From Siderastrea siderea (taxonomy: Eukaryota; Cnidaria; Anthozoa; Scleractinia; Rhizangiidae): a DNA stretch of 64,000 bases. Below are positions 1 through 64,000 of the stretch, piece by piece. The notes under the pieces were generated by a model. That model saw only the letters and a program-made list of their open reading frames with translations. It ran no database searches and was not told the origin of the DNA. The first letter of the stretch is position 1. The number at the start of each line of letters is the position of its first letter. The DNA lies in the NCBI GenBank assembly GCA_964030785.1, contig OZ034970.1, forward strand, positions 34,302,943-34,366,942. Direction: 5' to 3'. The translations under genes were made by a program, and so were the position numbers.

Positions 1-908
1 CTAACAAACCCATTTGTTTTGTGGTTTCAAGGTCTTGCACGTGATTGGTCAAAACACAATGGACATTCTGAGAAATATTTTCAGTGTTCATGGTTTCTAA
101 GTTTGAGTGTAGAACTAAAAAGACTGACTTGAAATTATTATTACAACTATCATCACAGGATCTTTTTAAACTTTAGTGTGAAACCAATGGTGTGTAACAT
201 GGACTGATTTACAACCTGCTCAATGGGCATTTCATCTGAGAACATTAATATTGTGCTAAAGTAAAGAGCCATTTAGGTCTTGATAAGAAACTATAAAGGA
301 ATCCAACCCTTTTCAGCAACAAATCCAGTTTTGCCTTCTTCTTCTTCTGATAGTTCACTAGTTGAATGTGGAAATCAGACAAATTTGTATTTGACTATTC
401 CAGTAAGTTCCGATCAAGAATTTACTCATTTGCACGAACGCTTTCAGCTAAATTGTCACTTTACATTCAAGCTTATTAAAGTCTTACATAGAATTTTGCT
501 TTGAAAGGACATTTCAAGACAACATTGCTTCATTTTAATACATGACAATTGAGAAATCTAACCATTCGCTCGGGCGATTGAAGTGAGAAATATCTGCGAG
601 CTTCGAATTCTACGCCAGAATATGAACATTTTCCCACTCTTACCTCTTTTCAGACAGCCTGGGTCATTGCTTCTTCTTCAACCACTCGAAATTGTTCCAT
701 AACCGAAGCGTTTCAGAGAAAAAACGTAGAATTAAGCAGTAAAATGCAGTTCTACTCTAAACAGACTCGATCTATTCAAAACCACGCGCCCAAACTCAAA
801 CTTCGCACTTTTCCATTCTTTCAAAGACACACGTGACGGCGAACTACAAATGCGCATGCGTTTGTGATCTCACGGCCTCCCTGGGAACTAGCATGCTCAA
901 AATCAAAC
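1..908. other. noncoding, no gene recognised
   Basis: AT-rich sequence with many stops in all frames and no recognisable protein similarity. The last ~300 bases are slightly richer in CpG and lead into a well-placed ATG at 909, so they could hold a promoter, but no specific element is visible. Confidence 0.4.
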
Positions 909-1172
909 ATGGCGGACGAACTAGTGCTGTTCAACGTTCAGCACGAAGAACAAGGGGTCGTTACACAAAAGATATGCAACATTGTTATATTTACAAGAGC
1001 TAAGCGACAAGGACAAACTTGTATTTGTTATTCCACGCGAAAAATTATCCATTTACAAGTCTTTTATGGGGGGAAACAGATAGGAAAGCAACGAACACTA
1101 CAGCGGACATTGAAACACGTGTTGTACGTCACTACTGAAGAAAATTCACTTAGCAGAAGAAAGTCCTTTTAG
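909..1172 (+). CDS. putative small ORF or first exon
   Basis: The ATG at 909 sits in a good animal initiation context (acATGGCGG) and opens an 87-codon frame beginning MADELVLFNV and ending at a stop at 1170-1172. The composition is mixed hydrophilic and basic, with no signal peptide, membrane segment or family motif that I recognise. Nothing coding is clearly joined to it downstream. It may be the first exon of a gene whose remainder is absent, or a chance frame. The strong start context is the only positive evidence. Confidence 0.2.
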   Translation: MADELVLFNVQHEEQGVVTQKICNIVIFTRAKRQGQTCICYSTRKIIHLQVFYGGKQIGKQRTLQRTLKHVLYVTTEENSLSRRKSF

Positions 1173-1698
1173 CATGAAGGACTGAACAAAGAGAGTTTTA
1201 AAAAGGAGAACAGTGATAACAGGTCCAAGTATCTCACAGTGGAACTCATTTGTAAAGAGGACAAAAGTTCAGTCTTAAATGACACTCAACTGAATACGTT
1301 GAACAAAGATTAAGGTGAGCTCAGCAGAACAACAGTACACTTTGCCAATGATAAGTTTACTTTTGATGACTTTTTAAGCTGACTAAGCTTCAATGGATGA
1401 GATTGTATTAATGGTAAAAGATAATAAATTTTTCTGTCACAAAAGTGATTGTTCCTTAATTTGAAAACCTTTTTTAAGTTCTCAATATTCCACTCCCTTT
1501 CAAACAGCAAATGCTGGCCTGTGGCATGTAAAGCGTACAGCCACCCAAGTGCAGGCTGCTGTGAACAAGCTGGGGAACACTTCATTTGTTTGATGTTTAA
1601 GTCAAGCTTCAGTTCACCAACAATTTTTGTTAGCTGGGAAACCCTTCTGTTATGTAATCTTTGCTTGTTACAGAATGATTTCTTATGATCAAACTGAA

Positions 1699-1853
1699 AT
1701 AGGCCTGTGAACAGGCTCTCTGGTCGGGGAAAGAGCGAAGAAAACAAAGGGCAAGAACAAACAGAGAGACAGGGAGGGGACTATGCTCCACTTGCTCCGC
1801 TTGCTGATTTATTTTTGCACTTTTCCCCACTGCAGAGCCTGTTCACAGGCTAA
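1699..1853. mobile_element. small foldback (MITE-like) element
   Basis: Near-perfect ~20-bp inverted repeats bound a ~155-bp segment: GCCTGTGAACAGGCTCT on the left and AGAGCCTGTTCACAGGC on the right. Each arm is itself palindromic (AGCCTGTgaACAGGCT). No coding capacity. Consistent with a non-autonomous foldback element; the superfamily is not determinable. Confidence 0.6.
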
Positions 1854-1960
1854 GCTGAAATTCACACAACAAGGGGCATACTTGCCACTGCATGATATTG
1901 TTTTAAAACCAGACAAACAGCTATACACATAAAGCTCTCAGTAGCTTTGTATTATAATTT

Positions 1961-1987
1961 GGTAAATTGTGATCATCACAATTTACC
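1961..1987. repeat. 13-bp-arm perfect palindrome
   Basis: GGTAAATTGTGAT and its reverse complement are separated by one base. The surrounding ~85 bp is bracketed by a 16-bp direct repeat, GTAGCTTTGTATTATA, near 1941 and 2027, so this may be the footprint of a small insertion. Confidence 0.55.
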
Positions 1988-2599
1988 GAATTATGACATG
2001 ACTCCTGGGTTCAAACCATTTATAGTAGCTTTGTATTATACACAGTGAAGCACTAGCTGTGCTATCCAACACACATTTTTGACTTCATTTACCAGAATTA
2101 CAGAATTGTTGTGACTAGGTTTGTCAATTATTATGAATCCTTATATTTAGCAAAAAGGAAAATAATGTAGCATGTCAATCCCAGGCTATGAAGCTTCGTT
2201 TCCACTTAGGAGAAGGAGAGCATTCAAACAGAAAACAAGAAAGGAACAAAATCTCTTCTGGATAAATGAACTTTAAATGAAGCATGTTTACTGGACATGC
2301 AAGTGAGGGCAGCACTTTCATCTCACACATGACTGGAACAAAAAAATTGTAGTTACACAACTGGGAATGCCAAAATCAAATTTGAGCAAATTGGTGAGTG
2401 ATCATGACCACAAAAGTTAGTAATAAGAACTTTAAAGATCTTAAAGCTCCATAGAGTTTCCACAGACTGATGTACTCTTTGGGAAATTTATCATGGGACA
2501 TTCACCTTTGGTGGAGAGAGGGTTCAGAATGCAGAATATATTATTTACATATTTGAATATATTATTTAACAGATGATAATTTTGCATGTTGTAAGTATT
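1988..2599. other. noncoding, no gene recognised
   Basis: AT-rich sequence without supported ORFs. It may contain the inner, diverged continuation of the transposon end annotated from ~2600, but I could not follow the similarity further. Confidence 0.35.
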
Positions 2600-3347
2600 T
2601 CGGCAAGTATTTAGGCCATGGGGCCTCTCTACATTATGTAGGGTTAAGCACTCATTCCAGAGACAATTGGCTTTCAGTTATTGTTTCACAGTCACTTGAC
2701 AGTTACAAGACTTCAATGATGACTTTTAAGGATTCTCTGGTCTGCAAAAACCCTGCCAAGAAGTCTTGACTTTTGAATGTAACTCTTAAATGGACTGCCA
2801 ACTATCTGCTCAAGTTGGAACAGTAGATCTATATGAATTGATTATATAACTGGATGAGTCCAATTGAACTTCTTAAATTATTGCCAGAGACTCAGTGTTA
2901 AAACTAAAAATCATTTATATTAATTCACTGTTTATCCAGTGTTCTAATCCTGGCTACACTGCAGTAATTCCGAAAACTGTTAGCTGACCATATCTGACCT
3001 GACCTGACTTGTAACAGAAATGGCTCAGGTCATCTACCCAAGAAAACTGTTCAGGCTGGCCTTGACATTTGCCAGTCATTATTGCCTTTATTCTACCAGA
3101 CCAACCTAGCCAGCCCATGACTGGCCTGGGCCGCCCTGGGCCGGCCCTGGCCAGTGAATAGCCAGAGAAAATTGAAGTTGGCCAGCCTTAGCCGGCCCGG
3201 GCCGGCCAAGGCCATGCTGGGCCAGGCCAGTTTTCTGGCCTGGGCTGGCCCAGGCCAGCTATGGCAGGGCCAGGCCGGCCTGGGCCAGGTAAGGCCGGCC
3301 CAGGCCAGCCTGGGCTGGCCCGAGCAGGACATTTTTTTGCACGGGCG
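2600..3347. mobile_element. detached end of the GGCC-terminus CACTA-like transposon
   Basis: Read on the plus strand, this segment matches the reverse complement of 22409 to about 23150, the transposase-side end of the large element. Shared blocks include GTTGGCTTTCAG-type sequence, 'CACTTGACAGTT', 'AACTTCTTAAAT', 'GTTCTAATCCTGG'-like text and 'CTGTTAGCTGA'. It then shows the same GGCC-rich array (3098-3330) and the same terminal motif, GCAGGACATTTTTTTGCACGGG, with small differences. Only one end is present and no transposase exon is recognisable, so it is a truncated or solo end. ORFs called inside the GGCC array are composition artefacts. Confidence 0.75.
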
Positions 3348-4812
3348 AGTTCTGTGACACATCCAGGCTTACAAAATGAAATGAAATTTCAGCCAAATCT
3401 TTCATTGAGAATTTTTCTATGCCCTGTATGTCACTTGAAAGTAACGGCAAACTTTCTTCCAGGAAGTGATGCGGGAACTTCTGTAACACATACAGGCTTA
3501 CAAAACGAAATGAAGTTTCAGCCAAGTCTTTTACTCAGAATTTTTCTATGCCACTGTGTGTCACTTGAAAGTAACGGCAAACTTTCTTCCAGGAAATGAT
3601 GCGGGAACTTCTGTGACACCTCCAGGGCTTACAAAATGAAATGAAATTTCAGCCAAATCTTTCATTGAGAATTTTTCTATGCCCTGTATGTCACTTGAAA
3701 GTAACGGCAAACTTTCTTCCAGGAAGTGATGCGGGCACTTCTGTAACACATCCAGGCTTACAAAATGAATTGAAGTTTCAGCCAAGTCTTTTATTCAGAA
3801 TTTTTCTATGCCACTGTGTGTCAATTGAAAGTAACGGCAAACTTTCTTCCAGGAAGTGATGCGGGAACTTGTGTGACACATCCAGGCTTACAAAATGAAA
3901 TGAAATTTCAGCCAAATCTTTCATTGAGTATTTTTCTATGCCACTGTGTGTCACTTGAAAGTAACGGCAAACTTTCTTCCAGGAAGTGATGCGGTAACTT
4001 CTGTGACACATCCAGGCTTACAAAATGAAATGAAATTTCAGCCAAATCTTTCATTGAGAATTTTTCTATGCCCTGTATGTCACTTGAAAGTAACGGCAAA
4101 CTTCCTTCCAGGAAGTGATGCGGGAACTTCTGTGACACATCCAGGCTTACAAAATGAAATAAAATTTCTGCCAAATCTTTCATTGAGAATTTTTCTATGC
4201 CACTGTATGTCACTTGAAAGTAACGGCAGACTTTCTTCCAGGAAGTGATGCAGGAACTTCTGTGACACATCCAGGCTTACAAAATGAAATGGAATTTCAG
4301 CCAATTCTTTTATTGAGAATTTTTCTATGCCACTGTATGTCACTTGAAAGTAACGGCAAACTTTCTTCCAGGAAGTGATGCGGGAACTTCTGACACACCC
4401 AGGCTTACAAAATGAAATGAAATTTCAGCCAAATCTTTCATTGAGAATTTTTCTATGCCACTGTATGTCACTTGAAAGTAACGGCAGACTTTCTTCCTGG
4501 AAGTGATGCGGGAACTTCTTTGACACATCCAGAAGAAGTTCTGTGTCACATCAAGGCTTACAAAAAATGAAATTTCAGCCAAATCTTTTATTCAGAATTT
4601 TTCTACGCCACTGTATGTCACTTGAAAGTAACGACAAACTTTGTTGCAGGAAATGATGCGGGAACTTCTGTGACACATCCAGGCTTACAAAATGAAATGA
4701 AATTTCAGCAAAATCTTTTATTGAGAATTTTTCTATGCCACTGTACGTCACTTGAAAGTAATGGGAAACTTTCTTCCAGGAAGTGTTGTGGGTATTTCTG
4801 TGACACACTGTA
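3348..4812. repeat. tandem array, ~130-bp unit, about 11 copies
   Basis: The landmark 'CATCCAGGCTTACAAAATGA' recurs at about 3360, 3490, 3620, 3750, 3880, 4010, 4139, 4269, 4397, 4551 and 4678, a period of 128-130 bp. Units differ by point changes; one near 4510-4550 has an extra ~25 bp. The first unit begins directly at the terminus of the transposon end, within 'acTTCTGTGACACATCC', which suggests the transposon inserted into the satellite. ORFs on both strands here only reflect the repeat period. Confidence 0.9.
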
Positions 4813-5394
4813 ACCCACTTGAAGTCTATTAAATGTAATGGGAAGCTCTCACCTCTGAAGCCATCTTGAACAAAACAGGAAACAATCCTGAAATATAGAA
4901 AAAAAAAGGGAATGAGCTGTTTTCTACAAAGAATCCATTTATTTCTGTGTGAGTCACAGCATAAAAAATAAAAGGTTAAGCGTCGGTTCTCGAGTCTTGC
5001 TCACAAAGATTTCTCCGAAATGTTTATAATTCTGACTTTTGTGTCCATTTTGGGGGCATTTTACGATTCACTAAATAAGTGTGACTACTTATCTTAGATC
5101 ACTTATTTCGTTTTTTTTAAAGCTAATTTAGCCTCTTAGTTTGGGTGCGCACTCGAATTTGGACTCGAGTCATAGGTAGTCTTAACACTAGAGCCCAAAT
5201 AAGGTAAGAAATATTTTTTAAGTACTTCAAGTAAAATAAAGCTTCACACAAAATCGTTGCTTGTTTACTTCAAGTTAAGTTTAGCTTAATTTCCCACGTG
5301 ATTAATAAATATTGATTGACAAACCTCGCCTTCTAAAAGCTCAAGAAACCTCAAGTTCGCTTAGTCGGTTGTAAGGATGGTTTTCAAATCATTT
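4813..5394. other. noncoding, no gene recognised
   Basis: AT-rich, no supported coding sequence, RNA gene or inverted repeat seen. Confidence 0.4.
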
Positions 5395-6890
5395 GAAATT
5401 TTTTTTGAATCGTCTCAACTTTCCGACTTTAATGAGATGCAAAGTGAAGTTACTCAAGATTTTACAGGGGTCTTCACACGCGTATTGTTGGTTAAGTACA
5501 ACTTAGCAGCTCTTACGTCTTAACGGCCGAGTGTTGAGATAGCCGACGGTCTAGTTGAATATTATCGTAAAATCTAAATTGATTTTTACAATCACAGAAG
5601 CAATATTTTGAATAAAAACGAGCAAATAAAAGGTCCACGCTTATGAGTCGTAAATTAATTCGCATAACCGTCGTCTTGACAAGACGGCATCACTACAAAG
5701 AAGCTTTGTTCTGATTTCGAGCCTCGGACAGGTCCAGGCAAAAATTTGTTTCTTCCAATCTTAAACTGTTTCGTTTATTTTCGTATTCTTTCTACCACTA
5801 AGCTTCGCGAGCCTCTACGAGACATGTATCTCTAGTTGTATGTAACTTCCAGCTAACGCCAAACGTAACTTAACTTGAATTCCAAAATTTTGTCTCATAC
5901 ACGTGAGCACGCTAAAAATACTCTTGTTTTGCGTGCATTGGTAAATTGCTGCCACTACTTTCCTTTACATCAATAAGTATTGTTTTATCTTGAAGCAATC
6001 GGTGGAATTAAACCCCATTGTCATTTAGAAAACGTTTGCGTTTGAGGAGAAAGCAAAAGTTATAGGAGCTTACACTTATTACACAGTGTCACCACGTGAA
6101 ACTTTTCTTGGATCGTTTCAACTTTCCGACTTTAATGAGATGCAAAGTGGAGTTAAGATTTTTGGTTAAGTAAAACTTAGCAGCTCTTACGTCTTAACAG
6201 CCAAGTGTTGAGGTAGCCAACGGTCGAGTTGAATATTATCGTAAAATATAAATTCATTTTTACAATCACAAAAACACACTTCGAATAAAAACGAGGGAAA
6301 AAAGACTCACGCTTATGAGCCGTAATTCGCGTAACCGTCGTCTTGACAAGACGGCATCACTACAAAGAAGCTTTGTTCTAATTTCGAGCCTCGGACAGGC
6401 CCAAGCAATTTTTTTTTCTTCCAAACTTCATTTTCTTCGTTTATTTTCGTGTTCTTTCTACTCGGAAGCTTCGCGAGCCTCTACGAGACACGTATTTCTA
6501 GTTGCAAGTAACTTCTTGCTAACGTGAAACGTAAGTTAACTTGAATTCAAACATTTCATCGCATACACATGAGCACGCTAAAATACTCGTTTGTTTTGCG
6601 CGCACTGGTAAATTACACGCGACTACGTTCCTTTACATCAATAAGTATTGTTTTATCTTGAAGCAATCGGTTCAATCAATATTCCAAGAAAAAATGGAAA
6701 AGCTATTAAAGGAATGGAATGAAAGCCCATTGTCTTTTAGAAAACGTTTGCGTTTGAGAAGAAAGAAGAATTACACTTACACAGTGTCGACCAGTGTCAC
6801 TACGTGTGATGAAGAGATCTCGATCACAGGAACATCGGGAACGCCGTCTTCGAATTCGTCGCTGAAAACGAGCAGACACATGTTTCAGTG
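5395..6890. repeat. direct duplication of a ~0.7-kb segment
   Basis: Two diverged copies lie head to tail. Copy one is about 5395-6110, copy two about 6112-6890. Both share in order 'CAACTTTCCGACTTTAATGA', 'CTTAGCAGCTCTTACGTCTT', 'GAATATTATCGTAAAAT', 'CGTCTTGACAAGACGGCATC', 'GAAGCTTCGCGAGCCTCTAC', 'TCTTGAAGCAATCGGT' and 'AGAAAACGTTTGCGTTTGAG'. The second copy holds an extra ~45 bp with an ATG (see 6694-6891). The embedded palindrome GTCTTGACAAGAC is preserved in both. Confidence 0.85.
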
Positions 6891-6891
6891 A
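6694..6891 (+). CDS. hypothetical short ORF in the second duplicate
   Basis: A 65-codon frame starts at ATG 6694 (MEKLLKEWNESP). It has a basic centre (RKRLRLRRKK) and a Ser/Thr-rich tail. The upstream text 'ATATTCCAAG' could be a splice acceptor, giving a coding exon rather than a complete gene. The corresponding part of the first duplicate lacks the start and is broken. No family recognised. Confidence 0.2.
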   Translation: MEKLLKEWNESPLSFRKRLRLRRKKNYTYTVSTSVTTCDEEISITGTSGTPSSNSSLKTSRHMFQ

Positions 6892-7464
6892 TACTTGTGT
6901 TTTCAGAAATAACCATTAACGTGCTCCCAAGGCAAACTTTTATACGCACCTTCCTATTTCTGTTAGTCACATGTATGCAGAAACCGCCCGGTCCAGGAAC
7001 GTAAAGGTTATGAAGATCACATGTCGCCCCTTGGTCGCTTTACCTGTCATCTTCCTGTCATCAGCGATGTTATCTTGTTTCATGCTATAAATGCGAACCA
7101 ATCAGATTTTTACCGGAAATCACAGCGCCTTGTTGGGAAGCAAAGGCGGGAAGGCGAGCGGGAAATAGCATGTCGAAGTCGTTTAATTTCGAAACATCTC
7201 TAATCTGTAACTCTCTCTATAAACGTTGATCTGCAGATCTTTCAATATCCGTTAGGAATTTCATTATCCTGCAAGCAACATTCTCTAAGGACCTCTAAGA
7301 AATAACTGGTCAAAGCCCAGGGGGGTGAAAGCCAAACTGTAACAGCAAACAAAGCAAAGGAGCTTGACACTCCAGGCTATTACCGCCCTACCAGAACGGC
7401 ACTACAAGACTCTTTTGTTTTACAACCAGCCAGACAAAAAAACAAACAAAACGCCTGATCGCTA

Positions 7465-7677
7465 GAGTACGAGCTGTCTCTCTTTCCACTCAGGGATAGT
7501 CGAGGGAAACGAACAAGCGAGCGGGCGCAAAAATTGTCCGCGTTGTTGAAACGGGACGCGCGTGTCAAGGCGCTAGTGTGGTGAGTTCGACACGCGCGTC
7601 ATGTTTCAACGCTCGCGCTCGCTCGCTTGTTCGTTTTCCCCGACTACGGTAGCGGAAAGAGAGACTGCTCGTAGTCT
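7465..7677. mobile_element. long imperfect foldback element
   Basis: Two ~90-100-bp arms around a ~20-bp spacer are inverted copies of each other. The left arm contains CTGTCTCTCTTTCC, AAACGAACAAGCGAGCG and GACGCGCGTGTC. The right arm contains GACACGCGCGTC, CGCTCGCTTGTTCGTTTTCC and GGAAAGAGAGAC. The centre is unusually CpG-rich (ACGCGCGT). No ORF. Best read as a MITE or foldback transposon; a cruciform-forming locus is also possible. Confidence 0.75.
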
Positions 7678-9465
7678 ACCTGATGGCAGGTTAGACGTGA
7701 CGGTGAAGACGGTCGGCGGTGACTGGATAACACACAATATTCGCTGCACCACCGGAAATTAACGACCGGCTTTTTTGAATTTTACAGAGAAACACAGAGA
7801 GAGCTATTAGCCGTGGCCACACTATTTACGTTGGGCAAATTCACCAAAAAAGTTCCCGAGGTAATTTCTTCTCGGTTTCTTTTTACCTAGGAAAAAGGAA
7901 AGGTCACACTACGGAAATTTAGCCGAGATAAATAAATAGCCGTTGTAATAAACTGGGTTCGGCGCATCTTAAGGATACAAGCTGTTTGTGTTAAAAAAAA
8001 AAAAAACACAATCCTTAACGGCACCTGAAACTTAATTGAAATTTCAAATCCGGAATTAAGAAGATACAATCTTGCTCTGAATTGGGACATCGCGTCTATT
8101 GGTTAGCTACGTTGGTAATTGAATTTTCCCTAGCTATCGCCTTGGGGTAGCTGTCAAGTGAAACTCTATTGTTCTCGATACATATCTCCAAGCTCCAGAC
8201 GATAAAATTTCCGCGAGGTAAATTATCGAAGAAATAATCGGTTACACTTTAAAAATTCGGTTTCAACAAGTTTCCCTTAGAAAAAATTCTGTAGTGTGAC
8301 CACAGCTATTGTTGTGATCATGCCTTGAAGGGCTCTTTCCTTCCTTACCAGGGCGGGAAAAGGTTTGTCTATTTCCTTAAAATTGGTTCGATCTTGGGGT
8401 GGAATATTTTCTCTCCTTTGTGACTGGCAAAATACGGCTGGCTGGTTGGATATTTGAATGTGCAACATGCACAAGTTGGGATTTCACGTCCAGTATGTGC
8501 TTTAATTTATGTACCACCATTTCGACTCTGATTTCGACTACAACATTTGGCGCCAGGAGTTCCTGTTGGCGCGTGAAAGTTTTCATTCATAATTACTTTT
8601 AGTAGAAATCAAACAAAGGTGTATTGCTTTGTCGTTATAGATTTTGCGATATCAGCGTTTATAAACGTTCTGTCTTAGTATTCTGTCTGTTACTCATTTG
8701 ACAGTCGCTCGAATTTATCTGCTCTCGGAAAAGCTACGTGTTTTTGTTCATGAGAAACCCTCAGGCCTTAGAAACAGAAAGTTCGGTCATCTGAAATGAC
8801 CGAACTTTGATCCCTACCCGCTATAAGACAATAGGAGCCGTTGACAGGGCACACAGTCGGTTTCTCCTCTGGCCTCTAGTAAGCGAATGTTAATCGTCAG
8901 TCACAAGTCAACACTTGACGAGGCACACAGTTGGACTCTCGTGTGTTCTCTGGTAAAACGACTGTGTAACCATCAGTCACACGTCAACTTTTCACGGTGC
9001 TTGCAAAATATCGAAACATGCGAGCGCAAGAACCGCTTCGCTTCGTTCTTTTTACTTGCGGTTCAGCTTTTCGATAGTTCGCCTCCGCTTCTTCAGACAT
9101 GCCGTACTGAGCCGAATAATTAATAGTCAGGCGAGGCAAGCAAACGTGACAGACAATACAACACGCAGTCAGTCCACTTTTTTCGGGAGGGGGAGGTTAG
9201 GTGGGAGGGTGTTATAATTTGAAATTGTTGTACATGCAAGCATTAGACTACCTGGACTTGATGTTTCCGGTCATTTACTGCAATATTCTAGTAATGAATG
9301 GGTGAATTGAAAAATATATATATTCTCATACCTGTTATAATTATGCTTCATTCAGTTTTGTTTATCATTAGAAATTAGCAAGGGTAGGGTGAGTTGACAT
9401 TTTTTATTGTCAGGAAGTAAGCTATGTTCTTCACTTCCGTTTACAATTCCGCTCAGTGAGTCTAT
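7678..9465. other. noncoding; one perfect hairpin
   Basis: No supported gene. AAAGTTCGGTCAT at 8778-8790 is followed after five bases by its exact reverse complement at 8796-8808, a 13-bp hairpin. A similar phrase, 'AGTCACA-GTCAAC', occurs twice in the next 150 bp. The remainder is AT-rich with short chance ORFs. Confidence 0.4.
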
Positions 9466-10762
9466 AGTACTGTTTGTGTCACATTGAACTGTATGAGGCG
9501 CAACACCCGCCAGTTCAGAAGGATAAAAATATTAAGTGCGATCTTACATTTTGTGATCAGTACTATTTATGTTACATCGAACTGTATAAGGCGCAACACC
9601 CGCCAGTTCAGATGGATAAAAATATTAAGTGCGATATTAATTCTGTGATTAGTACTGTTTATGTTACATCAAACTGTACGAGGCACAACACCCGCCAGTT
9701 CAGATGGGTAAAAATATTATGTGCGGTCTTAAATTTTGTGATCAGTACTGTTTATGTTACATCGAACTGTATAAGGTGCAACACCCGCCAGTTCAGATGG
9801 ATAAAAATATTAAGTGCGATGTTAATTCTGTGATTAGTACTGTTTATGTTACATCGAACTGTATGAGGCACAACACCCGCCAGTTCAGATGGATAAAAAT
9901 ATTATGTGCGATCTTAAATTTTGTGATCAGTACTGTTCATGTTACACCAAACTGTATGAGGCGCAACACCCGCCAGTTCAGATGGATAAAAATATTAAGT
10001 GCGATATTAATTCTGTGATTAGTACTGTTTATGTTACATCGAACTGTATGAGGCGCAACACCCGCTAGTTCAGATGGATAAAAATATTATGTGCGATCTT
10101 AAATTTTGTGATCAGAACTGTTCATGTTACACCAAACTGTATGAGGCGCAACACCCGCCAGTTCAGATGGATAAAAATATTAAGTGCGATATTAATTCTG
10201 TGATTAGTACTGTTTATGTTACATCGAACTGTATGAGGCGCAACACCCGCCAGTTCAGATGGATAAAAATATTATGTGCGATCTTAAATTTTGTGATCAG
10301 TACTGTTCATGTTACACCAAACTGTATGAGGCGCAACACCCGCCAGTTCAGATGGACAAAAATATTAAGCGCGATCTTAATTCTGTGATTAGTACTGTTT
10401 ATGTTACATCGAACTGTATGAGGCGCAACACCCGCCAGTTCAGATGGATAAAAATATTAAGTACGATCTTACGTTTTGTGATCAGTACTGTTTATGTTAC
10501 ATCGAACTGTGTGAGGTACAACACCCGCCAGTTCAGATGGACAAAAATATTAAGTGCAATCTTAATTCTGTGATTAGTACTGTTTATGTTACATCGAACT
10601 GTATGAGGCGCAACACCCTCCAGTTCAGATGGATAAGTGCGATCTTAAATTTTGTGATCAGTATTGTTTATGTTACATCGAACTGTATGAGGCGCAACAC
10701 CCACCAGTCCAGATAAACAAAAATATTAAGTGCGATCTTAAATACTGTGATTGGCATTGTTT
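9466..10762. repeat. higher-order tandem array (2 x ~92.5 bp = 185 bp)
   Basis: About 14 monomers share 'GTTACATCGAACTGTATGAG', 'CAACACCCGCCAGTTCAGAT' and 'GATAAAAATATTA'. Two monomer types alternate. One carries 'CTTAAATTTTGTGATCAG'; the other carries 'ATTAATTCTGTGATTAG'. Near-identical reading frames therefore recur at 9704, 10074, 10259 and 10444, exact multiples of 185. These ORFs are a by-product of the period, not genes. Confidence 0.93.
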
Positions 10763-12239
10763 ATAAAATTTAAGTCATACCTTGGTTCTGTCCAGCGTTC
10801 TTCTTTTATTCTGTTCGACTAGTTCCTTCCATTTGGCATAGTAAACACGAGCCAGTTATTTAGCACGCGAATAAGTGTCTCTTTCTTTCTGTTTTCGAAT
10901 TTTCTTGGCCTCTCTTTACATAATCCGAGACAATCGTTTTCTTTTGTTTCTTTCATTTCTTATCCTGCGTTTCTCATCGATTGAATTTTCATGAGTGTCG
11001 TGACATGATCGTTCTTTCGAAAGCGCGCGCTTTCCCAACAATTCCCGCTTCCAAGGCTTGTAACGCGATCGCTGGCTAAGTTGCCTCTGGCTTGCGTATG
11101 TGCCCGCTATTCCATAATCCGATATATCAAATTCGAATGGGCAGCGGCTTATCGCAAAACAATAGCGACAATTCCTTATTACAGGGAAAGTACAACAAAG
11201 GAATTTTAAGCAAATTGATCTCTGTGGTGCAAATCACCGAAATACATCACAATGATAACGTTAGGGATGACACCGTTGTTTTCGATGATGTGAACCTTTT
11301 TTTTAAATTAAAAAAAGCACTCGTGATTATATATCATCATCGCGTCTGCACTCGACAAAAATCGTAGTGTCTTCACACAGGTAGCGCGACGACTGAAAGA
11401 TCCTACAAAAGTTCGAAAAACAACTCAAGAAGCTTGAATGTTTCCCATTTTCAGGTTTCCATTGCGGCAAAAAAGCTAGGGTTTCAAATTCGACGGGTGA
11501 AACGCGCCGGATGTATGTTTTCGGCCGCAAATCAAACTCCAACTGCGAGCGTTGAAAACGGCAATCAAGATCAAATTCCCTTACACTCTATGATTGGCTT
11601 AAGCGATGGGTTCACTTAATTAGATTTTCGAGCATTTAATTAGATCAATGTTAGCGTCCATAGCAACTAAGGCTTCCAACAGCGAGCCAAAAAATCCTCT
11701 ATGAGGGTTCTCATGTTCGCTTATACTGAATTATTTTTTAAGCTCCGCCTATGCCGAAACATGACAGTTTTTTCGTGATAATAACGCAGTATGACCACAA
11801 ATGATGTTGATAGGCTAACACTGAATCATGCTGTCAAAAGGGGAGGCGGAGGCTCAAGTAAAAGCCTTTGTGTCAGCTGGCTTTTCTGATTTTTCTTCCA
11901 TTCACTTCTTCACCCTTTCGGTTTTACCCCCTTTCCCACTAGTAACCCAGATGCTTTGGCTCTATGTTTTGTTGTGCCAACTTTGCGAAGTCGCGCGGTC
12001 GTTAACGGGCTGAATAAAAATGTAAACAAAATTCGCCTTGTAATTTTGGCCTGGACGTGGGGTTTGGAAAATGTTGTTAGCCGCGTGACTCGCCCCATAG
12101 TTTACATGGCTATATATAGTTTATGTGACTCGCCCCATAGTTTGTGGTCTCGGGTACCCGAGACAACCCTCCCCTAGGCGAGCTAATTTTTCACCTGTTT
12201 CTTTGAAAAGTTCAACGAACCGTTTACATGAGGATCACC

Positions 12240-12240
<1 letters not shown>
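10763..12240. other. noncoding; short direct repeat
   Basis: No recognised gene. GTGACTCGCCCCATAGTTT occurs twice about 39 bp apart (near 12085 and 12124). Several frames of 60-90 codons exist but have no family features. Confidence 0.35.

Positions 12241-12275
<35 letters not shown>
12241..12275. repeat. (ATC)n microsatellite
   Basis: An uninterrupted ATC trinucleotide run of about 35 bp, translated as poly-Ser or poly-Met in the chance ORFs over it. Confidence 0.95.
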
Positions 12276-12529
12276 TCGGCTGCAGAGCAGCCGACCACAA
12301 GTTTCCTCCAGCGATGGCGGTCTTGGGCGATTTCCAACTTTATTAGAATCCCCTTTTACATATAAGCTATTGTCTAACAACTAACACTATATTTAGGATA
12401 TTAGATTTTCTTAATCATGGTATTAAATAATCCTAGTCATAAAACTATTCAGTGTGGTTGAAATCTATTGTGAATTGGCCTATTAGTATATTCATTTCTT
12501 ATTTGTAAAGCTTCATGAACAAAATAACC

Positions 12530-13345
12530 TAGTTTCTTACAAACAAGTATCAACATTATTAAAAAGAAAAATAATTTTGTCTGGTTCACCTAAAGAGTCG
12601 AATCCTGCATATTTTAATTTGAAGTCATTTGTCAAATGTTTCCTAATATTTTCAAAATGATTACAATATAAAGGGAAATGAATTTCATTTTCAATTTCGT
12701 TGGAAGAGCAGTACTGACATATTCGTAAGTTTTCAGGTCTCTTTGAATGCAATGTCTTCCGGATTCAATTCTGAAATAATGATTACCTGATCTATGCTTG
12801 GCTAAAGCTTTTCTTTGATTCATGTTTTTGATTAGTTCTGAATATTCAGATTTGCTTACCTCGGTTTTGAACATAGAGTACAAATTTAATTTCGTGTGAC
12901 ATGGGATCATTTCCATTTGATAAGTTTTCAAATCAGAAGTGATAAGTTGTTTTATCTTTTGTAAATGATTTTTAATTATTTATCTGTGACATGATTAATG
13001 TTTCGTGGGGACTTGTGATGTCTTAGATAATATTGTTTGAGTAGTTCATTTAGTGTAGACATAAATGATGATTTCCCATTGTTTGCTAGTTGGTTTACAA
13101 TGTGTAGGCATTGTCTAGCAACGCTATTTTCTGGGAGTGTTTCAAGGTGTAACCAGAAGTTTATGAAGCTTTAGAAAATATTATATTAGACAGGAAGTCG
13201 TCCTGTTTCGTTTCGGGCTATAACATTTGATGCTCTTCTATTTAAGCCCATATAATACTTGTAGAATTGAGTATGTAATCTTTCAATTGGGTGCTTTTCC
13301 CATTTTTTAGCTGATAGGCCAACTCGTTTCGGGGAAGCGAGACAA
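12530..13345 (-). pseudogene. decayed 3' end of a LINE reverse transcriptase ORF
   Basis: Minus-strand frames resemble the C-terminal region of non-LTR retrotransposon ORF2 proteins in order. 'ERLHTQFYKYYMGLNRRASN' plus 'ETGRLPV' (13190-13300) is the usual 'LH.RF.K..LGV...SN' stretch. Next comes 'FWLHLETLPENSVARQCLH' (13080-13160), then the 'RSGNHYFRIESGRH' segment (about 12760-12800). Last is the Cys/His cluster 'RICQYCSSNEIENEIHFPLYC' (about 12660-12740), here interrupted by frame changes. The pieces lie in several frames with stops, so it is a dead, 5'-truncated copy. The clade is uncertain. Confidence 0.7.
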
Positions 13346-13375
13346 CTCGGGAGGGGGGGGGGTGGTTGTCTCACC

Positions 13376-15692
13376 TCGGCAGGTAAGGTAACTCTAGCAG
13401 GTGGGAGAACTTTTTCTCATATAAACACTTTTTCTCGCCTACCCGGGACGACTTGACGTAGCGTCTGGCTCTTGGCTTAAAAACGCCTACATCAACAAAA
13501 TGTATACTGGAGAAGAAAAATTTTCACAAGCAGAGGCTACAGTGATCAAATCAACGAAAAATTCTGAAGGAAAAGGGCGTATTGAGACAACTTTTCTCCA
13601 TTTAAAGCACCTTTAAGCGTTTTGAAAAGCCGAAAATCCCTGAAGTCTCCCACTTTATCAATCTGGAACAGTAACATAAATTTGTTTTTTTTTTCCCGTC
13701 ATTCTTCTGTCTTCTGTCTCCACGGTCGATAAAACACTTTTGCCAACAAATTTTTGGGAAAACAAGAGTACCGACTGCAGGAACCATGGAACCATTCAGG
13801 TAGCAAAAGAATCGTAGAGCGGCTTGCAGTACAACCACGGCGAACAGGTAGATAGTGTAGTTTTTCGGGTTTTTCAAAAATGCACGTCAAACGTGAGTGG
13901 TTCAAGTTTGAATGTCACAAATCTCTACACGGAGTAAAATATTAACTAATCGAGGTCTTCGGATTTGTTCAGGCTTCTTTACCAGGTTTAGAAAGGAAAT
14001 AAATTTTCATTCTCCTTTTTCCTTTTATTCGCCTCAAGCGAGAAGATGACGGATTCTTTTATTCGGTCAAGTGTGGGGGTATACCTGAGCTCGAAAGATG
14101 GTTATACAAACATCAAACTCATCAAACGCTATGCTGTGCTTTAGGCGAGTTAAACACGTAGCTTTATTTACGTGTCAAACCATGTAGCTTGGGATAATCC
14201 CATACTAATTTAAGGGGACACAAAATAAGAATATACAAAAATTAAGATAGAAACCCTGTTCACGGCAGATAGGCAAAAAAAACACACTCCGTCAAGCAGA
14301 ATGTCCAAGGCCGTATAGCGGATTACTCCCCCCCCCCCCCCCCAAGAAGGGGGAGTAGTATTATCGAAGTATTAAACAGCGCTACACACCTAAGAAATTT
14401 CTAAATACGAGGACAACGAATGTTAGTGCATGAAAGTGTACATTTATTAGGCTACTTACTTTGCATTTTGCATCGAGGACAGAGATGCCCCAGAAGCTCT
14501 CGTTTGTAATTCAGGGTAAATTACATTTTACATTATTCAAAAATGAATAAAATGCGAAAAATAAACCTCAAACCTTTGAAAATTGGAAGCTTCTCATACA
14601 TTTACAATTTATTTTCTCAGTAATCAGTAACTGTTTCACTGTTTTGAGTTAAATAATCCACCCCCCTCGTGATCAACAGTAAATATCTGACGTGTAACCT
14701 ATTCAGATCCCTAGTGTTTTCGGATATGCGAATTCAGTTCCTATGACATTCGGAAACAATTAATAACTTCTATGATTTTCGCCAAAATTTTTTGGAAAAT
14801 CGGAGTTTAGGAAAACGTCCCCTAAAATTTTCGCCAAAAAAAGGACGAACACGTAATCTAAAGTTTTCGAACAGACCGGTCACGATTGCTAGAACTTTCG
14901 GATGGGGCAAAAAAGCCACCTAGAAATTTCTACAGACCATAAGTTCCCCTAGAACATCCGAACAGATAAATCTTTTGTAGGACGGCTCCAAACGCACTAA
15001 ACGAGCTTTTAAAGCATTGGCGAAACCATTTTAGGTCATTCTAAAGGATTTTGAGACATCAGGTCGTTGGGTGCCCCTGTCTCTTAAATGTTCGGTGATC
15101 CCAGATTTTCTTTATCGATCATCTACGTTTTATGAAAAATGGAACAAAGTCTGTGTTGGGGACATTTGATTTTTTTTCAACTTTTCTTCCCACACATCAT
15201 CAAATTCTGCTATTATTTAAGCTGCACGGTGTTGGCAAAAGTCCATTTCAAAGGTTGAGTTTAACTGAAAGGATGACACCAGTTCAAATTGTTTGCTTGA
15301 CAGACCCACTTGAATGAAATTCGGCGAATTATTTTTAATATTTTTCAACTAACAACCACTGCGGCGATGTGGAGTTACAAGGGCCGATTTGTCAAAACTG
15401 GAGTAGTTTTCCACGTGCTTTATTTGACAAAGCCGGTGACACCCCAATGTTTTTGCATTTCTGACATAGGTAACTGATTATCTTACTGTGGCAAAAGTAT
15501 GAAAAATCTGAGTTGTAGAAGATTCTCGCGTGAACGTCCTTAGAAACAACAAAAAAAACACTTTATGACCAGGATCCAAGCATTGGTTGTCGATGTCTAC
15601 TCTACTTCCTACTTGAAATTACTTAAACACTAAATGTTTTCTGAATAATGAATGTATAAATATCATATATTACAACTGCGGGATGAATAATT
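13376..15692. other. noncoding; homopolymer tract
   Basis: No supported gene. A poly-C run of about 15-17 bases occurs at 14328-14344 and a poly-G run near 13352-13364. The rest is AT-rich. Confidence 0.4.
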
Positions 15693-15946
15693 AAATGTAA
15701 AGAAGAACAACGCAGTTATAGACGCAACTTCTGCAGTTGCGAAAAGAGAGCCTGAAAAAAATTCAGGCTCGTATGGGATTCGAAACCATCAGCTCTCAGT
15801 TGGCTTGTTAGCTCAATTGGTTAGAGCGCTGCACAGGTATCGCAGAGTTCAAGGCTTCGATCCCGACAAAGCCTGAATTTTTTTCCGGCTTTCTTTTCGC
15901 AACTACAAAAGTTGCGTCTATAACTGCGATGATCTTCTTTACATTT
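15693..15946 (+). mobile_element. foldback element carrying a tRNA-like sequence
   Basis: Imperfect inverted arms (left 15693-15772, right about 15874-15946) share 'AACTGCGATGATCTTCTTTA', 'TTTTCGCAACT' and 'CAGGCT'. Inside is a 72-nt tRNA-like sequence at 15802-15873: A-box text TAGCTCAATTGG, a D-arm GCTC/GAGC pair, an anticodon-like arm CTGC/GCAG and B-box-like TTCGATCCC. The anticodon loop lacks the conserved T33 and the acceptor pairs imperfectly, so it is a tRNA-derived pol III relic, not a functional tRNA. A related copy is at 44445-44616. Confidence 0.75.
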
Positions 15947-17559
15947 ATTAATTGTTTTCTGTTTCTTTCTCTTCACTTGCAGAGGAAGAATGCTGGCTGC
16001 ACTGTTGTTGGAAGACGTCCTCTCCTAGAAAAGAAAAAGGTTCTTTTAAGAGCCACTTGTTTTACAGTGAGAAAAAAAACAAAAACAAAATAGACAAGAC
16101 AAACAAAAAACAAAACAAAAAAACGTAAAACAAAACAAAAACGGCTCTTTTAGGAGCCACCACATAATACAAAAGTGAATGACCAACAAATATGAATTTA
16201 ACATTTAATTTTCCAGTGAAGAGTACTTATATTATGCTTCCCATTTAAAACATTTAGTTTTAACCATTACGTTTTTTGTTAACTATAGTTAATAATTGAA
16301 ACTTGTGCGTTAGGCATATCGTTTGACGACTACAAGCAAAGTAATATACACATGTAAGGGTGATGAAGTTTTTCATTTATGTTGACTTCGGACTAATCAA
16401 CGAATGTGCGCTAAATGAAAAAACGGCTGTTATTTAGAGCAGTCCTCGAATAAGTACATATTTAGTACTTATAACCTGCGAACTACATGTACTATAACAT
16501 ATATTTCAACAACCAATGGCTAAGAAGTGCTTCACTGTCACACTGAGCAATCTAAGTTGTAAAACGTATCTATAATAACTCAAAAATATATTTTAGGCCA
16601 CCAAAAAGTCTGGGAAGACTGTATTTACGGCAGCAATACCTTAAAATGCCACAACGTTGTATCTAAACGAACCTAGCATGTTCCTATGTGCTGTTTTGCA
16701 AAGAAGAGGCTACTGCCTCATAAAAATTTATTGTATTCTCGCATTTCATTACAAATAATGGACAAGTGAATGAAGGAAGGAATTGTCCATATATGGACAA
16801 TATTTGTGTGCTGTCTGTCTGCCTATATCAGCTCCTGTATAAAACTTCCTGCTGGGACTACTGCACTTCAACCTCTCATGACTGTTTACGCCTTTCACTT
16901 TCTCTGTCTCCTAGTGGGTAAACAGAAATAGCATATTACAGGTATAAAGGTTACAACGAAAAGATTACTAACTCAACACAACATATCGTCCTGTCAATAA
17001 CATTTTTAAGTGGCTTTTGATAAGTGATGAAAGTCCGCGTAAGTCTTTTCCAGGGCTGAGTAAATTTAATTAACACAAATGTCCTAAGCCTGTTTCAGAC
17101 GGGAGTATCGTTTGTAGGAGTCGATCATACACTGATATTTTTTTTAATCAAAGTGCTTTGTCCTTTTCTATCGCCTTCTTTGTCGTCTAGCTACACGATA
17201 GCAGTAACGTTTGCTAGAAAGCTCTATAAGCGTATTCAAGCATCCAAAAAAATGCTAAAAAATTAGTTTTAAACTGAGTTTACCGTCTTTCTGTTTTATT
17301 CGACGGGAACAAAATCTGCTTTTTTGTCGGAGTTTTTTCGGCAAAAACTTCTCAACAAGCAAGTGTAGAGTCATAAAAAATACATGCATTATTTATGCTA
17401 TCCCTCTGGAATGTTCATGTCTTCTCAAACAAATTTAACAGTGGCTAGTTACTGTTGTCAGCGGTAGCTCAGTTTGATGGGCCAGAAGAAAAGACACACA
17501 CCTTTTGTCTGGATAAATTTTGGCTATGTGCAAGCAACACATAGCCGCTTTAATATTCC
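15947..17559. other. noncoding; hairpin near the retrotransposon end
   Basis: A-rich sequence without genes. GGCTATGTG at 17522-17530 and CACATAGCC at 17538-17546 form a 9-bp hairpin with a 7-nt loop, close to the 3' side of the following retrotransposon. I could not tell whether this lies inside the element. Confidence 0.35.
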
Positions 17560-18022
17560 AAAATTCCTTGCAAAAATTAACGACACAATAAAACAAAAGC
17601 TACGCCCATCAAAGGTGAGGGCAATGAACCGCCAAAGCTCACTTGGGTAAACTGGGCAGCCCCACCCTAGCACTGACAACAGGGACTAGTCTCTGGAGGA
17701 ACACGGACAACAAAAAGCCAAAAGACAAGCAGCTACCCCTGCAAGCTACTGCAGCAATGTGTAGATTATTATGAGGAGCAGAACAGTTACCCCTGCAAAC
17801 TGCGCTGCATATAGGCAAAGAAAATTCCAAACAAGCTACCCCTGTAAACTGTTTGGAAGTTTATATTAGGACTAACTAAAAGATCAAATGGTGAGCGCAG
17901 TTGACTCTGGAAACTATGCTCCTGTAACCCCTAAAGAATAATCAGCCAGACAACGAAACAGCCACCCCTGTAGACTGGTTTGTCATGGCCGAGAAGCGGC
18001 CATATTCCAAACCAACAATTGC

Positions 18023-18963
18023 CTAAGGAGAGCTGAAACAAGTATGTGTACTTTGCAAACTAGGTAGGCGAATGTACTTTTTAAAAGCATCTGATTTCCA
18101 TCGCCCCAAAAGACGAATCTGGGTTTTGGAATAGACACACTCGGCAGTGTGGGAGGCTGCCTTGATGCGAAAGCTATGACCCTTATATCTGTCTGGGTTA
18201 AGACCACAGCTCTTGATTGCCCTTGCCAACCAGTCGCAAAATTCAGAACGGGTAACAGGTGACCCATCCAGATGCTGAAAAATGGGTCCTGGACGACAAC
18301 CTCGGAATTGGAGGTAAACAAGGAGAGTGTCGACTGGGCAAACAACCGGCTCACACGTAAGAACCACGGAGAGTGGTGGCTCATTGTAATGGTGTTTAAA
18401 GGAATAAAAAGTAACCTTTATTGCCTCGGTGTCCCCACGCACAGTAGACAACTTTTCCAACTGCCGCAACTGTAACACAGCTGGTGATTGTTTGGTGACT
18501 GTGATTCCACCAATGCGCAAAAAGGCTAAACAGCCATAGCACACCTAGCTTTAAACATAGTGGAAACGTAGTGAGAATCCAAAATACTGGGGCACTGCTG
18601 AAAAATCTTTGTTAATATGGGAATGGAGAGTGGCATCCGCATATCAAAGCGCGGGTCAACCTTTCCATACCATTTAAACATCTCTAGAATAAAAAATACT
18701 TTGGTGGGATCGGAAACACCCGCCAGCTGGTGCGAATAACCCAGTGCAGAAACATAGGTATTGACTGTGGAAGAAGCGTAATTTTGCTGATATAAATGGG
18801 CAATGAAAAGAGCCAGAGTCGCTGGAGGGATTGGGAAATCAGGTGACGGATTATCGACAATGCTGAAAAGAAAATTGCGGTACAGCTTCCAGGCACGGCA
18901 ATAGGTTGGAATGGAAGATGGCTGCAAACTAGAATTAATTAAGTGGGTCACTACATCCTCCAA
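18023..18963 (-). pseudogene. tyrosine recombinase of the Ngaro/DIRS-like element (frameshifted)
   Basis: Two overlapping minus-strand frames make up one recombinase. The first (18963 to about 18530) is the helical N-terminal core-binding part ('THLINSSLQPSSIPTYCRAW', 'SSTVNTYVSALGYSHQLAG'). The second (about 18544 to 18023) is the catalytic part. It shows the first Arg motif FLRIGGIT, the GHSFRIKAAS motif (His and second Arg) and LLGRWKSDAFKKYIR with the nucleophile Tyr near the end. The frames switch near 18530-18544, so no intact protein is made. In this family the enzyme integrates the cDNA circle without target duplication. Confidence 0.88.
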
Positions 18964-20900
18964 TTTTGAGGCTGCATGGGTGGAGGGACAACTGTCGGAG
19001 TTGGGTGCATGTGAGCGGGGGCGAGCTGCTGGAAACGCTGGATCTGCAAACGGGACAAGGAATCCGCCAAATTATTGTGAATTCCTGGAACATGGCGGGC
19101 TCGAAACAAAATATTATGCTTGAGACAAGAAAGAACAAGCTTCCGTACAAAGGACATTAGGAAGGGGTCCCGGCATGAATTCTTATTAATAACATGGACT
19201 AATGCTTCATTATCCATGAAAAGGAGAACCCGCTTATTTTTCATCCTATGACCCCATAACAGTACACTGAGGACAATTGGATAAAACTCGAGGACAGCGA
19301 TATTGTACGATTTCCAGGACTCGGGCCACTCACTATAACACCACTGGTCACCAAAAACAGCCCCAAAACCTAATGCCCCTGACGCATCAGTGTATAGGTG
19401 AAGAGTGGATGAAGTTAACCACCCTTCATGCATAAAAAAGGAACAGCTGTTAAAATCTGTCAGGAAAGTGAGCCAAACCCGCAAGTCAGACTTAACAGCT
19501 GAATTAAGTCTGACAAGGTGCTGTGGTTGTTTAATGCCGACAGTTAAATCAATAAGCCGACGGAGAAATGCCCGTCCAGGAAGGACAACAGAACATGCAA
19601 AATTCAAAAGCCCTATAAGAGACTGTAATTCTTGTAGAGTAACCTTCTTCCGGGTCAGAAATGCTGAAAGTAAATCAACACACCGCAGCACCTTGTCTGA
19701 GGGGAGACAGGCCTCAGAGCGAATGGTATCAAGTTCAATACCGGCAAATGACAAAACCACCGCTGGACCTACAGTTTTTTCAGGGGACATAGGTATACCC
19801 AAATAGTCACACAAGTCCAGAAAACAAGAAAGCTGACTGGAACACAGAGACCTAGTGGGAGCAACGATGAGAAAATCATCCAAGAGATGAATCATGTTAG
19901 GTATGTGGAGCTTGGTCCTGGCAATCCACTCTACTGTGCTACTGAAAGACTCGAAAGTTTAACATGAGCTAGCACAGCCCATGACCATACAACGATCATA
20001 GTAAAAAAGTCCACGCCAGCACATTCCGAGAAGATGGTAATCTTCAGGCCGGATAGGAATTATGCGGAAAGCACTCTTGATATCAGTTTTGGCCAAAAAA
20101 CTACCAATACCAGCAAATGATAAAACCACTGCTGGACCTACAGTTTTTTCGGGGACATAGGTATACCCAAATAGTCACACAAGTCCAGAAAACAAGAAAG
20201 CTGACTGGAACACAGAGACCTAGTGGGAGCAACGATGAGAAAATCATCCAAGAGATGAATCATGTAAGGTATGTGGAGCTTGGTAGGCAATCCACTCTAC
20301 TGCGCTACTGAAAGACTCGAAAGTTTTACATGAGCTAGCACAGCCCATGACCATACAACGATCATAGTAAAAAAGTGCACGCCAGCGCATTCCGAGAAGA
20401 TGGTGATCTTCAGGCCGAATAGGAATTATGCAGAAAGCACCCTTGATATCAGGTTTGGCCAAAAAAACTACCTACCCCAGACCGAGTTATCAGCTGAACA
20501 GCATCATCAACGTGAGCGTAAGTGACACTAGTATGTTCTGGGGGAATATAATTATTCACCGAAGCACCTGAGGGATACGACAAATGCTGTATAAGGCGGA
20601 ACTCCCCAGGTGATTTCTTAGGAACTACCCCAAGGGGTGACACAGAAATATGGAAACGGAGAACTAGGAAAGGGGCCAGCAAGGCGCCCAGAGGACAATT
20701 CTTTCTCAATATATTGGTCTACTACCTCAGGATGCTGGTGGGCCGATAACAAATTAGGGGCCATCATGGCATTGCCAGAACCATCATAATGTATGGGAAA
20801 GCCATTTTGAAAACCACAAATCAAAAATTGAGTCTCGCTAATCGAATATAATGTGAGTAGGGGATGTAACCTATTTAGCCTGACTGGAGTTGGTAGGTCG
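18951..20900 (-). pseudogene. reverse transcriptase-RNase H of the Ngaro/DIRS-like element (broken)
   Basis: RT begins in a frame overlapping the end of gag, with 'HPEVVDQYIEKELSSGR' and 'AGPF' (about 20700-20800). It continues in other frames: 'GVVPKKSPGEFRLIQHLSYP', motif A-like 'KPDIKGAFCIIPI', 'RALFYYDRCMVMG', and the catalytic 'LLDDFLIVAP' in place of YxDD. RNase H follows with 'LYTDASGALGFGAVFG', 'ELKS'-like helix text 'NIAVLEFYPIVLSVLLWG' and 'MDNEALVHVINKNSCRD', ending 'IHNNLADSLSRLQ'. There are at least two frame changes plus an internal tandem duplication (19741-20475), so it is dead. Confidence 0.88.
19741..20475. repeat. ~368-bp tandem duplication inside the RT gene
   Basis: Copy one is about 19741-20109 and copy two about 20110-20475. 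Both contain 'AAATAGTCACACAAGTCCAG', 'GAAAATCATCCAAGAGATGA', 'CATACAACGATCATAGTAAA' and 'CTTCAGGCCG(G/A)ATAGGAA'. The segment covers RT palm motifs A to C, so the LLDDF motif is present twice. The two copies differ at only a few positions and one short deletion (CTTGGTCCTGG versus CTTGGTAGG). Confidence 0.92.
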
Positions 20901-22082
20901 GGATTTGGCAGCAACAGAGGTGGAGCTGGGTGGTGCACTGGGGGGACGAAAATTACATTTGGAGCTCGGATGTAGCCGATGACACTTAGGGCACTCATGC
21001 TTGAAATTACAACCAGGACAGGCACCACTATGATGGAACTTTCGGCAGTAACCATGGGGGATGAAAACAGGGTTAGCCCCCGCATTCGATGGCCTGGGTG
21101 GTTTTGTGGTTGATAGATTCTGTGAGCGAATCCACAACTCCCAGTGCACCTCATTCCGAGCCAAGCTGGCAGGCTGTTGTTGCTTTAAATAGCGGAAATC
21201 GGTGTCATAATACCGCCAGTTGGCCCCCTGCGCTCCCAAATTGCGAACCACCTCACCAGACTTCATGAGGGCAGGGGCCTCCTGGTTGAATTTGGTGGTA
21301 TATACCCCCACAAAAATTTGAAAGGCAGAAATCCAAGCATCTATAGAAGTCAGGGGCTTTGCCTTGTTAGTGGGCTCCAGGCACAGGGTGGGAAGGCCTG
21401 CTGAACCAGAGGCTGCCGATGTGGTGACAGACAAATGGTACTGTGGCTCCGTAGGGGAGTTGGCAAGCAGCAAACCAAAATCAAAATATTCATGAGCCCA
21501 TATTTTGGCTTTAAGTTTAGCAGGGACTCGACAATCAATGGAAAGACTCGTGGGGGTAAAAACATCCCTGGGCCTGTCCTGTCCTGGAGCCGGAGCCGGA
21601 GCCCCCACCCCCAAAGGCTCACCTGAAAGATTATGGAGGACAGATGGCACCGACCCCTGTACGCTGGCATCTGCCCCCACGGTTGCCCCCAGTGGTGCAG
21701 CAAGAGCCCCATCATGGGATAGTTGGAAGGGAGGTGGAGCAGCCGAGGGCGCCGTAATACCGGCAGCCACCACACTCTGTGTGGAAAGGGTCCGCAGCAC
21801 CTGGTGGGTCACTGCTTGAGTGATGTCCTGGATGAGGGAGCTGCTAGCCATGATGGAGTTAGAGGTGCTTGTTGCTTGGGTGACAGATGGTGTGGTGTGG
21901 GTGAAATTGTTGTTGAGGCTGCTCACAATTGTGGAAGTGGCGGTGGAAGACAGTGCTGCAGCATCGAGGCAAGTGGCAGGATTGATTAACCGGGCCGGAG
22001 GCCGGATGTTCCTCCGGCTGCTACGCATGGCCAGTGGGGTAGGGCGTGTAGCCTGGCGACGATTTCTGGCAGCACGAGACAT
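20871..22082 (-). CDS. gag-like ORF of the Ngaro/DIRS-like element
   Basis: A 403-codon frame from ATG at 22082. The basic N-terminus (MSRAARNRRQATRP) is followed by a long Ser/Thr/Ala-rich, probably disordered segment (residues ~45-190). A globular part follows (~200-320; 'AKIWAHEYFDFGLLL', 'ISAFQIFVGVYTTKF'). The C-terminus has a Cys/His cluster (~345-380): 'CRKFHHSGACPGCNFKHECP' and 'KCHRLHPSSKC', a zinc-binding nucleic-acid-binding region. This arrangement is typical of the ORF upstream of RT in DIRS/Ngaro elements of marine invertebrates and fish. RT starts in an overlapping frame. This is the only intact ORF of the element. Confidence 0.85.
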   Translation of the reverse strand: MSRAARNRRQATRPTPLAMRSSRRNIRPPARLINPATCLDAAALSSTATSTIVSSLNNNFTHTTPSVTQATSTSNSIMASSSLIQDITQAVTHQVLRTLSTQSVVAAGITAPSAAPPPFQLSHDGALAAPLGATVGADASVQGSVPSVLHNLSGEPLGVGAPAPAPGQDRPRDVFTPTSLSIDCRVPAKLKAKIWAHEYFDFGLLLANSPTEPQYHLSVTTSAASGSAGLPTLCLEPTNKAKPLTSIDAWISAFQIFVGVYTTKFNQEAPALMKSGEVVRNLGAQGANWRYYDTDFRYLKQQQPASLARNEVHWELWIRSQNLSTTKPPRPSNAGANPVFIPHGYCRKFHHSGACPGCNFKHECPKCHRLHPSSKCNFRPPSAPPSSTSVAAKSRPTNSSQAK

Positions 22083-22408
22083 TCTAGGATAAACAGAAAG
22101 AACCAGAAAAGCAAGCCCCCACGAAAAAGGCTGGTTTGTAGGTTAAGTTGCTGCAAAAAGTGATCACCGCTCAAAGAACACAAAAACAAACATAAAAACA
22201 ATTACAACACGAGCGCAGCAGGGTGGCATGGCAGACTATACAAACACAGTGTCGCCGCATAGCACCACCCCATGAAGCTGCAAAATAAAGAGAGCCATAA
22301 ATGAGAAGAAACAAAGTAAAACCAAGGTATGCTCCAGGCTAACAAAAACAAATTAGGCCATAAATGAGCACGAAGCCAGAAAGTAAATTAAAACAAAGCA
22401 ACGTGCTA

Positions 22409-22640
22409 CCCGTGCAAAAAAGTGTCCTGCCCGGGCCGGCCCAGACCAGCCTGGGCTGGCCTCTCCTGGCCTGTCCAGGCCAGGCCCTGCCATGGCCAGC
22501 CCGGGCCGGCCCAGGCCAGAAAACTGGCCTGGCCCAGCCTGGACTTGGCCGGCCCAGGCCGGCTAGGGCTGGCCGACTTCAATGTTCTCTGGCATCTACT
22601 GGCCCAGGCCGTCCCTTTCTAGCGTGGGCCAGTCTGACAG
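22409..22640. repeat. left terminal inverted repeat and GGCC-rich subterminal array
   Basis: The 39-bp TIR runs into dense GGCC, CCGG and CCCGGG half-sites ('GGCCAGCCCGGGCCGGCCCA' and variants). It strongly resembles the subterminal transposase-binding arrays of CACTA elements, although the motif here is palindromic and extremely GC-rich against an AT-rich background. Confidence 0.85.
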
Positions 22641-23576
22641 AATACAGGCTCAAATAACTACCAGCAAGGGCTTGGGCCTGTGAGTCAGAACAATTTTTTT
22701 TTGGTTGATGACCTGATCCCAGCTCAAATCAGGTCAAGTCAAGTCATGTGTTCAGCTAACAGTTTGGTTTACAGTGTTACCCAGGATTAGAATCCTGGCT
22801 TGACACTGAAATGATTAATTCAGTGAGTAAGGTGTAGTTCAAATACTAAATCCCTGGTAAATTATTTAAGAAGTTTAATTGGAGTCACCCAGTTGTAATC
22901 AATTCACAAGTACAGACCAAAACATTCCTTGTGAAAACAGACAAAGATACTGAGCAGAAAGTTGGTTGTCCATTAAGTGTTATATTCAGAAGTGAAGTAT
23001 TCTTCAACATTGGCAGGATTTATTTTGAGAAAAATAATCCTCACAAGTTACCAAGTCTTAAAACTGTCAAGTGACGGCCAAAACAGCAACTGAAAGCCAA
23101 CTGTACAATCAAAGCTTAACGTTAAGTAATGTAGAGGAGGCTACTGGCCACCCATTGAACAACTGCTTTTCCAAAAGACTGCTTGGAGATTACAGTTAAG
23201 CAATTAGGCAACTGAGATTTTCATCTATGAACTTACGATCGGTGCCAAATGCAGTCTTAAGATCCATGGCTGAAAAGCCTTTTCTGATGCTTCAGAACTC
23301 TTTTCTCGACAATATTAGACAGTGCACATCAGAAAGTCTCTTTTAAAGACACCTTTCTAGACAAGCAAATTTTTTTGGTTAATCAGTTTTCTCACTTTCT
23401 GTTTTTTTTTTCTCTTTTCGTTTAATCACAAATGTTTAGACCACTGGAATTTTAAAAAAATTGGGGCTAATACTTTGGTTATTATTACTAATTATTATTA
23501 TTAATATTAAGCATGGAAAATCTTTTCAATAAGAAATCTACAAAATATGAAAAACTAATTTCCATTTAGTTCATAG
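22641..23576. other. transposon subterminal noncoding region
   Basis: Lies between the left array and the stop codon of the transposase. The part up to about 23150 is shared with the detached end at 2600-3347. It probably holds the 3' UTR. No ORF. Confidence 0.6.
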
Positions 23577-26500
23577 CTAGTCTCTCTCAACATAGTTTGG
23601 CATGAGAGAGATGTAAGTCTGGCTCTCATTGCCTTCCATTATGATGCATTTATCCACAATGCTTGATACATTGACAACCGTCGTCACAGGTTCTCTGAAG
23701 AGTAATAAGAAAGTACCACAAATGTCAAACCTTGAAGAGAACAGGTGATTTTTTTATCTCCTAAATAACAGCAAATGTCAGCAACAGACTTAAATTTTAT
23801 CTCTATGTCCAATAATTATTATTGCTGCTAGAATCAAAGGGTTACAACTTAAATTCATGAGTTATGACTTGATGAAAGGAATTTCCTTTTAACCCTTGTT
23901 TTAAGGTTTCACACTAATGACCCACCCTTCAAACATCCTCAGGTCAGATAACTGGTGACAAACCAGGTACCAACTAACCATAATAATAAGCAATTATACA
24001 CATATTCTAAAATTACTTACCCTTGAGGTATTTGCACTGCATACAGTCTGGTGCAGTATGCGGGAAGTGGGCTTGTTGTCATTGTCAGCTCAGTGACACA
24101 TGCATATGCCACTTGTTCCACCAATACAAAATACTGGATGATACCAAACTTGTTGTTAAAGTACACTGCACTGGAGTTCCTCTTTGCCATTCTTGTGTAA
24201 TCCCTGCTGTAGTAAGCCACATCCGCAACCATTGCCCTTTGGAACTTCTCAATTGGTCGGTCACTGTCAAGTGAAATGCCCGAGTTGCCAAACACCTCTT
24301 TTAACTTTGCAGTCGGCTCAAGGGCTGTTAACTTGCCTCCAATTCCACAGTTTTTTGTAGTTTGACTAACTTTGAATGCCCTTATTAAAACAAAAGATTG
24401 CAAGAATGAATAATGAAAATGGCACCAGTCTTCTCAATTTTAGAGAATTTGGCAACATATCTAGGTTGTGTATGATTTCAGAAGTTCAAAACACAATGTG
24501 CCATTCACAGACTGGACAGGAGACACTAGCATACTGTCTTTCACAGGTTGGCAGGTATGTTTTAATGAGAGATGTGTCATGAAACATTCTTATTAAAACA
24601 TACCTGCCAACCTGATTTAACAGAATACAGCAATAGTATGTCTATCAAAGTTTGAATCAACAAATCTTGCAATGTAACAGGTACTCACTGCCGTTTGCTA
24701 GAAACCATTTTGATAACAAAGTCCATCACTTCACTGCGATCTTCCGAACTGGCCATACATCTTGACACCTCAGAGGACAGCTGGCGTTGAATGCATATGC
24801 TCCAGAGAACCTGTTCAACACATTCAAACCCCCAAAATTGTTAAATGGATTGCCAAATAACATGCAAGTAAGGCCATGTGCGTAAATTAGAACAAAGTTT
24901 AGTAATAAGATGCTCATAACATTTTTAATATCTGCAATTAAGTCTTCCAACATTACCATATTATTCAGTACCTGTTTGCCTATCATACCAGTTCCATGAA
25001 TGAACTTTGTTACGCTTCCATTCATCCCTTCAAATCCAAAGCATGACCATGCCCACAGTGGTCCCCAGCATCTCACAAATTTGGCAAGGTGCATTAAATT
25101 GTGATGGTTTAGCCTGCAGTTTCTCTCACCTAGAATTAATAAGATAATAATTATAATAACGGACAATTAATATTTGAAGTTATGATCTTTGCCACGCAGA
25201 CTCGATTCCCAGTACAAATTGAATGTTGTCTGGCATTAATGGGCTTAAAAATTAAAATGAGCCACAGAGTTTTCCCTTTACTACAAACAAGATACACACT
25301 ATAACAAAAAGTTGGAATGTATAAAAAATGTTGGCTAACCATACAAAGGTGCACACTGAGCATAAAACAGGGTCAAGTATTGTTCTGCCTTTGACACGTC
25401 ACTCTGTGTGATGGACTCTCCAAGCAGGATATGTATCCCTTCCACCAGCAAGGCAAAGTGCTCTAAGTAAACCTCAGGCAGGATACCATCAAGGCAGGGC
25501 AAAGCGTAGAACAAAAGCCAGCTTCGTAACTCTGATGCTGTATCCAACAATAAAAGCAATTAAAACAAGGGAGAAAATGTTAATTAAACCAGCTGCCTTT
25601 CAAAAACGTATAATATAATACAATAATTAAAGCTTTGACGACAAGTTGAAATACATTCAAATGTACCACTGAGTTTACAATAATTTATGATTTAATAAAC
25701 ATGTTGAAAGATTTTTAAACAATTTAATATTTAAAGAATGGATACATACCTTTCATGTGGCCTCGATTTGACTTCAAGCTTCGAGGCAAACGACTGATGA
25801 AATCAGGTGGCCGCATTCTAAGTAATCGTGAATCTACTTCATCAATCTAAAGTGTATATCAAAAAGAGAACAGTTAAGGACATCTTTATATTCAATAAAC
25901 TGTTATCATTGCATACTTTTTGGCAAAGAAAAGAAAGCCAGTTGTTTTTTTTCCAACATTATGCACAGTAAACTTGAAACACAGTTTTTGATTTCCAAGC
26001 TCAGTGTTGGTATTGTAAAAACGAGACATGCCAGTTTTAACTTACCATCATGAAAAAAGAATTTTAATAGCTAACCAATGGGTTATTCAAATGTGTTAAA
26101 TTATTTTTTTTCACTAATGCTTCACATTGTTCATTTAATTCTAACACTGCTCCTACACTTACCAAGTGGCCAATGAAGTAGTCCTCTGTCTTGTTTTTGG
26201 CACTGAACCACAGGGAGAGAAGGTCCTTGGTTACACCCAATAGTACTCCATGCATGTAATCTGGAGGAAAGCCCAGTGCCAAGTCAAACAGCTCATCTAG
26301 GATAATGAAGGGTGAAAAGCCCAGCACTCCTTTAACATGCTGCATGTTCAGGATGAAAAGAAAAGAAAGTCAAAATACTTTTAAATTATGTCAGTCACTA
26401 TGCCATCATGAGCACAGTAAAATGGTTTCTTATTATCATTTCCATGTACCAAAACCATATAATCAAAACATTCAAGTTATTTTATGAAATCAAGTGCACC

Positions 26501-29500
26501 CCTCCCTCCCCCCCCCCCCTCAAAAAAAAATAATGAGTATTTACAATATTAAAATTAATTCAGGACTTGAAGTACATCAAGAATTTGGTACTTTCTGAAA
26601 GAGTTGCTTAGAATGTTTCAAGATTGTACCTTTCCTGATATTGAGGCTTCACTTGCATTTTCTATGATGCTCTGATGAGTCCTCTCTTGCTCGTTTGGGT
26701 TGTATGGGTAATGCCTGGCCCATCCTTTTCCAGATCGCACATGTTGGCCAGCTGCCTCGCAAGTGCTACAACCACATTCACCATTGTGCTGGTGCATATT
26801 GATGTTCAGAGCTTTGGCCTGTAGATCCATGCTGCTTACCAAGACAGCTCCTTTGGCCTGCACAACAGCCCCAGATGACGTAGTGACACCAATTCCTTCA
26901 TACAAAATAAAACATCAAAAAAGCCCTAGTATCAGTGGCCAGATTTCTGGAAAAACTGAAAAAGTAATGAAAATCCAAAAATTTAATAGTGTTGCAACAA
27001 ATATCGAGTAAAATGATATTTTAACACATCACAGAATGTACATGTACTGAGCCTGAGTGCATTGCCACATACTTCAGATCTTCAGTTGATTTTACCTGAA
27101 GTTTAATGGTATACGACTAACAACCAATGTTCCTTTAATTTGCTTACCTTGCTTTCGCAATGACTGGGCAGAACACAAGAACGGAGGCAGGAAAGTACTC
27201 ATGACAGGTTTACCCTTCCCTTGCCACAAACCCCAAAGCACCAAGTTTTTTTTGGAGAACCTAGTAAAAGAAAAAAAAAGAAGGAATGAATTTGGAATAA
27301 ATAATTTATTGATTAGAGCCATTTACCAAGTTGTTTCATTTACTTTAAGATCCACAAACATTTTAAGTAAAGTTCTTTCATATAATTTCATCCTTATATA
27401 ACGTTGGTACACTGTAAATGACAACAAAAAAGTGCTTTCAAACATGGGCCACATTGTATTGTCTGCAACAAAGTTTAAGAGCCCTGCATATTTGCAGAAG
27501 AAATCGTTGAGAGCTTTGAATCCATCAAATCCCCCTCCTCCATGTAAACTTTGTTCAGTATTCTCCTTAATGCAAGGTCACTGGAACAATGATGTAATAC
27601 ATAATGCTTCATTTTTTCGGTATCGAAGCCGCACTTATCAACAAGACTTGACATCAAAACTGGCTCAACTGTGCAAAGGAACAACGTCACTAATTGCTTT
27701 TCATAGCAGACATGTACCTCTGACACTTAGGCAGCTCATTGATTGCCAAATAGATTGGCCACACTCCAACACCAGAACTCTTGAAAATAGGTATTCCATC
27801 AGTGTTGAATATTAGACTGAAGTTGTTGGGGTTATGTAGAAATCCACCAGGTTTACAGTGTTCCTTGTAAGAAGAGCCATCAATAATGTCGCATATTTTT
27901 GATGGATCCTGTCTTGCCAACTTGCTGACCACGTGATTCCATACTTCCTTTTCTGTGATAATAAATAAAAACTTTAATAAAACAGTTTTCAACTGCCTTT
28001 AAATAGTGCAATGTTCCTTCTAGTCTGACACACCTTTCACTTTCTGCCTTCAGGTCCTTTCAGTAACATAAGTACTATTATGTATTTTTGTTAACTTCCA
28101 GGGCTCCTGTCTATGAACTATCTCTTGTTCTCTTGATGTTTTTGTTTTTGTGCAGAGCAAAAAGGGAGTGTTTTGGGTTACATTACAGGCTGCTGGAGTC
28201 TTTTTGTGTCTTTAGGAGACTTTTTTAAAACCAAGATTTTGAATGAGAATCTCTTAGACCCAATTTAACTTCAAGTACCCCTCTCCCTGGGATTCAGATA
28301 CATGACGGTGTGACTGCAGATGATTGAGTCCCTAAGTTTTTAAATGAAATAAATGAAATTCTTACTTTCAAAAATAGTTTTGAGTTGATCTTCAAATGGA
28401 ACAGACATAAAGAAGCTCTTTCTCCTCTTAAATTTCTGTTCTTCCCTGGAGCCTTGGTATCTAAGACTTGATAAGAAAAAAAAACAAGTTAATTAACCAA
28501 CCAGTTAATGAAAGGTGTGGAAACCAATCTCTACTACTCTCATCAAATATGCAAGAAAAAATAACTTCAACATAACCTGCAATTGGGCGTTCTTTTTTTT
28601 TCACTGGGGAGGGACAGGCGTTTCTTTTTTTTTTCCCTTCCCCGGTCCGCCTTTGAATGAAATACAAGGGTGTTTGTATCTTGGACTTCTTATGTTGTAT
28701 ACAACTACCATGATAATCATGGTACCTGCAGGGAATCAATTATTGATTCCTTGCAGGTATATAGGGGAACTGTGCATTGTAGTAGTAAGCTGGCAAGTGT
28801 GCACGTAAGTGGTCAACAATAAAAAGAGGACAAGTTCAAAACTTTTGTGCTGTTGGTAGAGAGTCCCAATTGCCATGCTGACTTACTCATTACAATTAAC
28901 TGGAAAGTAACATTACCTTATCTTCCCTCCATTGTCCTCTTTGATGCAATTCTGGCATACCACTTCAGCTCCAGAAAACAACAAAAAGCAGCTATCACAG
29001 TAGTCGTGGTAAATAATTTTATCCTCTATGGCTACAAAGGAGGCTTTTGCTTTAAAAACAGAAAGCTCACAGAAACTTGGCTGCGGACAATGCAGGGAAA
29101 TCAAATTCAGCAGATCCTGGAAAGCTTGATAAGTTAAACAGTGTTTTAGAGCATAAGAAATAACCATAGTCAGATGCTCAGCCTTTGTGATCGGAGCAGT
29201 ATGGGGCACACTGGAAGGTGGGAGCTGATACAAAGGAGGAGAGATTACTCCACATGGTTCACTGTATTCTCCATCAAGATCGGAATCATCGCAAAATTCG
29301 AAGTCCAAATCTACGTCGCTCTCGCTCATTGTGCTGTTTTGATCCAAATCATCTGTCTCTGTCAGTGTACCGACGTTTTCGAATTCAGGTAAGCTTAAGC
29401 TTATGTCTTTCTCTTGTAAACATCGATCTTTGTCACCTTCGCCTCGAAGTTCTTCCATCGTTTCGAAATCCCATATTGTAGCGCTAAAGTCAGAGGAAGC

Positions 29501-29761
29501 ATGTTGTTCTTGACGCAACTCACAATGACTCGCCGATAGTTGCTGTTTTGCAATCGGTTCTGTAGTGTTCTTCAGGTAAGGGCCACGTTTGAGTTTCGCT
29601 TTCTTCGTCTCGCTATCGCCGGATACATCGTGATAAGGACGTCTATAATATTTCGTTTTCTCGTGATCCTGTAGGATGCTTCCTTCATAATAAAGAGCTT
29701 TGGCTTCCTTCAATCTATAAGGTCCTCTCTTTCGATTTGAAACTGTATTCTTGCAAGACAT
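23577..29761 (-). CDS. EnSpm/CACTA (TNP2/DUF4218-type) transposase, 12 exons
   Basis: Exons read by eye: 29761-28917, 28466-28366, 27952-27718, 27260-27148, 26895-26630, 26339-26163, 25846-25750, 25537-25340, 25129-24972, 24810-24689, 24380-24021, 23694-23577. All have GT-AG ends; the total of 2,790 nt is an open frame of ~929 aa. Exon 1 is acidic and ends in a zinc ribbon (CDSC-x10-CQNC). Exon 3 has NTDGIPIF and VWPIYLAINELP. Exon 5 has MDLQAKAL and CGCSTC. Exon 6 has PPDYMHGVLLGVTKDLL. Exons 7-9 match DUF4218 (RLPRSL, ASELRSWLLFYALP, HHNLMHLAKFVRCWGPLWAW, FGFEGMNG). The D in NTDG, the D in MDLQ and the E in FGFEG are candidate catalytic residues (inference). An in-frame ATG at 29914 would add 51 aa. 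It would cut and insert the element in the nucleus. Confidence 0.85.
24544..24614. repeat. 23-bp perfect inverted repeat in transposase intron 10
   Basis: CAGGTTGGCAGGTATGTTTT and three more bases at 24544-24566 are exactly reversed at 24592-24614, with a ~25-nt loop. Probably a tiny foldback insertion within the intron. Confidence 0.8.
28707..28759. repeat. paired palindromes in transposase intron 1
   Basis: ACCATGATAATCATGGT (28707-28723) is immediately followed by TACCTGCAGGGAATCAAT and its near-exact reverse complement, ATTGATTCCTTGCAGGTA, ending near 28759. The two stem-loops are adjacent. Confidence 0.7.
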
Positions 29762-30028
29762 TTTCATCACTGTTACGAGAATTGGGCCGCCATGTTTGTT
29801 TTCTGTACTGTTGATAAGTGCATTCTGGGATTTAGTTGTCATCTCCAGTCCTCCGCGGCCTATTGTGTGATTCAGGTGTGAAACGCCACAGCCAATCGCA
29901 AAGGCAGATTTCATTGTTTACGCGTCCTTCACGACCTTGGCGCGATATTTCGATTCATCGAAGTCGTGCCGCACGTGGTGAAAGTTTTCTCACCTTCTCT
30001 CAACTGTAAAAATACTGTTCACTCAGTT
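29762..30028. promoter_or_regulatory. divergent promoter region between transposase and BEN gene
   Basis: Only 267 bp separate the two start codons (114 bp if the upstream ATG at 29914 is used). The segment is CpG-richer than its surroundings ('TCCGCGGCC', 'ACGCGTCC', 'GGCGCGATATTTCGATTC'). No TATA box is clear. Shared bidirectional control of both transposon genes is inferred from the arrangement. Confidence 0.5.
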
Positions 30029-33000
30029 ATGTCTTCCGGTAAACGATCAAAACGAGTCAAAGGTATTCAATCATTTGTTGTGAAACATTCAGCAGTATTT
30101 ATTTCCGTGATCAACGCAGCAAAGTCGTAAGCTTACATGGTTCATTTCGCGATCTTCCTCACCTCTTCATTTGCAGTACCCAAATTTTTCCTCATGGGTT
30201 TCAATGAAGACGAGACTGTAAAATTTTGCATCGTGGAAAAAAACAAACTTCGTGTAGCAGAATCTGAAGACTGCACCACGGGATCACTGGTAAACGTCAA
30301 GTGGCAGGACAACAATGAATACCAAGGCAAAATCTTTGGAATGAGCGGTACGTAAAATATTTTGTGATAAGATCTTAAAGAAATACCTTCTGTTAAAGTA
30401 ATTCATAAACGTAAGAACCCTTAGTTAAACAATTTCAAAACTGAACTTTCCAAATTTTAAGTCGGGTTTCAAAAATGAAATCCTGAAACAATTTTTTCTT
30501 ATTCAGACTCTCAGTGAAATTATGCTTTTCTAGCGTAGTAGTTACAAAACTTAATTGCTGCCAAGAATAAATGTATATTCCATATTTAATTTCTAGATGA
30601 CAAGAAAGAACTGGAAAAACTGCAGTGCACATTGTGTAGCTATCAGAGTTTTTCAGAGAAATCTTCCAGTGAAAGTAACAATACTGACAACTTGGTTGTT
30701 GAGGCATTACAAAATGACCCAGCAGAGGTGAGTTTATGACCAGTGATACTTTTTGGGATAACGTTTTCCCTATTCTGGGCCTGTCATATGTACTAGGTAA
30801 TTTGGATCTGCTACTGGAAATTCACATAGTCAGCACATGCATGGTGTCTAAATGTAGAGTTCAATATTGGCACAGTAAGAAAGGGACAACACAGTGTAAA
30901 TCAGCAAATTTGTAATGGTAATTGGACTGAGTGGAGCACAATTCAGGGAGTAATCGGGTGAGTAATTTTAAATGGCCAAGTGCGTAGCGCGAGTATGATT
31001 TGAAATTACGAGCACGATTATCCCTGAATTATACGACACAAAGTCCAGTTACCAATCAATTAATCTTATCTATAACAAAATGTGAGATTGGAAAATCTAT
31101 GTGCCCTTCAGGGATATATTTTTAAATATCAGTTTTGCAAGCAGTGAAGAAACAGCTATAAAAAGAACCCATTTCAGTGCTCCTGATTGATGCGCGCGCA
31201 GCATAGCTGTCCGATTACACAATCGAGCATTTTGTTATAGATACGACACTAACAATCGACACAAGATAATTTTTTAATGTTATTGTGTCACGATTGAACA
31301 CCAACCTTTTACCAGATGTTTACTTTGTGGCAAATTTCAACGTACCGTAATAAATAGTCTCAAATAGTGCAATGAGACAAAATAGACATAATAATCAACA
31401 ACACTAATAATAGCACAACAATTACACCCCTTAGAGGGAATGTTAAGCAAGGGACAGTGGGCTATTTTTGATTTAGAGATGTTGCTATAACAGGTAGATG
31501 ACAAGACTGAAGTTCAGGAGCTGGATTCACAGTTGTCGGCATATGAAAAGGAACGCTTAAAGAATATAGAAAAAAACAACAAAATCCTCAATGATCTTGG
31601 CTTGTTGGTGGTGAGTAATATCTTTTAGTTAACTTTGAACCTGATAACTAAAAGATGAAGGTGTTTCAACTTCACTGCGATGATCTTCATATAATTCTAT
31701 CTTTATCCGCAATTCATATATTTCATATATTCATATTCAAGAATGACAATTGCTGAAGAGAACAATTGTAAGTCTAAGAGGACAATAACCCTTATTTTCA
31801 AAATTAATAGATCATCCATTTGACAAACATTGTAAATGCTCTGTAAGAATCGATTACAAACAGTCCTTTTGGCCAAGAATAGTCAAACATGAATTGTGCT
31901 AGCATGTGCAGGTCCCCCATATAGGGGGACATGGTGTTTTTGCAAAGCAGGTGGCTTGTATTGGGGTATCAAAGTGAGAAATATTACTTCTCACTAAACT
32001 GACCCTGGGCCAAGAAAGAAATGGTTCATAGACTGCAAATTACGGTATATTGACAACTAATTACATGGTTCTTTTTTCAACAGAAGCAAAATAAAACAGA
32101 TTCAGAAGTTCCAAAGAAAAATAATAAGAAAAGGGTAAGTAAAAAAAGTTGTTTCTACAACAACAACAACAAGCTTTATTACCGAATAGAAAAAGGAAAA
32201 AAAAAGTTAAACTTTACAATATAATATATTAATACAAAAATAGGTAATGTTTACTCAGGATAACTAAAAAGCTAAACGAGCTGAGTAAAACTAAGTGATG
32301 TTTAAGTACAGAGGTAGGTTGGCACTAAAGCTTGGTGAAAGCAATTAATTAGTCAATTAAAAAAAGACGAAAAGAAGAAAATAAAGAAAATAAATAAGTA
32401 AAAATAAATAAATAAATAAATAAAATAAATAAACAACTACCAGTTGAAAACTCATGAACAGTAAGACTGTAAGATGTTTAGCTTGACTTTGTTTTTAAAC
32501 GTTTTAAGGGGGAGGTATTTAATGCTTTCATCAAGGTGATTCCAAACTTTTACAGCTGCAAAGCGAATGTTGAATTTACCATAGTTTGTTTTGATGGTAT
32601 TGATGTAATAGGTCGATTTAGAAGCAAGCCTAGTATGTGTGCTTGTTTTAAAGTTGATATTGACTGATGAAAAACTATTGGTTCACAGAAGGAGAAGGAT
32701 TCACCCCCTCTGGAGCAGGAAGCTTCTGAAGACCCAAGCACAAAAGGTAGTCCTTCAGCCTGTTACTTTACTTTAAATAAAATTAATTAATTGTAAACCA
32801 TCGTCCTAATAAGGACCCTTATTAGGTTTTTTTGGGAATAAGCACCCCTACTCCAATAGGGCCCCTAGAACCACTACACCAAGTCCTTTAGTGACCTGCC
32901 TTTGCTTATCATACTTTTGAACCTTTGTTTCTGAAACTATGTTTAATAATATTGCAGTGATTCTGTTACTACTTCACATATATAAAATTTCTAATTTAAA

Positions 33001-35469
33001 GTTATAAAATTTCTAATTTAGAGTTTTTCCAATGTAATTGTTTTGACATCTTTTACCTGAATTATAATGCATCTATTTCTTTATCCAAAGAATTTGACCA
33101 GCAAAAGAAGAAAAAAAGACTCCAGCTAAATTCATCTGAGAAAAAAGATGCAGCCACTCAAAAGAAAAAGGTAAAACTGACTTTATAATCATGAGTTAGG
33201 TTTGTTTACAAATATACCAGTGACCACAATTTCCATCTTAATTCCCACGGCACGACATTTTTAATTAATATAGACTAGAAATGATGTGTGGTTCAAGGTA
33301 ATATTCATACCTCCCCCATGGATGGTTTAAACTTTGAACCCCTCCACCCCTCCAAAAATTCCAGCTTAGCCTCATACTTTAAAAGTTCAAAAGGTCTGGC
33401 CTTTGAGAACCCCCCCCCCCCCTCGGAATTTCCAGTGACCACCCAGGGGGAGGGTACATGTATGGATATTTTCTGGAACCACCCAATGTGTTGTTTGCTT
33501 TTCTAGACACATTACCTCAAAAATTAAACTGTATTAATATTAAGCTAACTTCGTTTTCAGAGAAATACCAATGTGGAGCAGACAAAACTTCAGGCAACAC
33601 TGGGAAACTTACAAAGAGCAATCCTACAGGGACTGGAGACCACACCAGAGAAAGAAATTGTTGAAATTGAATCAGATGTTGAAACAGTTCTAGAAAGCTC
33701 TTCAAAGTCAGTTGAGTTTCCAAGTGTATTCCACCCCCGACACCAATCAACTCCTGTACATGTAGTCCAGAGGAATGGAAATGTTAGTGCTGATCAGTAC
33801 CAGTATCTACACTCTTTGATAAAAGATCAAGCAGAGAAACTAAAGATAATGGAAACAGACATGGGCAGACTGAAGGCAGAGATAAAAAAGCTGAAGGCAA
33901 GTGCTGTTACTGCTTTTCTTAAATTTACATACTTATCTTGACTACCTCTTTCATTCAGTCTAATTTTTAGGGTTTTACTGACCACACAAAACAAAAACTG
34001 CATTCGTTTGAACTTTCCTCTTTTCCTCTGAAGGAGAGTTACAACATGACAGTTCAAGAACAAAATCTAACACTGAATTCATTCATATGTTACAAAACCA
34101 AACCAATTCCAGTGAATTTTATATCCAACTCATTATCCTTGAAGTGGTGGTGTGCTTCTGTAGATCAGATTTAATATTGTGAAAGGAGTTTCATTTTCTG
34201 ACTATTGTGCAAACAATAATTTTATATTTGTTGATGGAAAAGTGTTTGTATTCTTTTTGCAGCAAGGACAAATTGCTGAAACACCTGTCAGTGTAGCCTC
34301 CCAAAGTGTCCCAGCTGCAGCTGCTGTTCAAATTCAGACACAAAACAACCAGAGTGAACCATCAAGAGAAGACGAAATTGGATTTCCTGTTGACAAGGTG
34401 TGGACTCCTAATGTTCTTGTCAACACCCAGTTGGCTTTTCAGTGTAGCAGAGACAATGCATCCATTGAGACAGCTTGAAACCAGTTCAATTCTTGTCACA
34501 CACTTTTGATTTCATATTACAGCTTAAAAATATCCTTTATGGCAGTTGGAATTAATTTTTTCTCTCAGCCATCTTAATTGTCCTTTAATTATTATATAGG
34601 CCTTTCCTGAAAAAAAAAAACAATTTGCTCCAAACAAGTAGGTGGGAAGTTCTAATTTGTTCATCAGATGTTCAATTTTACCATTCTAGGCTCAAACTGT
34701 CAAAAGTTTATTTTAAACTATGCATGGAGTCTGAGAACCAAATAAAACGGTCAGATTTTTGAAGCTGTTAATCAGAGGATGTCTCAGATCAATAGTTAGG
34801 CTGTTACATAATTATTTCCCTTAAATTGCAGCTAAGCAGTTCTGGTAGCAAATTAATAGCTTAATGATACATACTTAAATCTGTACATTTTTAATCCTAG
34901 GTCAAATATCTACAGACATCAATGTGCCACTACGTAACAAAATTTGAGGTTGTGCGCTACCTAATGAACCAGCTCTTCACTCAGGAAGAACTTAAAACTT
35001 GCAGTGTTTGGGGGAAATGTATAAAAAAGGGCAAGGCAGCCAAGCCTATGCTTCCAGCAGAGAGAAGATCCATTTTATTCAGTAAGTATGTCCTTAGTAG
35101 CTTTCAAAGTTCAAAACTGAAAACTTTACACAGAACTGTAATTCAAATAGATTTATGCAGATAAGTCAGTGTTTTTCTTTCAAACAGGGGGGGGGGGGGG
35201 AAGGAGTGTGTTTTGGGGGAGGGGGGCAAAAGCAGCCTGGATGTTTAGTCCATGTGGACTTCTTTTTTCAATGAAAGGCACATATCAGACATCTGGTCTC
35301 AGAGACTAACATATCTTTGTGTAGGAGTGTGTTGACATAACAGAACTCATTTAATTTTTTATTTACAGAACTACTCAAGCAAAGATTTCCTGAAGATCTG
35401 AAGAGTGACCAAGAATGTGGACTAGCAGCCAACGGTTTCCTAAAGCGATTCCCAGGCAGAGAACAGTAA
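30029..35469 (+). CDS. BEN-domain protein encoded by the CACTA-like transposon, 11 exons
   Basis: Exons by eye: 30029-30062, 30177-30347, 30597-30727, 31494-31610, 32084-32134, 32689-32746, 33091-33170, 33561-33896, 34263-34397, 34901-35081, 35369-35469. The total of 1,395 nt is an open frame of 464 aa. Residues ~12-68 look Tudor-like ('LVNVKWQDNNEYQGKIFGMS'; inference). Residues ~150-215 are Lys-rich, possibly nuclear-localising. Residues ~297-326 form a coiled coil ('KDQAEKLKIMETDMGRLKAE'). The C-terminus (~372-464) is a BEN domain, a DNA- and protein-binding fold of chromatin factors ('VVRYLMNQLFTQEELKTCSV', 'LLKQRFPEDL', 'ANGFLKRFPGRE'). The intron after exon 8 starts with GC (AAG|GCAAGT). 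It shares a short divergent promoter with the transposase. It may bind the GGCC termini or target chromatin; that is inference. Confidence 0.82.
30915..31245. mobile_element. foldback element in BEN-gene intron 3
   Basis: Inverted segments: 'GGTAATTGGACTGAGTGGAG' with 'AATTCAGGGAGTAATCG' on the left, and 'CGATTATCCCTGAATTATAC' with 'AAAGTCCAGTTACC' on the right. An outer pair, ATCTATAACAAAATG (about 31068) and CATTTTGTTATAGAT (about 31229), is also inverted. No coding capacity. Looks like one or two nested MITEs. Confidence 0.6.
31670..31745. repeat. end fragment of the tRNA-bearing foldback family
   Basis: 'CACTGCGATGATCTTCATAT' and 'CATATATTTCATATATTCAT' resemble the right-hand flank of the elements at 15.9 and 44.6 kb. 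Only one end is present. Confidence 0.45.
32160..32690 (-). pseudogene. 5'-truncated LINE (CR1/L2-like) in BEN-gene intron 5
   Basis: The minus strand reads 'TNYGKFNIRFAAVKVWNHL' and 'YLPLKTFKNKVKLNIL', the last ~45 residues of ORF2 of Jockey/CR1/L2-type LINEs ('...FGKFSIRF.G..IWNSLP...K....FK..LK'). An A-rich 3' tail with AAATAAATAAATAAAT text lies at 32380-32430. It lies wholly within the intron, antisense to the host gene, and the splice sites of exons 5 and 6 survive on either side. Confidence 0.75.
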
Positions 35470-35879
35470 ACATTTCTAAGCAACCATACAGAAAGTTTGA
35501 AGCATTTAATTACATGTACATTTTGTTTCAGTTAGGTGCATGTTACTCATTGCACTTTTTAATATGCTGACTACCCTGAGATAATAAGGTCACGGTTATA
35601 GGTTTTTCAGTTTTTTTTTTTGTAATTGAAATTATAGTGCTTTCAGTTAGTAATACCGTAAGATTTAAAATATTGTAAATACAATTGAATATAAGTAAGG
35701 CTTTTTATACTAAAGTTCTAAAATCTGACAACTTGTAAAGCAATTTGTAAATAAAATAGCCATGAATGAATATAGTTCTTTGTGTTTAATAATTTTCTAT
35801 ATAAGGGTGCACAATACTTTAAATTAGTTAAAAACATAACCACTGTTTCAGTTAATGGGCGCCCTGACTCACTGGCTGG
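35470..35879. other. 3' flank of the BEN gene
   Basis: AT-rich; a candidate polyadenylation signal AATAAA lies near 35750 ('GTAAATAAAATAGCC'). No ORF. Confidence 0.5.
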
Positions 35880-36156
35880 GCCAGTCTGGTCAGCCAACCC
35901 AGGCCGGCCTGAAAGGTGCAAATATTTTTCTCTTTAGGCCGGTTGGGGCCGGCCTGGGCTGTCCTGGGCCAGCCAGAAAGCTAGCAAACATTTTCTGTCT
36001 TGGGCCGGCCCGGGCCAGCCCGCACCGGCCTCTCATTAGCATTTTACCTAATTAGCATTTTTGAAAAATGCTAATTTTGGGCCGGCCCGGGCTGGCCACG
36101 TGGGGACGGCCCGGGCCGGTCTGGGCCGGCCCGGGCAGGACACTTTTTTGCACGGG
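35880..36156. repeat. right GGCC-rich subterminal array and terminal inverted repeat
   Basis: Mirror of the left end: GGCCGGCC/CCCGGG blocks interrupted by 'AGCATTTTTGAAAAATGCT' (a perfect inverted repeat near 36052-36070). It ends in the reverse complement of the 39-bp TIR, '...GGACACTTTTTTGCACGGG', followed by TA. Confidence 0.87.
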
Positions 36157-36158
36157 TA

Positions 36159-36830
36159 ATTCTGCTTAGGCCGACAAATAAGGAATCAGGCTTTAAGCAG
36201 GCAATAAAGTAGCACAAACAAATGGCTTAGTGTGCTCCAGGCCAACTTAAAAGGCCAAAAGAAAATCGAAAGAAAATTAATCCTGCTAAGGCTGCTCCAG
36301 GCCAACAAATCAAGCAATAATGCAGGCCATAAATGAACGTTAATAAAAACAAAAGAGGGTAGGTCTGCTCCAGGCCGACATGCAAAGAAATGCTCTGCAA
36401 ACGTAGGAGGCCATAAATGAGCCGACGCCATGCAACAAAACAAACCTCCCTGCTTCGTTCTAGCCCGAACTCAAGGGATGCACGAGAGTCAAAATTCCGC
36501 AGGAGATCGTCCTTTAAACGACGGACAAAAGAATGCCCAATGATGAGGGCCTTAGGACGAACTGAACTATTCATAATGACGGAATTATAATGAACTACCG
36601 AAGCGAAGATGAGCGGGCAGATACGAGCGAAGCAAGCGAACCCAAGGTTCGTAACAACAAAAGATATGCACAAGAAAAGTACGTGGAAAGACGTAAACGG
36701 TCCTGAATGCAATCAGTAGAGGAAATGGGGAGCTAAAACACACTTACCTGACAAAGAAGCGGAAAAAGGTATAAAACTGTGGCTCTGAAACTCAACAAAT
36801 TGCTCGAGGCTAGATCGCTAGAAGCACATG
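36159..36830 (-). mobile_element. 5' part of the interrupted Ngaro/DIRS-like element, with SGNH-like ORF fragment
   Basis: The first ~290 bp is an array of 'TGCTCCAGGCC(A/G)AC' and 'GGCCATAAATGAGC' phrases. The same phrases occur at 22280-22400 on the other side of the transposon. Further right, the minus strand (36612 downward) reads 'PKALIIGHSFVRRLKDDLL', the start of the SGNH-hydrolase-like domain carried by some Ngaro/DIRS-type elements. GHS would be the nucleophile block. Only the first ~45 residues are recognisable before the frame runs into the array. A splice donor (CAG|GTAAGT) is visible on the minus strand near 36747, suggesting a spliced leader. The 5' end is not defined. Confidence 0.7.
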
Positions 36831-37187
36831 GCATACAGGTCTAGAGGGTATACCGACTAACCAATTCAAGGATACCCCTAGAGTATTGTCCTTCCCTCAC
36901 GTGTTCAAAATTGAAGTTAATCAATGACAGCGAGGGATATCATAAAATTTTTATTGTCAGGCCAGTAATGCCTTTAGGTTTACTTGCAGAAAACTGAGCA
37001 GTGTTGGAAGGGTGGGGAGGCAAGGGAATGTTCCCAAACACAATTTATCAACGGTCCACATAGCCGTGTTCTGTGGCCTACACATTTAGGAAATATATCG
37101 CCTTCACGGATAAGATAGTATGTGTATCAGAATGCTTTAACTTCAAACACAAGTATACCCATTAGTCTGTTGATGAGGTGACTTTCT
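36831..37187. other. noncoding
   Basis: No gene or repeat recognised. May include the 5' terminus of the retrotransposon. Confidence 0.35.
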
Positions 37188-38070
37188 GGTGTCCATCTGT
37201 CTGTTTCATTGGACACTTTTGTATAATAAACACAAGTGTCCATCTGTCTGTTTCATTGGACACTTAATTGTTTAATAAGCACCAGTGTCCATATGTCTGT
37301 TTCATTGGTCACTTTTATTTAATAAGCACAAGTGTCCGTATGTCTGTTTCATTGGTCACTTTTGCTTAATAAGCACAAGTGTCCGTATGTCTGTTTTACT
37401 GGTCACTTTTGTTTAATAAGCACAAGTGTCCATCTGTCAGTTTCATTGGTCACTTTTGTTTAATAAACACAAGTGTCCATATGTCTGTTTTACTGGTCAG
37501 TTTTGTTTAATAAGCACAAGTATCCATATGTCTGTTTCATTGGTCACTTTTGTTTAATAAACACAAGTGTCCATATGCCTGTTTCATTGGACACTTGTTT
37601 AATAAACACAAGTGTCCATATGTCTGCTTCATTGGGCAGTTTTGTTTAATAAACACAAGTGTCCATATGTCTGTTTCATTGGTCACTTTTGTATAATAAA
37701 CACAAGTGTCCAGATGTCTGTTTCATTGTACACTTTTGTTTAATAAGCACAAGTGTCCATATGTTTGTTTCATTGGTCACTTTTGTTTAATAAACACGTC
37801 TCCTGATGTCTGTTTCATTGGACACTTTTGTTTAATAAACACAAGTGTCCGTATGTCTGTTTCATTGGACACTTTTGTTTAATAATACAAGTGTCCGTAT
37901 GTCTGTTTCATTGGTCACTTTTGTTTAATAACACAAGTGTCCGTATGTCTGTTTCATTAGTCACTTTTGTTTAATAACACAAGTGTCCGTATGTGTGTTT
38001 TATTGGTCAGGTTTGTTTAGTAAACACAAGTGTCCATATGTCTGCTTAATTGGCCACTTTTGTTTGATTT
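37188..38070. repeat. 48-bp minisatellite with internal inverted repeat, ~18 copies
   Basis: Unit text: 'AAGTGTCCATATGTCTGTTT', 'CATTGGACACTT', 'TTGTTTAATAAACAC'. AAGTGTCCA and TGGACACTT within each unit are reverse complements, so every unit can form a hairpin. In many units the second arm has mutated to GGTCACTT. Degraded units continue to about 38250. Confidence 0.92.
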
Positions 38071-38379
38071 AAAAAACGGTGCACCAAGTCTCTTCGAGTC
38101 ATCACTTTGGTTGCTATATGAAACAAAAATGTTTATAAATAAATAAACTTTATTAATTCATAAAATATTTTGGTGACGATTTTGTTTAATAAATACAAGT
38201 CGCCCCAAGTCTCTACAAGTGGTCACTTTGGTTAAATAAAGACAAAAGTGTCATCGCGAGCCCATCTCTCGATCTGCGATGGCCACTCAATTCACTCCAT
38301 GAGAAAAATGCTAGGCTTCTCACGACTACTTTCCAATGCCAGAAAATCCAAGAAAGCCTGCCTAACATCTTAGTGGCCA

Positions 38380-38605
38380 GGAAAGCCAATTTTTTTTTTT
38401 TGGCCAAGGTTGCCGAGAAAGTTTGGCCTTGGAACTAACATGGCCAAGAAAGCCGGACTTTTGTGGCCAAGGTTGCCAAGAAAACTTGGCCGTGGCCAGG
38501 CTTGCCAGGCTTTACCAGGCCCCATTTTCCTGGTAAGTTTGGCCAGGCTTTGCCAGGCTTTGCCAGGCTGGCCGGGTTTTTGACCGGGCTCCTGATGCAA
38601 GGGTG
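38380..38605. repeat. TGGCC/TGCCAGG-rich array, possible end of a related transposon
   Basis: Iterations of 'GGCCAAGGTTGCC' and 'GGCCAGGCTTTGCCAGG' end with 'GGTTTTTGACCGGGCTCCTG' and then 'ATGCAAGGGTGAG'. This is loosely like the 'CCGGGCAGGACA...TTGCACGGGT' terminus of the large element. The other end was not found. Confidence 0.45.
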
Positions 38606-41600
38606 AGATCGTCGGAAACCTTGATAAAAAGCAGTTTAAGCTTTATCACCTGAAAAGCGCTGTCATCAGTCGCATTAAGTGTTTCATCTGTTTGATTCAA
38701 GCGCAAGATAAATTACGTTTTTGTCTGAATTAGATGTGCACCAAACAGTTGTAGCTTCAGGGAATCAACCTGCGTTTCCATGCAAAACTGAATCCCATGC
38801 GTTCCTGCAGGGGTGGGGAGGGTGGGGAAAACTGTCAAAGTACTATCGGCCAACTCTCCACATAAGCGTGTAGTGTGCGTTCTACACATTCAGTGAATAT
38901 CGCGTTCTGGTGTTAGACAGCGAGTGGATCAGAATGTTTTAACTTCAAACAGACATTTTTACAGCAGGTTTCTGTTGGCTGTTGAATGGGATCAAGAATG
39001 GCCATCTATACAAGGAATACAACTTTTGCTCATCCTCAGAATGAAAGACAGTTTGCTTTGCACGTGGACTGCTCTATGAACTGAATCGCCAACCCGACAA
39101 ATTCAGAGTTCACAAATATTTTTCTCCTACGGGAAGCGAATCACGAAGAAATTCACTTAACGGCAGTTAAAGATCAAAATATGGAATACAAGAGTGTCAA
39201 AACAATTTGGAGACTTTAAATGTGTGTGAGATGAATAACCTTGAGGTTGTGTTGTAACGCCTGACGGGCCAGGGAAACGATTTCGTCAAATTTGCGAAGG
39301 TCGGCTCATTTCTATTTACGTAGAGGGTTAATAATTAACCTGATGGTGCTTTATAGCCTGTACACAATTGTAATAAACAGGCCTATAGTAAGAAGCAATC
39401 CATTACCCATCAAATTTATTTTCCCGCGAAAAACAAATTTCGCGCTAAAACTAATTTGCATGTCAAGACAGGGACACCTGAAAGAGCTTTCTCTGTTTAG
39501 TCTGAGAACGACTCGTTCTGGGTACACAGCACGGACCTCTAAGTACATCTAGCAAAAAATATACTCTAGATAAATGGCCTATGTTGGATGAGTTAACCGA
39601 GAGTACTGTTTAACATATTTGAATTACCGGTCGCATCAAGCTTGAACAAGAAACGCTGTGTTGTGTTTTGTTTTGCTCGAATAGGGCAACGAATACTGCA
39701 GAACTTTAAGATGACACAAATCTTCTTTCAATTTAAACCATTCCAATTGAAAAAAGAGACCTTCCCAAATCGTCAGACTATTCTATTTTTCAACTGAGAA
39801 TTGTATTTTTGTGCGAAAAAAGAAAAATATCCCTGCTAAAGTCGGAGGATTCGCCGCTCATATCTCATCTCATGTTGACAGTTCGCAAAGTTTGTCCGCC
39901 GACTCCAAAATGATTTCGTAAAAATAATGTTTCGTAGGTAATTTGTGGACAATAAATAAAATGTTTTGCTATGAGGTTATATCTTTAGCCCGTCTGAGTT
40001 TGCATCTGGGAACGGAAATCGGCGTATTTTCATTACCTGAATGTGTTGTTGCTGATCTTGATTCAGAAATTTATGATTCTTCAATGAAAAAAATTCCACT
40101 GTGAAGGTAGGAGTCTATTGAAACAGTAAATCTGTTTTACCAGGGACCCCTGGTTTTAATTTTCTCTTAGAAAGTGTTCTTTCTAAAATTCATGCCAATA
40201 AAGTTAGAATCAGGTATTTTGACCGGTGAGTGAATCGGTTGCGTATTCGCCGGAAGGAAAGTGCCACCGCGTTCCATATAAAACAGTTCACAATTTCACT
40301 CGCAAGGAATTGATGGATCGGTTAACAGTCGAAACAACTACGTACAGGCCATTATTTTAGGCAGGAAATTCCATACTTATCTATCAAGTGTAGTACTTTC
40401 TTGATTAATAAACTGAAAGTTGGACGATTTGCCGCTCCGAGTCTCATATAGTGTTGACACTTTTGCGAAGTTAATTGTCGGTAAACTTAGCTTTTAATCG
40501 TACCACGTAACTATGTAAAGATGATTTCGTAAAAACAGTGATTCGTGGTCAATTTGTGCTCAATAAATCACATGCTTCGCGGTGGGGTTATATATTATTC
40601 CCTTGCGAGTTTTCTTTCGGAACTCCGACATATTTCTTTTACCGAATGTGTTGTTGTCAGACAAATTAGAGTCGAACTCTTGGAACAAAAACCTCGAACA
40701 AAAATTTATTTAGTTTGGCGCTAAGAAAGAAGATTTTAATTCTAGAAGGTTAAACTGTGGTACTGTTGTGTAGGCAAGTGTTTTTCAAAAGCTCGGCGAA
40801 AGAATTCTTTTAACCGTGAATCCGATCAGTTGATAATGCCCCGCTCGGTGTAGTTCGATCATTTCATTGTATTTTGATGGTGTTTTCAGTTCAGCCGTTC
40901 TCCGCGGAAAAATTTAGAAACAAGTCATAAAATCTTTTCTTGTTGTTTTCGTTGTTGTCAAACTTAAGGTTTAGAGGTGCCTGGATGTTTTAGTTTTTGC
41001 AGTATTTCGTTTGTTGTGCTCTGACTCTTCTTTACAGAAATCGGGAACGTAGAAGAATCAATTGATCAATATTAATTCCCGCGCTGCGCTGTATTGTTGG
41101 CTTCGCTGTGTGGTATTACCTCTACTATGTCGAAAGAAGTATTTTAAAAAAACGAATTAAAATCTCTCTTTATTGTATTTCAGGTTTTAACAGCTCTGAA
41201 TATTCTATGCATATTTCCTTTATCTGGGATTATTTCCTCTGTTAAAGTGTTATGAGTTTCCTTGTCTCTGTTTACAGAAATCGTGTACGTGAGAGATCTC
41301 ACAGCTTCGCCAGATCGCTCGATCAATCGCGCTGCGAAGTCTTACTTTTGAAAAATTTTGACCGCTTAAATAAAAGCTATGATTTTTTCCTGGTAAATTG
41401 AAAGAAATCCCGCACTTGCCTTCGGCTAGATAGGTATTTTCTCATAAAGCTGTTCTGTTAAGTAGTTATCGCCCTCTATATTTTTTCCGTAATGGCAGCT
41501 CAAGCCGACAAAACTTCTGTCTGCTGCAAAGTCTGGTGACACTTGGTTAATCACGCAAACATATACCTTAATTTGCTTAATAGGCAGGAATTTTCTGGCT

Positions 41601-41930
41601 ATTAAGCACAAGGTGCGTGTTAATAAGCAAAAATTGTTACCTTTTTTGCTTAATAACACGAAAGTAGATTAATAAGAAAATTTGACATGTCAAACCTGCT
41701 TATTAAGTAGAAAAGGCGGGCAATTTGTTTAATAAGCATAGGAAATCGAGTCTGGAAACAATCTGACAGTCCGGAAACAATCTGACTCCTGTTTCTAGTG
41801 CCTGTGTGGCAATGGCACATGTGGACGAGATGTGCTGTATATCCTCGTTGTTGGCAGCCATCTTTGTTTGAGTAAGTTTTAATGCCGGCAAAGCATCATT
41901 GGTCGAATACAGTTGGCCATAAAAAAGTTG
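38606..41930. other. noncoding with two diverged direct duplications
   Basis: About 39840-40070 and 40430-40660 are related in order: 'GATTTCGTAAAAA', 'AATTTGTG(G/C)(A/T)CAATAAAT', 'GGTTATAT', 'GAATGTGTTGTTG'. A second pair, 'TTTACAGAAATCG(G/T)G(A/T)ACGT', lies at about 41033 and 41274. No ORF with family features. Confidence 0.55.
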
Positions 41931-41931
41931 G

Positions 41932-42118
41932 CTATATAAAAATTCAAGTTGACCACATAAAAAGTCGAGTTGACCATCTAAAAAGTGTGTAATTGACCAA
42001 ACAAAAAGTCGAGTTGACCAGATAAAAAATATATAGTTGACCACATAAAAGGTCATTAGTTGACCATATGAAAAGTCAAGGTGACCACATTAAAAGTCAA
42101 GTTGACCATATAAAAAGT
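41932..42118. repeat. ~22-bp minisatellite 'GTTGACCATATAAAAAGTC'
   Basis: About nine imperfect units of GTTGACCA(C/T)ATAAAAAGTCGA. The minus-strand ORF over it shows the period as repeated 'GQLDFL/WSTRLF'. Confidence 0.85.
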
Positions 42119-42201
42119 GAAAAAAGCCATAGAAATACATATGGAATATTGACGGGTTTGGCGCCCCATATGCTCCTGTTTTGCGTGTTTTTCAGTCAGT
42201 A

Positions 42202-42535
42202 GGGACTTTAAGCAACGACGACGGCAACGCAAAGGAAAACGTTGTTTTCGGTTCTTTTATTCTTCTTCGCAATTATTCCAACTCGTTTAACTTGTCTAAT
42301 GTGGCCGAACTGTCTGGGAACTTAATTCGTAGGGACGGCGCTCAAGTTCAGGAAGAGAATGAAAAATTCACCATCGTTTGTTCCCGTTCTCTCAAAAACC
42401 TTAAAAATGGTCATTTCACGTTGTTGTTTTGCAGAGGACAGCAAAGAAATGTACCAGAATGTCTAACGCACGTGCAGAGGCATTGTTTTGCTCATTAAAC
42501 CCTATTCTTTTTCGACTTCTCGTTGCCGTCGCCTA
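42202..42535. mobile_element. MITE next to the mariner-like element
   Basis: The left arm 'TTTAAGCAACGACGACGGCA' is mirrored by 'CGTTGCCGTCGCCTA' at the right. The ~330-bp interior has no convincing gene; the 105-codon frame at 42181-42498 is judged a by-product. Confidence 0.55.
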
Positions 42536-42717
42536 GTAATATTCAGCACTACGACAGTACGTAGCTTATGACGGTTCCAGTTCCTCGACTTCGAACTCAC
42601 TAGGAAAGGTAGCGTTAAGTTTTGCATTGGCCGTATTAAATGAAAAAGATGTAAAACCCTATTGGTGGGATCTATTGAGGTCAACAAATCACAGAAAAAA
42701 ACGACTTCTGCAATTTA

Positions 42718-42797
42718 CAGCCGATTTCAGTGCAGTGTGTAGACCCGGGTTTTTTGAAACATGATTCGCCGTGCATGATTCGCCCGTAATGATTCGA
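42718..42797. repeat. left TIR with iterated ATGATTCG
   Basis: The inner part carries three spaced copies, ACATGATTCGCC, GCATGATTCGCC and TAATGATTCGAC. They are candidate transposase-binding repeats. The accessory gene's start codon is at 42850, so its promoter must lie in or next to this TIR. Confidence 0.8.
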
Positions 42798-42849
42798 CGA
42801 TAGTCACGTGATTCTGACAAGGTTTACCTGCACGTGGTGTAAACTGAAA

Positions 42850-45800
42850 ATGGAGGATAGTAGCGTTTCTTCCATGGAGGATAGTAGTGTTTCTTCCATC
42901 ATAAGCGGGAGGCAGGCCCTGCTTTACGTAAACACAAAGGATGGTAAAGCAAGAGGTGTCCCAACAAATTGCTTTCTACCAGAAGAGGAGTCGTTTAGCG
43001 CGTGGAAGGGAGTCATTCGACGTTCAATAGCAGAACTGGAATCTATTGTTGTTACCGATGTCATAATCGAAAAAATGTATTTTGTGACCAAAAGCTCGCG
43101 GTCTTTGTCATTGACAGGCCTCGTCGGAGACGATGGTGTGCTAGCAGCGATGCTTGAATACCCACTGCGCCAAAAGAATGGGAAAAAAAGTACTGCGATA
43201 ACAAAGCTAGCCTGCGACTGGCACAAAAAGGGTAAGTAGCAACATTTGATTGACGAAGCGAGATTTGCTGATATTTTTCGGTGGTAAATTGTATTTTCTT
43301 CAGCTTATCCCCTTATGTTTGATTTATTAGTATCCTGAATATTTGTTATTGCCAATCTAAGACTAGTCTAATTAACCGCCGCTTCGGCGGGGCGACAAGA
43401 ACTTGCGAGTTTCATTGTGTCATTCTGCATTGTTTTTCATCTGTGCCCAGTTATCTCTCGCCAAAAGACGGCAACAAACGACACTAAAATATTGCTCAAA
43501 GCGAGAGTTTCGTCTCCCGTGGTGATACTGCCGAATATTATCACTTCTGAAATGTTTTTGAGGTTTACCTGGTGAATGCTGGACCTGATGGGCGAAGCTG
43601 TTCCTTTTTTGGCGCGAATATCTAAGATTGTGACTTGTCTTTACATGTAATGATTCCAGCTAAGGTTTTATGCCTTACATTTCGTTGAAAATAATCTTTT
43701 AACCCGATATCTCGTCATTTACTTATAAGTAAAGCTGTGGCAATAGTTAATTCAGTAATAATTCAGTTACTCATCCGCTTGTTTGGCGAAAAACGGCTTG
43801 TAATAATCTCGAATAATTTATTTATTTCTACTGTTTATATAGGATTCGCTTCTCCCGCCCGTTCATCTCCACGTCTGCAAAAGACCGATGATTATACCTT
43901 TAACATCTACGTAACAGCGGGAGTAAAACCTCCTTCAACAGCACAAGGACCAGTGTATACTATACACGATGTTTCTTCTCAAGCTAATCTTCATGCCATC
44001 AAGAAGTTGATCCGGGAACAAATCCCCGATGTCTGCCTCAAAGCGGGGTTTTTTTGGCTTCCCAAGAAAGGAAAGCAATGCCATGCATTGTGCACCGATG
44101 TTGATTTAAACACAGCTAAAGACGAATACAACCAAGGGGGGACCGTGAAGAATTTAAGGCTGGCTGTGGCAACGATTTCCAGTAAGCCCCTAGTTTGAGT
44201 ATTTATATCAGTTACATCAATAATGATGGGCAAACTTTTTGTGGATGCATGCATATATTTACATTCATTAGCAAGAGCTGTTGTTTATCAGGAGTTACTT
44301 GAACTTGCTTTCAATCTGGTAACTAGCAAACATTTGTAAACATTTGTTTGAACACTCTATATTTGGGGTTTCCGAACAAGCAGGGTATGACATCCTGAAT
44401 TTGTGTTGTCAGGCTGAGTCACCAATCATTACCTTAAGTGTAGAGAAGATCCTCGCAGTTATTAAAGCAACTTATGCAGTTGCGAAAAGAAAGCCTGAAA
44501 AAAATCAGGCTTGCCAGGATTCGAACCCTGACCTCTGCGATACCGGTGCAGCGCTCTTTTTTTCAGGCTTTCTTTTCGCAACTGCATAAGTTGCTTTAAT
44601 AACTGCGAGGATCTTCTTTACACTTATTTCTTCATTCCGCAGTTCAAATATATGAGTTTCATATATTCATAATTTAATCATTACCTGATAGGGCAATGGT
44701 TTCTTTACCTCATATAGGCTGCTTACGTATGGTTAAAATTTCTGTGATATTTATATTTCAATTTCTTTCTGCTTTTTATCTGATTTGAATTGCACAGATT
44801 CATTGGAGAAGAAAATTAACAGTAGAAATTTGTAGATAAGGAATGTGAAATGAATTATTCTGACCATAAAGCAATCACAGAACTTGTGGCCTTCTGCTGG
44901 GATAAGCTATTGAATACTGCAATTTTCGCTTGGGCGATTTTTTTTTTCCATTTCAGACCACCTGATATTCTATAAAAAAGTTCTTTTCACTATCTTAAAA
45001 TTATTCATTCATATAAATGTCACTATTTGACAATTTCAAAGTAAGAATTCTCAAGAGTATCATCACATTGTCTGAAATTGGACAACACACTGGCCAAGCT
45101 AATAAGGTCTATTTTTATTTTAGGTGGTGGAAATTCATCAGCAACAGTAAGGAGGGCCATCATGCCTCATGATGAAAAAGCCAAAAGAAGGAAAACATTC
45201 CCCTCCACAGATAGTGACAGTGGTGATAGTGATGATGAAGCTGCTTTTCAAAAGTTTCTCAAAGGCCAAGGTCAAGGTAAACTTAAGTCCTCCAACGACA
45301 GTTGGAATGCCTGTCATTTGGAACTGAGAAAAACTCTAGAACAAGCTGGGACCCTGGATCGATACGGTATTAAGCATCTCAGTTTATGGACAGATCTTAT
45401 CAGAGATGGTACGGTGTCGGGATGCCATGAAGAACCTGACTGGACTAAGTATCTACATGTCGTACATGTGGCACCCCTTCCAAAGAGAGGGTTGGGGTTT
45501 ACACGTGCAAGGGGGCCAAATGATGTACTCACCAATTTTCTCCTGCATCGTGAGGAAGAAAGACAATGGGAAAGACAACAGCAATCTTCCCTCCATGCCT
45601 TGCTGTTATCAGCATTGTCACCAACAGTAAGACCACTTACCAATGATGGTGCATCAGCTTCTTCCCCTGCAACTCAGTGTTCAAAAGAAGGCACAGAAGG
45701 AAATCAAGGTCAGTGTACTGAACAGAGTCTTCAACCCACTAGGAGACAAATTAAATATAATACTTGGTCTCCACCATCGTTTTCCTCCAGTTCTCCAGAG

Positions 45801-46194
45801 TCAATTAAAGACTCACCAGCAAATAGTAATTCTCCAATAATTGTTAGCTCTGACACAACAGAAAGTGATGGCTCAGAGCCCTTTGACTTTGATGAATGGG
45901 TAAACGATCAGATTGCCATGTGCAGAAGAATTCAAAGTTCATGATTATCTATTAATTGGAAAAAAATTTTCATTACTAGTCTCCTTAGGTCTCTTGCAAA
46001 TGAGTGTTGAAGATGTGGGACAAGCATTAACAATGCTGAAGCTAGGAAAGTATGTTCAGTCCTTTCAAGACCAACAAATAGATGGTGCTGTCTTAGCACA
46101 TTTAAATGATGAAGGCCTTCAGCAACTGGGAATGAATGAACAGTTGCATCGTTCCATTTTACTTGGATTTGTTTCAAAAAAGCAATTGGCCTAG
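42850..46194 (+). CDS. accessory protein with C-terminal SAM domain, 4 exons
   Basis: Exons: 42850-43231, 43843-44181, 45124-45708, 45989-46194. All introns are phase 1 with GT-AG ends, giving an uninterrupted 503-aa frame. The N-terminus has a repeated MEDSSVSS. Exon 1 (~10-127) is a compact alpha/beta stretch ('RQALLYVNTKDGKARGVPTN') I do not recognise. Exon 2 starts 'YTFNIYVTAGVKPPST' and might be ubiquitin- or PB1-like (weak inference). Exon 3 is acidic and Ser-rich. Exon 4 (~436-503) is a SAM domain ('VEDVGQALTMLKLGKYVQSF', 'IDGAVLAHLNDEGLQQLGM'), a protein-protein or polymerisation module. Reading through the last donor instead gives a 513-aa form without SAM, stopping at 45944. It probably partners the transposase or host factors; function unknown. 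Confidence 0.78.
44445..44616. mobile_element. perfect 60-bp foldback carrying a truncated tRNA-like core
   Basis: Left arm 44445-44504 and right arm 44557-44616 are exact reverse complements (60 of 60; e.g. GAAGATCCTCGCAGTTATTA). The 52-nt loop, read on the minus strand, is the 3' part of a tRNA: GAGC, GCTGCACCGGTATCGCAG, B box GGTTCGAATCC, then GGCAAGCC. The A-box half is missing. It lies in intron 2 of the SAM gene. Same family as 15693-15946. Confidence 0.9.
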
Positions 46195-46548
46195 ACACCA
46201 ATTAACTTAAGGAAAAAGTATGGTGCTTTGAAGTTTTCACGAAAATAAATTCTGTATTTTGTGTTACTAAATTCTGTAATTCTTGTTGTGTTTTAGTTTC
46301 TCCCCTCTCTTCGGAAGGAAACATCTGTTACTCGTGGCTTAAAAATTTAGTTCCACAATTTGATATTAGATTGTTAATGTTCCTTGTAAAATCATAGTTT
46401 TCAACATATGATAACTGTACCATGTACTGGTTTATATAACCATTGGATAGTTGAAAGTTGGAGGATCATGTGGGCTAATACCAGTCAGTAGTTACTCAAT
46501 AAAATGTGCAATCTCAAACATTGTAATGCTTTATTTGTCATTTGTATC

Positions 46549-48924
46549 TCAGTATCTGTAGCCACTGTCAGTGAAGAAACTCTGGGCGTCATCTGCGGTG
46601 ACCTGAAAATAATATGAGGTTTTTAGTAAACAACAATACTGCAACTTTTAAATGGAGACCCCTTTTGGAATTGCATAGATTCATTTTGAAATTGTTAGTT
46701 GGTCAGTATCACACTGGTGGACATAAAAAATATTTCCCCTTTCCCAATTCTTTCCCAATTCTTTTTAAAGGATAAGACAGTACTTATTTTCTAATAAAAC
46801 TGTATACATGAAGTCATACCTGCTAGAAAATGCATTGTCTGTATGTTGTGGGAATAGCAACTTAGTGTCCAGTTATAAGAGGTGACAAGTAGAAGTTATT
46901 TGTGCAGTAGATATTTCATTGGCTTCAATTTATAGGCATGCTACAAATTATCAAAATATGGATAATTATACATTTCAATTACCTCCTCAAGAGCTCTAGC
47001 CATGCAGTACTTTGGATTGATTCTTGTGACATGTCTGTTTCTCTTCAGAATTGCTTTCGCCAAGGAAAAAGCATACTCAATTGGGTTCAGGTCTGGGGAG
47101 TAGGGCCTACCAAAGGAAAAAATGTTTTACCATTATTTAATTGAAATCCAAGGAGTAGTGGATGCACTTACGACAATGAGGGAAACTCATTTTTATTATA
47201 TGTTCAAGGTTTTGTGCCAGCACTCATATTTTAACCATGGCAACAGGAAACTTACAATTGGCCAACTAACATTCTGATCAGAGCCAATGAGAAAAGAGGT
47301 GGTCACCAAAATTTATTATAACATTACTTGACATGAACATTTCATTGGTCAGACAGTTTCTATTAATGGCTCTGCTGACAGAACACAAAACACAGAAAAC
47401 ATAAATACATTAATTTCATGTAAATTAATACATACGGTAAGAATACTGCAATTCCTCCTTTCCGCCGGATGATGTCGATGGTCTCATTAGAATCATGTAT
47501 TCTGCAGTTATCCATTACCACAACAGAGCGTGGCTCCCCTAGGGCAAATCTACCAATGCTGGGTGCAATAAAGTTCTCTAAGGCAAAGTTAAAATCTTCC
47601 GTATTGAATGCATTGGGTACAGTATGAGAAGCAACAATGCCATTGATATCCAGTGCAGCCACCACACTATATCTCTCTTCCCTAATGAAGTCTCCAACAA
47701 CATGGGAACTGAATCCTGGCCGGAAGTGCCCCATCTCTCTCTAAATGGAGGAAAACAAATTGCTGTGGTCTTAAAGTTAGAAAAGAGAAAGATGCCCAGG
47801 AAAGAAAAGTCCAGCTAACCGATAATAACATCCAATCAGGTTCTGTCTTAGGTCCAAATAGGATATAGAAATCATTATTTTTGAAAATATACCAAAAAAT
47901 ATATTTTGGAGTAAAACAAGATAATTAGTGACTTGGAGATGTGTGGCACACCTGCACCATTACTTGACATAAGTTTATTTTAACATTATTTACAACTTGA
48001 AGAGTTCAATTCTACATGTATTACAACATCATGAATTAAGAAAATGTTTAAATAATTAATTGTTTCTAGCTTAATTTTTTTTCAATTTAAAATATTTTAC
48101 CACCCTTACCTGTAACTTCTTCTTGTCTTTTGCTGTTTCGTCAATAAATAAGAACATATCCTGCGGTATATCAGCTACAAAGCGACAGTAAGTTGCTCTT
48201 TCTAGTTCACTTCTTTGTTTGGCAATGACCCTCAACTATCGAGAACAAAATTAACAGCCACACGAGTTTCTTAATATTTTCCCTTTCAATAGCATTTGCA
48301 TTTGAAGTAACTGTCAACAGTCTAGTATACATCGAAGCAGATGCTTGTAGCTATGTACTGCAGCAAAGGAAAGATTACAATAACCCAACACTTATTTATA
48401 AAACTAAAGAAAATTCATTTAGGTAAGAGTTACCTTTTTATATGTAAATCCAAGGCGAAGTATCGACCTGCACATAGTTGCGATGCTAATCTGGGTTCCT
48501 GTGACTGTTTGAAACCAGTCTTGATACTCGTCTATATACAGCTCCGGCTTACTCCTTATCATCGCCTCCAGAATTCTGTTTTCTCTATCTGTTCGAATAT
48601 TACATAAGGTATGTTTGTGGTACAAAACCTTATTTTTGCTTGTCATGCCAAAGCATATACTAGTAAGCTTTAGCTAAACTAACTTTGAAATAAACAGGCT
48701 TTTACTAGATACTTAAGCGTACTTACGGGACAAGATTCTCTGCCTCCCACGTCTTCTCTTCTGGCTTACCTCTCCACGCTCCCTGTATAGCTTCCGAATT
48801 TTAGAGACGAAGCCAGTACTCGTAAAAAGATTCCGGCGGTTTCTTTTATTGAACTACCGTAAAAATGTTGGTGATAAATCACTCGCCATCTTAGGTCTTC
48901 GTGCAACGCTTTCATCGTTGACAT
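46549..48924 (-). pseudogene. DD34E Tc1/mariner-type transposase, 6 exons, one frame break
   Basis: Exons: ~48924-48727, 48588-48434, 48235-48110, 47740-47436, 47106-46983, 46602-46549. GT-AG junctions and phases agree for exons 2-6. The N-terminal helix-turn-helix is in exon 1 ('HEDLRWRVIYHQHFYGSSIK', then, in another frame, 'GFVSKIRKLYRERGEVSQKR'). The switch falls near an A/T homopolymer at 48824-48828 (five T on the coding strand). GRQRIL and the second helical region follow. Catalytic residues: D in LFIDETAKD (exon 3), D in VVVMDNCRIHDS (exon 4) and E in LNPIEYAFSLAK (exon 5), with 34 residues between the last two across the PPYSPDLNPIE junction. It ends 'DDAQSFFTDSGYRY'. It would cut and join the element at TA. 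This copy is probably inactive unless exon 1 is spliced differently. Confidence 0.85.
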
Positions 48925-48939
48925 TCAGCTTGGTAACCT

Positions 48940-49011
48940 CGCGGTCGAATCATGCACGGGCGAATCATGTTTCAAAAAACCTGGGTCTACACACTGCACT
49001 GAAATCGGCTG
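48940..49011. repeat. right TIR of the Tc1/mariner-type element
   Basis: Inverted copy of the left terminus, ending ...AATCGGCTG before TA. It has two rather than three ATGATTCG copies. The transposase start lies ~15-25 bp inside, so the TIR probably contains its promoter. Confidence 0.85.
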
Positions 49012-49013
49012 TA

Positions 49014-49602
49014 ATATCAGCTTTATTGTTTTGTATAACACCACCTTAAGCCTCACAGCCATGCTCATTACACTTCTTAGTAATTACAAACCTTTACCTT
49101 TGCGCTACGAATTTATTGCCAAAAGTTCTTTGTTTTTCGAGGATTGTTATGCTAAGATAAATTAATCGATTTCAAGGGATCTGGTCTGAAGCAAAAACAT
49201 TGCAGTTTATCTCTTAGTTAACAGATGAAGGCAATTTTAAAGTAAAAGCTAATATAGATTTATATGAAATCTATATTATATTTTGATCACTTGACTAACC
49301 ACACCCATTTTTGTAAGAAAACCTTTGACTAAAAATTCCCATTTGTGACCGAGCGAAATCTTAACCAACATTATACTGTCAGAAGTGTCCTTATAACAGC
49401 AGCTGTAATGAGACAAAAGCTTTCCGTTTCCAGCCTGGTTTGTAAATTATTACTTGAGGTAAAATGTGTTTTCCAAAACAAGCTAACTAAGCATATTTAG
49501 GGTTTCCTAAGAAAAAGGGCGTGGTCTATCACGTGACTAGGCAGTTCAAAATTTTTGTGAGTTCGTTGGGTACTTTGTGTCAGTTCACCGTTCTTTGCTC
49601 CT
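49014..49602. other. noncoding
   Basis: AT-rich, no gene or strong repeat seen. Confidence 0.4.
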
Positions 49603-50215
49603 TCATTGTCTAACAGACTGAGATTTCGAGAAAATAGACTGAAAATTGGACAGTATTTTAGAGACAGTCCTATGAGCCCTTTGTCCGCTTTCGTGATATG
49701 TAATGTGACATTTTGATTTGCGAAAGGGTAGGGTTTTACGAGCCACTGTTCGACCTAACTTTCGGTACGAGTGGCTGTTTTTGGGCATGACATCTCTCAG
49801 TGTAATCGTTCCTACGACAAACCATTCTATGATAAAAAAAAACAGGAAATGAGATTTGGGCATGGTGCCAAGTATCTTCTTAAATCTCACCACCCAGACA
49901 AATGTTTGCTCTGCCATGAGTGTATTCAGGTTTGTAAATCTATCTTTCAATGCATCAGGGTTGTGTAGCTCTCGACAACTTGCATTGACATGGTTCCTTA
50001 AGTGTAACTTGTCGATGACACACGTTATAGACAACCATAAATGCCTGTAGGGATAAGTGATAGATAAAGGTTTCTTGGCTACATTTAAACGGTCCAAATT
50101 ACATAAATTATCATAACTGAGAACGAAATCGTGCCATTTTTCTTTGGGAACATGTTGCAGTCTTAAATACAAGAAATGTATGGCTAAAAGGAACGCTTGA
50201 CTGGGAGATTCCGAG
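49603..50215 (-). pseudogene. C-terminal exon of a KDZ/CxC-type transposase
   Basis: A clear splice acceptor (TTTTTCAG|CTCGG) opens a frame 'SSESPSQAFLLAIHFLYLRL' followed by 'KEKWHDFVLSYDNLCNLDRL', 'VIDKLHLRNHVNASCREL' and 'EQTFVWVVRFKKILGTMPKS'. This is the end of the KDZ (Kyakuja-Dileera-Zisupton) transposase and its CxC-cluster relatives: 'YDN.C.LD', 'D.LH..NH', 'EQ.F.W..R.KKI...M.K.H'. The region continues with basic 'RKTLPFRKSK' and stops at 49603. The upstream catalytic core is not recognisable nearby, so the gene is partial or decayed. Further fragments lie at 51812-52071 and 52309-52550. Confidence 0.72.
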
Positions 50216-50297
50216 CTGAAAAATTAAAACAGAAAACGTGAGATTGGAACAGTGACAGTCCACGTATTTTATATTATGTAACAAATTTCAAGGACAA

Positions 50298-50618
50298 GGT
50301 CACTCCAGAAACGGTGTATTTTTTGAAACCCATGTTTTCAGCTACTAAAGTGCATCCAATCCTACTGATATTCCTCACCAAAGAGGGCTCTGAAAACGAG
50401 CCCATGTTACCCGACTGCTGGTTTTGTTGTACGATTTGATGTCGTGGACAAGCGGCCGGGCTGCTAAGGATGATTTTAAATGGCGGGCCGCAGTGTTGAA
50501 TTTCGGCCCCTCTGGAGAGGAATTCCAGTGGGATGGGATGCCCTTTAGAAGCTAAAAACATGGTCAGTGTTATCTTTTTACTGGCAATTACCAAAAATAC
50601 ACCGTTTCTGGAGTGACC
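50298..50618. mobile_element. MITE with 26-bp perfect terminal inverted repeats
   Basis: GGTCACTCCAGAAACGGTGT plus six bases (50298-50323) is exactly reversed at 50593-50618. The 321-bp element has no transposase. It sits in what would be an intron of the KDZ-like gene. I could not identify a target duplication with confidence. Confidence 0.85.
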
Positions 50619-51811
50619 TCCTTTAACAACGCTTTACCGAGTCCATAAAGTGTCTGTAACAGAATTTGGAAAGGTAAATGTGATCAGTAGCACAAAATTC
50701 AGAAAAGAATCCAATTTGAGAGGCCACTAACAAACGTAGACATTTAAAATCATCAAAATCATCAAAAGTATCGAATATCTTAAAATTACATTGCTGTAAA
50801 AAAACTAAGTAGAAGTAAAATGTGAATGGAAAAAAAATATGAGAGAGTTTATCGCTCTTGCTAGTCACACGAACAAGGGATGGAAAGAGTCGATGAAGCC
50901 TGACCCGTGGACAAAATGCATCAAACCACGAGACTACTTCTGTAGACATTTCTGTTTCTGACCCGTGTCTTTGTTACACTTTCGGTCATTTTCCGGTGGA
51001 TTGTCCATGCTATAAGGAGTCCTTTGTGTTTAGGCGGAAATGATGATGTTCCTTCAGGTGGCAAAAGAGAATATATCAATTTCATAACGTATGCCCGCGA
51101 TGAAAAAGCAAAGGCCACAAAGCAAAACACTTGTAATGCACCTTGACTTTCTGGGGCAGTAGAAGCAGAGAGACTACCGCCCTCCTTCTCACGCAGCTTA
51201 TTTAAGAAAGCCTCCACCAACTCGACATCTTTAAAAGGTGATGTTTTCCATCTCTGCGTCTATGGGGAGAAATGAATTAAATAAATTTAAAAAGTAGTTT
51301 TCGCAAGCACTACCATAAATAAAAAGAGATCCCTGTTACTAACATACTAATGTAAAAAAACTTGCAAAGTTTACCATGTGAACAGGAAAATAAAACACAC
51401 CAGCAAATGGAGAGCCTGGGGTGGGGTACCTCATATAGAGTGCTAGTCTCTAAGCTGTTCTATTGCCATATAAACTCTATCTAGCGAGGTTAAGATAATC
51501 TCCTTTCATAACCTTTTGTCCACAAAGGATAAAGGGGTAGGAGAGAGACTTCCCCCCCACAAGGCCCTATCTCCATCCTTCTTAAGTTGCAAGTCACAAA
51601 GTTGGCACCAAATCGTGTTTTTAGTATTATTGGATATGCTATGTCTTTTCCTCAATGATCTTGACACATGCAGTGTATGTCAAAACTAAAAACGTAATAA
51701 AATATGCCTATCGACGTAACAGATATACATTGTAACGTTTTCGAATGGGAATTTTATTTCTAGGACTACTCCTCTACAATACAGCCGTTATGGTAGATTA
51801 ATGCCCTGGGG

Positions 51812-52550
51812 TTAGCTTAACACATTAACTTGCCTTTCTGGGGGACACCATAGTAAGTATGTATTAAGTCGTAGCTTTGTCGGGATTCCCTTCTCCGTGG
51901 CAATAGCGCGGTGTTTTTTGCAAAGTGCCGAAGTTTGGTCACTAGGATCTTCTGCACACACACTTGGCAAGTTGAGTGTGGGAACCCCACAAACCTCCAC
52001 TTTAACCGGAAACATGCAATGAGGGAAGCGAAGTTTCCAAATGCCGTCCATTGCCACAAAATTTTCACAGCCTGTTAATAGATACAGAGAAACCCTTGTC
52101 ATGTAGAAACCGCTTTGGATGTTTTTACATCGCATAATAACAAGTAAGATTAATAAGACGAAACGGAATGCAAGTCTGGCACTACGGCAAAGGGCTGCAT
52201 GATGTACTTAATGGTCAATATTTTGGCTAACAAATTTAGGCTTCCTCAGCGTCCTGTTGACTGCTGAATGGAAAGGTCATATTCGTAAGTAAGTTTAATT
52301 GAGGTTGTTTAAAGAGGGGATGAACCTTTGTCTTTGCATTGTTGGGAACATTTTTTGTGGCGGTAAAGTTCGCCTTGGCGTAAGTCGTTGATTTTAACAA
52401 GTACTTCTCGCAGAGCCACGTCGTCATTGCCTATGAAATTCCAGTGGAGCTTCCTTTCTTTAAGTTCGTCTTCGATCTCATGCCAGTAGAAACCATCCGA
52501 TACTAACCGTCTGTCCAAACGGGGCGTGAATTGGTACCTTGCTGTCATAT
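51812..52550 (-). pseudogene. N-terminal CxC-cluster exons of the KDZ-type gene
   Basis: Two minus-strand exons precede the KDZ end. One (52550-52309) reads 'RYQFTPRLDRRLVSDGFYWH' and 'FIGNDDVALREVLVKINDLR', ending 'HKKCSQQC'. The other (52071-51812, acceptor ATTAACAG) reads 'ENFVAMDGIWKLRFPHCMFP' and 'LPSVCAEDPSDQTSALCKKH'. This is the 'DG.WKL..PHC..P' cysteine cluster found with KDZ transposases in cnidarians. Joining signals between these exons and 50215 are unclear and the exons at 50600-51250 have no recognised motif. Treated as a decayed gene. Confidence 0.6.
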
Positions 52551-53453
52551 GAAAGTTAAACATGACAAAGATTAATGTAGCAAAGAGAAGTGAAACGGCT
52601 ACAAAACGCATAAAACTGTGGCTATACGAACGGTTTTTTTCTTGACTGAAGGAAAAGCAATATGAAAGGTGGGCTGTAACACTGAACAAAAGAGCATGGG
52701 CATATTTATTGGCCCATATGTCACTTAGTACAATGGGCCATATGCAGAGGCCGTGCTACTTAGAAGGAAAAAAAATGACCCCAAAAAGACGCATAAGACG
52801 TGGTCCTGTATCTACTGTTATAGGTGTACTGCAATCAATCAAACATTATAAGTTACAAACCTTTCCATTTGCTTTCAAATTGTATAATCTATCGAGATGA
52901 TTCAGAGGAGTCGTTATAAGCTTCACTGAATCCTTGAAATGATACCCAGGCATGGTTTCTAAAATTGAATTAACGGGTTTAGGTATACTAAAATCCAGGT
53001 GGTATACCTTAAAACGAGTTTAACTCATGGAAAAAACAACACAAATCACAAGTGACATGCTAAAAACTCTGAAGATTATCGTTAAGTGGGGGAACTTAAA
53101 ACAAAATTATTTTAGGCACATACCGTAAGCATGGGCAGTTGTATTGTTAGTAACCATTTCACTGAAAAAATTTAGGAACGAAAGGGACGAAAATTGGAAA
53201 AGAGGGCGAAGTAGACGGGAAGTTTATTGTGGGAGTTCATGAGTTTGCCACCATATACCTGCTGGAGTTGAAACTGAACAAGTTTGTAATCTGTTCGCAC
53301 AACGGAGCCATCATGTGCGTGTTTGATCGAACTGAAGACAGAACAAATTTGAACAGTTGAACTTGAAGAGGTAATTTCTATGCAGCTAAGAAGCACAATT
53401 ACTGTAGCGATCAGGAACATTAGAATTCACCATCAACATTTGTTAAACGCAAA
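52551..53453. other. no gene I can support
   Basis: A minus-strand frame at 53172-53420 begins with a hydrophobic signal-like stretch (FLIATVIVLLSCIEITSSSS) but has no family features. It could be a first exon. Confidence 0.3.
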
Positions 53454-54924
53454 GTGCAAAATTCAGTTGTTCTCAGTTTAGAGGTTGTGGACGGAATGGT
53501 GAAAACAACATTCAAACAACTGGAAAAGCGATTCAACTCCGTTTACGTGGTATCCGATTTCTATCTGAGCATTTGGACCTGTTGGAACACAGAGCTACAA
53601 CGAGTGCAGGTAAACCAGTGTCAATTTTCCTTCCTTCCTTCTTGGTAGTTTGCAGCTGTATTTTTTTAGTACTTGTTTAGACTGCTTCATGATTTTCGCA
53701 CCGACTCGCCATGAATGTGTGACAGTTTTTATTATATGCTCTTGCCCCATTTCACTGTGTTTTATTTATGTCTTGTCTTGATATTTTGAAGTGGAAATCC
53801 TTTCTGATAAAACCTACCGTTTTTTTATTTCAATGATCGACGTGACGATCGATGAAAGAAATTAATTGTAAACACCATGCTTAATACTTAAATTTCTATT
53901 TCTGCGCAGTTTCTTCAATCAATTTTGACTTGTGTTAGAGGACGCTGTTGGTGATGCTTGTTGGTGACACTGTTGGAATCTCTGCTTAATTTAAATTCGC
54001 TGCCAAGTCCATTTTTCTCGCTGGGTTGCTCGCAAGGGAAAAACTTTCAGCTCACTTTGTTGTTGAGCGTTCATTGACCATATTTGGTCGCAGCAGGTAT
54101 ATGAGCTGATAGCCTAGCTCCGTTGAGCCAATCAAAATGCTAGAAATCCAATCTACCTAGTCCAGTTTTTAATAAATTTCTATAGAGAATTCTTCGTACA
54201 GTTGAGCAGTTTCAGAAACGGCATAGCTTTCGATAAGGAGCTCAACTATGGGTCATCAGCAATGAGGAGGTATTCCATATCAGTGAACAGCTTAAAACTA
54301 GACAAACCGTTGACAAAATTAACTGAAGACGTACAAATTCCGGAACAAGACGAGGAGATATTAAACTACGGAATAGGGGGAGAGCCAGTATGGTGTCTAA
54401 ACAAGGACGTAGCAATAGACAAAGACGGCTGTCTAACGAAAGCTGAAGATCATGGGCTAATTTGGACAAGTCACTTAATGGACATAGGGAATGGAAAAGA
54501 AATTGCAGACGAGTTTTTATCTGCAAGAGTGGAGAAAGGGGAGATAACAAATGCTTACTTCGACGCAATGTCACACTTCCTAGGAGGCTCGTTGGAGGAA
54601 AACACAAAGACAAACCCACAACTGAATAGTGTAGTAAGTGAACTGTTCGGACATGATCCGTTGTTGGCGTTTGAGTCAGAATGGGATGGCGAGGAGGAGC
54701 CAAATTCTCCTGAAATAGGCTGCGTGGGAGAGCAGATGGAAAGTGACAATGACACACAAATTAAAAATAAATTGAATAAGGAAAATTGCCTTTCTCAATT
54801 TTTTCTTGCAAGTACAGGTGTAATCATTGCAAATTATCAAGAGGTGAGATGTAATTATAAAACACACTTAAACAGTAAAATTTCTGTCATTCGTACGGCA
54901 ACAATTCGTACAAAAACGAAATAA
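53454..54924 (+). CDS. hypothetical protein, two candidate exons
   Basis: An exon ending CAG|GTAAAC at 53609 ('MVKTTFKQLEKRFNSVYVVS') can be joined in phase 0 to a second opening after TCGTACAG at 54202. The second frame runs 241 codons, with 'LNYGIGGEPVWCLNKDVAID' and 'ITNAYFDAMSHFLGG' and an acidic stretch (EWDGEEEPNSPE). A possible donor, GAG|GTGAGA, lies at 54844, so the exon may end before the stop at 54922-54924. No domain recognised, no ATG clearly in place. The minus-strand 171-codon frame over the same DNA has a shadow-like Ser/Leu composition and was rejected. Confidence 0.4.
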
Positions 54925-55119
54925 GATAAACAACTTACGTTTGTTTGTTGGCCAATAATGCTAAGAAGAAACCACTGAAACAATCCTGTGTTGCTTTTCT
55001 TTCCTTCACACTCAAAAAATATTACAGGTTTGAATGAGCTGGCTATCCCTTCCTCTGGTATCTTCATGGCACTTGAAAGGAACGCCCGGACAGGTCTGTT
55101 TCCAGCGCCTTTCTCTTGC

Positions 55120-56333
55120 TCAAATCACGTCCCTGAAGCGTCGCAGAGCTTTCATAGCATCCACTGGTTGTAGTGCATCCATCCCTGGATCACGCATCGG
55201 TACCAGATCGCAGTCATCTTGTTCCTGCTGAGCCCCTGGAATACATTTGAAACGGTAATGTATACGATTAGAGTACAGCTTAATACTCTTTGTCACCGGT
55301 AGTGGGTTATGTGAGCTGGCACCAGTTACCTTTTAGTTACCTCATAAATTATGTAACAATTCTGATTTACATAACAAGAAGAGCTTGCGCTGCTTCATTA
55401 ACATCGCCTCCAGATGCAGAAAGTACTGCTTCTATTTCGCCTGTAGTGGCATCGGGGCAAATTTCTTCCAAAGCAGACAAAGCCATTCTCGCAGCTTCTT
55501 GGGAGCTGCTTTGAAAATACACAAGCTCTTATTCAATAAACCAATACATTAGAAGTACCTTAGCAAAATAAGGTTGAAAAGAAATGTGAAGCGCTTACAA
55601 TTGAGACCTGTTACGTAGCGCGTTGATGTCTACTTAACCTTGCTGGCAAAAGCCACTTTCTCAGTGTCCCGCAAAGGAATTATTCATTACCATTCAATTA
55701 ATCTCAAGGCCATAATTGAGAATACAGTCACAACACGTCTTCTATTGGGATCAAACGTTTCAACCTCAACCGGTTTTGGTTGAAACAGTTGATCCCAATC
55801 GAACATGTCCTCTGAATATAATCAAGCACCAAGGTGAAATTTGTGTTATTGTTTTTGGGCTTAGGTTTGTGGTAAACAGAAGGGTTCAAAGAATCACCCA
55901 TTGAAAGAAAGGTAACGAAAAAAGTACCATTTCCAAGGGTGTTATTTTACCTTGGCAAGGGTGTGTTGATGTCTTCATGTTCTTTGACTACAATGGCTAA
56001 ATTTTCAATGGTTCGTTGTTTCTACAGGTAAAGGATAATTGTGGTATAAAAATAACTGAATTTATTTATTTTAGAAGTATGACAAGAATGCACAAAAATT
56101 TGTTCTAGTGCAACTATAAGCCCTTAAGAAAGTGTCCCTGGTGTTGTAATTTTGGGATTATTTAAAAGCAACTATATCTGAATGATGAATGAAAGGGCTA
56201 GTGTTTCACAAATCACCTTTTCTTTGGGAGCTTCATTCTCATCATTATGTTTATCTGAAATGTGGCTACTCAAGCTCGCCATAGCAAGAGACATCCCACA
56301 TAGCAAACAGTTCACCCTAGGACCATCTTGAAC
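55120..56333 (-). CDS. putative gene fragment with zinc-finger-like and CUE-like exons
   Basis: Four minus-strand exon candidates occur in order. 56333-56217 (TTTCAG acceptor, AAG|GTGATT donor) encodes 'NCLLCGMSLAMASLSSHISD' followed by KH, a C2H2-like finger. 56021-55951 encodes 'RTIENLAIVVKEHEDINTPL'. About 55511-55369 encodes 'ALEEICPDATTGEIEAVLSA' and 'SGGDVNEAAQALL', which fits a CUE/UBA-type ubiquitin-binding helix bundle. About 55235-55120 encodes 'DALQPVDAMKALRRFRDVI'. This order resembles cnidarian genes labelled G2/M-phase E3 ligase-like, but no HECT domain was found. Phases do not all agree, so part of the gene may be missing. Confidence 0.4.
55744..55799. repeat. 56-bp imperfect palindrome
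   Basis: ATTGGGATCAA / TTTCAACC on the left is mirrored by GGTTGAAA / TTGATCCCAAT on the right, with a short CTCAACCGGTTTT centre. Confidence 0.8.
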
Positions 56334-56519
56334 CTGAAAGGGTGACACAATTCAACAGAGTTAATTCAAAGTTTGCCGAGATTGGAATTGTGTATTGATC
56401 AAGAGATGAATCAGTATTCAAATCAACGTCCCACGTTTAATTAAACCCTCCTGTATATCTTTCTAAGACTACAGAGCGTCAGCTTTGTGTGAAGGAAAGA
56501 ACAACAATACAGGATTGTT

Positions 56520-58640
56520 TCAGGTGACATAGCCAGGGATTGAGCGAAGAAATGTTTCGAACTCCTTTCTTAACGAGTCCTTCCGCTTAGCATAACTGGT
56601 TACCCAATCAAAATTCATCAGCTGCTGTAAACGTTGGTCAATCTTCTCCAGATCGACGTCAGTCCTGTCAACACTTTCCGTTGTCCTGACTATTCGCTTA
56701 TAACTGCACCGTTGGCAAAATCTAAAATCCTGATCGTTCGCATGGAAGCACACAGGACATCTAACAGAGGGTGTAAACAACTTGGCAACAATAGGGAGGT
56801 CCTAAGCAGGGAGAGAATAAGACCCATGTTCCTTTATCTAAACCATCATTTATTTTTCTGATATTCTATATTTATAGATATCAGAACTATACAAGAAAGG
56901 CCAAAGAACTTCCAAGCGTTACTAAGGGTCCCCACAGCTCAGAATCCTATTGAACTCAAATTTTTTGTTTATTGCTGGTGTTTCTGATACCGTTTCATCG
57001 TTACTTACAAGTTCAGAGTTACTGCTGAAAAACTACCAGGAAGGCCCACAGGTCCCCTGCGATTCCACTTTCATTACTCCAGCCTTCCTTTGAGGGCAGT
57101 AACAACACGTGAGAATCACCTGCACTAGCCATCTTTCATGCCTTCGTGGAGTAACGTAACATGGGCCACCAATATTTCCTTGGGTAAATACCAAGACCAT
57201 AATAGTGCACGATTGCCTGTAGGACAGAAGGAAGCGCAGGACTGGGCCAACTAGCACATCTGGCAGGAAAATATATGGACACTGCATCACTGAAGAAAAC
57301 TTCAACAAATCTTGCGCAAATAAATTCACTCCCATCGCATCAGGTGAAGGATATGGCGTAAAATGGGGGAGATTGACCCAACTTGTCAGTCATGACATTA
57401 GAATCGAGAGCAATTAAATCACAGGAGTAACCCTCTACACCCCCGAACTCTTGCTGTACTTCATTCCAGATTTTCAGCGCCAGCATATAGTCCAAAGACG
57501 AAGATCTCCGAGAAGGGGCGTCGGCAGGATTATCCTGAGAGGGGACGTATAACATGCGCAGCAGGATGTTTAATTCCGCGGTGGTAAAAACAATGCCTTA
57601 ATTGCATTATTCAAATCACGACTCTTGCCCCCTTGATTGTTCCACGCGTGCATCACCGCCTGGTTGTCAATCATGACATCAACATGAGAATCTTTGATGA
57701 GATCTCTAAAAGCACGCAACACCCTAGTCGCAATATCAAACATCATTTCATCTTTTGACCAGTAGTCAGATGTTTCCTACCTCAGAGGCATGGAGATTGC
57801 GCCTCCCCATCCACTCTGGGAGGCATCCTTCGCTGTCTTGACCTGAAGGTATCTCTCCTCACGCCAATGTAAGGGATCATCCCATCGTTCTAGAAAGAGC
57901 TAATGGGTAATTTCATCGTGTAAGGCACCCTGGATGGCAATGGGTTTCAACGAACGCACACCCTTAGAGATCGTTGCCGACATCTCACTGGTGAACAGAC
58001 GAGCCGCTGGGACGGCTAGAGAGAATGAGACACACTTGCCAATCAATTGCTGGAGAGTCTCAATCGATACAAAACGTGACCTAAGAGTTTCCTGGACTAG
58101 CTCTACAAACTTACACTTCTTTTCCAGGATTAGATGGCACACTTCCTGACAAGAATCTGCCAGGAAATCAAGGTAAGGGACGAGTTTTTGAGGAGTCAGG
58201 ATTGACTTTGATAAACCAAGGAAGTACCCCAAGCATACCAGGTGAAATGCCACAAGAAACACCGCCGAATTAGCTGCTGCAAAGTTACGGTCGTCATCTG
58301 ATTTCAGAATTTTATACTCTCCCTTATCCAGCGGCACCTGGAGTTGGCCATTATGTCTATCGTCAATATACAAAAGGCACGGGATGCCCAGTGTGAGAAG
58401 AAGATTCGATGCCATAAGGCCCATCGAGTGATACACGTAAGGGGAAATTTTCCATCCAAATGGTAAGGTATTATAGGTAAAAAACCAACCACCTCACTGA
58501 ATTCCCAAATAAGTGCAGCTATCCTTAGTGAACAAGAGGTGATCGTAACCGGACTTGTCGTTGAGGACGGTCTGTCCTGTGGCAAGTACTGTGGCAAGTC
58601 CGTGACCATGTCCAACGACAAAGGCCTCTCCATCATCCAC
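56520..58640 (-). pseudogene. second DIRS-like tyrosine-recombinase retrotransposon, decayed
   Basis: Minus-strand pieces in order: RT with 'LGIPCLLYIDDRHNGQ' (the YIDD catalytic motif) and 'VPYLDFLADSCQEVCHLILE' (58436-57900); RNase H with 'TAKDASQSGWGGAISMPLR' and 'VDVMIDNQAVMHAWNNQGGK' (57880-57600); the post-RNase H 'VPSQDNPADAPSRRSSSLDY' and 'LIALDSNVMTDKLGQSPPFY' (57555-57340); 'SPDAMGVNLFAQDLLKFSS' onward (57335-57033). Then comes a Cys cluster, 'CPVCFHANDQDFRFCQRCSY', with 'KRKDSLRKEFETFLRSIPG' (56780-56520), which in related elements begins the recombinase ORF. Pieces are in different frames with stops, and the recombinase catalytic domain is missing. It differs from the 17.6-kb element in its catalytic motif and tail. 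Confidence 0.72.
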
Positions 58641-58767
58641 AAGTTTAAGTACCGTGCATCATGACGCAGTCTCAGCTTTGTAGGCTTAACTGTGAACAGT
58701 AGTAACTAAATGAGGTGGTTTCACCTGACCAACGTTACCCACAAGTGAGATCACACCAGTTTGTAGG

Positions 58768-58790
58768 CGATCCTAGGAGGCCTAGGATCG
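58768..58790. repeat. 10-bp-arm perfect palindrome
   Basis: CGATCCTAGG-agg-CCTAGGATCG. Confidence 0.85.
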
Positions 58791-59425
58791 TTGTTCTAAC
58801 AAATTTCCCAAATTGTTTACATGACACGTTATTCTTTAATATTCTGTGGGGAGGCCGATCGGAATTGTTATGTTCTCCCTTGAATGTTCCCTTAAAGTGT
58901 TTAAAGCATGGGAATGTCGACACCCTTTTATCAATCCACGACAGCACTTGTCCGATGAAGGAACCAACTTCACTATTTCTGCCCATGTAGGTGCATGTTT
59001 ATGGAGCTCACCTGCGACAAAATGATCAGGATCCCGAAATAGTAATTCATCACATGCCCAACGACCTCCCCGTTTTGTACTAGTCGTGCCCAGTCTTCAA
59101 GCCGGTCATTTCCTGCCCTCTCACCGCTGACCGACATGGGTTTCCCCTTGTATCTACCCACTGAATCGCATTTGCACAATCGCCAACTTTAGTGATCGAG
59201 TTGTCAAAATTGTCATCTTTTTCCCATGACCAGTATATCGCCGAAAGAAAACAAGAGGAAAATGAATTTCATACACCCTTACGAAAAACCCTGTATAAGT
59301 CAGCAGGGAGAAAGCAGTTTTGACCCAGTATGGCCGGGAGGGTTTTGAGGTACCCCGCTTTCAGAGCTCTCTTCTCGCTGTGACCACGGAAAAAACAATG
59401 GGTATCATCTCCCCCGACCCCTTTT
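58791..59425. other. noncoding or unrecognised exons
   Basis: Minus-strand frames of 60-80 codons at 58735-58986 and 58973-59179 have no recognisable family features. Confidence 0.3.
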
Positions 59426-59800
59426 TTTTGGTGAACTCTCACCCCATTTTCCATTAGTGAACTCTCACGCCTTTTTTCCTTTTTTATATTTTTTTTTGGT
59501 GAACTCTCACCCCATTTTCTTTTAGTGGACTCTCACGCCTTTTGTTTTGGTCAACTCTCACCCCATTTTTCTTTAGTGAACTCTCACGCCTTTTTTTCCT
59601 ATAAGCTCTTGCATCATTCCTAGTTTTTTCTTTGGTGAACTCTTACCCATTTTTGTTTCTCGGTGAATTTTCACCCCACTTTTTTTTTGCCTTCAGTGAG
59701 CTCTCACCGCAATTTCCCTCTCTTGGCGAACTCTCACCCCCGTTGGTATTTCATTTGGTGAACTCTCACCCCACTTTGTTTGCCTTCAGTGAATTCTCGC
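59426..59800. repeat. minisatellite 'GTGAACTCTCACCCC'
   Basis: About a dozen units alternate between GGTGAACTCTCACCCCATTT and AGTGAACTCTCACGCCTTTT, separated by T-rich spacers of variable length. Each core (GGTGA...TCACC) is a short inverted repeat. Confidence 0.9.
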
Positions 59801-60107
59801 ACATTGTTATACTTTGTTTTGTTTACTACACTCCGTAAAGTGGCGTCAACCAGATAGCGGCGAAAAACTTTCACCGTTCCACTTCACTCCATACATAAAC
59901 TGGCACTAAACTTCACACTGCTCTCGTAGAGAGCTGGTGAAAACACTAGGGCTAGTAAATGAGTCGACAAGCAAATACTGACGAAAGTTCTTAATGCAAC
60001 AAACGAAGCATGAAACCAGAATAAATAAACTACAATGTAGAACACAAGGAATTGCAGCCCTCCCTTTTGCGGACAGTTCATATAGAAAAGAAACGACAAA
60101 TAGACTT
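59801..60107. other. noncoding
   Basis: Nothing recognised. Confidence 0.35.
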
Positions 60108-60300
60108 TACCTCAAGCTCTCCTTGTTCATTTTGTCCCGGTTGCTGTTGGTTTTCTTGTCCTGCCGCCGCCTGAGCTGCTTGTGCCACGTGTTCAACAAC
60201 TGGTTAGGCCGGTGCTGAAGCATCTTCCGTGGCTGGTTGAACAGCCTGGGCCCCTGCCGGTTGAGCTTCTTGACCAGCTGGTCCAGGTGCCGGGTACTGA
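60108..60300 (-). CDS. possible Pro/Ala/Gln-rich exon
   Basis: The minus strand reads 'YPAPGPAGQEAQPAGAQAVQ' and then, after one stop, 'AAGQENQQQPGQNEQGELE' before a donor-like GAG|GTAAAG at about 60108. Low-complexity, probably disordered; it may be an upstream exon of the zinc-finger/CUE gene. The internal stop lowers confidence. Confidence 0.25.
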
Positions 60301-62383
60301 ATGTCCGCTATGTGCCAAGGGGAGGAAAATGAATGCCAAAAAAGAAATCTTCGACGCGAAGCACACAAGCATAACTACGCCACACTGCAGTTGAGCCAAA
60401 GTGATAATTTATTCATATGCATTGATCTTATATGCCTTGCTCTGATGTATGCAGTGTTAATAGTAGTTTGGGATTCCATAAAGAGAAATAAGCAAAGCGT
60501 TCGGTTAATGCAGGTCCTTTTAAAATCCCATTCTTTCCATTGAATATACTGCTCATGAGACACCACCCATGTGTTTTAATTTTGCTTGGAATTGATAGAC
60601 AGCTGATACAAAAAGTCAGTCAATCAATTTTGATTTTATTTCGATCCATTATTTGGACATACAACTCATTACTACGTACATTTACATTTAGTTTTAGGTT
60701 CTCGATTAGCTAGATCTGCTCAGATGTCTTTTTATAAGACGGTTTGTAGTATTCCCACAATTTTTTTTTTGGCGGCAAAGATATCCTGATATAGAATTTT
60801 GAAGCTATTACCTCTATGAACTGACCTTTTGGCCCTAAATGAACCTAATTTATAGTCTAAATAAAATTAATGCCAATTTAAATAATCCAATCATGTTGCC
60901 ATAATAACTACCCTTGTGAGTAACAAAAGGCTTTCAAACGATATAGGAACACCAAAACCAAAGTTTTTCCTACAGCCATAATCTATTAATTTAGCGGTAA
61001 GACAGGTACAGGCCTTGGCATCACTTGTCATGCTTACGGGACTGGAAAACGCAAGAGAACGAACTACAAAAGCCCACGTTTGCCTTCGACCACTTAGACT
61101 TTATACTTCACTTTTGTAACGCGTTTTATATTTTTGGGCTTGTAAGCCTCCCTTAATTCATCTTTGAGTTGTTGCCCTTCCTTTGCTCGGTTCCGCTGCG
61201 GTTTTCTAGGGGACCAAGTTTCAACAAGTGTAGCGACTGGTGCAGTTGGTTCATCTTCTGGGCACTCAGCTGTTTTTCTTCGGTTGTCAGAAGGACGGGA
61301 ACTGTGGCCTCCTGACCTGGCTCATTTCTGTGTTTCCTTCATTAGGTGCATCATCGACTGGCGGAGGGCACTCCTGATCACGACTTCCTCCTCGTCAGGC
61401 TCCTTCCGCAGGCTCCTCCTCGGTAGGCTGCTCATCCCTTTCAACTTCTTTTCTTTGTGTGTTCTTCATTCTGGCATCCACTAAACCGGTTGCACTTCGC
61501 GAATCTGAAACTCTATCTTTAATAATAGAATTAATGCACACACTTTGTCCTGATTTTAGAAAACTGTTAAGCCTATATGTAATATAGCATAATGTAATAT
61601 GATTAGTAGGTAGTGTAACTAGATATATAAGTTCTTATTGTAAGGAATTTGTAGTAGTTGTAATCTTTTTCAGTGTTGTAGGCACACACCCCTTGTGGAA
61701 ATCAGCTTAGTATTATATTAGTTGACAGGGCAAGCGTGTTTAAATAAAGTTTACCTACCTTCCTAGAAAGGGTCCATCATCTACGCATCACAACTTTCAT
61801 CTTAGTAGTATCAGATAATAGAGTGGCTTTCAGTGGATTGTCAAAAGTAATTTGCCTTTGCTTTTGATTTTCTTTAGTATGCTCTTTGATTGGTCCAATG
61901 CGTTACTCGTGCCCGTTCTGAATAGTTAATGTAGATTAACGTTGTTTTTTGTTTTACGACACTCAATTGTATAGTGCACATCAAAAAGAATTCAAATCTC
62001 AACCAATCCTAAGTGTTCATTCTTCAATTTGAGTGAATTTGAAAACCCCTTTATGTCTGTCTTTTGCACCGAGGCAAACACAAGTTAAGTAGTTCAGTAC
62101 AAAAAAGCAAACTGAAGTTCTCGCTTTTTGTCTATCTTGTTAATCTTTTCATTTTTATATCTTGTTGCGGTAATGGTATTTTTACTTATTTGTCAAGAAA
62201 TAAATAAAAGGCACAAAGAAAAATCAGTCTGCTAGTGTTACTTGTCATCAGAAGATGTCTTATCTCATTTCCGCTGGCAGCTATCGCAGTCAAGCCGACT
62301 TCAGGTCTCTTCACAGAAATACGGAAACTGCTTCGTTCTCTACCATCGGTGAATTTATTGTAAGAAAAGGATGTTTACTTACA
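60301..62383. other. noncoding
   Basis: AT-rich. Charged minus-strand frames near 61150-61480 have stops and no family features. Confidence 0.35.
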
Positions 62384-62600
62384 CGATAGCACTTCTTGTA
62401 AGACGTCTGGTGCCATCCAGGCGTGAAAGATGTAGACAGCTTGCAAGTTTCTTGCATTCTTGTCCGATCCACTTCTTTTCAATACCACGGGTTTGTTACC
62501 TTTAACAGTGGAGTCGGCCGGAAGAAACCAAGCCTTCTTTCCTACCAATCCCGCTTTCTCAGTTATTATTGTCAGCCTTAACTCGCTTGGAGGGATCGCT
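62384..62600 (-). CDS. possible coding exon, unrecognised
   Basis: A minus-strand frame 'KAGLVGKKAWFLPADSTVKG' and 'ARNLQAVYIFHAWMAPDVLQ' ends at a good donor (TCGT|GTAAGT) near 62384. The sequence has a balanced, protein-like composition. The upstream boundary is unclear and no family is recognised. Confidence 0.3.
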
Positions 62601-64000
62601 TCGTCCCCATTACGAACTGCTTTGACAACTCACTCCATGTTAAGGACCATGCAGTTCTTGCTGGTGGTATTGTCGACTGTATTTGGTAATATGAACGTCA
62701 GTACCTAAAAAGTAAATGACACAAAAAGTAAGTTAAATACAATCAACGAGCAGTTACTGTTGACATGGAGTTAAGCATCTGGAAAACATTTTTTTTCTGT
62801 TTGCCGAAATAACTGAATTCCTACTGAAGCGAAGTCAAACGCAGGGGAAAAATCATAAACTCCTGCAATTGAAAAGTATTTAACTCAGTAGAACAAGTCT
62901 GTGCCGAAAGACTTGCTCTGTTGCAAGATCTGTCATTGCATGTTGAATATTTTAAAAACACTCTTCTTATTCAGATATCATCATTAACTTTAATTAGTTA
63001 GTAATGATTACTTTAAATATCAATAATTTTTGAGGTTGCTCATTTTAGCTATCTTTTGTCGTAGCTTTGTATAGCGAAATGTTAAAACCTTAAACTCTTC
63101 TTCTACAGATCCTGTGGTACTGTTAACGTTAATTGTATCAATTTTAATGACTTTTTACCTTCTCCAAAGGTTTTTCCTTTCTAAAATTGGCAATTTTCTT
63201 CATCACATTTGTCAGCTGGAGACGTGGTCGATTTGTTGTCTTTGATGGCTTGGCTGCTGGTTTGCTTTGGTGGTAGATTGGAACAATGTTTCAAGCTACG
63301 TGCTCTAACAAGTCATCCATTGATGGTCGCTCTCCTTTGGGAAGGACTCGCTGTTAAACAACATAAAGCTAATGTGAATTGAGGTCAAAAGATGTTTCTC
63401 CATAATTACTCATGAATTCCGATGCATCTCGTAACCGACTGCTTGGTGAGTCTGCCTGGTAGGCAATGTTCTTTCAGGTAAAGCTGCAAAGTGCTGTATC
63501 AATCGTGCCATTCTAATTTGCTTATTATATATCGTTTGTCAGTTCGTTGAGTTTCTTCGTTAGGGAGCCCGTTCACCTTGCTGTTCTGATATGTTTAGTG
63601 GTTCTTCACACAAGTTATTCTTAATGGTGCTGTTTTGTGGTACGAGGACCCATAAATTCAGGTAAGCGTGCATGTGACTGCAATAATCAGATACGTGTGT
63701 GAAAAATTATGCAGCTTTAAGTATGTCTGTGAGCAGGTTTGTAAAAAAGCTGTTATCTTCAATTCTTCCTACACTGTATCTCGGGGGAGGGGGGGGGGGG
63801 GGTTCGTGAGCCATGAATAGTGATGTTCATTTGGCGTGAGAAGTGAAATGGCTGTTTTCTTTCTTGTGAAACGCAATTTAGTAAACAGATGTGAACTATT
63901 ATTTGCCAAGATTATTACCCGTGAAGCAAGGACTGTGTGTTTTTAATTGTCGTAAATTTTAGCTTTTCAAAATGTCGCGAAAGATGATGAAATGGCATGA
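62601..64000. other. noncoding; poly-G tract
   Basis: No gene recognised. A G-rich homopolymer run lies at about 63782-63802. Confidence 0.4.

Follow-up and report, generated by a model that had tools for sequence, protein, structure and literature searches.

A coral transposon family that pairs a DD34E transposase with a SAM-domain protein, a probable cofactor of transposition

Tc1/mariner elements are the textbook transposons that need only their transposase, and a single intronless transposase ORF is usual, though not universal, in the Tc1 family. According to the literature excerpts on which we draw for comparison, Tc1/mariner elements typically measure 1.3-2.5 kb (PMC8533490), transposases with 3-5 introns occur in the molluscan TLEWI elements, i.e. 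Tc1-like elements with introns (PMC10379824), and pogo elements harbour one or two ORFs and reach 5.2 kb (PMC7386202). Also in the Tc1/mariner group, the DD34E elements TBE and Tec of ciliates carry additional ORFs: by the excerpted account, one for a zinc finger protein, one for a site-specific recombinase and a small one of unknown function (PMC7325037). PIF/Harbinger elements encode a transposase and a second protein, both of them required; the Myb-like partner of Harbinger3_DR is described in the same excerpt as binding a subterminal motif and as needed for nuclear co-localisation (PMC9710019).

The window, a 64,000-nucleotide stretch of the genome of the coral Siderastrea siderea, contains an element of 6,294 bp (42718-49011). 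Its left (42718..42787, plus strand, CAGCCGATTTCAGTGCAGTG...) and right (48942..49011, minus strand) terminal inverted repeats both begin with CAGCCGATTTCAG and match at 95.7% over 70 bp (E 4e-25), with 98% over a 56-nt core, as expected for the IS630-Tc1-mariner group. The flanking sequences are ..TTTA upstream and TAATA.. downstream, which places a TA on each side (42716..42717 and 49012..49013), the presumed target site duplication. The inverted termini of about 70 bp and the TA flanks described in an earlier, sequence-only reading of this locus were thus borne out. Three ATGATTCG repeats spaced 14 bp apart lie at the left end (42761..42796, plus strand) and two spaced 15 bp apart in the right inverted repeat; they are candidate protein-binding sites. 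In all nine end-to-end copies found in this genome, the element is preceded by TTA and followed by TAA, with TA at both sides, a pattern also readable as longer ends without duplication; no site lacking the element was observed. A piggyBac reading, with TTA and TAA as a TTAA duplication, was rejected, as the flanks are not TTAA twice and the enzyme belongs to DDE_3. Coral MITEs with TTAA duplications, described as piggyBac-related in an excerpt of PMC2872659, have other ends and represent a separate family. A palindromic sequence with AATCATTACCT at both sides, nested in intron 2 of the second gene (44435..44675), is a later insertion, missing from three of the nine copies (L011, L015 and L016_17).

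The transposase gene is on the minus strand and comprises six exons separated by GT..AG introns. Exon 1 (48727..48924) is followed by exon 2 (48434..48588), with an HTH-like region whose match to Pfam HTH_32 is weak and below cut-off, exon 3 (48110..48235), with the first catalytic Asp in FIDET, exon 4 (47436..47740), with the second in VVVMDN, exon 5 (46983..47106), with the catalytic Glu in PYSPDLNPIE, and exon 6 (46549..46602), which encodes the C-terminus up to ADDAQSFFTDSGYRY and the stop codon. The second Asp and the Glu are 34 residues apart (numbered on copy L009), hence DD34E, and the protein matches Pfam DDE_3 (E 1.8e-21); both features are those of IS630-Tc1-mariner enzymes, with their DD34-41E/D spacing and DDE_3 family. 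The six-exon DD34E transposase of the sequence-only reading therefore stands as a gene model, except that exon 1 of the window copy is frameshifted relative to exons 2-6, which leaves the window copy unable to produce the modelled enzyme. Exon 1 is open in L009-L014 and L016_17, and the transposase frame is open in seven of the nine end-to-end copies.

With Tc1, IS630 and the fungal 'Tc1-mariner class', the coral element shares the DD34E catalytic domain of DDE_3 type, inverted repeats, TA flanks and a weak HTH match, but it differs from them by its 6.3-kb length, five introns, second gene and TTAA context. With six exons and a second gene, it departs from the single intronless transposase ORF of Tc1 proper. 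Pogo belongs to the same wider group but has a DDxD catalytic domain, in contrast with DD34E here, and the Pfam match is to DDE_3 rather than to DDE_1, the model for pogo. Compared by description only, TLEWI elements have in common an intron-bearing Tc1/mariner transposase, whereas the excerpted description mentions no second gene for them (PMC10379824). The additional ORFs of TBE and Tec, as listed in the excerpt, are of other types than the PB1-like/SAM partner found here, and their hosts are ciliates, not a coral (PMC7325037). Introns and extra ORFs are each already known in the Tc1/IS630 group; their present combination is new.

The transposase gives weak profile matches with Sleeping Beauty (E 6.7e-4) and with SETMAR, which derives from mariner (E 1.1e-5). 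Among non-animal sequences, it is most similar to fungal and metagenome proteins, with identities of about 30-37%, and plasmid IS630 transposases match at about 30%, serving only to place the enzyme. By sequence similarity, the closest non-animal relatives found are fungal and IS630-like transposases. The label 'Tc1/mariner-type' initially given to the element fits its ends and catalytic triad, with the qualification that the nearest non-animal relatives found are fungal and metagenome proteins and that our DDE tree (112 rows) was built without reference Tc1 or mariner sequences. In this tree, a transposase of the bivalve Solemya adjoins the coral clade, and those of the octocoral Dendronephthya and of Montipora group together, with that of the stony coral Oculina outside (98/81). 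This topology does not follow the relations of the three hosts, and dating the gene pairing by host divergence was discarded for that reason. Paralogy or horizontal transfer are possible causes of the discordance.

The second gene, hereafter the accessory gene, is on the plus strand, tail to tail with the transposase gene, and has four exons. In its product, a beta/alpha domain precedes a PB1-like domain, after which a conserved core and a charged helix lead to the SAM domain at the C-terminus. Exon 1 (42850..43231), aligned with relatives P0002 and P0003, codes for the beta/alpha domain, which might also be PB1-like, although the model is poor. The model of the whole protein was too poor for a fold search, but that of exon 2 alone (43843..44181), which harbours an RSSPRL motif, was usable and adopts a PB1-like fold. 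No Pfam PB1 match was listed at E values up to 10, and we therefore use the term 'PB1-like'. Exon 3 (45124..45708) encodes a KAKRRK stretch, whose basic character, judged by eye, suggests a nuclear location, as well as the WNxxHxELRK..LWTDLI..EEPDW core, which is conserved, and the helix. Exon 4 (45989..46194) encodes the SAM domain (SAM_2, E 5.1e-9) and the stop codon; its two scores with the Pfam SAM_1/SAM_2 profiles, 36.6 and 33.4 bits, exceed the respective cut-offs of 20.5 and 23, and its PDB sequence matches are the SAM domains of SHANK, SARM1 and Bicaudal-C. The four-exon gene ending in a SAM domain is thus confirmed, but comparison with relatives P0001 and P0004 makes a donor site at 45708 (junction NQG-LLQ) more likely than the one at ~45936 as the site joined to the SAM exon. 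Reading through this donor yields a non-SAM ending (45709..45944, YNTWSPP...FDFDEWVNDQIAMCRRIQSS stop) that is kept in P0003 and in six of nine exon-3 relatives (P0125-P0133). This alternative ending is apparently conserved, and SAM and non-SAM isoforms of the accessory protein look likely.

This element represents a two-gene transposon family and, with somewhat better than even confidence, we consider its second protein to be a transposition cofactor. The element would move by cut and paste, with duplication of TA. PB1 and SAM are protein-protein interaction modules that can polymerise, and the accessory protein would therefore multimerise. It might bind the transposase, the subterminal ATGATTCG repeats or both, and join the distant ends, which are 6-7 kb apart and thus long for this class, or else carry the transposase to the nucleus or chromatin. 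The two isoforms could then set assembly against capping. Assembling the transpososome or tethering host factors, the roles first proposed for the SAM protein, would fit its predicted PB1-like and SAM domains. As a self-assembling cofactor it would resemble Harbinger's Myb-like partner, a functional analogy only, given the other transposase superfamily and the other partner fold. Alternatively, the accessory protein might act on the host side, as a SAM/PB1 scaffold by which chromatin silencing is either recruited or blocked, such that the element is expressed or inserts into permissive chromatin. SAM domains occur in Polycomb proteins, and the domain logic, the putative nuclear location and the non-SAM ending are all compatible with this explanation; nevertheless, no observation made here ties the protein to chromatin, and we regard it as unlikely.

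Bearing on the cofactor reading are the copies collected across the genome (830.9 Mb) by an exact 13-base terminus, which matched 47 times, against eight for a reversed-pattern control. Nine end-to-end copies lie at unrelated sites, all of them with both genes in the same arrangement. Both frames are open in five; six young copies differ by 0.1-0.6%. Among the 29 unpaired matches, one is a tenth, truncated copy (L036), seven are BLAST-similar to the ends (L021, L023, L034, L038, L040, L041, L042), three resemble them by eye (L018, L025, L033) and 18 look unrelated by eye. The sequence-only reading had proposed an unusual lineage with a co-transposing partner, to be refuted if termini enclosed the transposase alone or if the SAM gene were an ordinary host gene. 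No ends enclosing only a transposase were found with this terminus, and queries with the exon-3 core detected no host copy in this genome. Of 14 accessory loci, 13 adjoin a transposase of the same family, the last being a short fragment. The pairing is repeated in this genome by a second element, a distant one, and at one more locus, and the tail-to-tail layout recurs in L043 and L046. The proposal is thus supported, with one locus of the distant family (C2:35761198) against it, where no accessory match adjoins the transposase. Searches of viral contigs by terminus and by protein yielded no copies.

The same gene pairing is apparently present in Oculina and probably in Dendronephthya. Accessory relatives P0001 and P0002 show 61% and 42% protein identity over 53% and 97% of the query, respectively, and a Montipora foliosa protein matches at 92%. 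These data bear on another alternative, that a host gene was captured once and is carried along as a passenger or decoy that plays no part in transposition. Animal proteins commonly contain SAM domains, and the PDB matches are ordinary host SAM proteins; moreover, the accessory gene is broken in three older copies, two of which retain an open transposase, and C2:35761198 lacks the partner. However, the partner and layout shared by two distant clades of transposases, the pairing in Oculina and probably Dendronephthya, the protein identities of 61% and 42%, the failure of exon-3 queries to reveal an unlinked host homologue in this genome and the open SAM isoform in all six young copies argue against it, and we deem it slightly less probable still than the chromatin scaffold. 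As for two nested elements or neighbouring genes brought together by chance within a single pair of ends, the tail-to-tail orientation of the genes and their separate introns would in principle allow two independent units, but their identical arrangement in nine of nine copies and the repeated layout in L043 and L046 make this highly improbable.

As the same two genes recur in the copies and relatives that we examined, the transposase and the accessory protein probably work together in transposition. More tentatively, and with less than even confidence, we propose that the element represents an animal IS630/Tc1-type lineage in which two proteins are both indispensable for movement, the partner being a polymerising PB1-SAM scaffold rather than a DNA-binding protein and its isoforms an assembly switch, and that the pair has been kept while at least two clades of transposases diverged. 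If a conserved scaffold partner is confirmed, the rule that these transposons need only their transposase would become testable in animals, and a second two-component model would stand beside Harbinger. With its near-identical young copies and both frames open in five of nine, this recently active coral element offers an experimental starting point.

The transposon in the window runs from 42718 to 49011, and inspection of its ends and flanks showed these boundaries, proposed in a sequence-only reading, to be exact. The two termini, described there as inverted repeats of ~70 bp, align over 70 bp at 95.7% identity (E 4e-25), and the TA flanks are present as well, with ..TTTA preceding and TAATA.. 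following the copy. The accessory, SAM-domain gene was modelled on the plus strand with four exons, as claimed (42850-43231, 43843-44181, 45124-45708 and 45989-46194), and all its introns are GT-AG and in phase 1. The transposase gene, on the minus strand, has the expected six exons (48924-48727, 48588-48434, 48235-48110, 47740-47436, 47106-46983 and 46602-46549), but in the gene model exon 1 is out of frame with the others in the window copy. A single open frame of 320 residues spans the six exons in seven of the nine end-to-end copies, and the catalytic residues are D150, D237 and E272 (numbering of copy L009). The two stop codons are about 350 bp apart, and thus the genes are arranged tail to tail.

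A search of the genome (830.9 Mb, 402 contigs) with the exact 13-base terminus gave 47 matches versus 8 for the reversed pattern. Nine convergent terminus pairs were found, including that of the window, and the eight further end-to-end copies were retrieved for comparison. Over long aligned pieces, their identity with the window copy is 96-99.8%, and one 66-bp piece has 92%. One copy (L013) has a 744-bp insert inside a transposase intron, and another (L016/L017) is interrupted and stretched to 11.4 kb. BLAST among the 300-bp flanks of the nine copies found none similar to another, indicating independent insertions. All nine read TTA-CAG...CTG-TAA at their junctions. All nine also harbour both the accessory gene and the transposase, the co-occurrence that the earlier reading had proposed to check. 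The frame of the SAM isoform (accessory exon 3 spliced to exon 4) is open in six of the nine, and both frames are open in five (L009, L010, L012, L013 and L014). Six young copies diverge from one another by 0.11-0.64%, and pairs involving any of the three older ones by 1.25-2.09%. In a tenth copy, L036, the end on the side of the accessory gene is gone, but accessory exons 3 and 4 and all four transposase exons queried remain.

Accessory intron 2 of the window copy contains a nested insertion of ~241 bp (44435-44675), missing from three of the nine copies, with palindromic 70-nt arms and AATCATTACCT on either side; by eye, its GGATTCGAACCC box resembles a tRNA-derived SINE. Similar sequences occur at 15644-15949 and 31674-31735 of the window and in some retrieved loci. 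Short, non-coding, MITE-like elements with transposon-like ends were also observed (L034 301-612, 312 bp; L040 301-432, 132 bp; L038 301-734; L042 ~6899-7401), and L042 has several consecutive end-like repeats.

The genome was also searched for accessory genes standing alone, repeat counts from such searches being lower bounds. The exon-3 core gave 17 matches, which collapse into 14 loci, ten of them the copies above and four diverged. Another query, taken from the most distant family, hit only loci of this set. Transposase exon 4 detected 15 loci, namely the ten copies, loci on contigs C3, C5, C9 and C2, and a weak, unpaired match on C1; a second transposase query returned the same set without C1. 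Combining these exon-3, exon-4 and second-query searches, 13 of the 14 accessory loci are paired with an opposite-strand transposase of the family, on C9 across 17 kb. The 14th (C10:39138950) is an unpaired short fragment known from its search match. One transposase (C2:35761198, 97% identical to the type at the diverged locus L046) has no accessory match beside it.

L046 is a second, distant two-gene element family whose ends differ from those of the window element. The element (903-7998) carries a tail-to-tail gene pair between inverted ends of about 108 bp, flanked by TTA...TAA. Compared with the ends of the window element, its ends agree at 10 and 11 of the first 15 bp, with TTTCAGTG in register, and at 19 and 21 of the first 40 bp. 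L046 and all nine end-to-end copies sit in T-TA-A (TTAA), an apparent target narrower than the bare TA that is usual in this class. Exon by exon, the L046 transposase shows 52-88% identity to P0012 of Acropora. In the L046 accessory gene, exons 1 and 2 have matches, the core reads LWTDMI..EEPQW, a SAM domain is present (SAM_2 6.9e-6), and exon 3 lies partly in one frame and partly in another. The stretch of L043 that was read, inside its outer ends, likewise pairs the two genes; its SAM-like stretch (E 0.0028) is under the Pfam cut-off, and one transposase exon contains a stop. On C9, L045+L044 comprise a near copy of the L046 accessory gene and one end matching that of L046. No transposase was found there in the 11.5 kb read; an L046-type transposase lies about 17 kb from the accessory gene, the intervening stretch having been read in part.

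Protein searches for the accessory gene, both of which scored only about 7,990 candidates, identified relatives in Desmophyllum (P0001), Dendronephthya (P0002) and Oculina (P0003 and, on a different contig, P0004), and nine more exon-3 relatives (P0125-P0133). Among the best 120 of 931 transposase relatives, the closest are from Montipora foliosa (92%), M. capricornis (86%), Dendronephthya (62%) and Oculina (61%), followed by proteins of Solemya, Exaiptasia, Porites, Acropora and Nematostella and, further off, by unnamed and fungal ones. Based on contig sizes in the records and locus names, the two genes appear to be linked in Oculina (P0004 and P0008, 11,796-bp contig, consecutive locus numbers) and Dendronephthya (P0002 and P0006, 3,293,897-bp contig).

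In a 112-row transposase tree (the window and 111 of these 120 relatives, nine short or near-duplicate rows being omitted), the window falls in one clade with M. foliosa, Dendronephthya and Oculina (support 99/98). Next to this clade is Solemya with a metagenome protein, then Exaiptasia, Acropora, Porites and Nematostella. The DDE tree departs from host relations, and host ages therefore cannot date the pairing. In a tree of 19 chosen rows, L046 is placed with Acropora, and L043 with Porites. On this tree the label 'accessory found beside' shows no clustering (4 changes, a number reached or undercut in 178 of 500 shuffles), as only a minority of the 19 rows had been checked for a neighbour. 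The six-row accessory tree separates L043 and the L046 family from the window, Desmophyllum, Dendronephthya and Oculina (100/100). The accessory proteins thus divide as their transposases do, a pattern compatible with a long history together.

Introns in Tc1/mariner transposons (TLEWI; PMC10379824), additional ORFs in TBE and Tec elements (PMC7325037) and pogo elements with one or two ORFs (PMC7386202) have each been published separately. None of the titles and abstract openings searched, which lay outside Repbase and most subscription journals, reported a SAM or PB1 gene in a Tc1/mariner-type element; Repbase may already hold a consensus of the two-gene element.

PB1 and SAM domains are both capable of head-to-tail polymerisation, and structural matches of the PB1-like domain predicted in accessory exon 2 include p62 PB1 filaments. 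The accessory protein would thus most likely be a scaffold joining transposases or ends. It might act through the ATGATTCG repeats near the element ends, three on the left and two on the right, as candidate sites. For Harbinger, both proteins are reported to be required, the partner binding a subterminal motif and being needed for nuclear co-localisation (PMC9710019). Harbinger offers a precedent for two-protein transposition, and by analogy the SAM-domain protein may play an accessory role in transposition of the window element.
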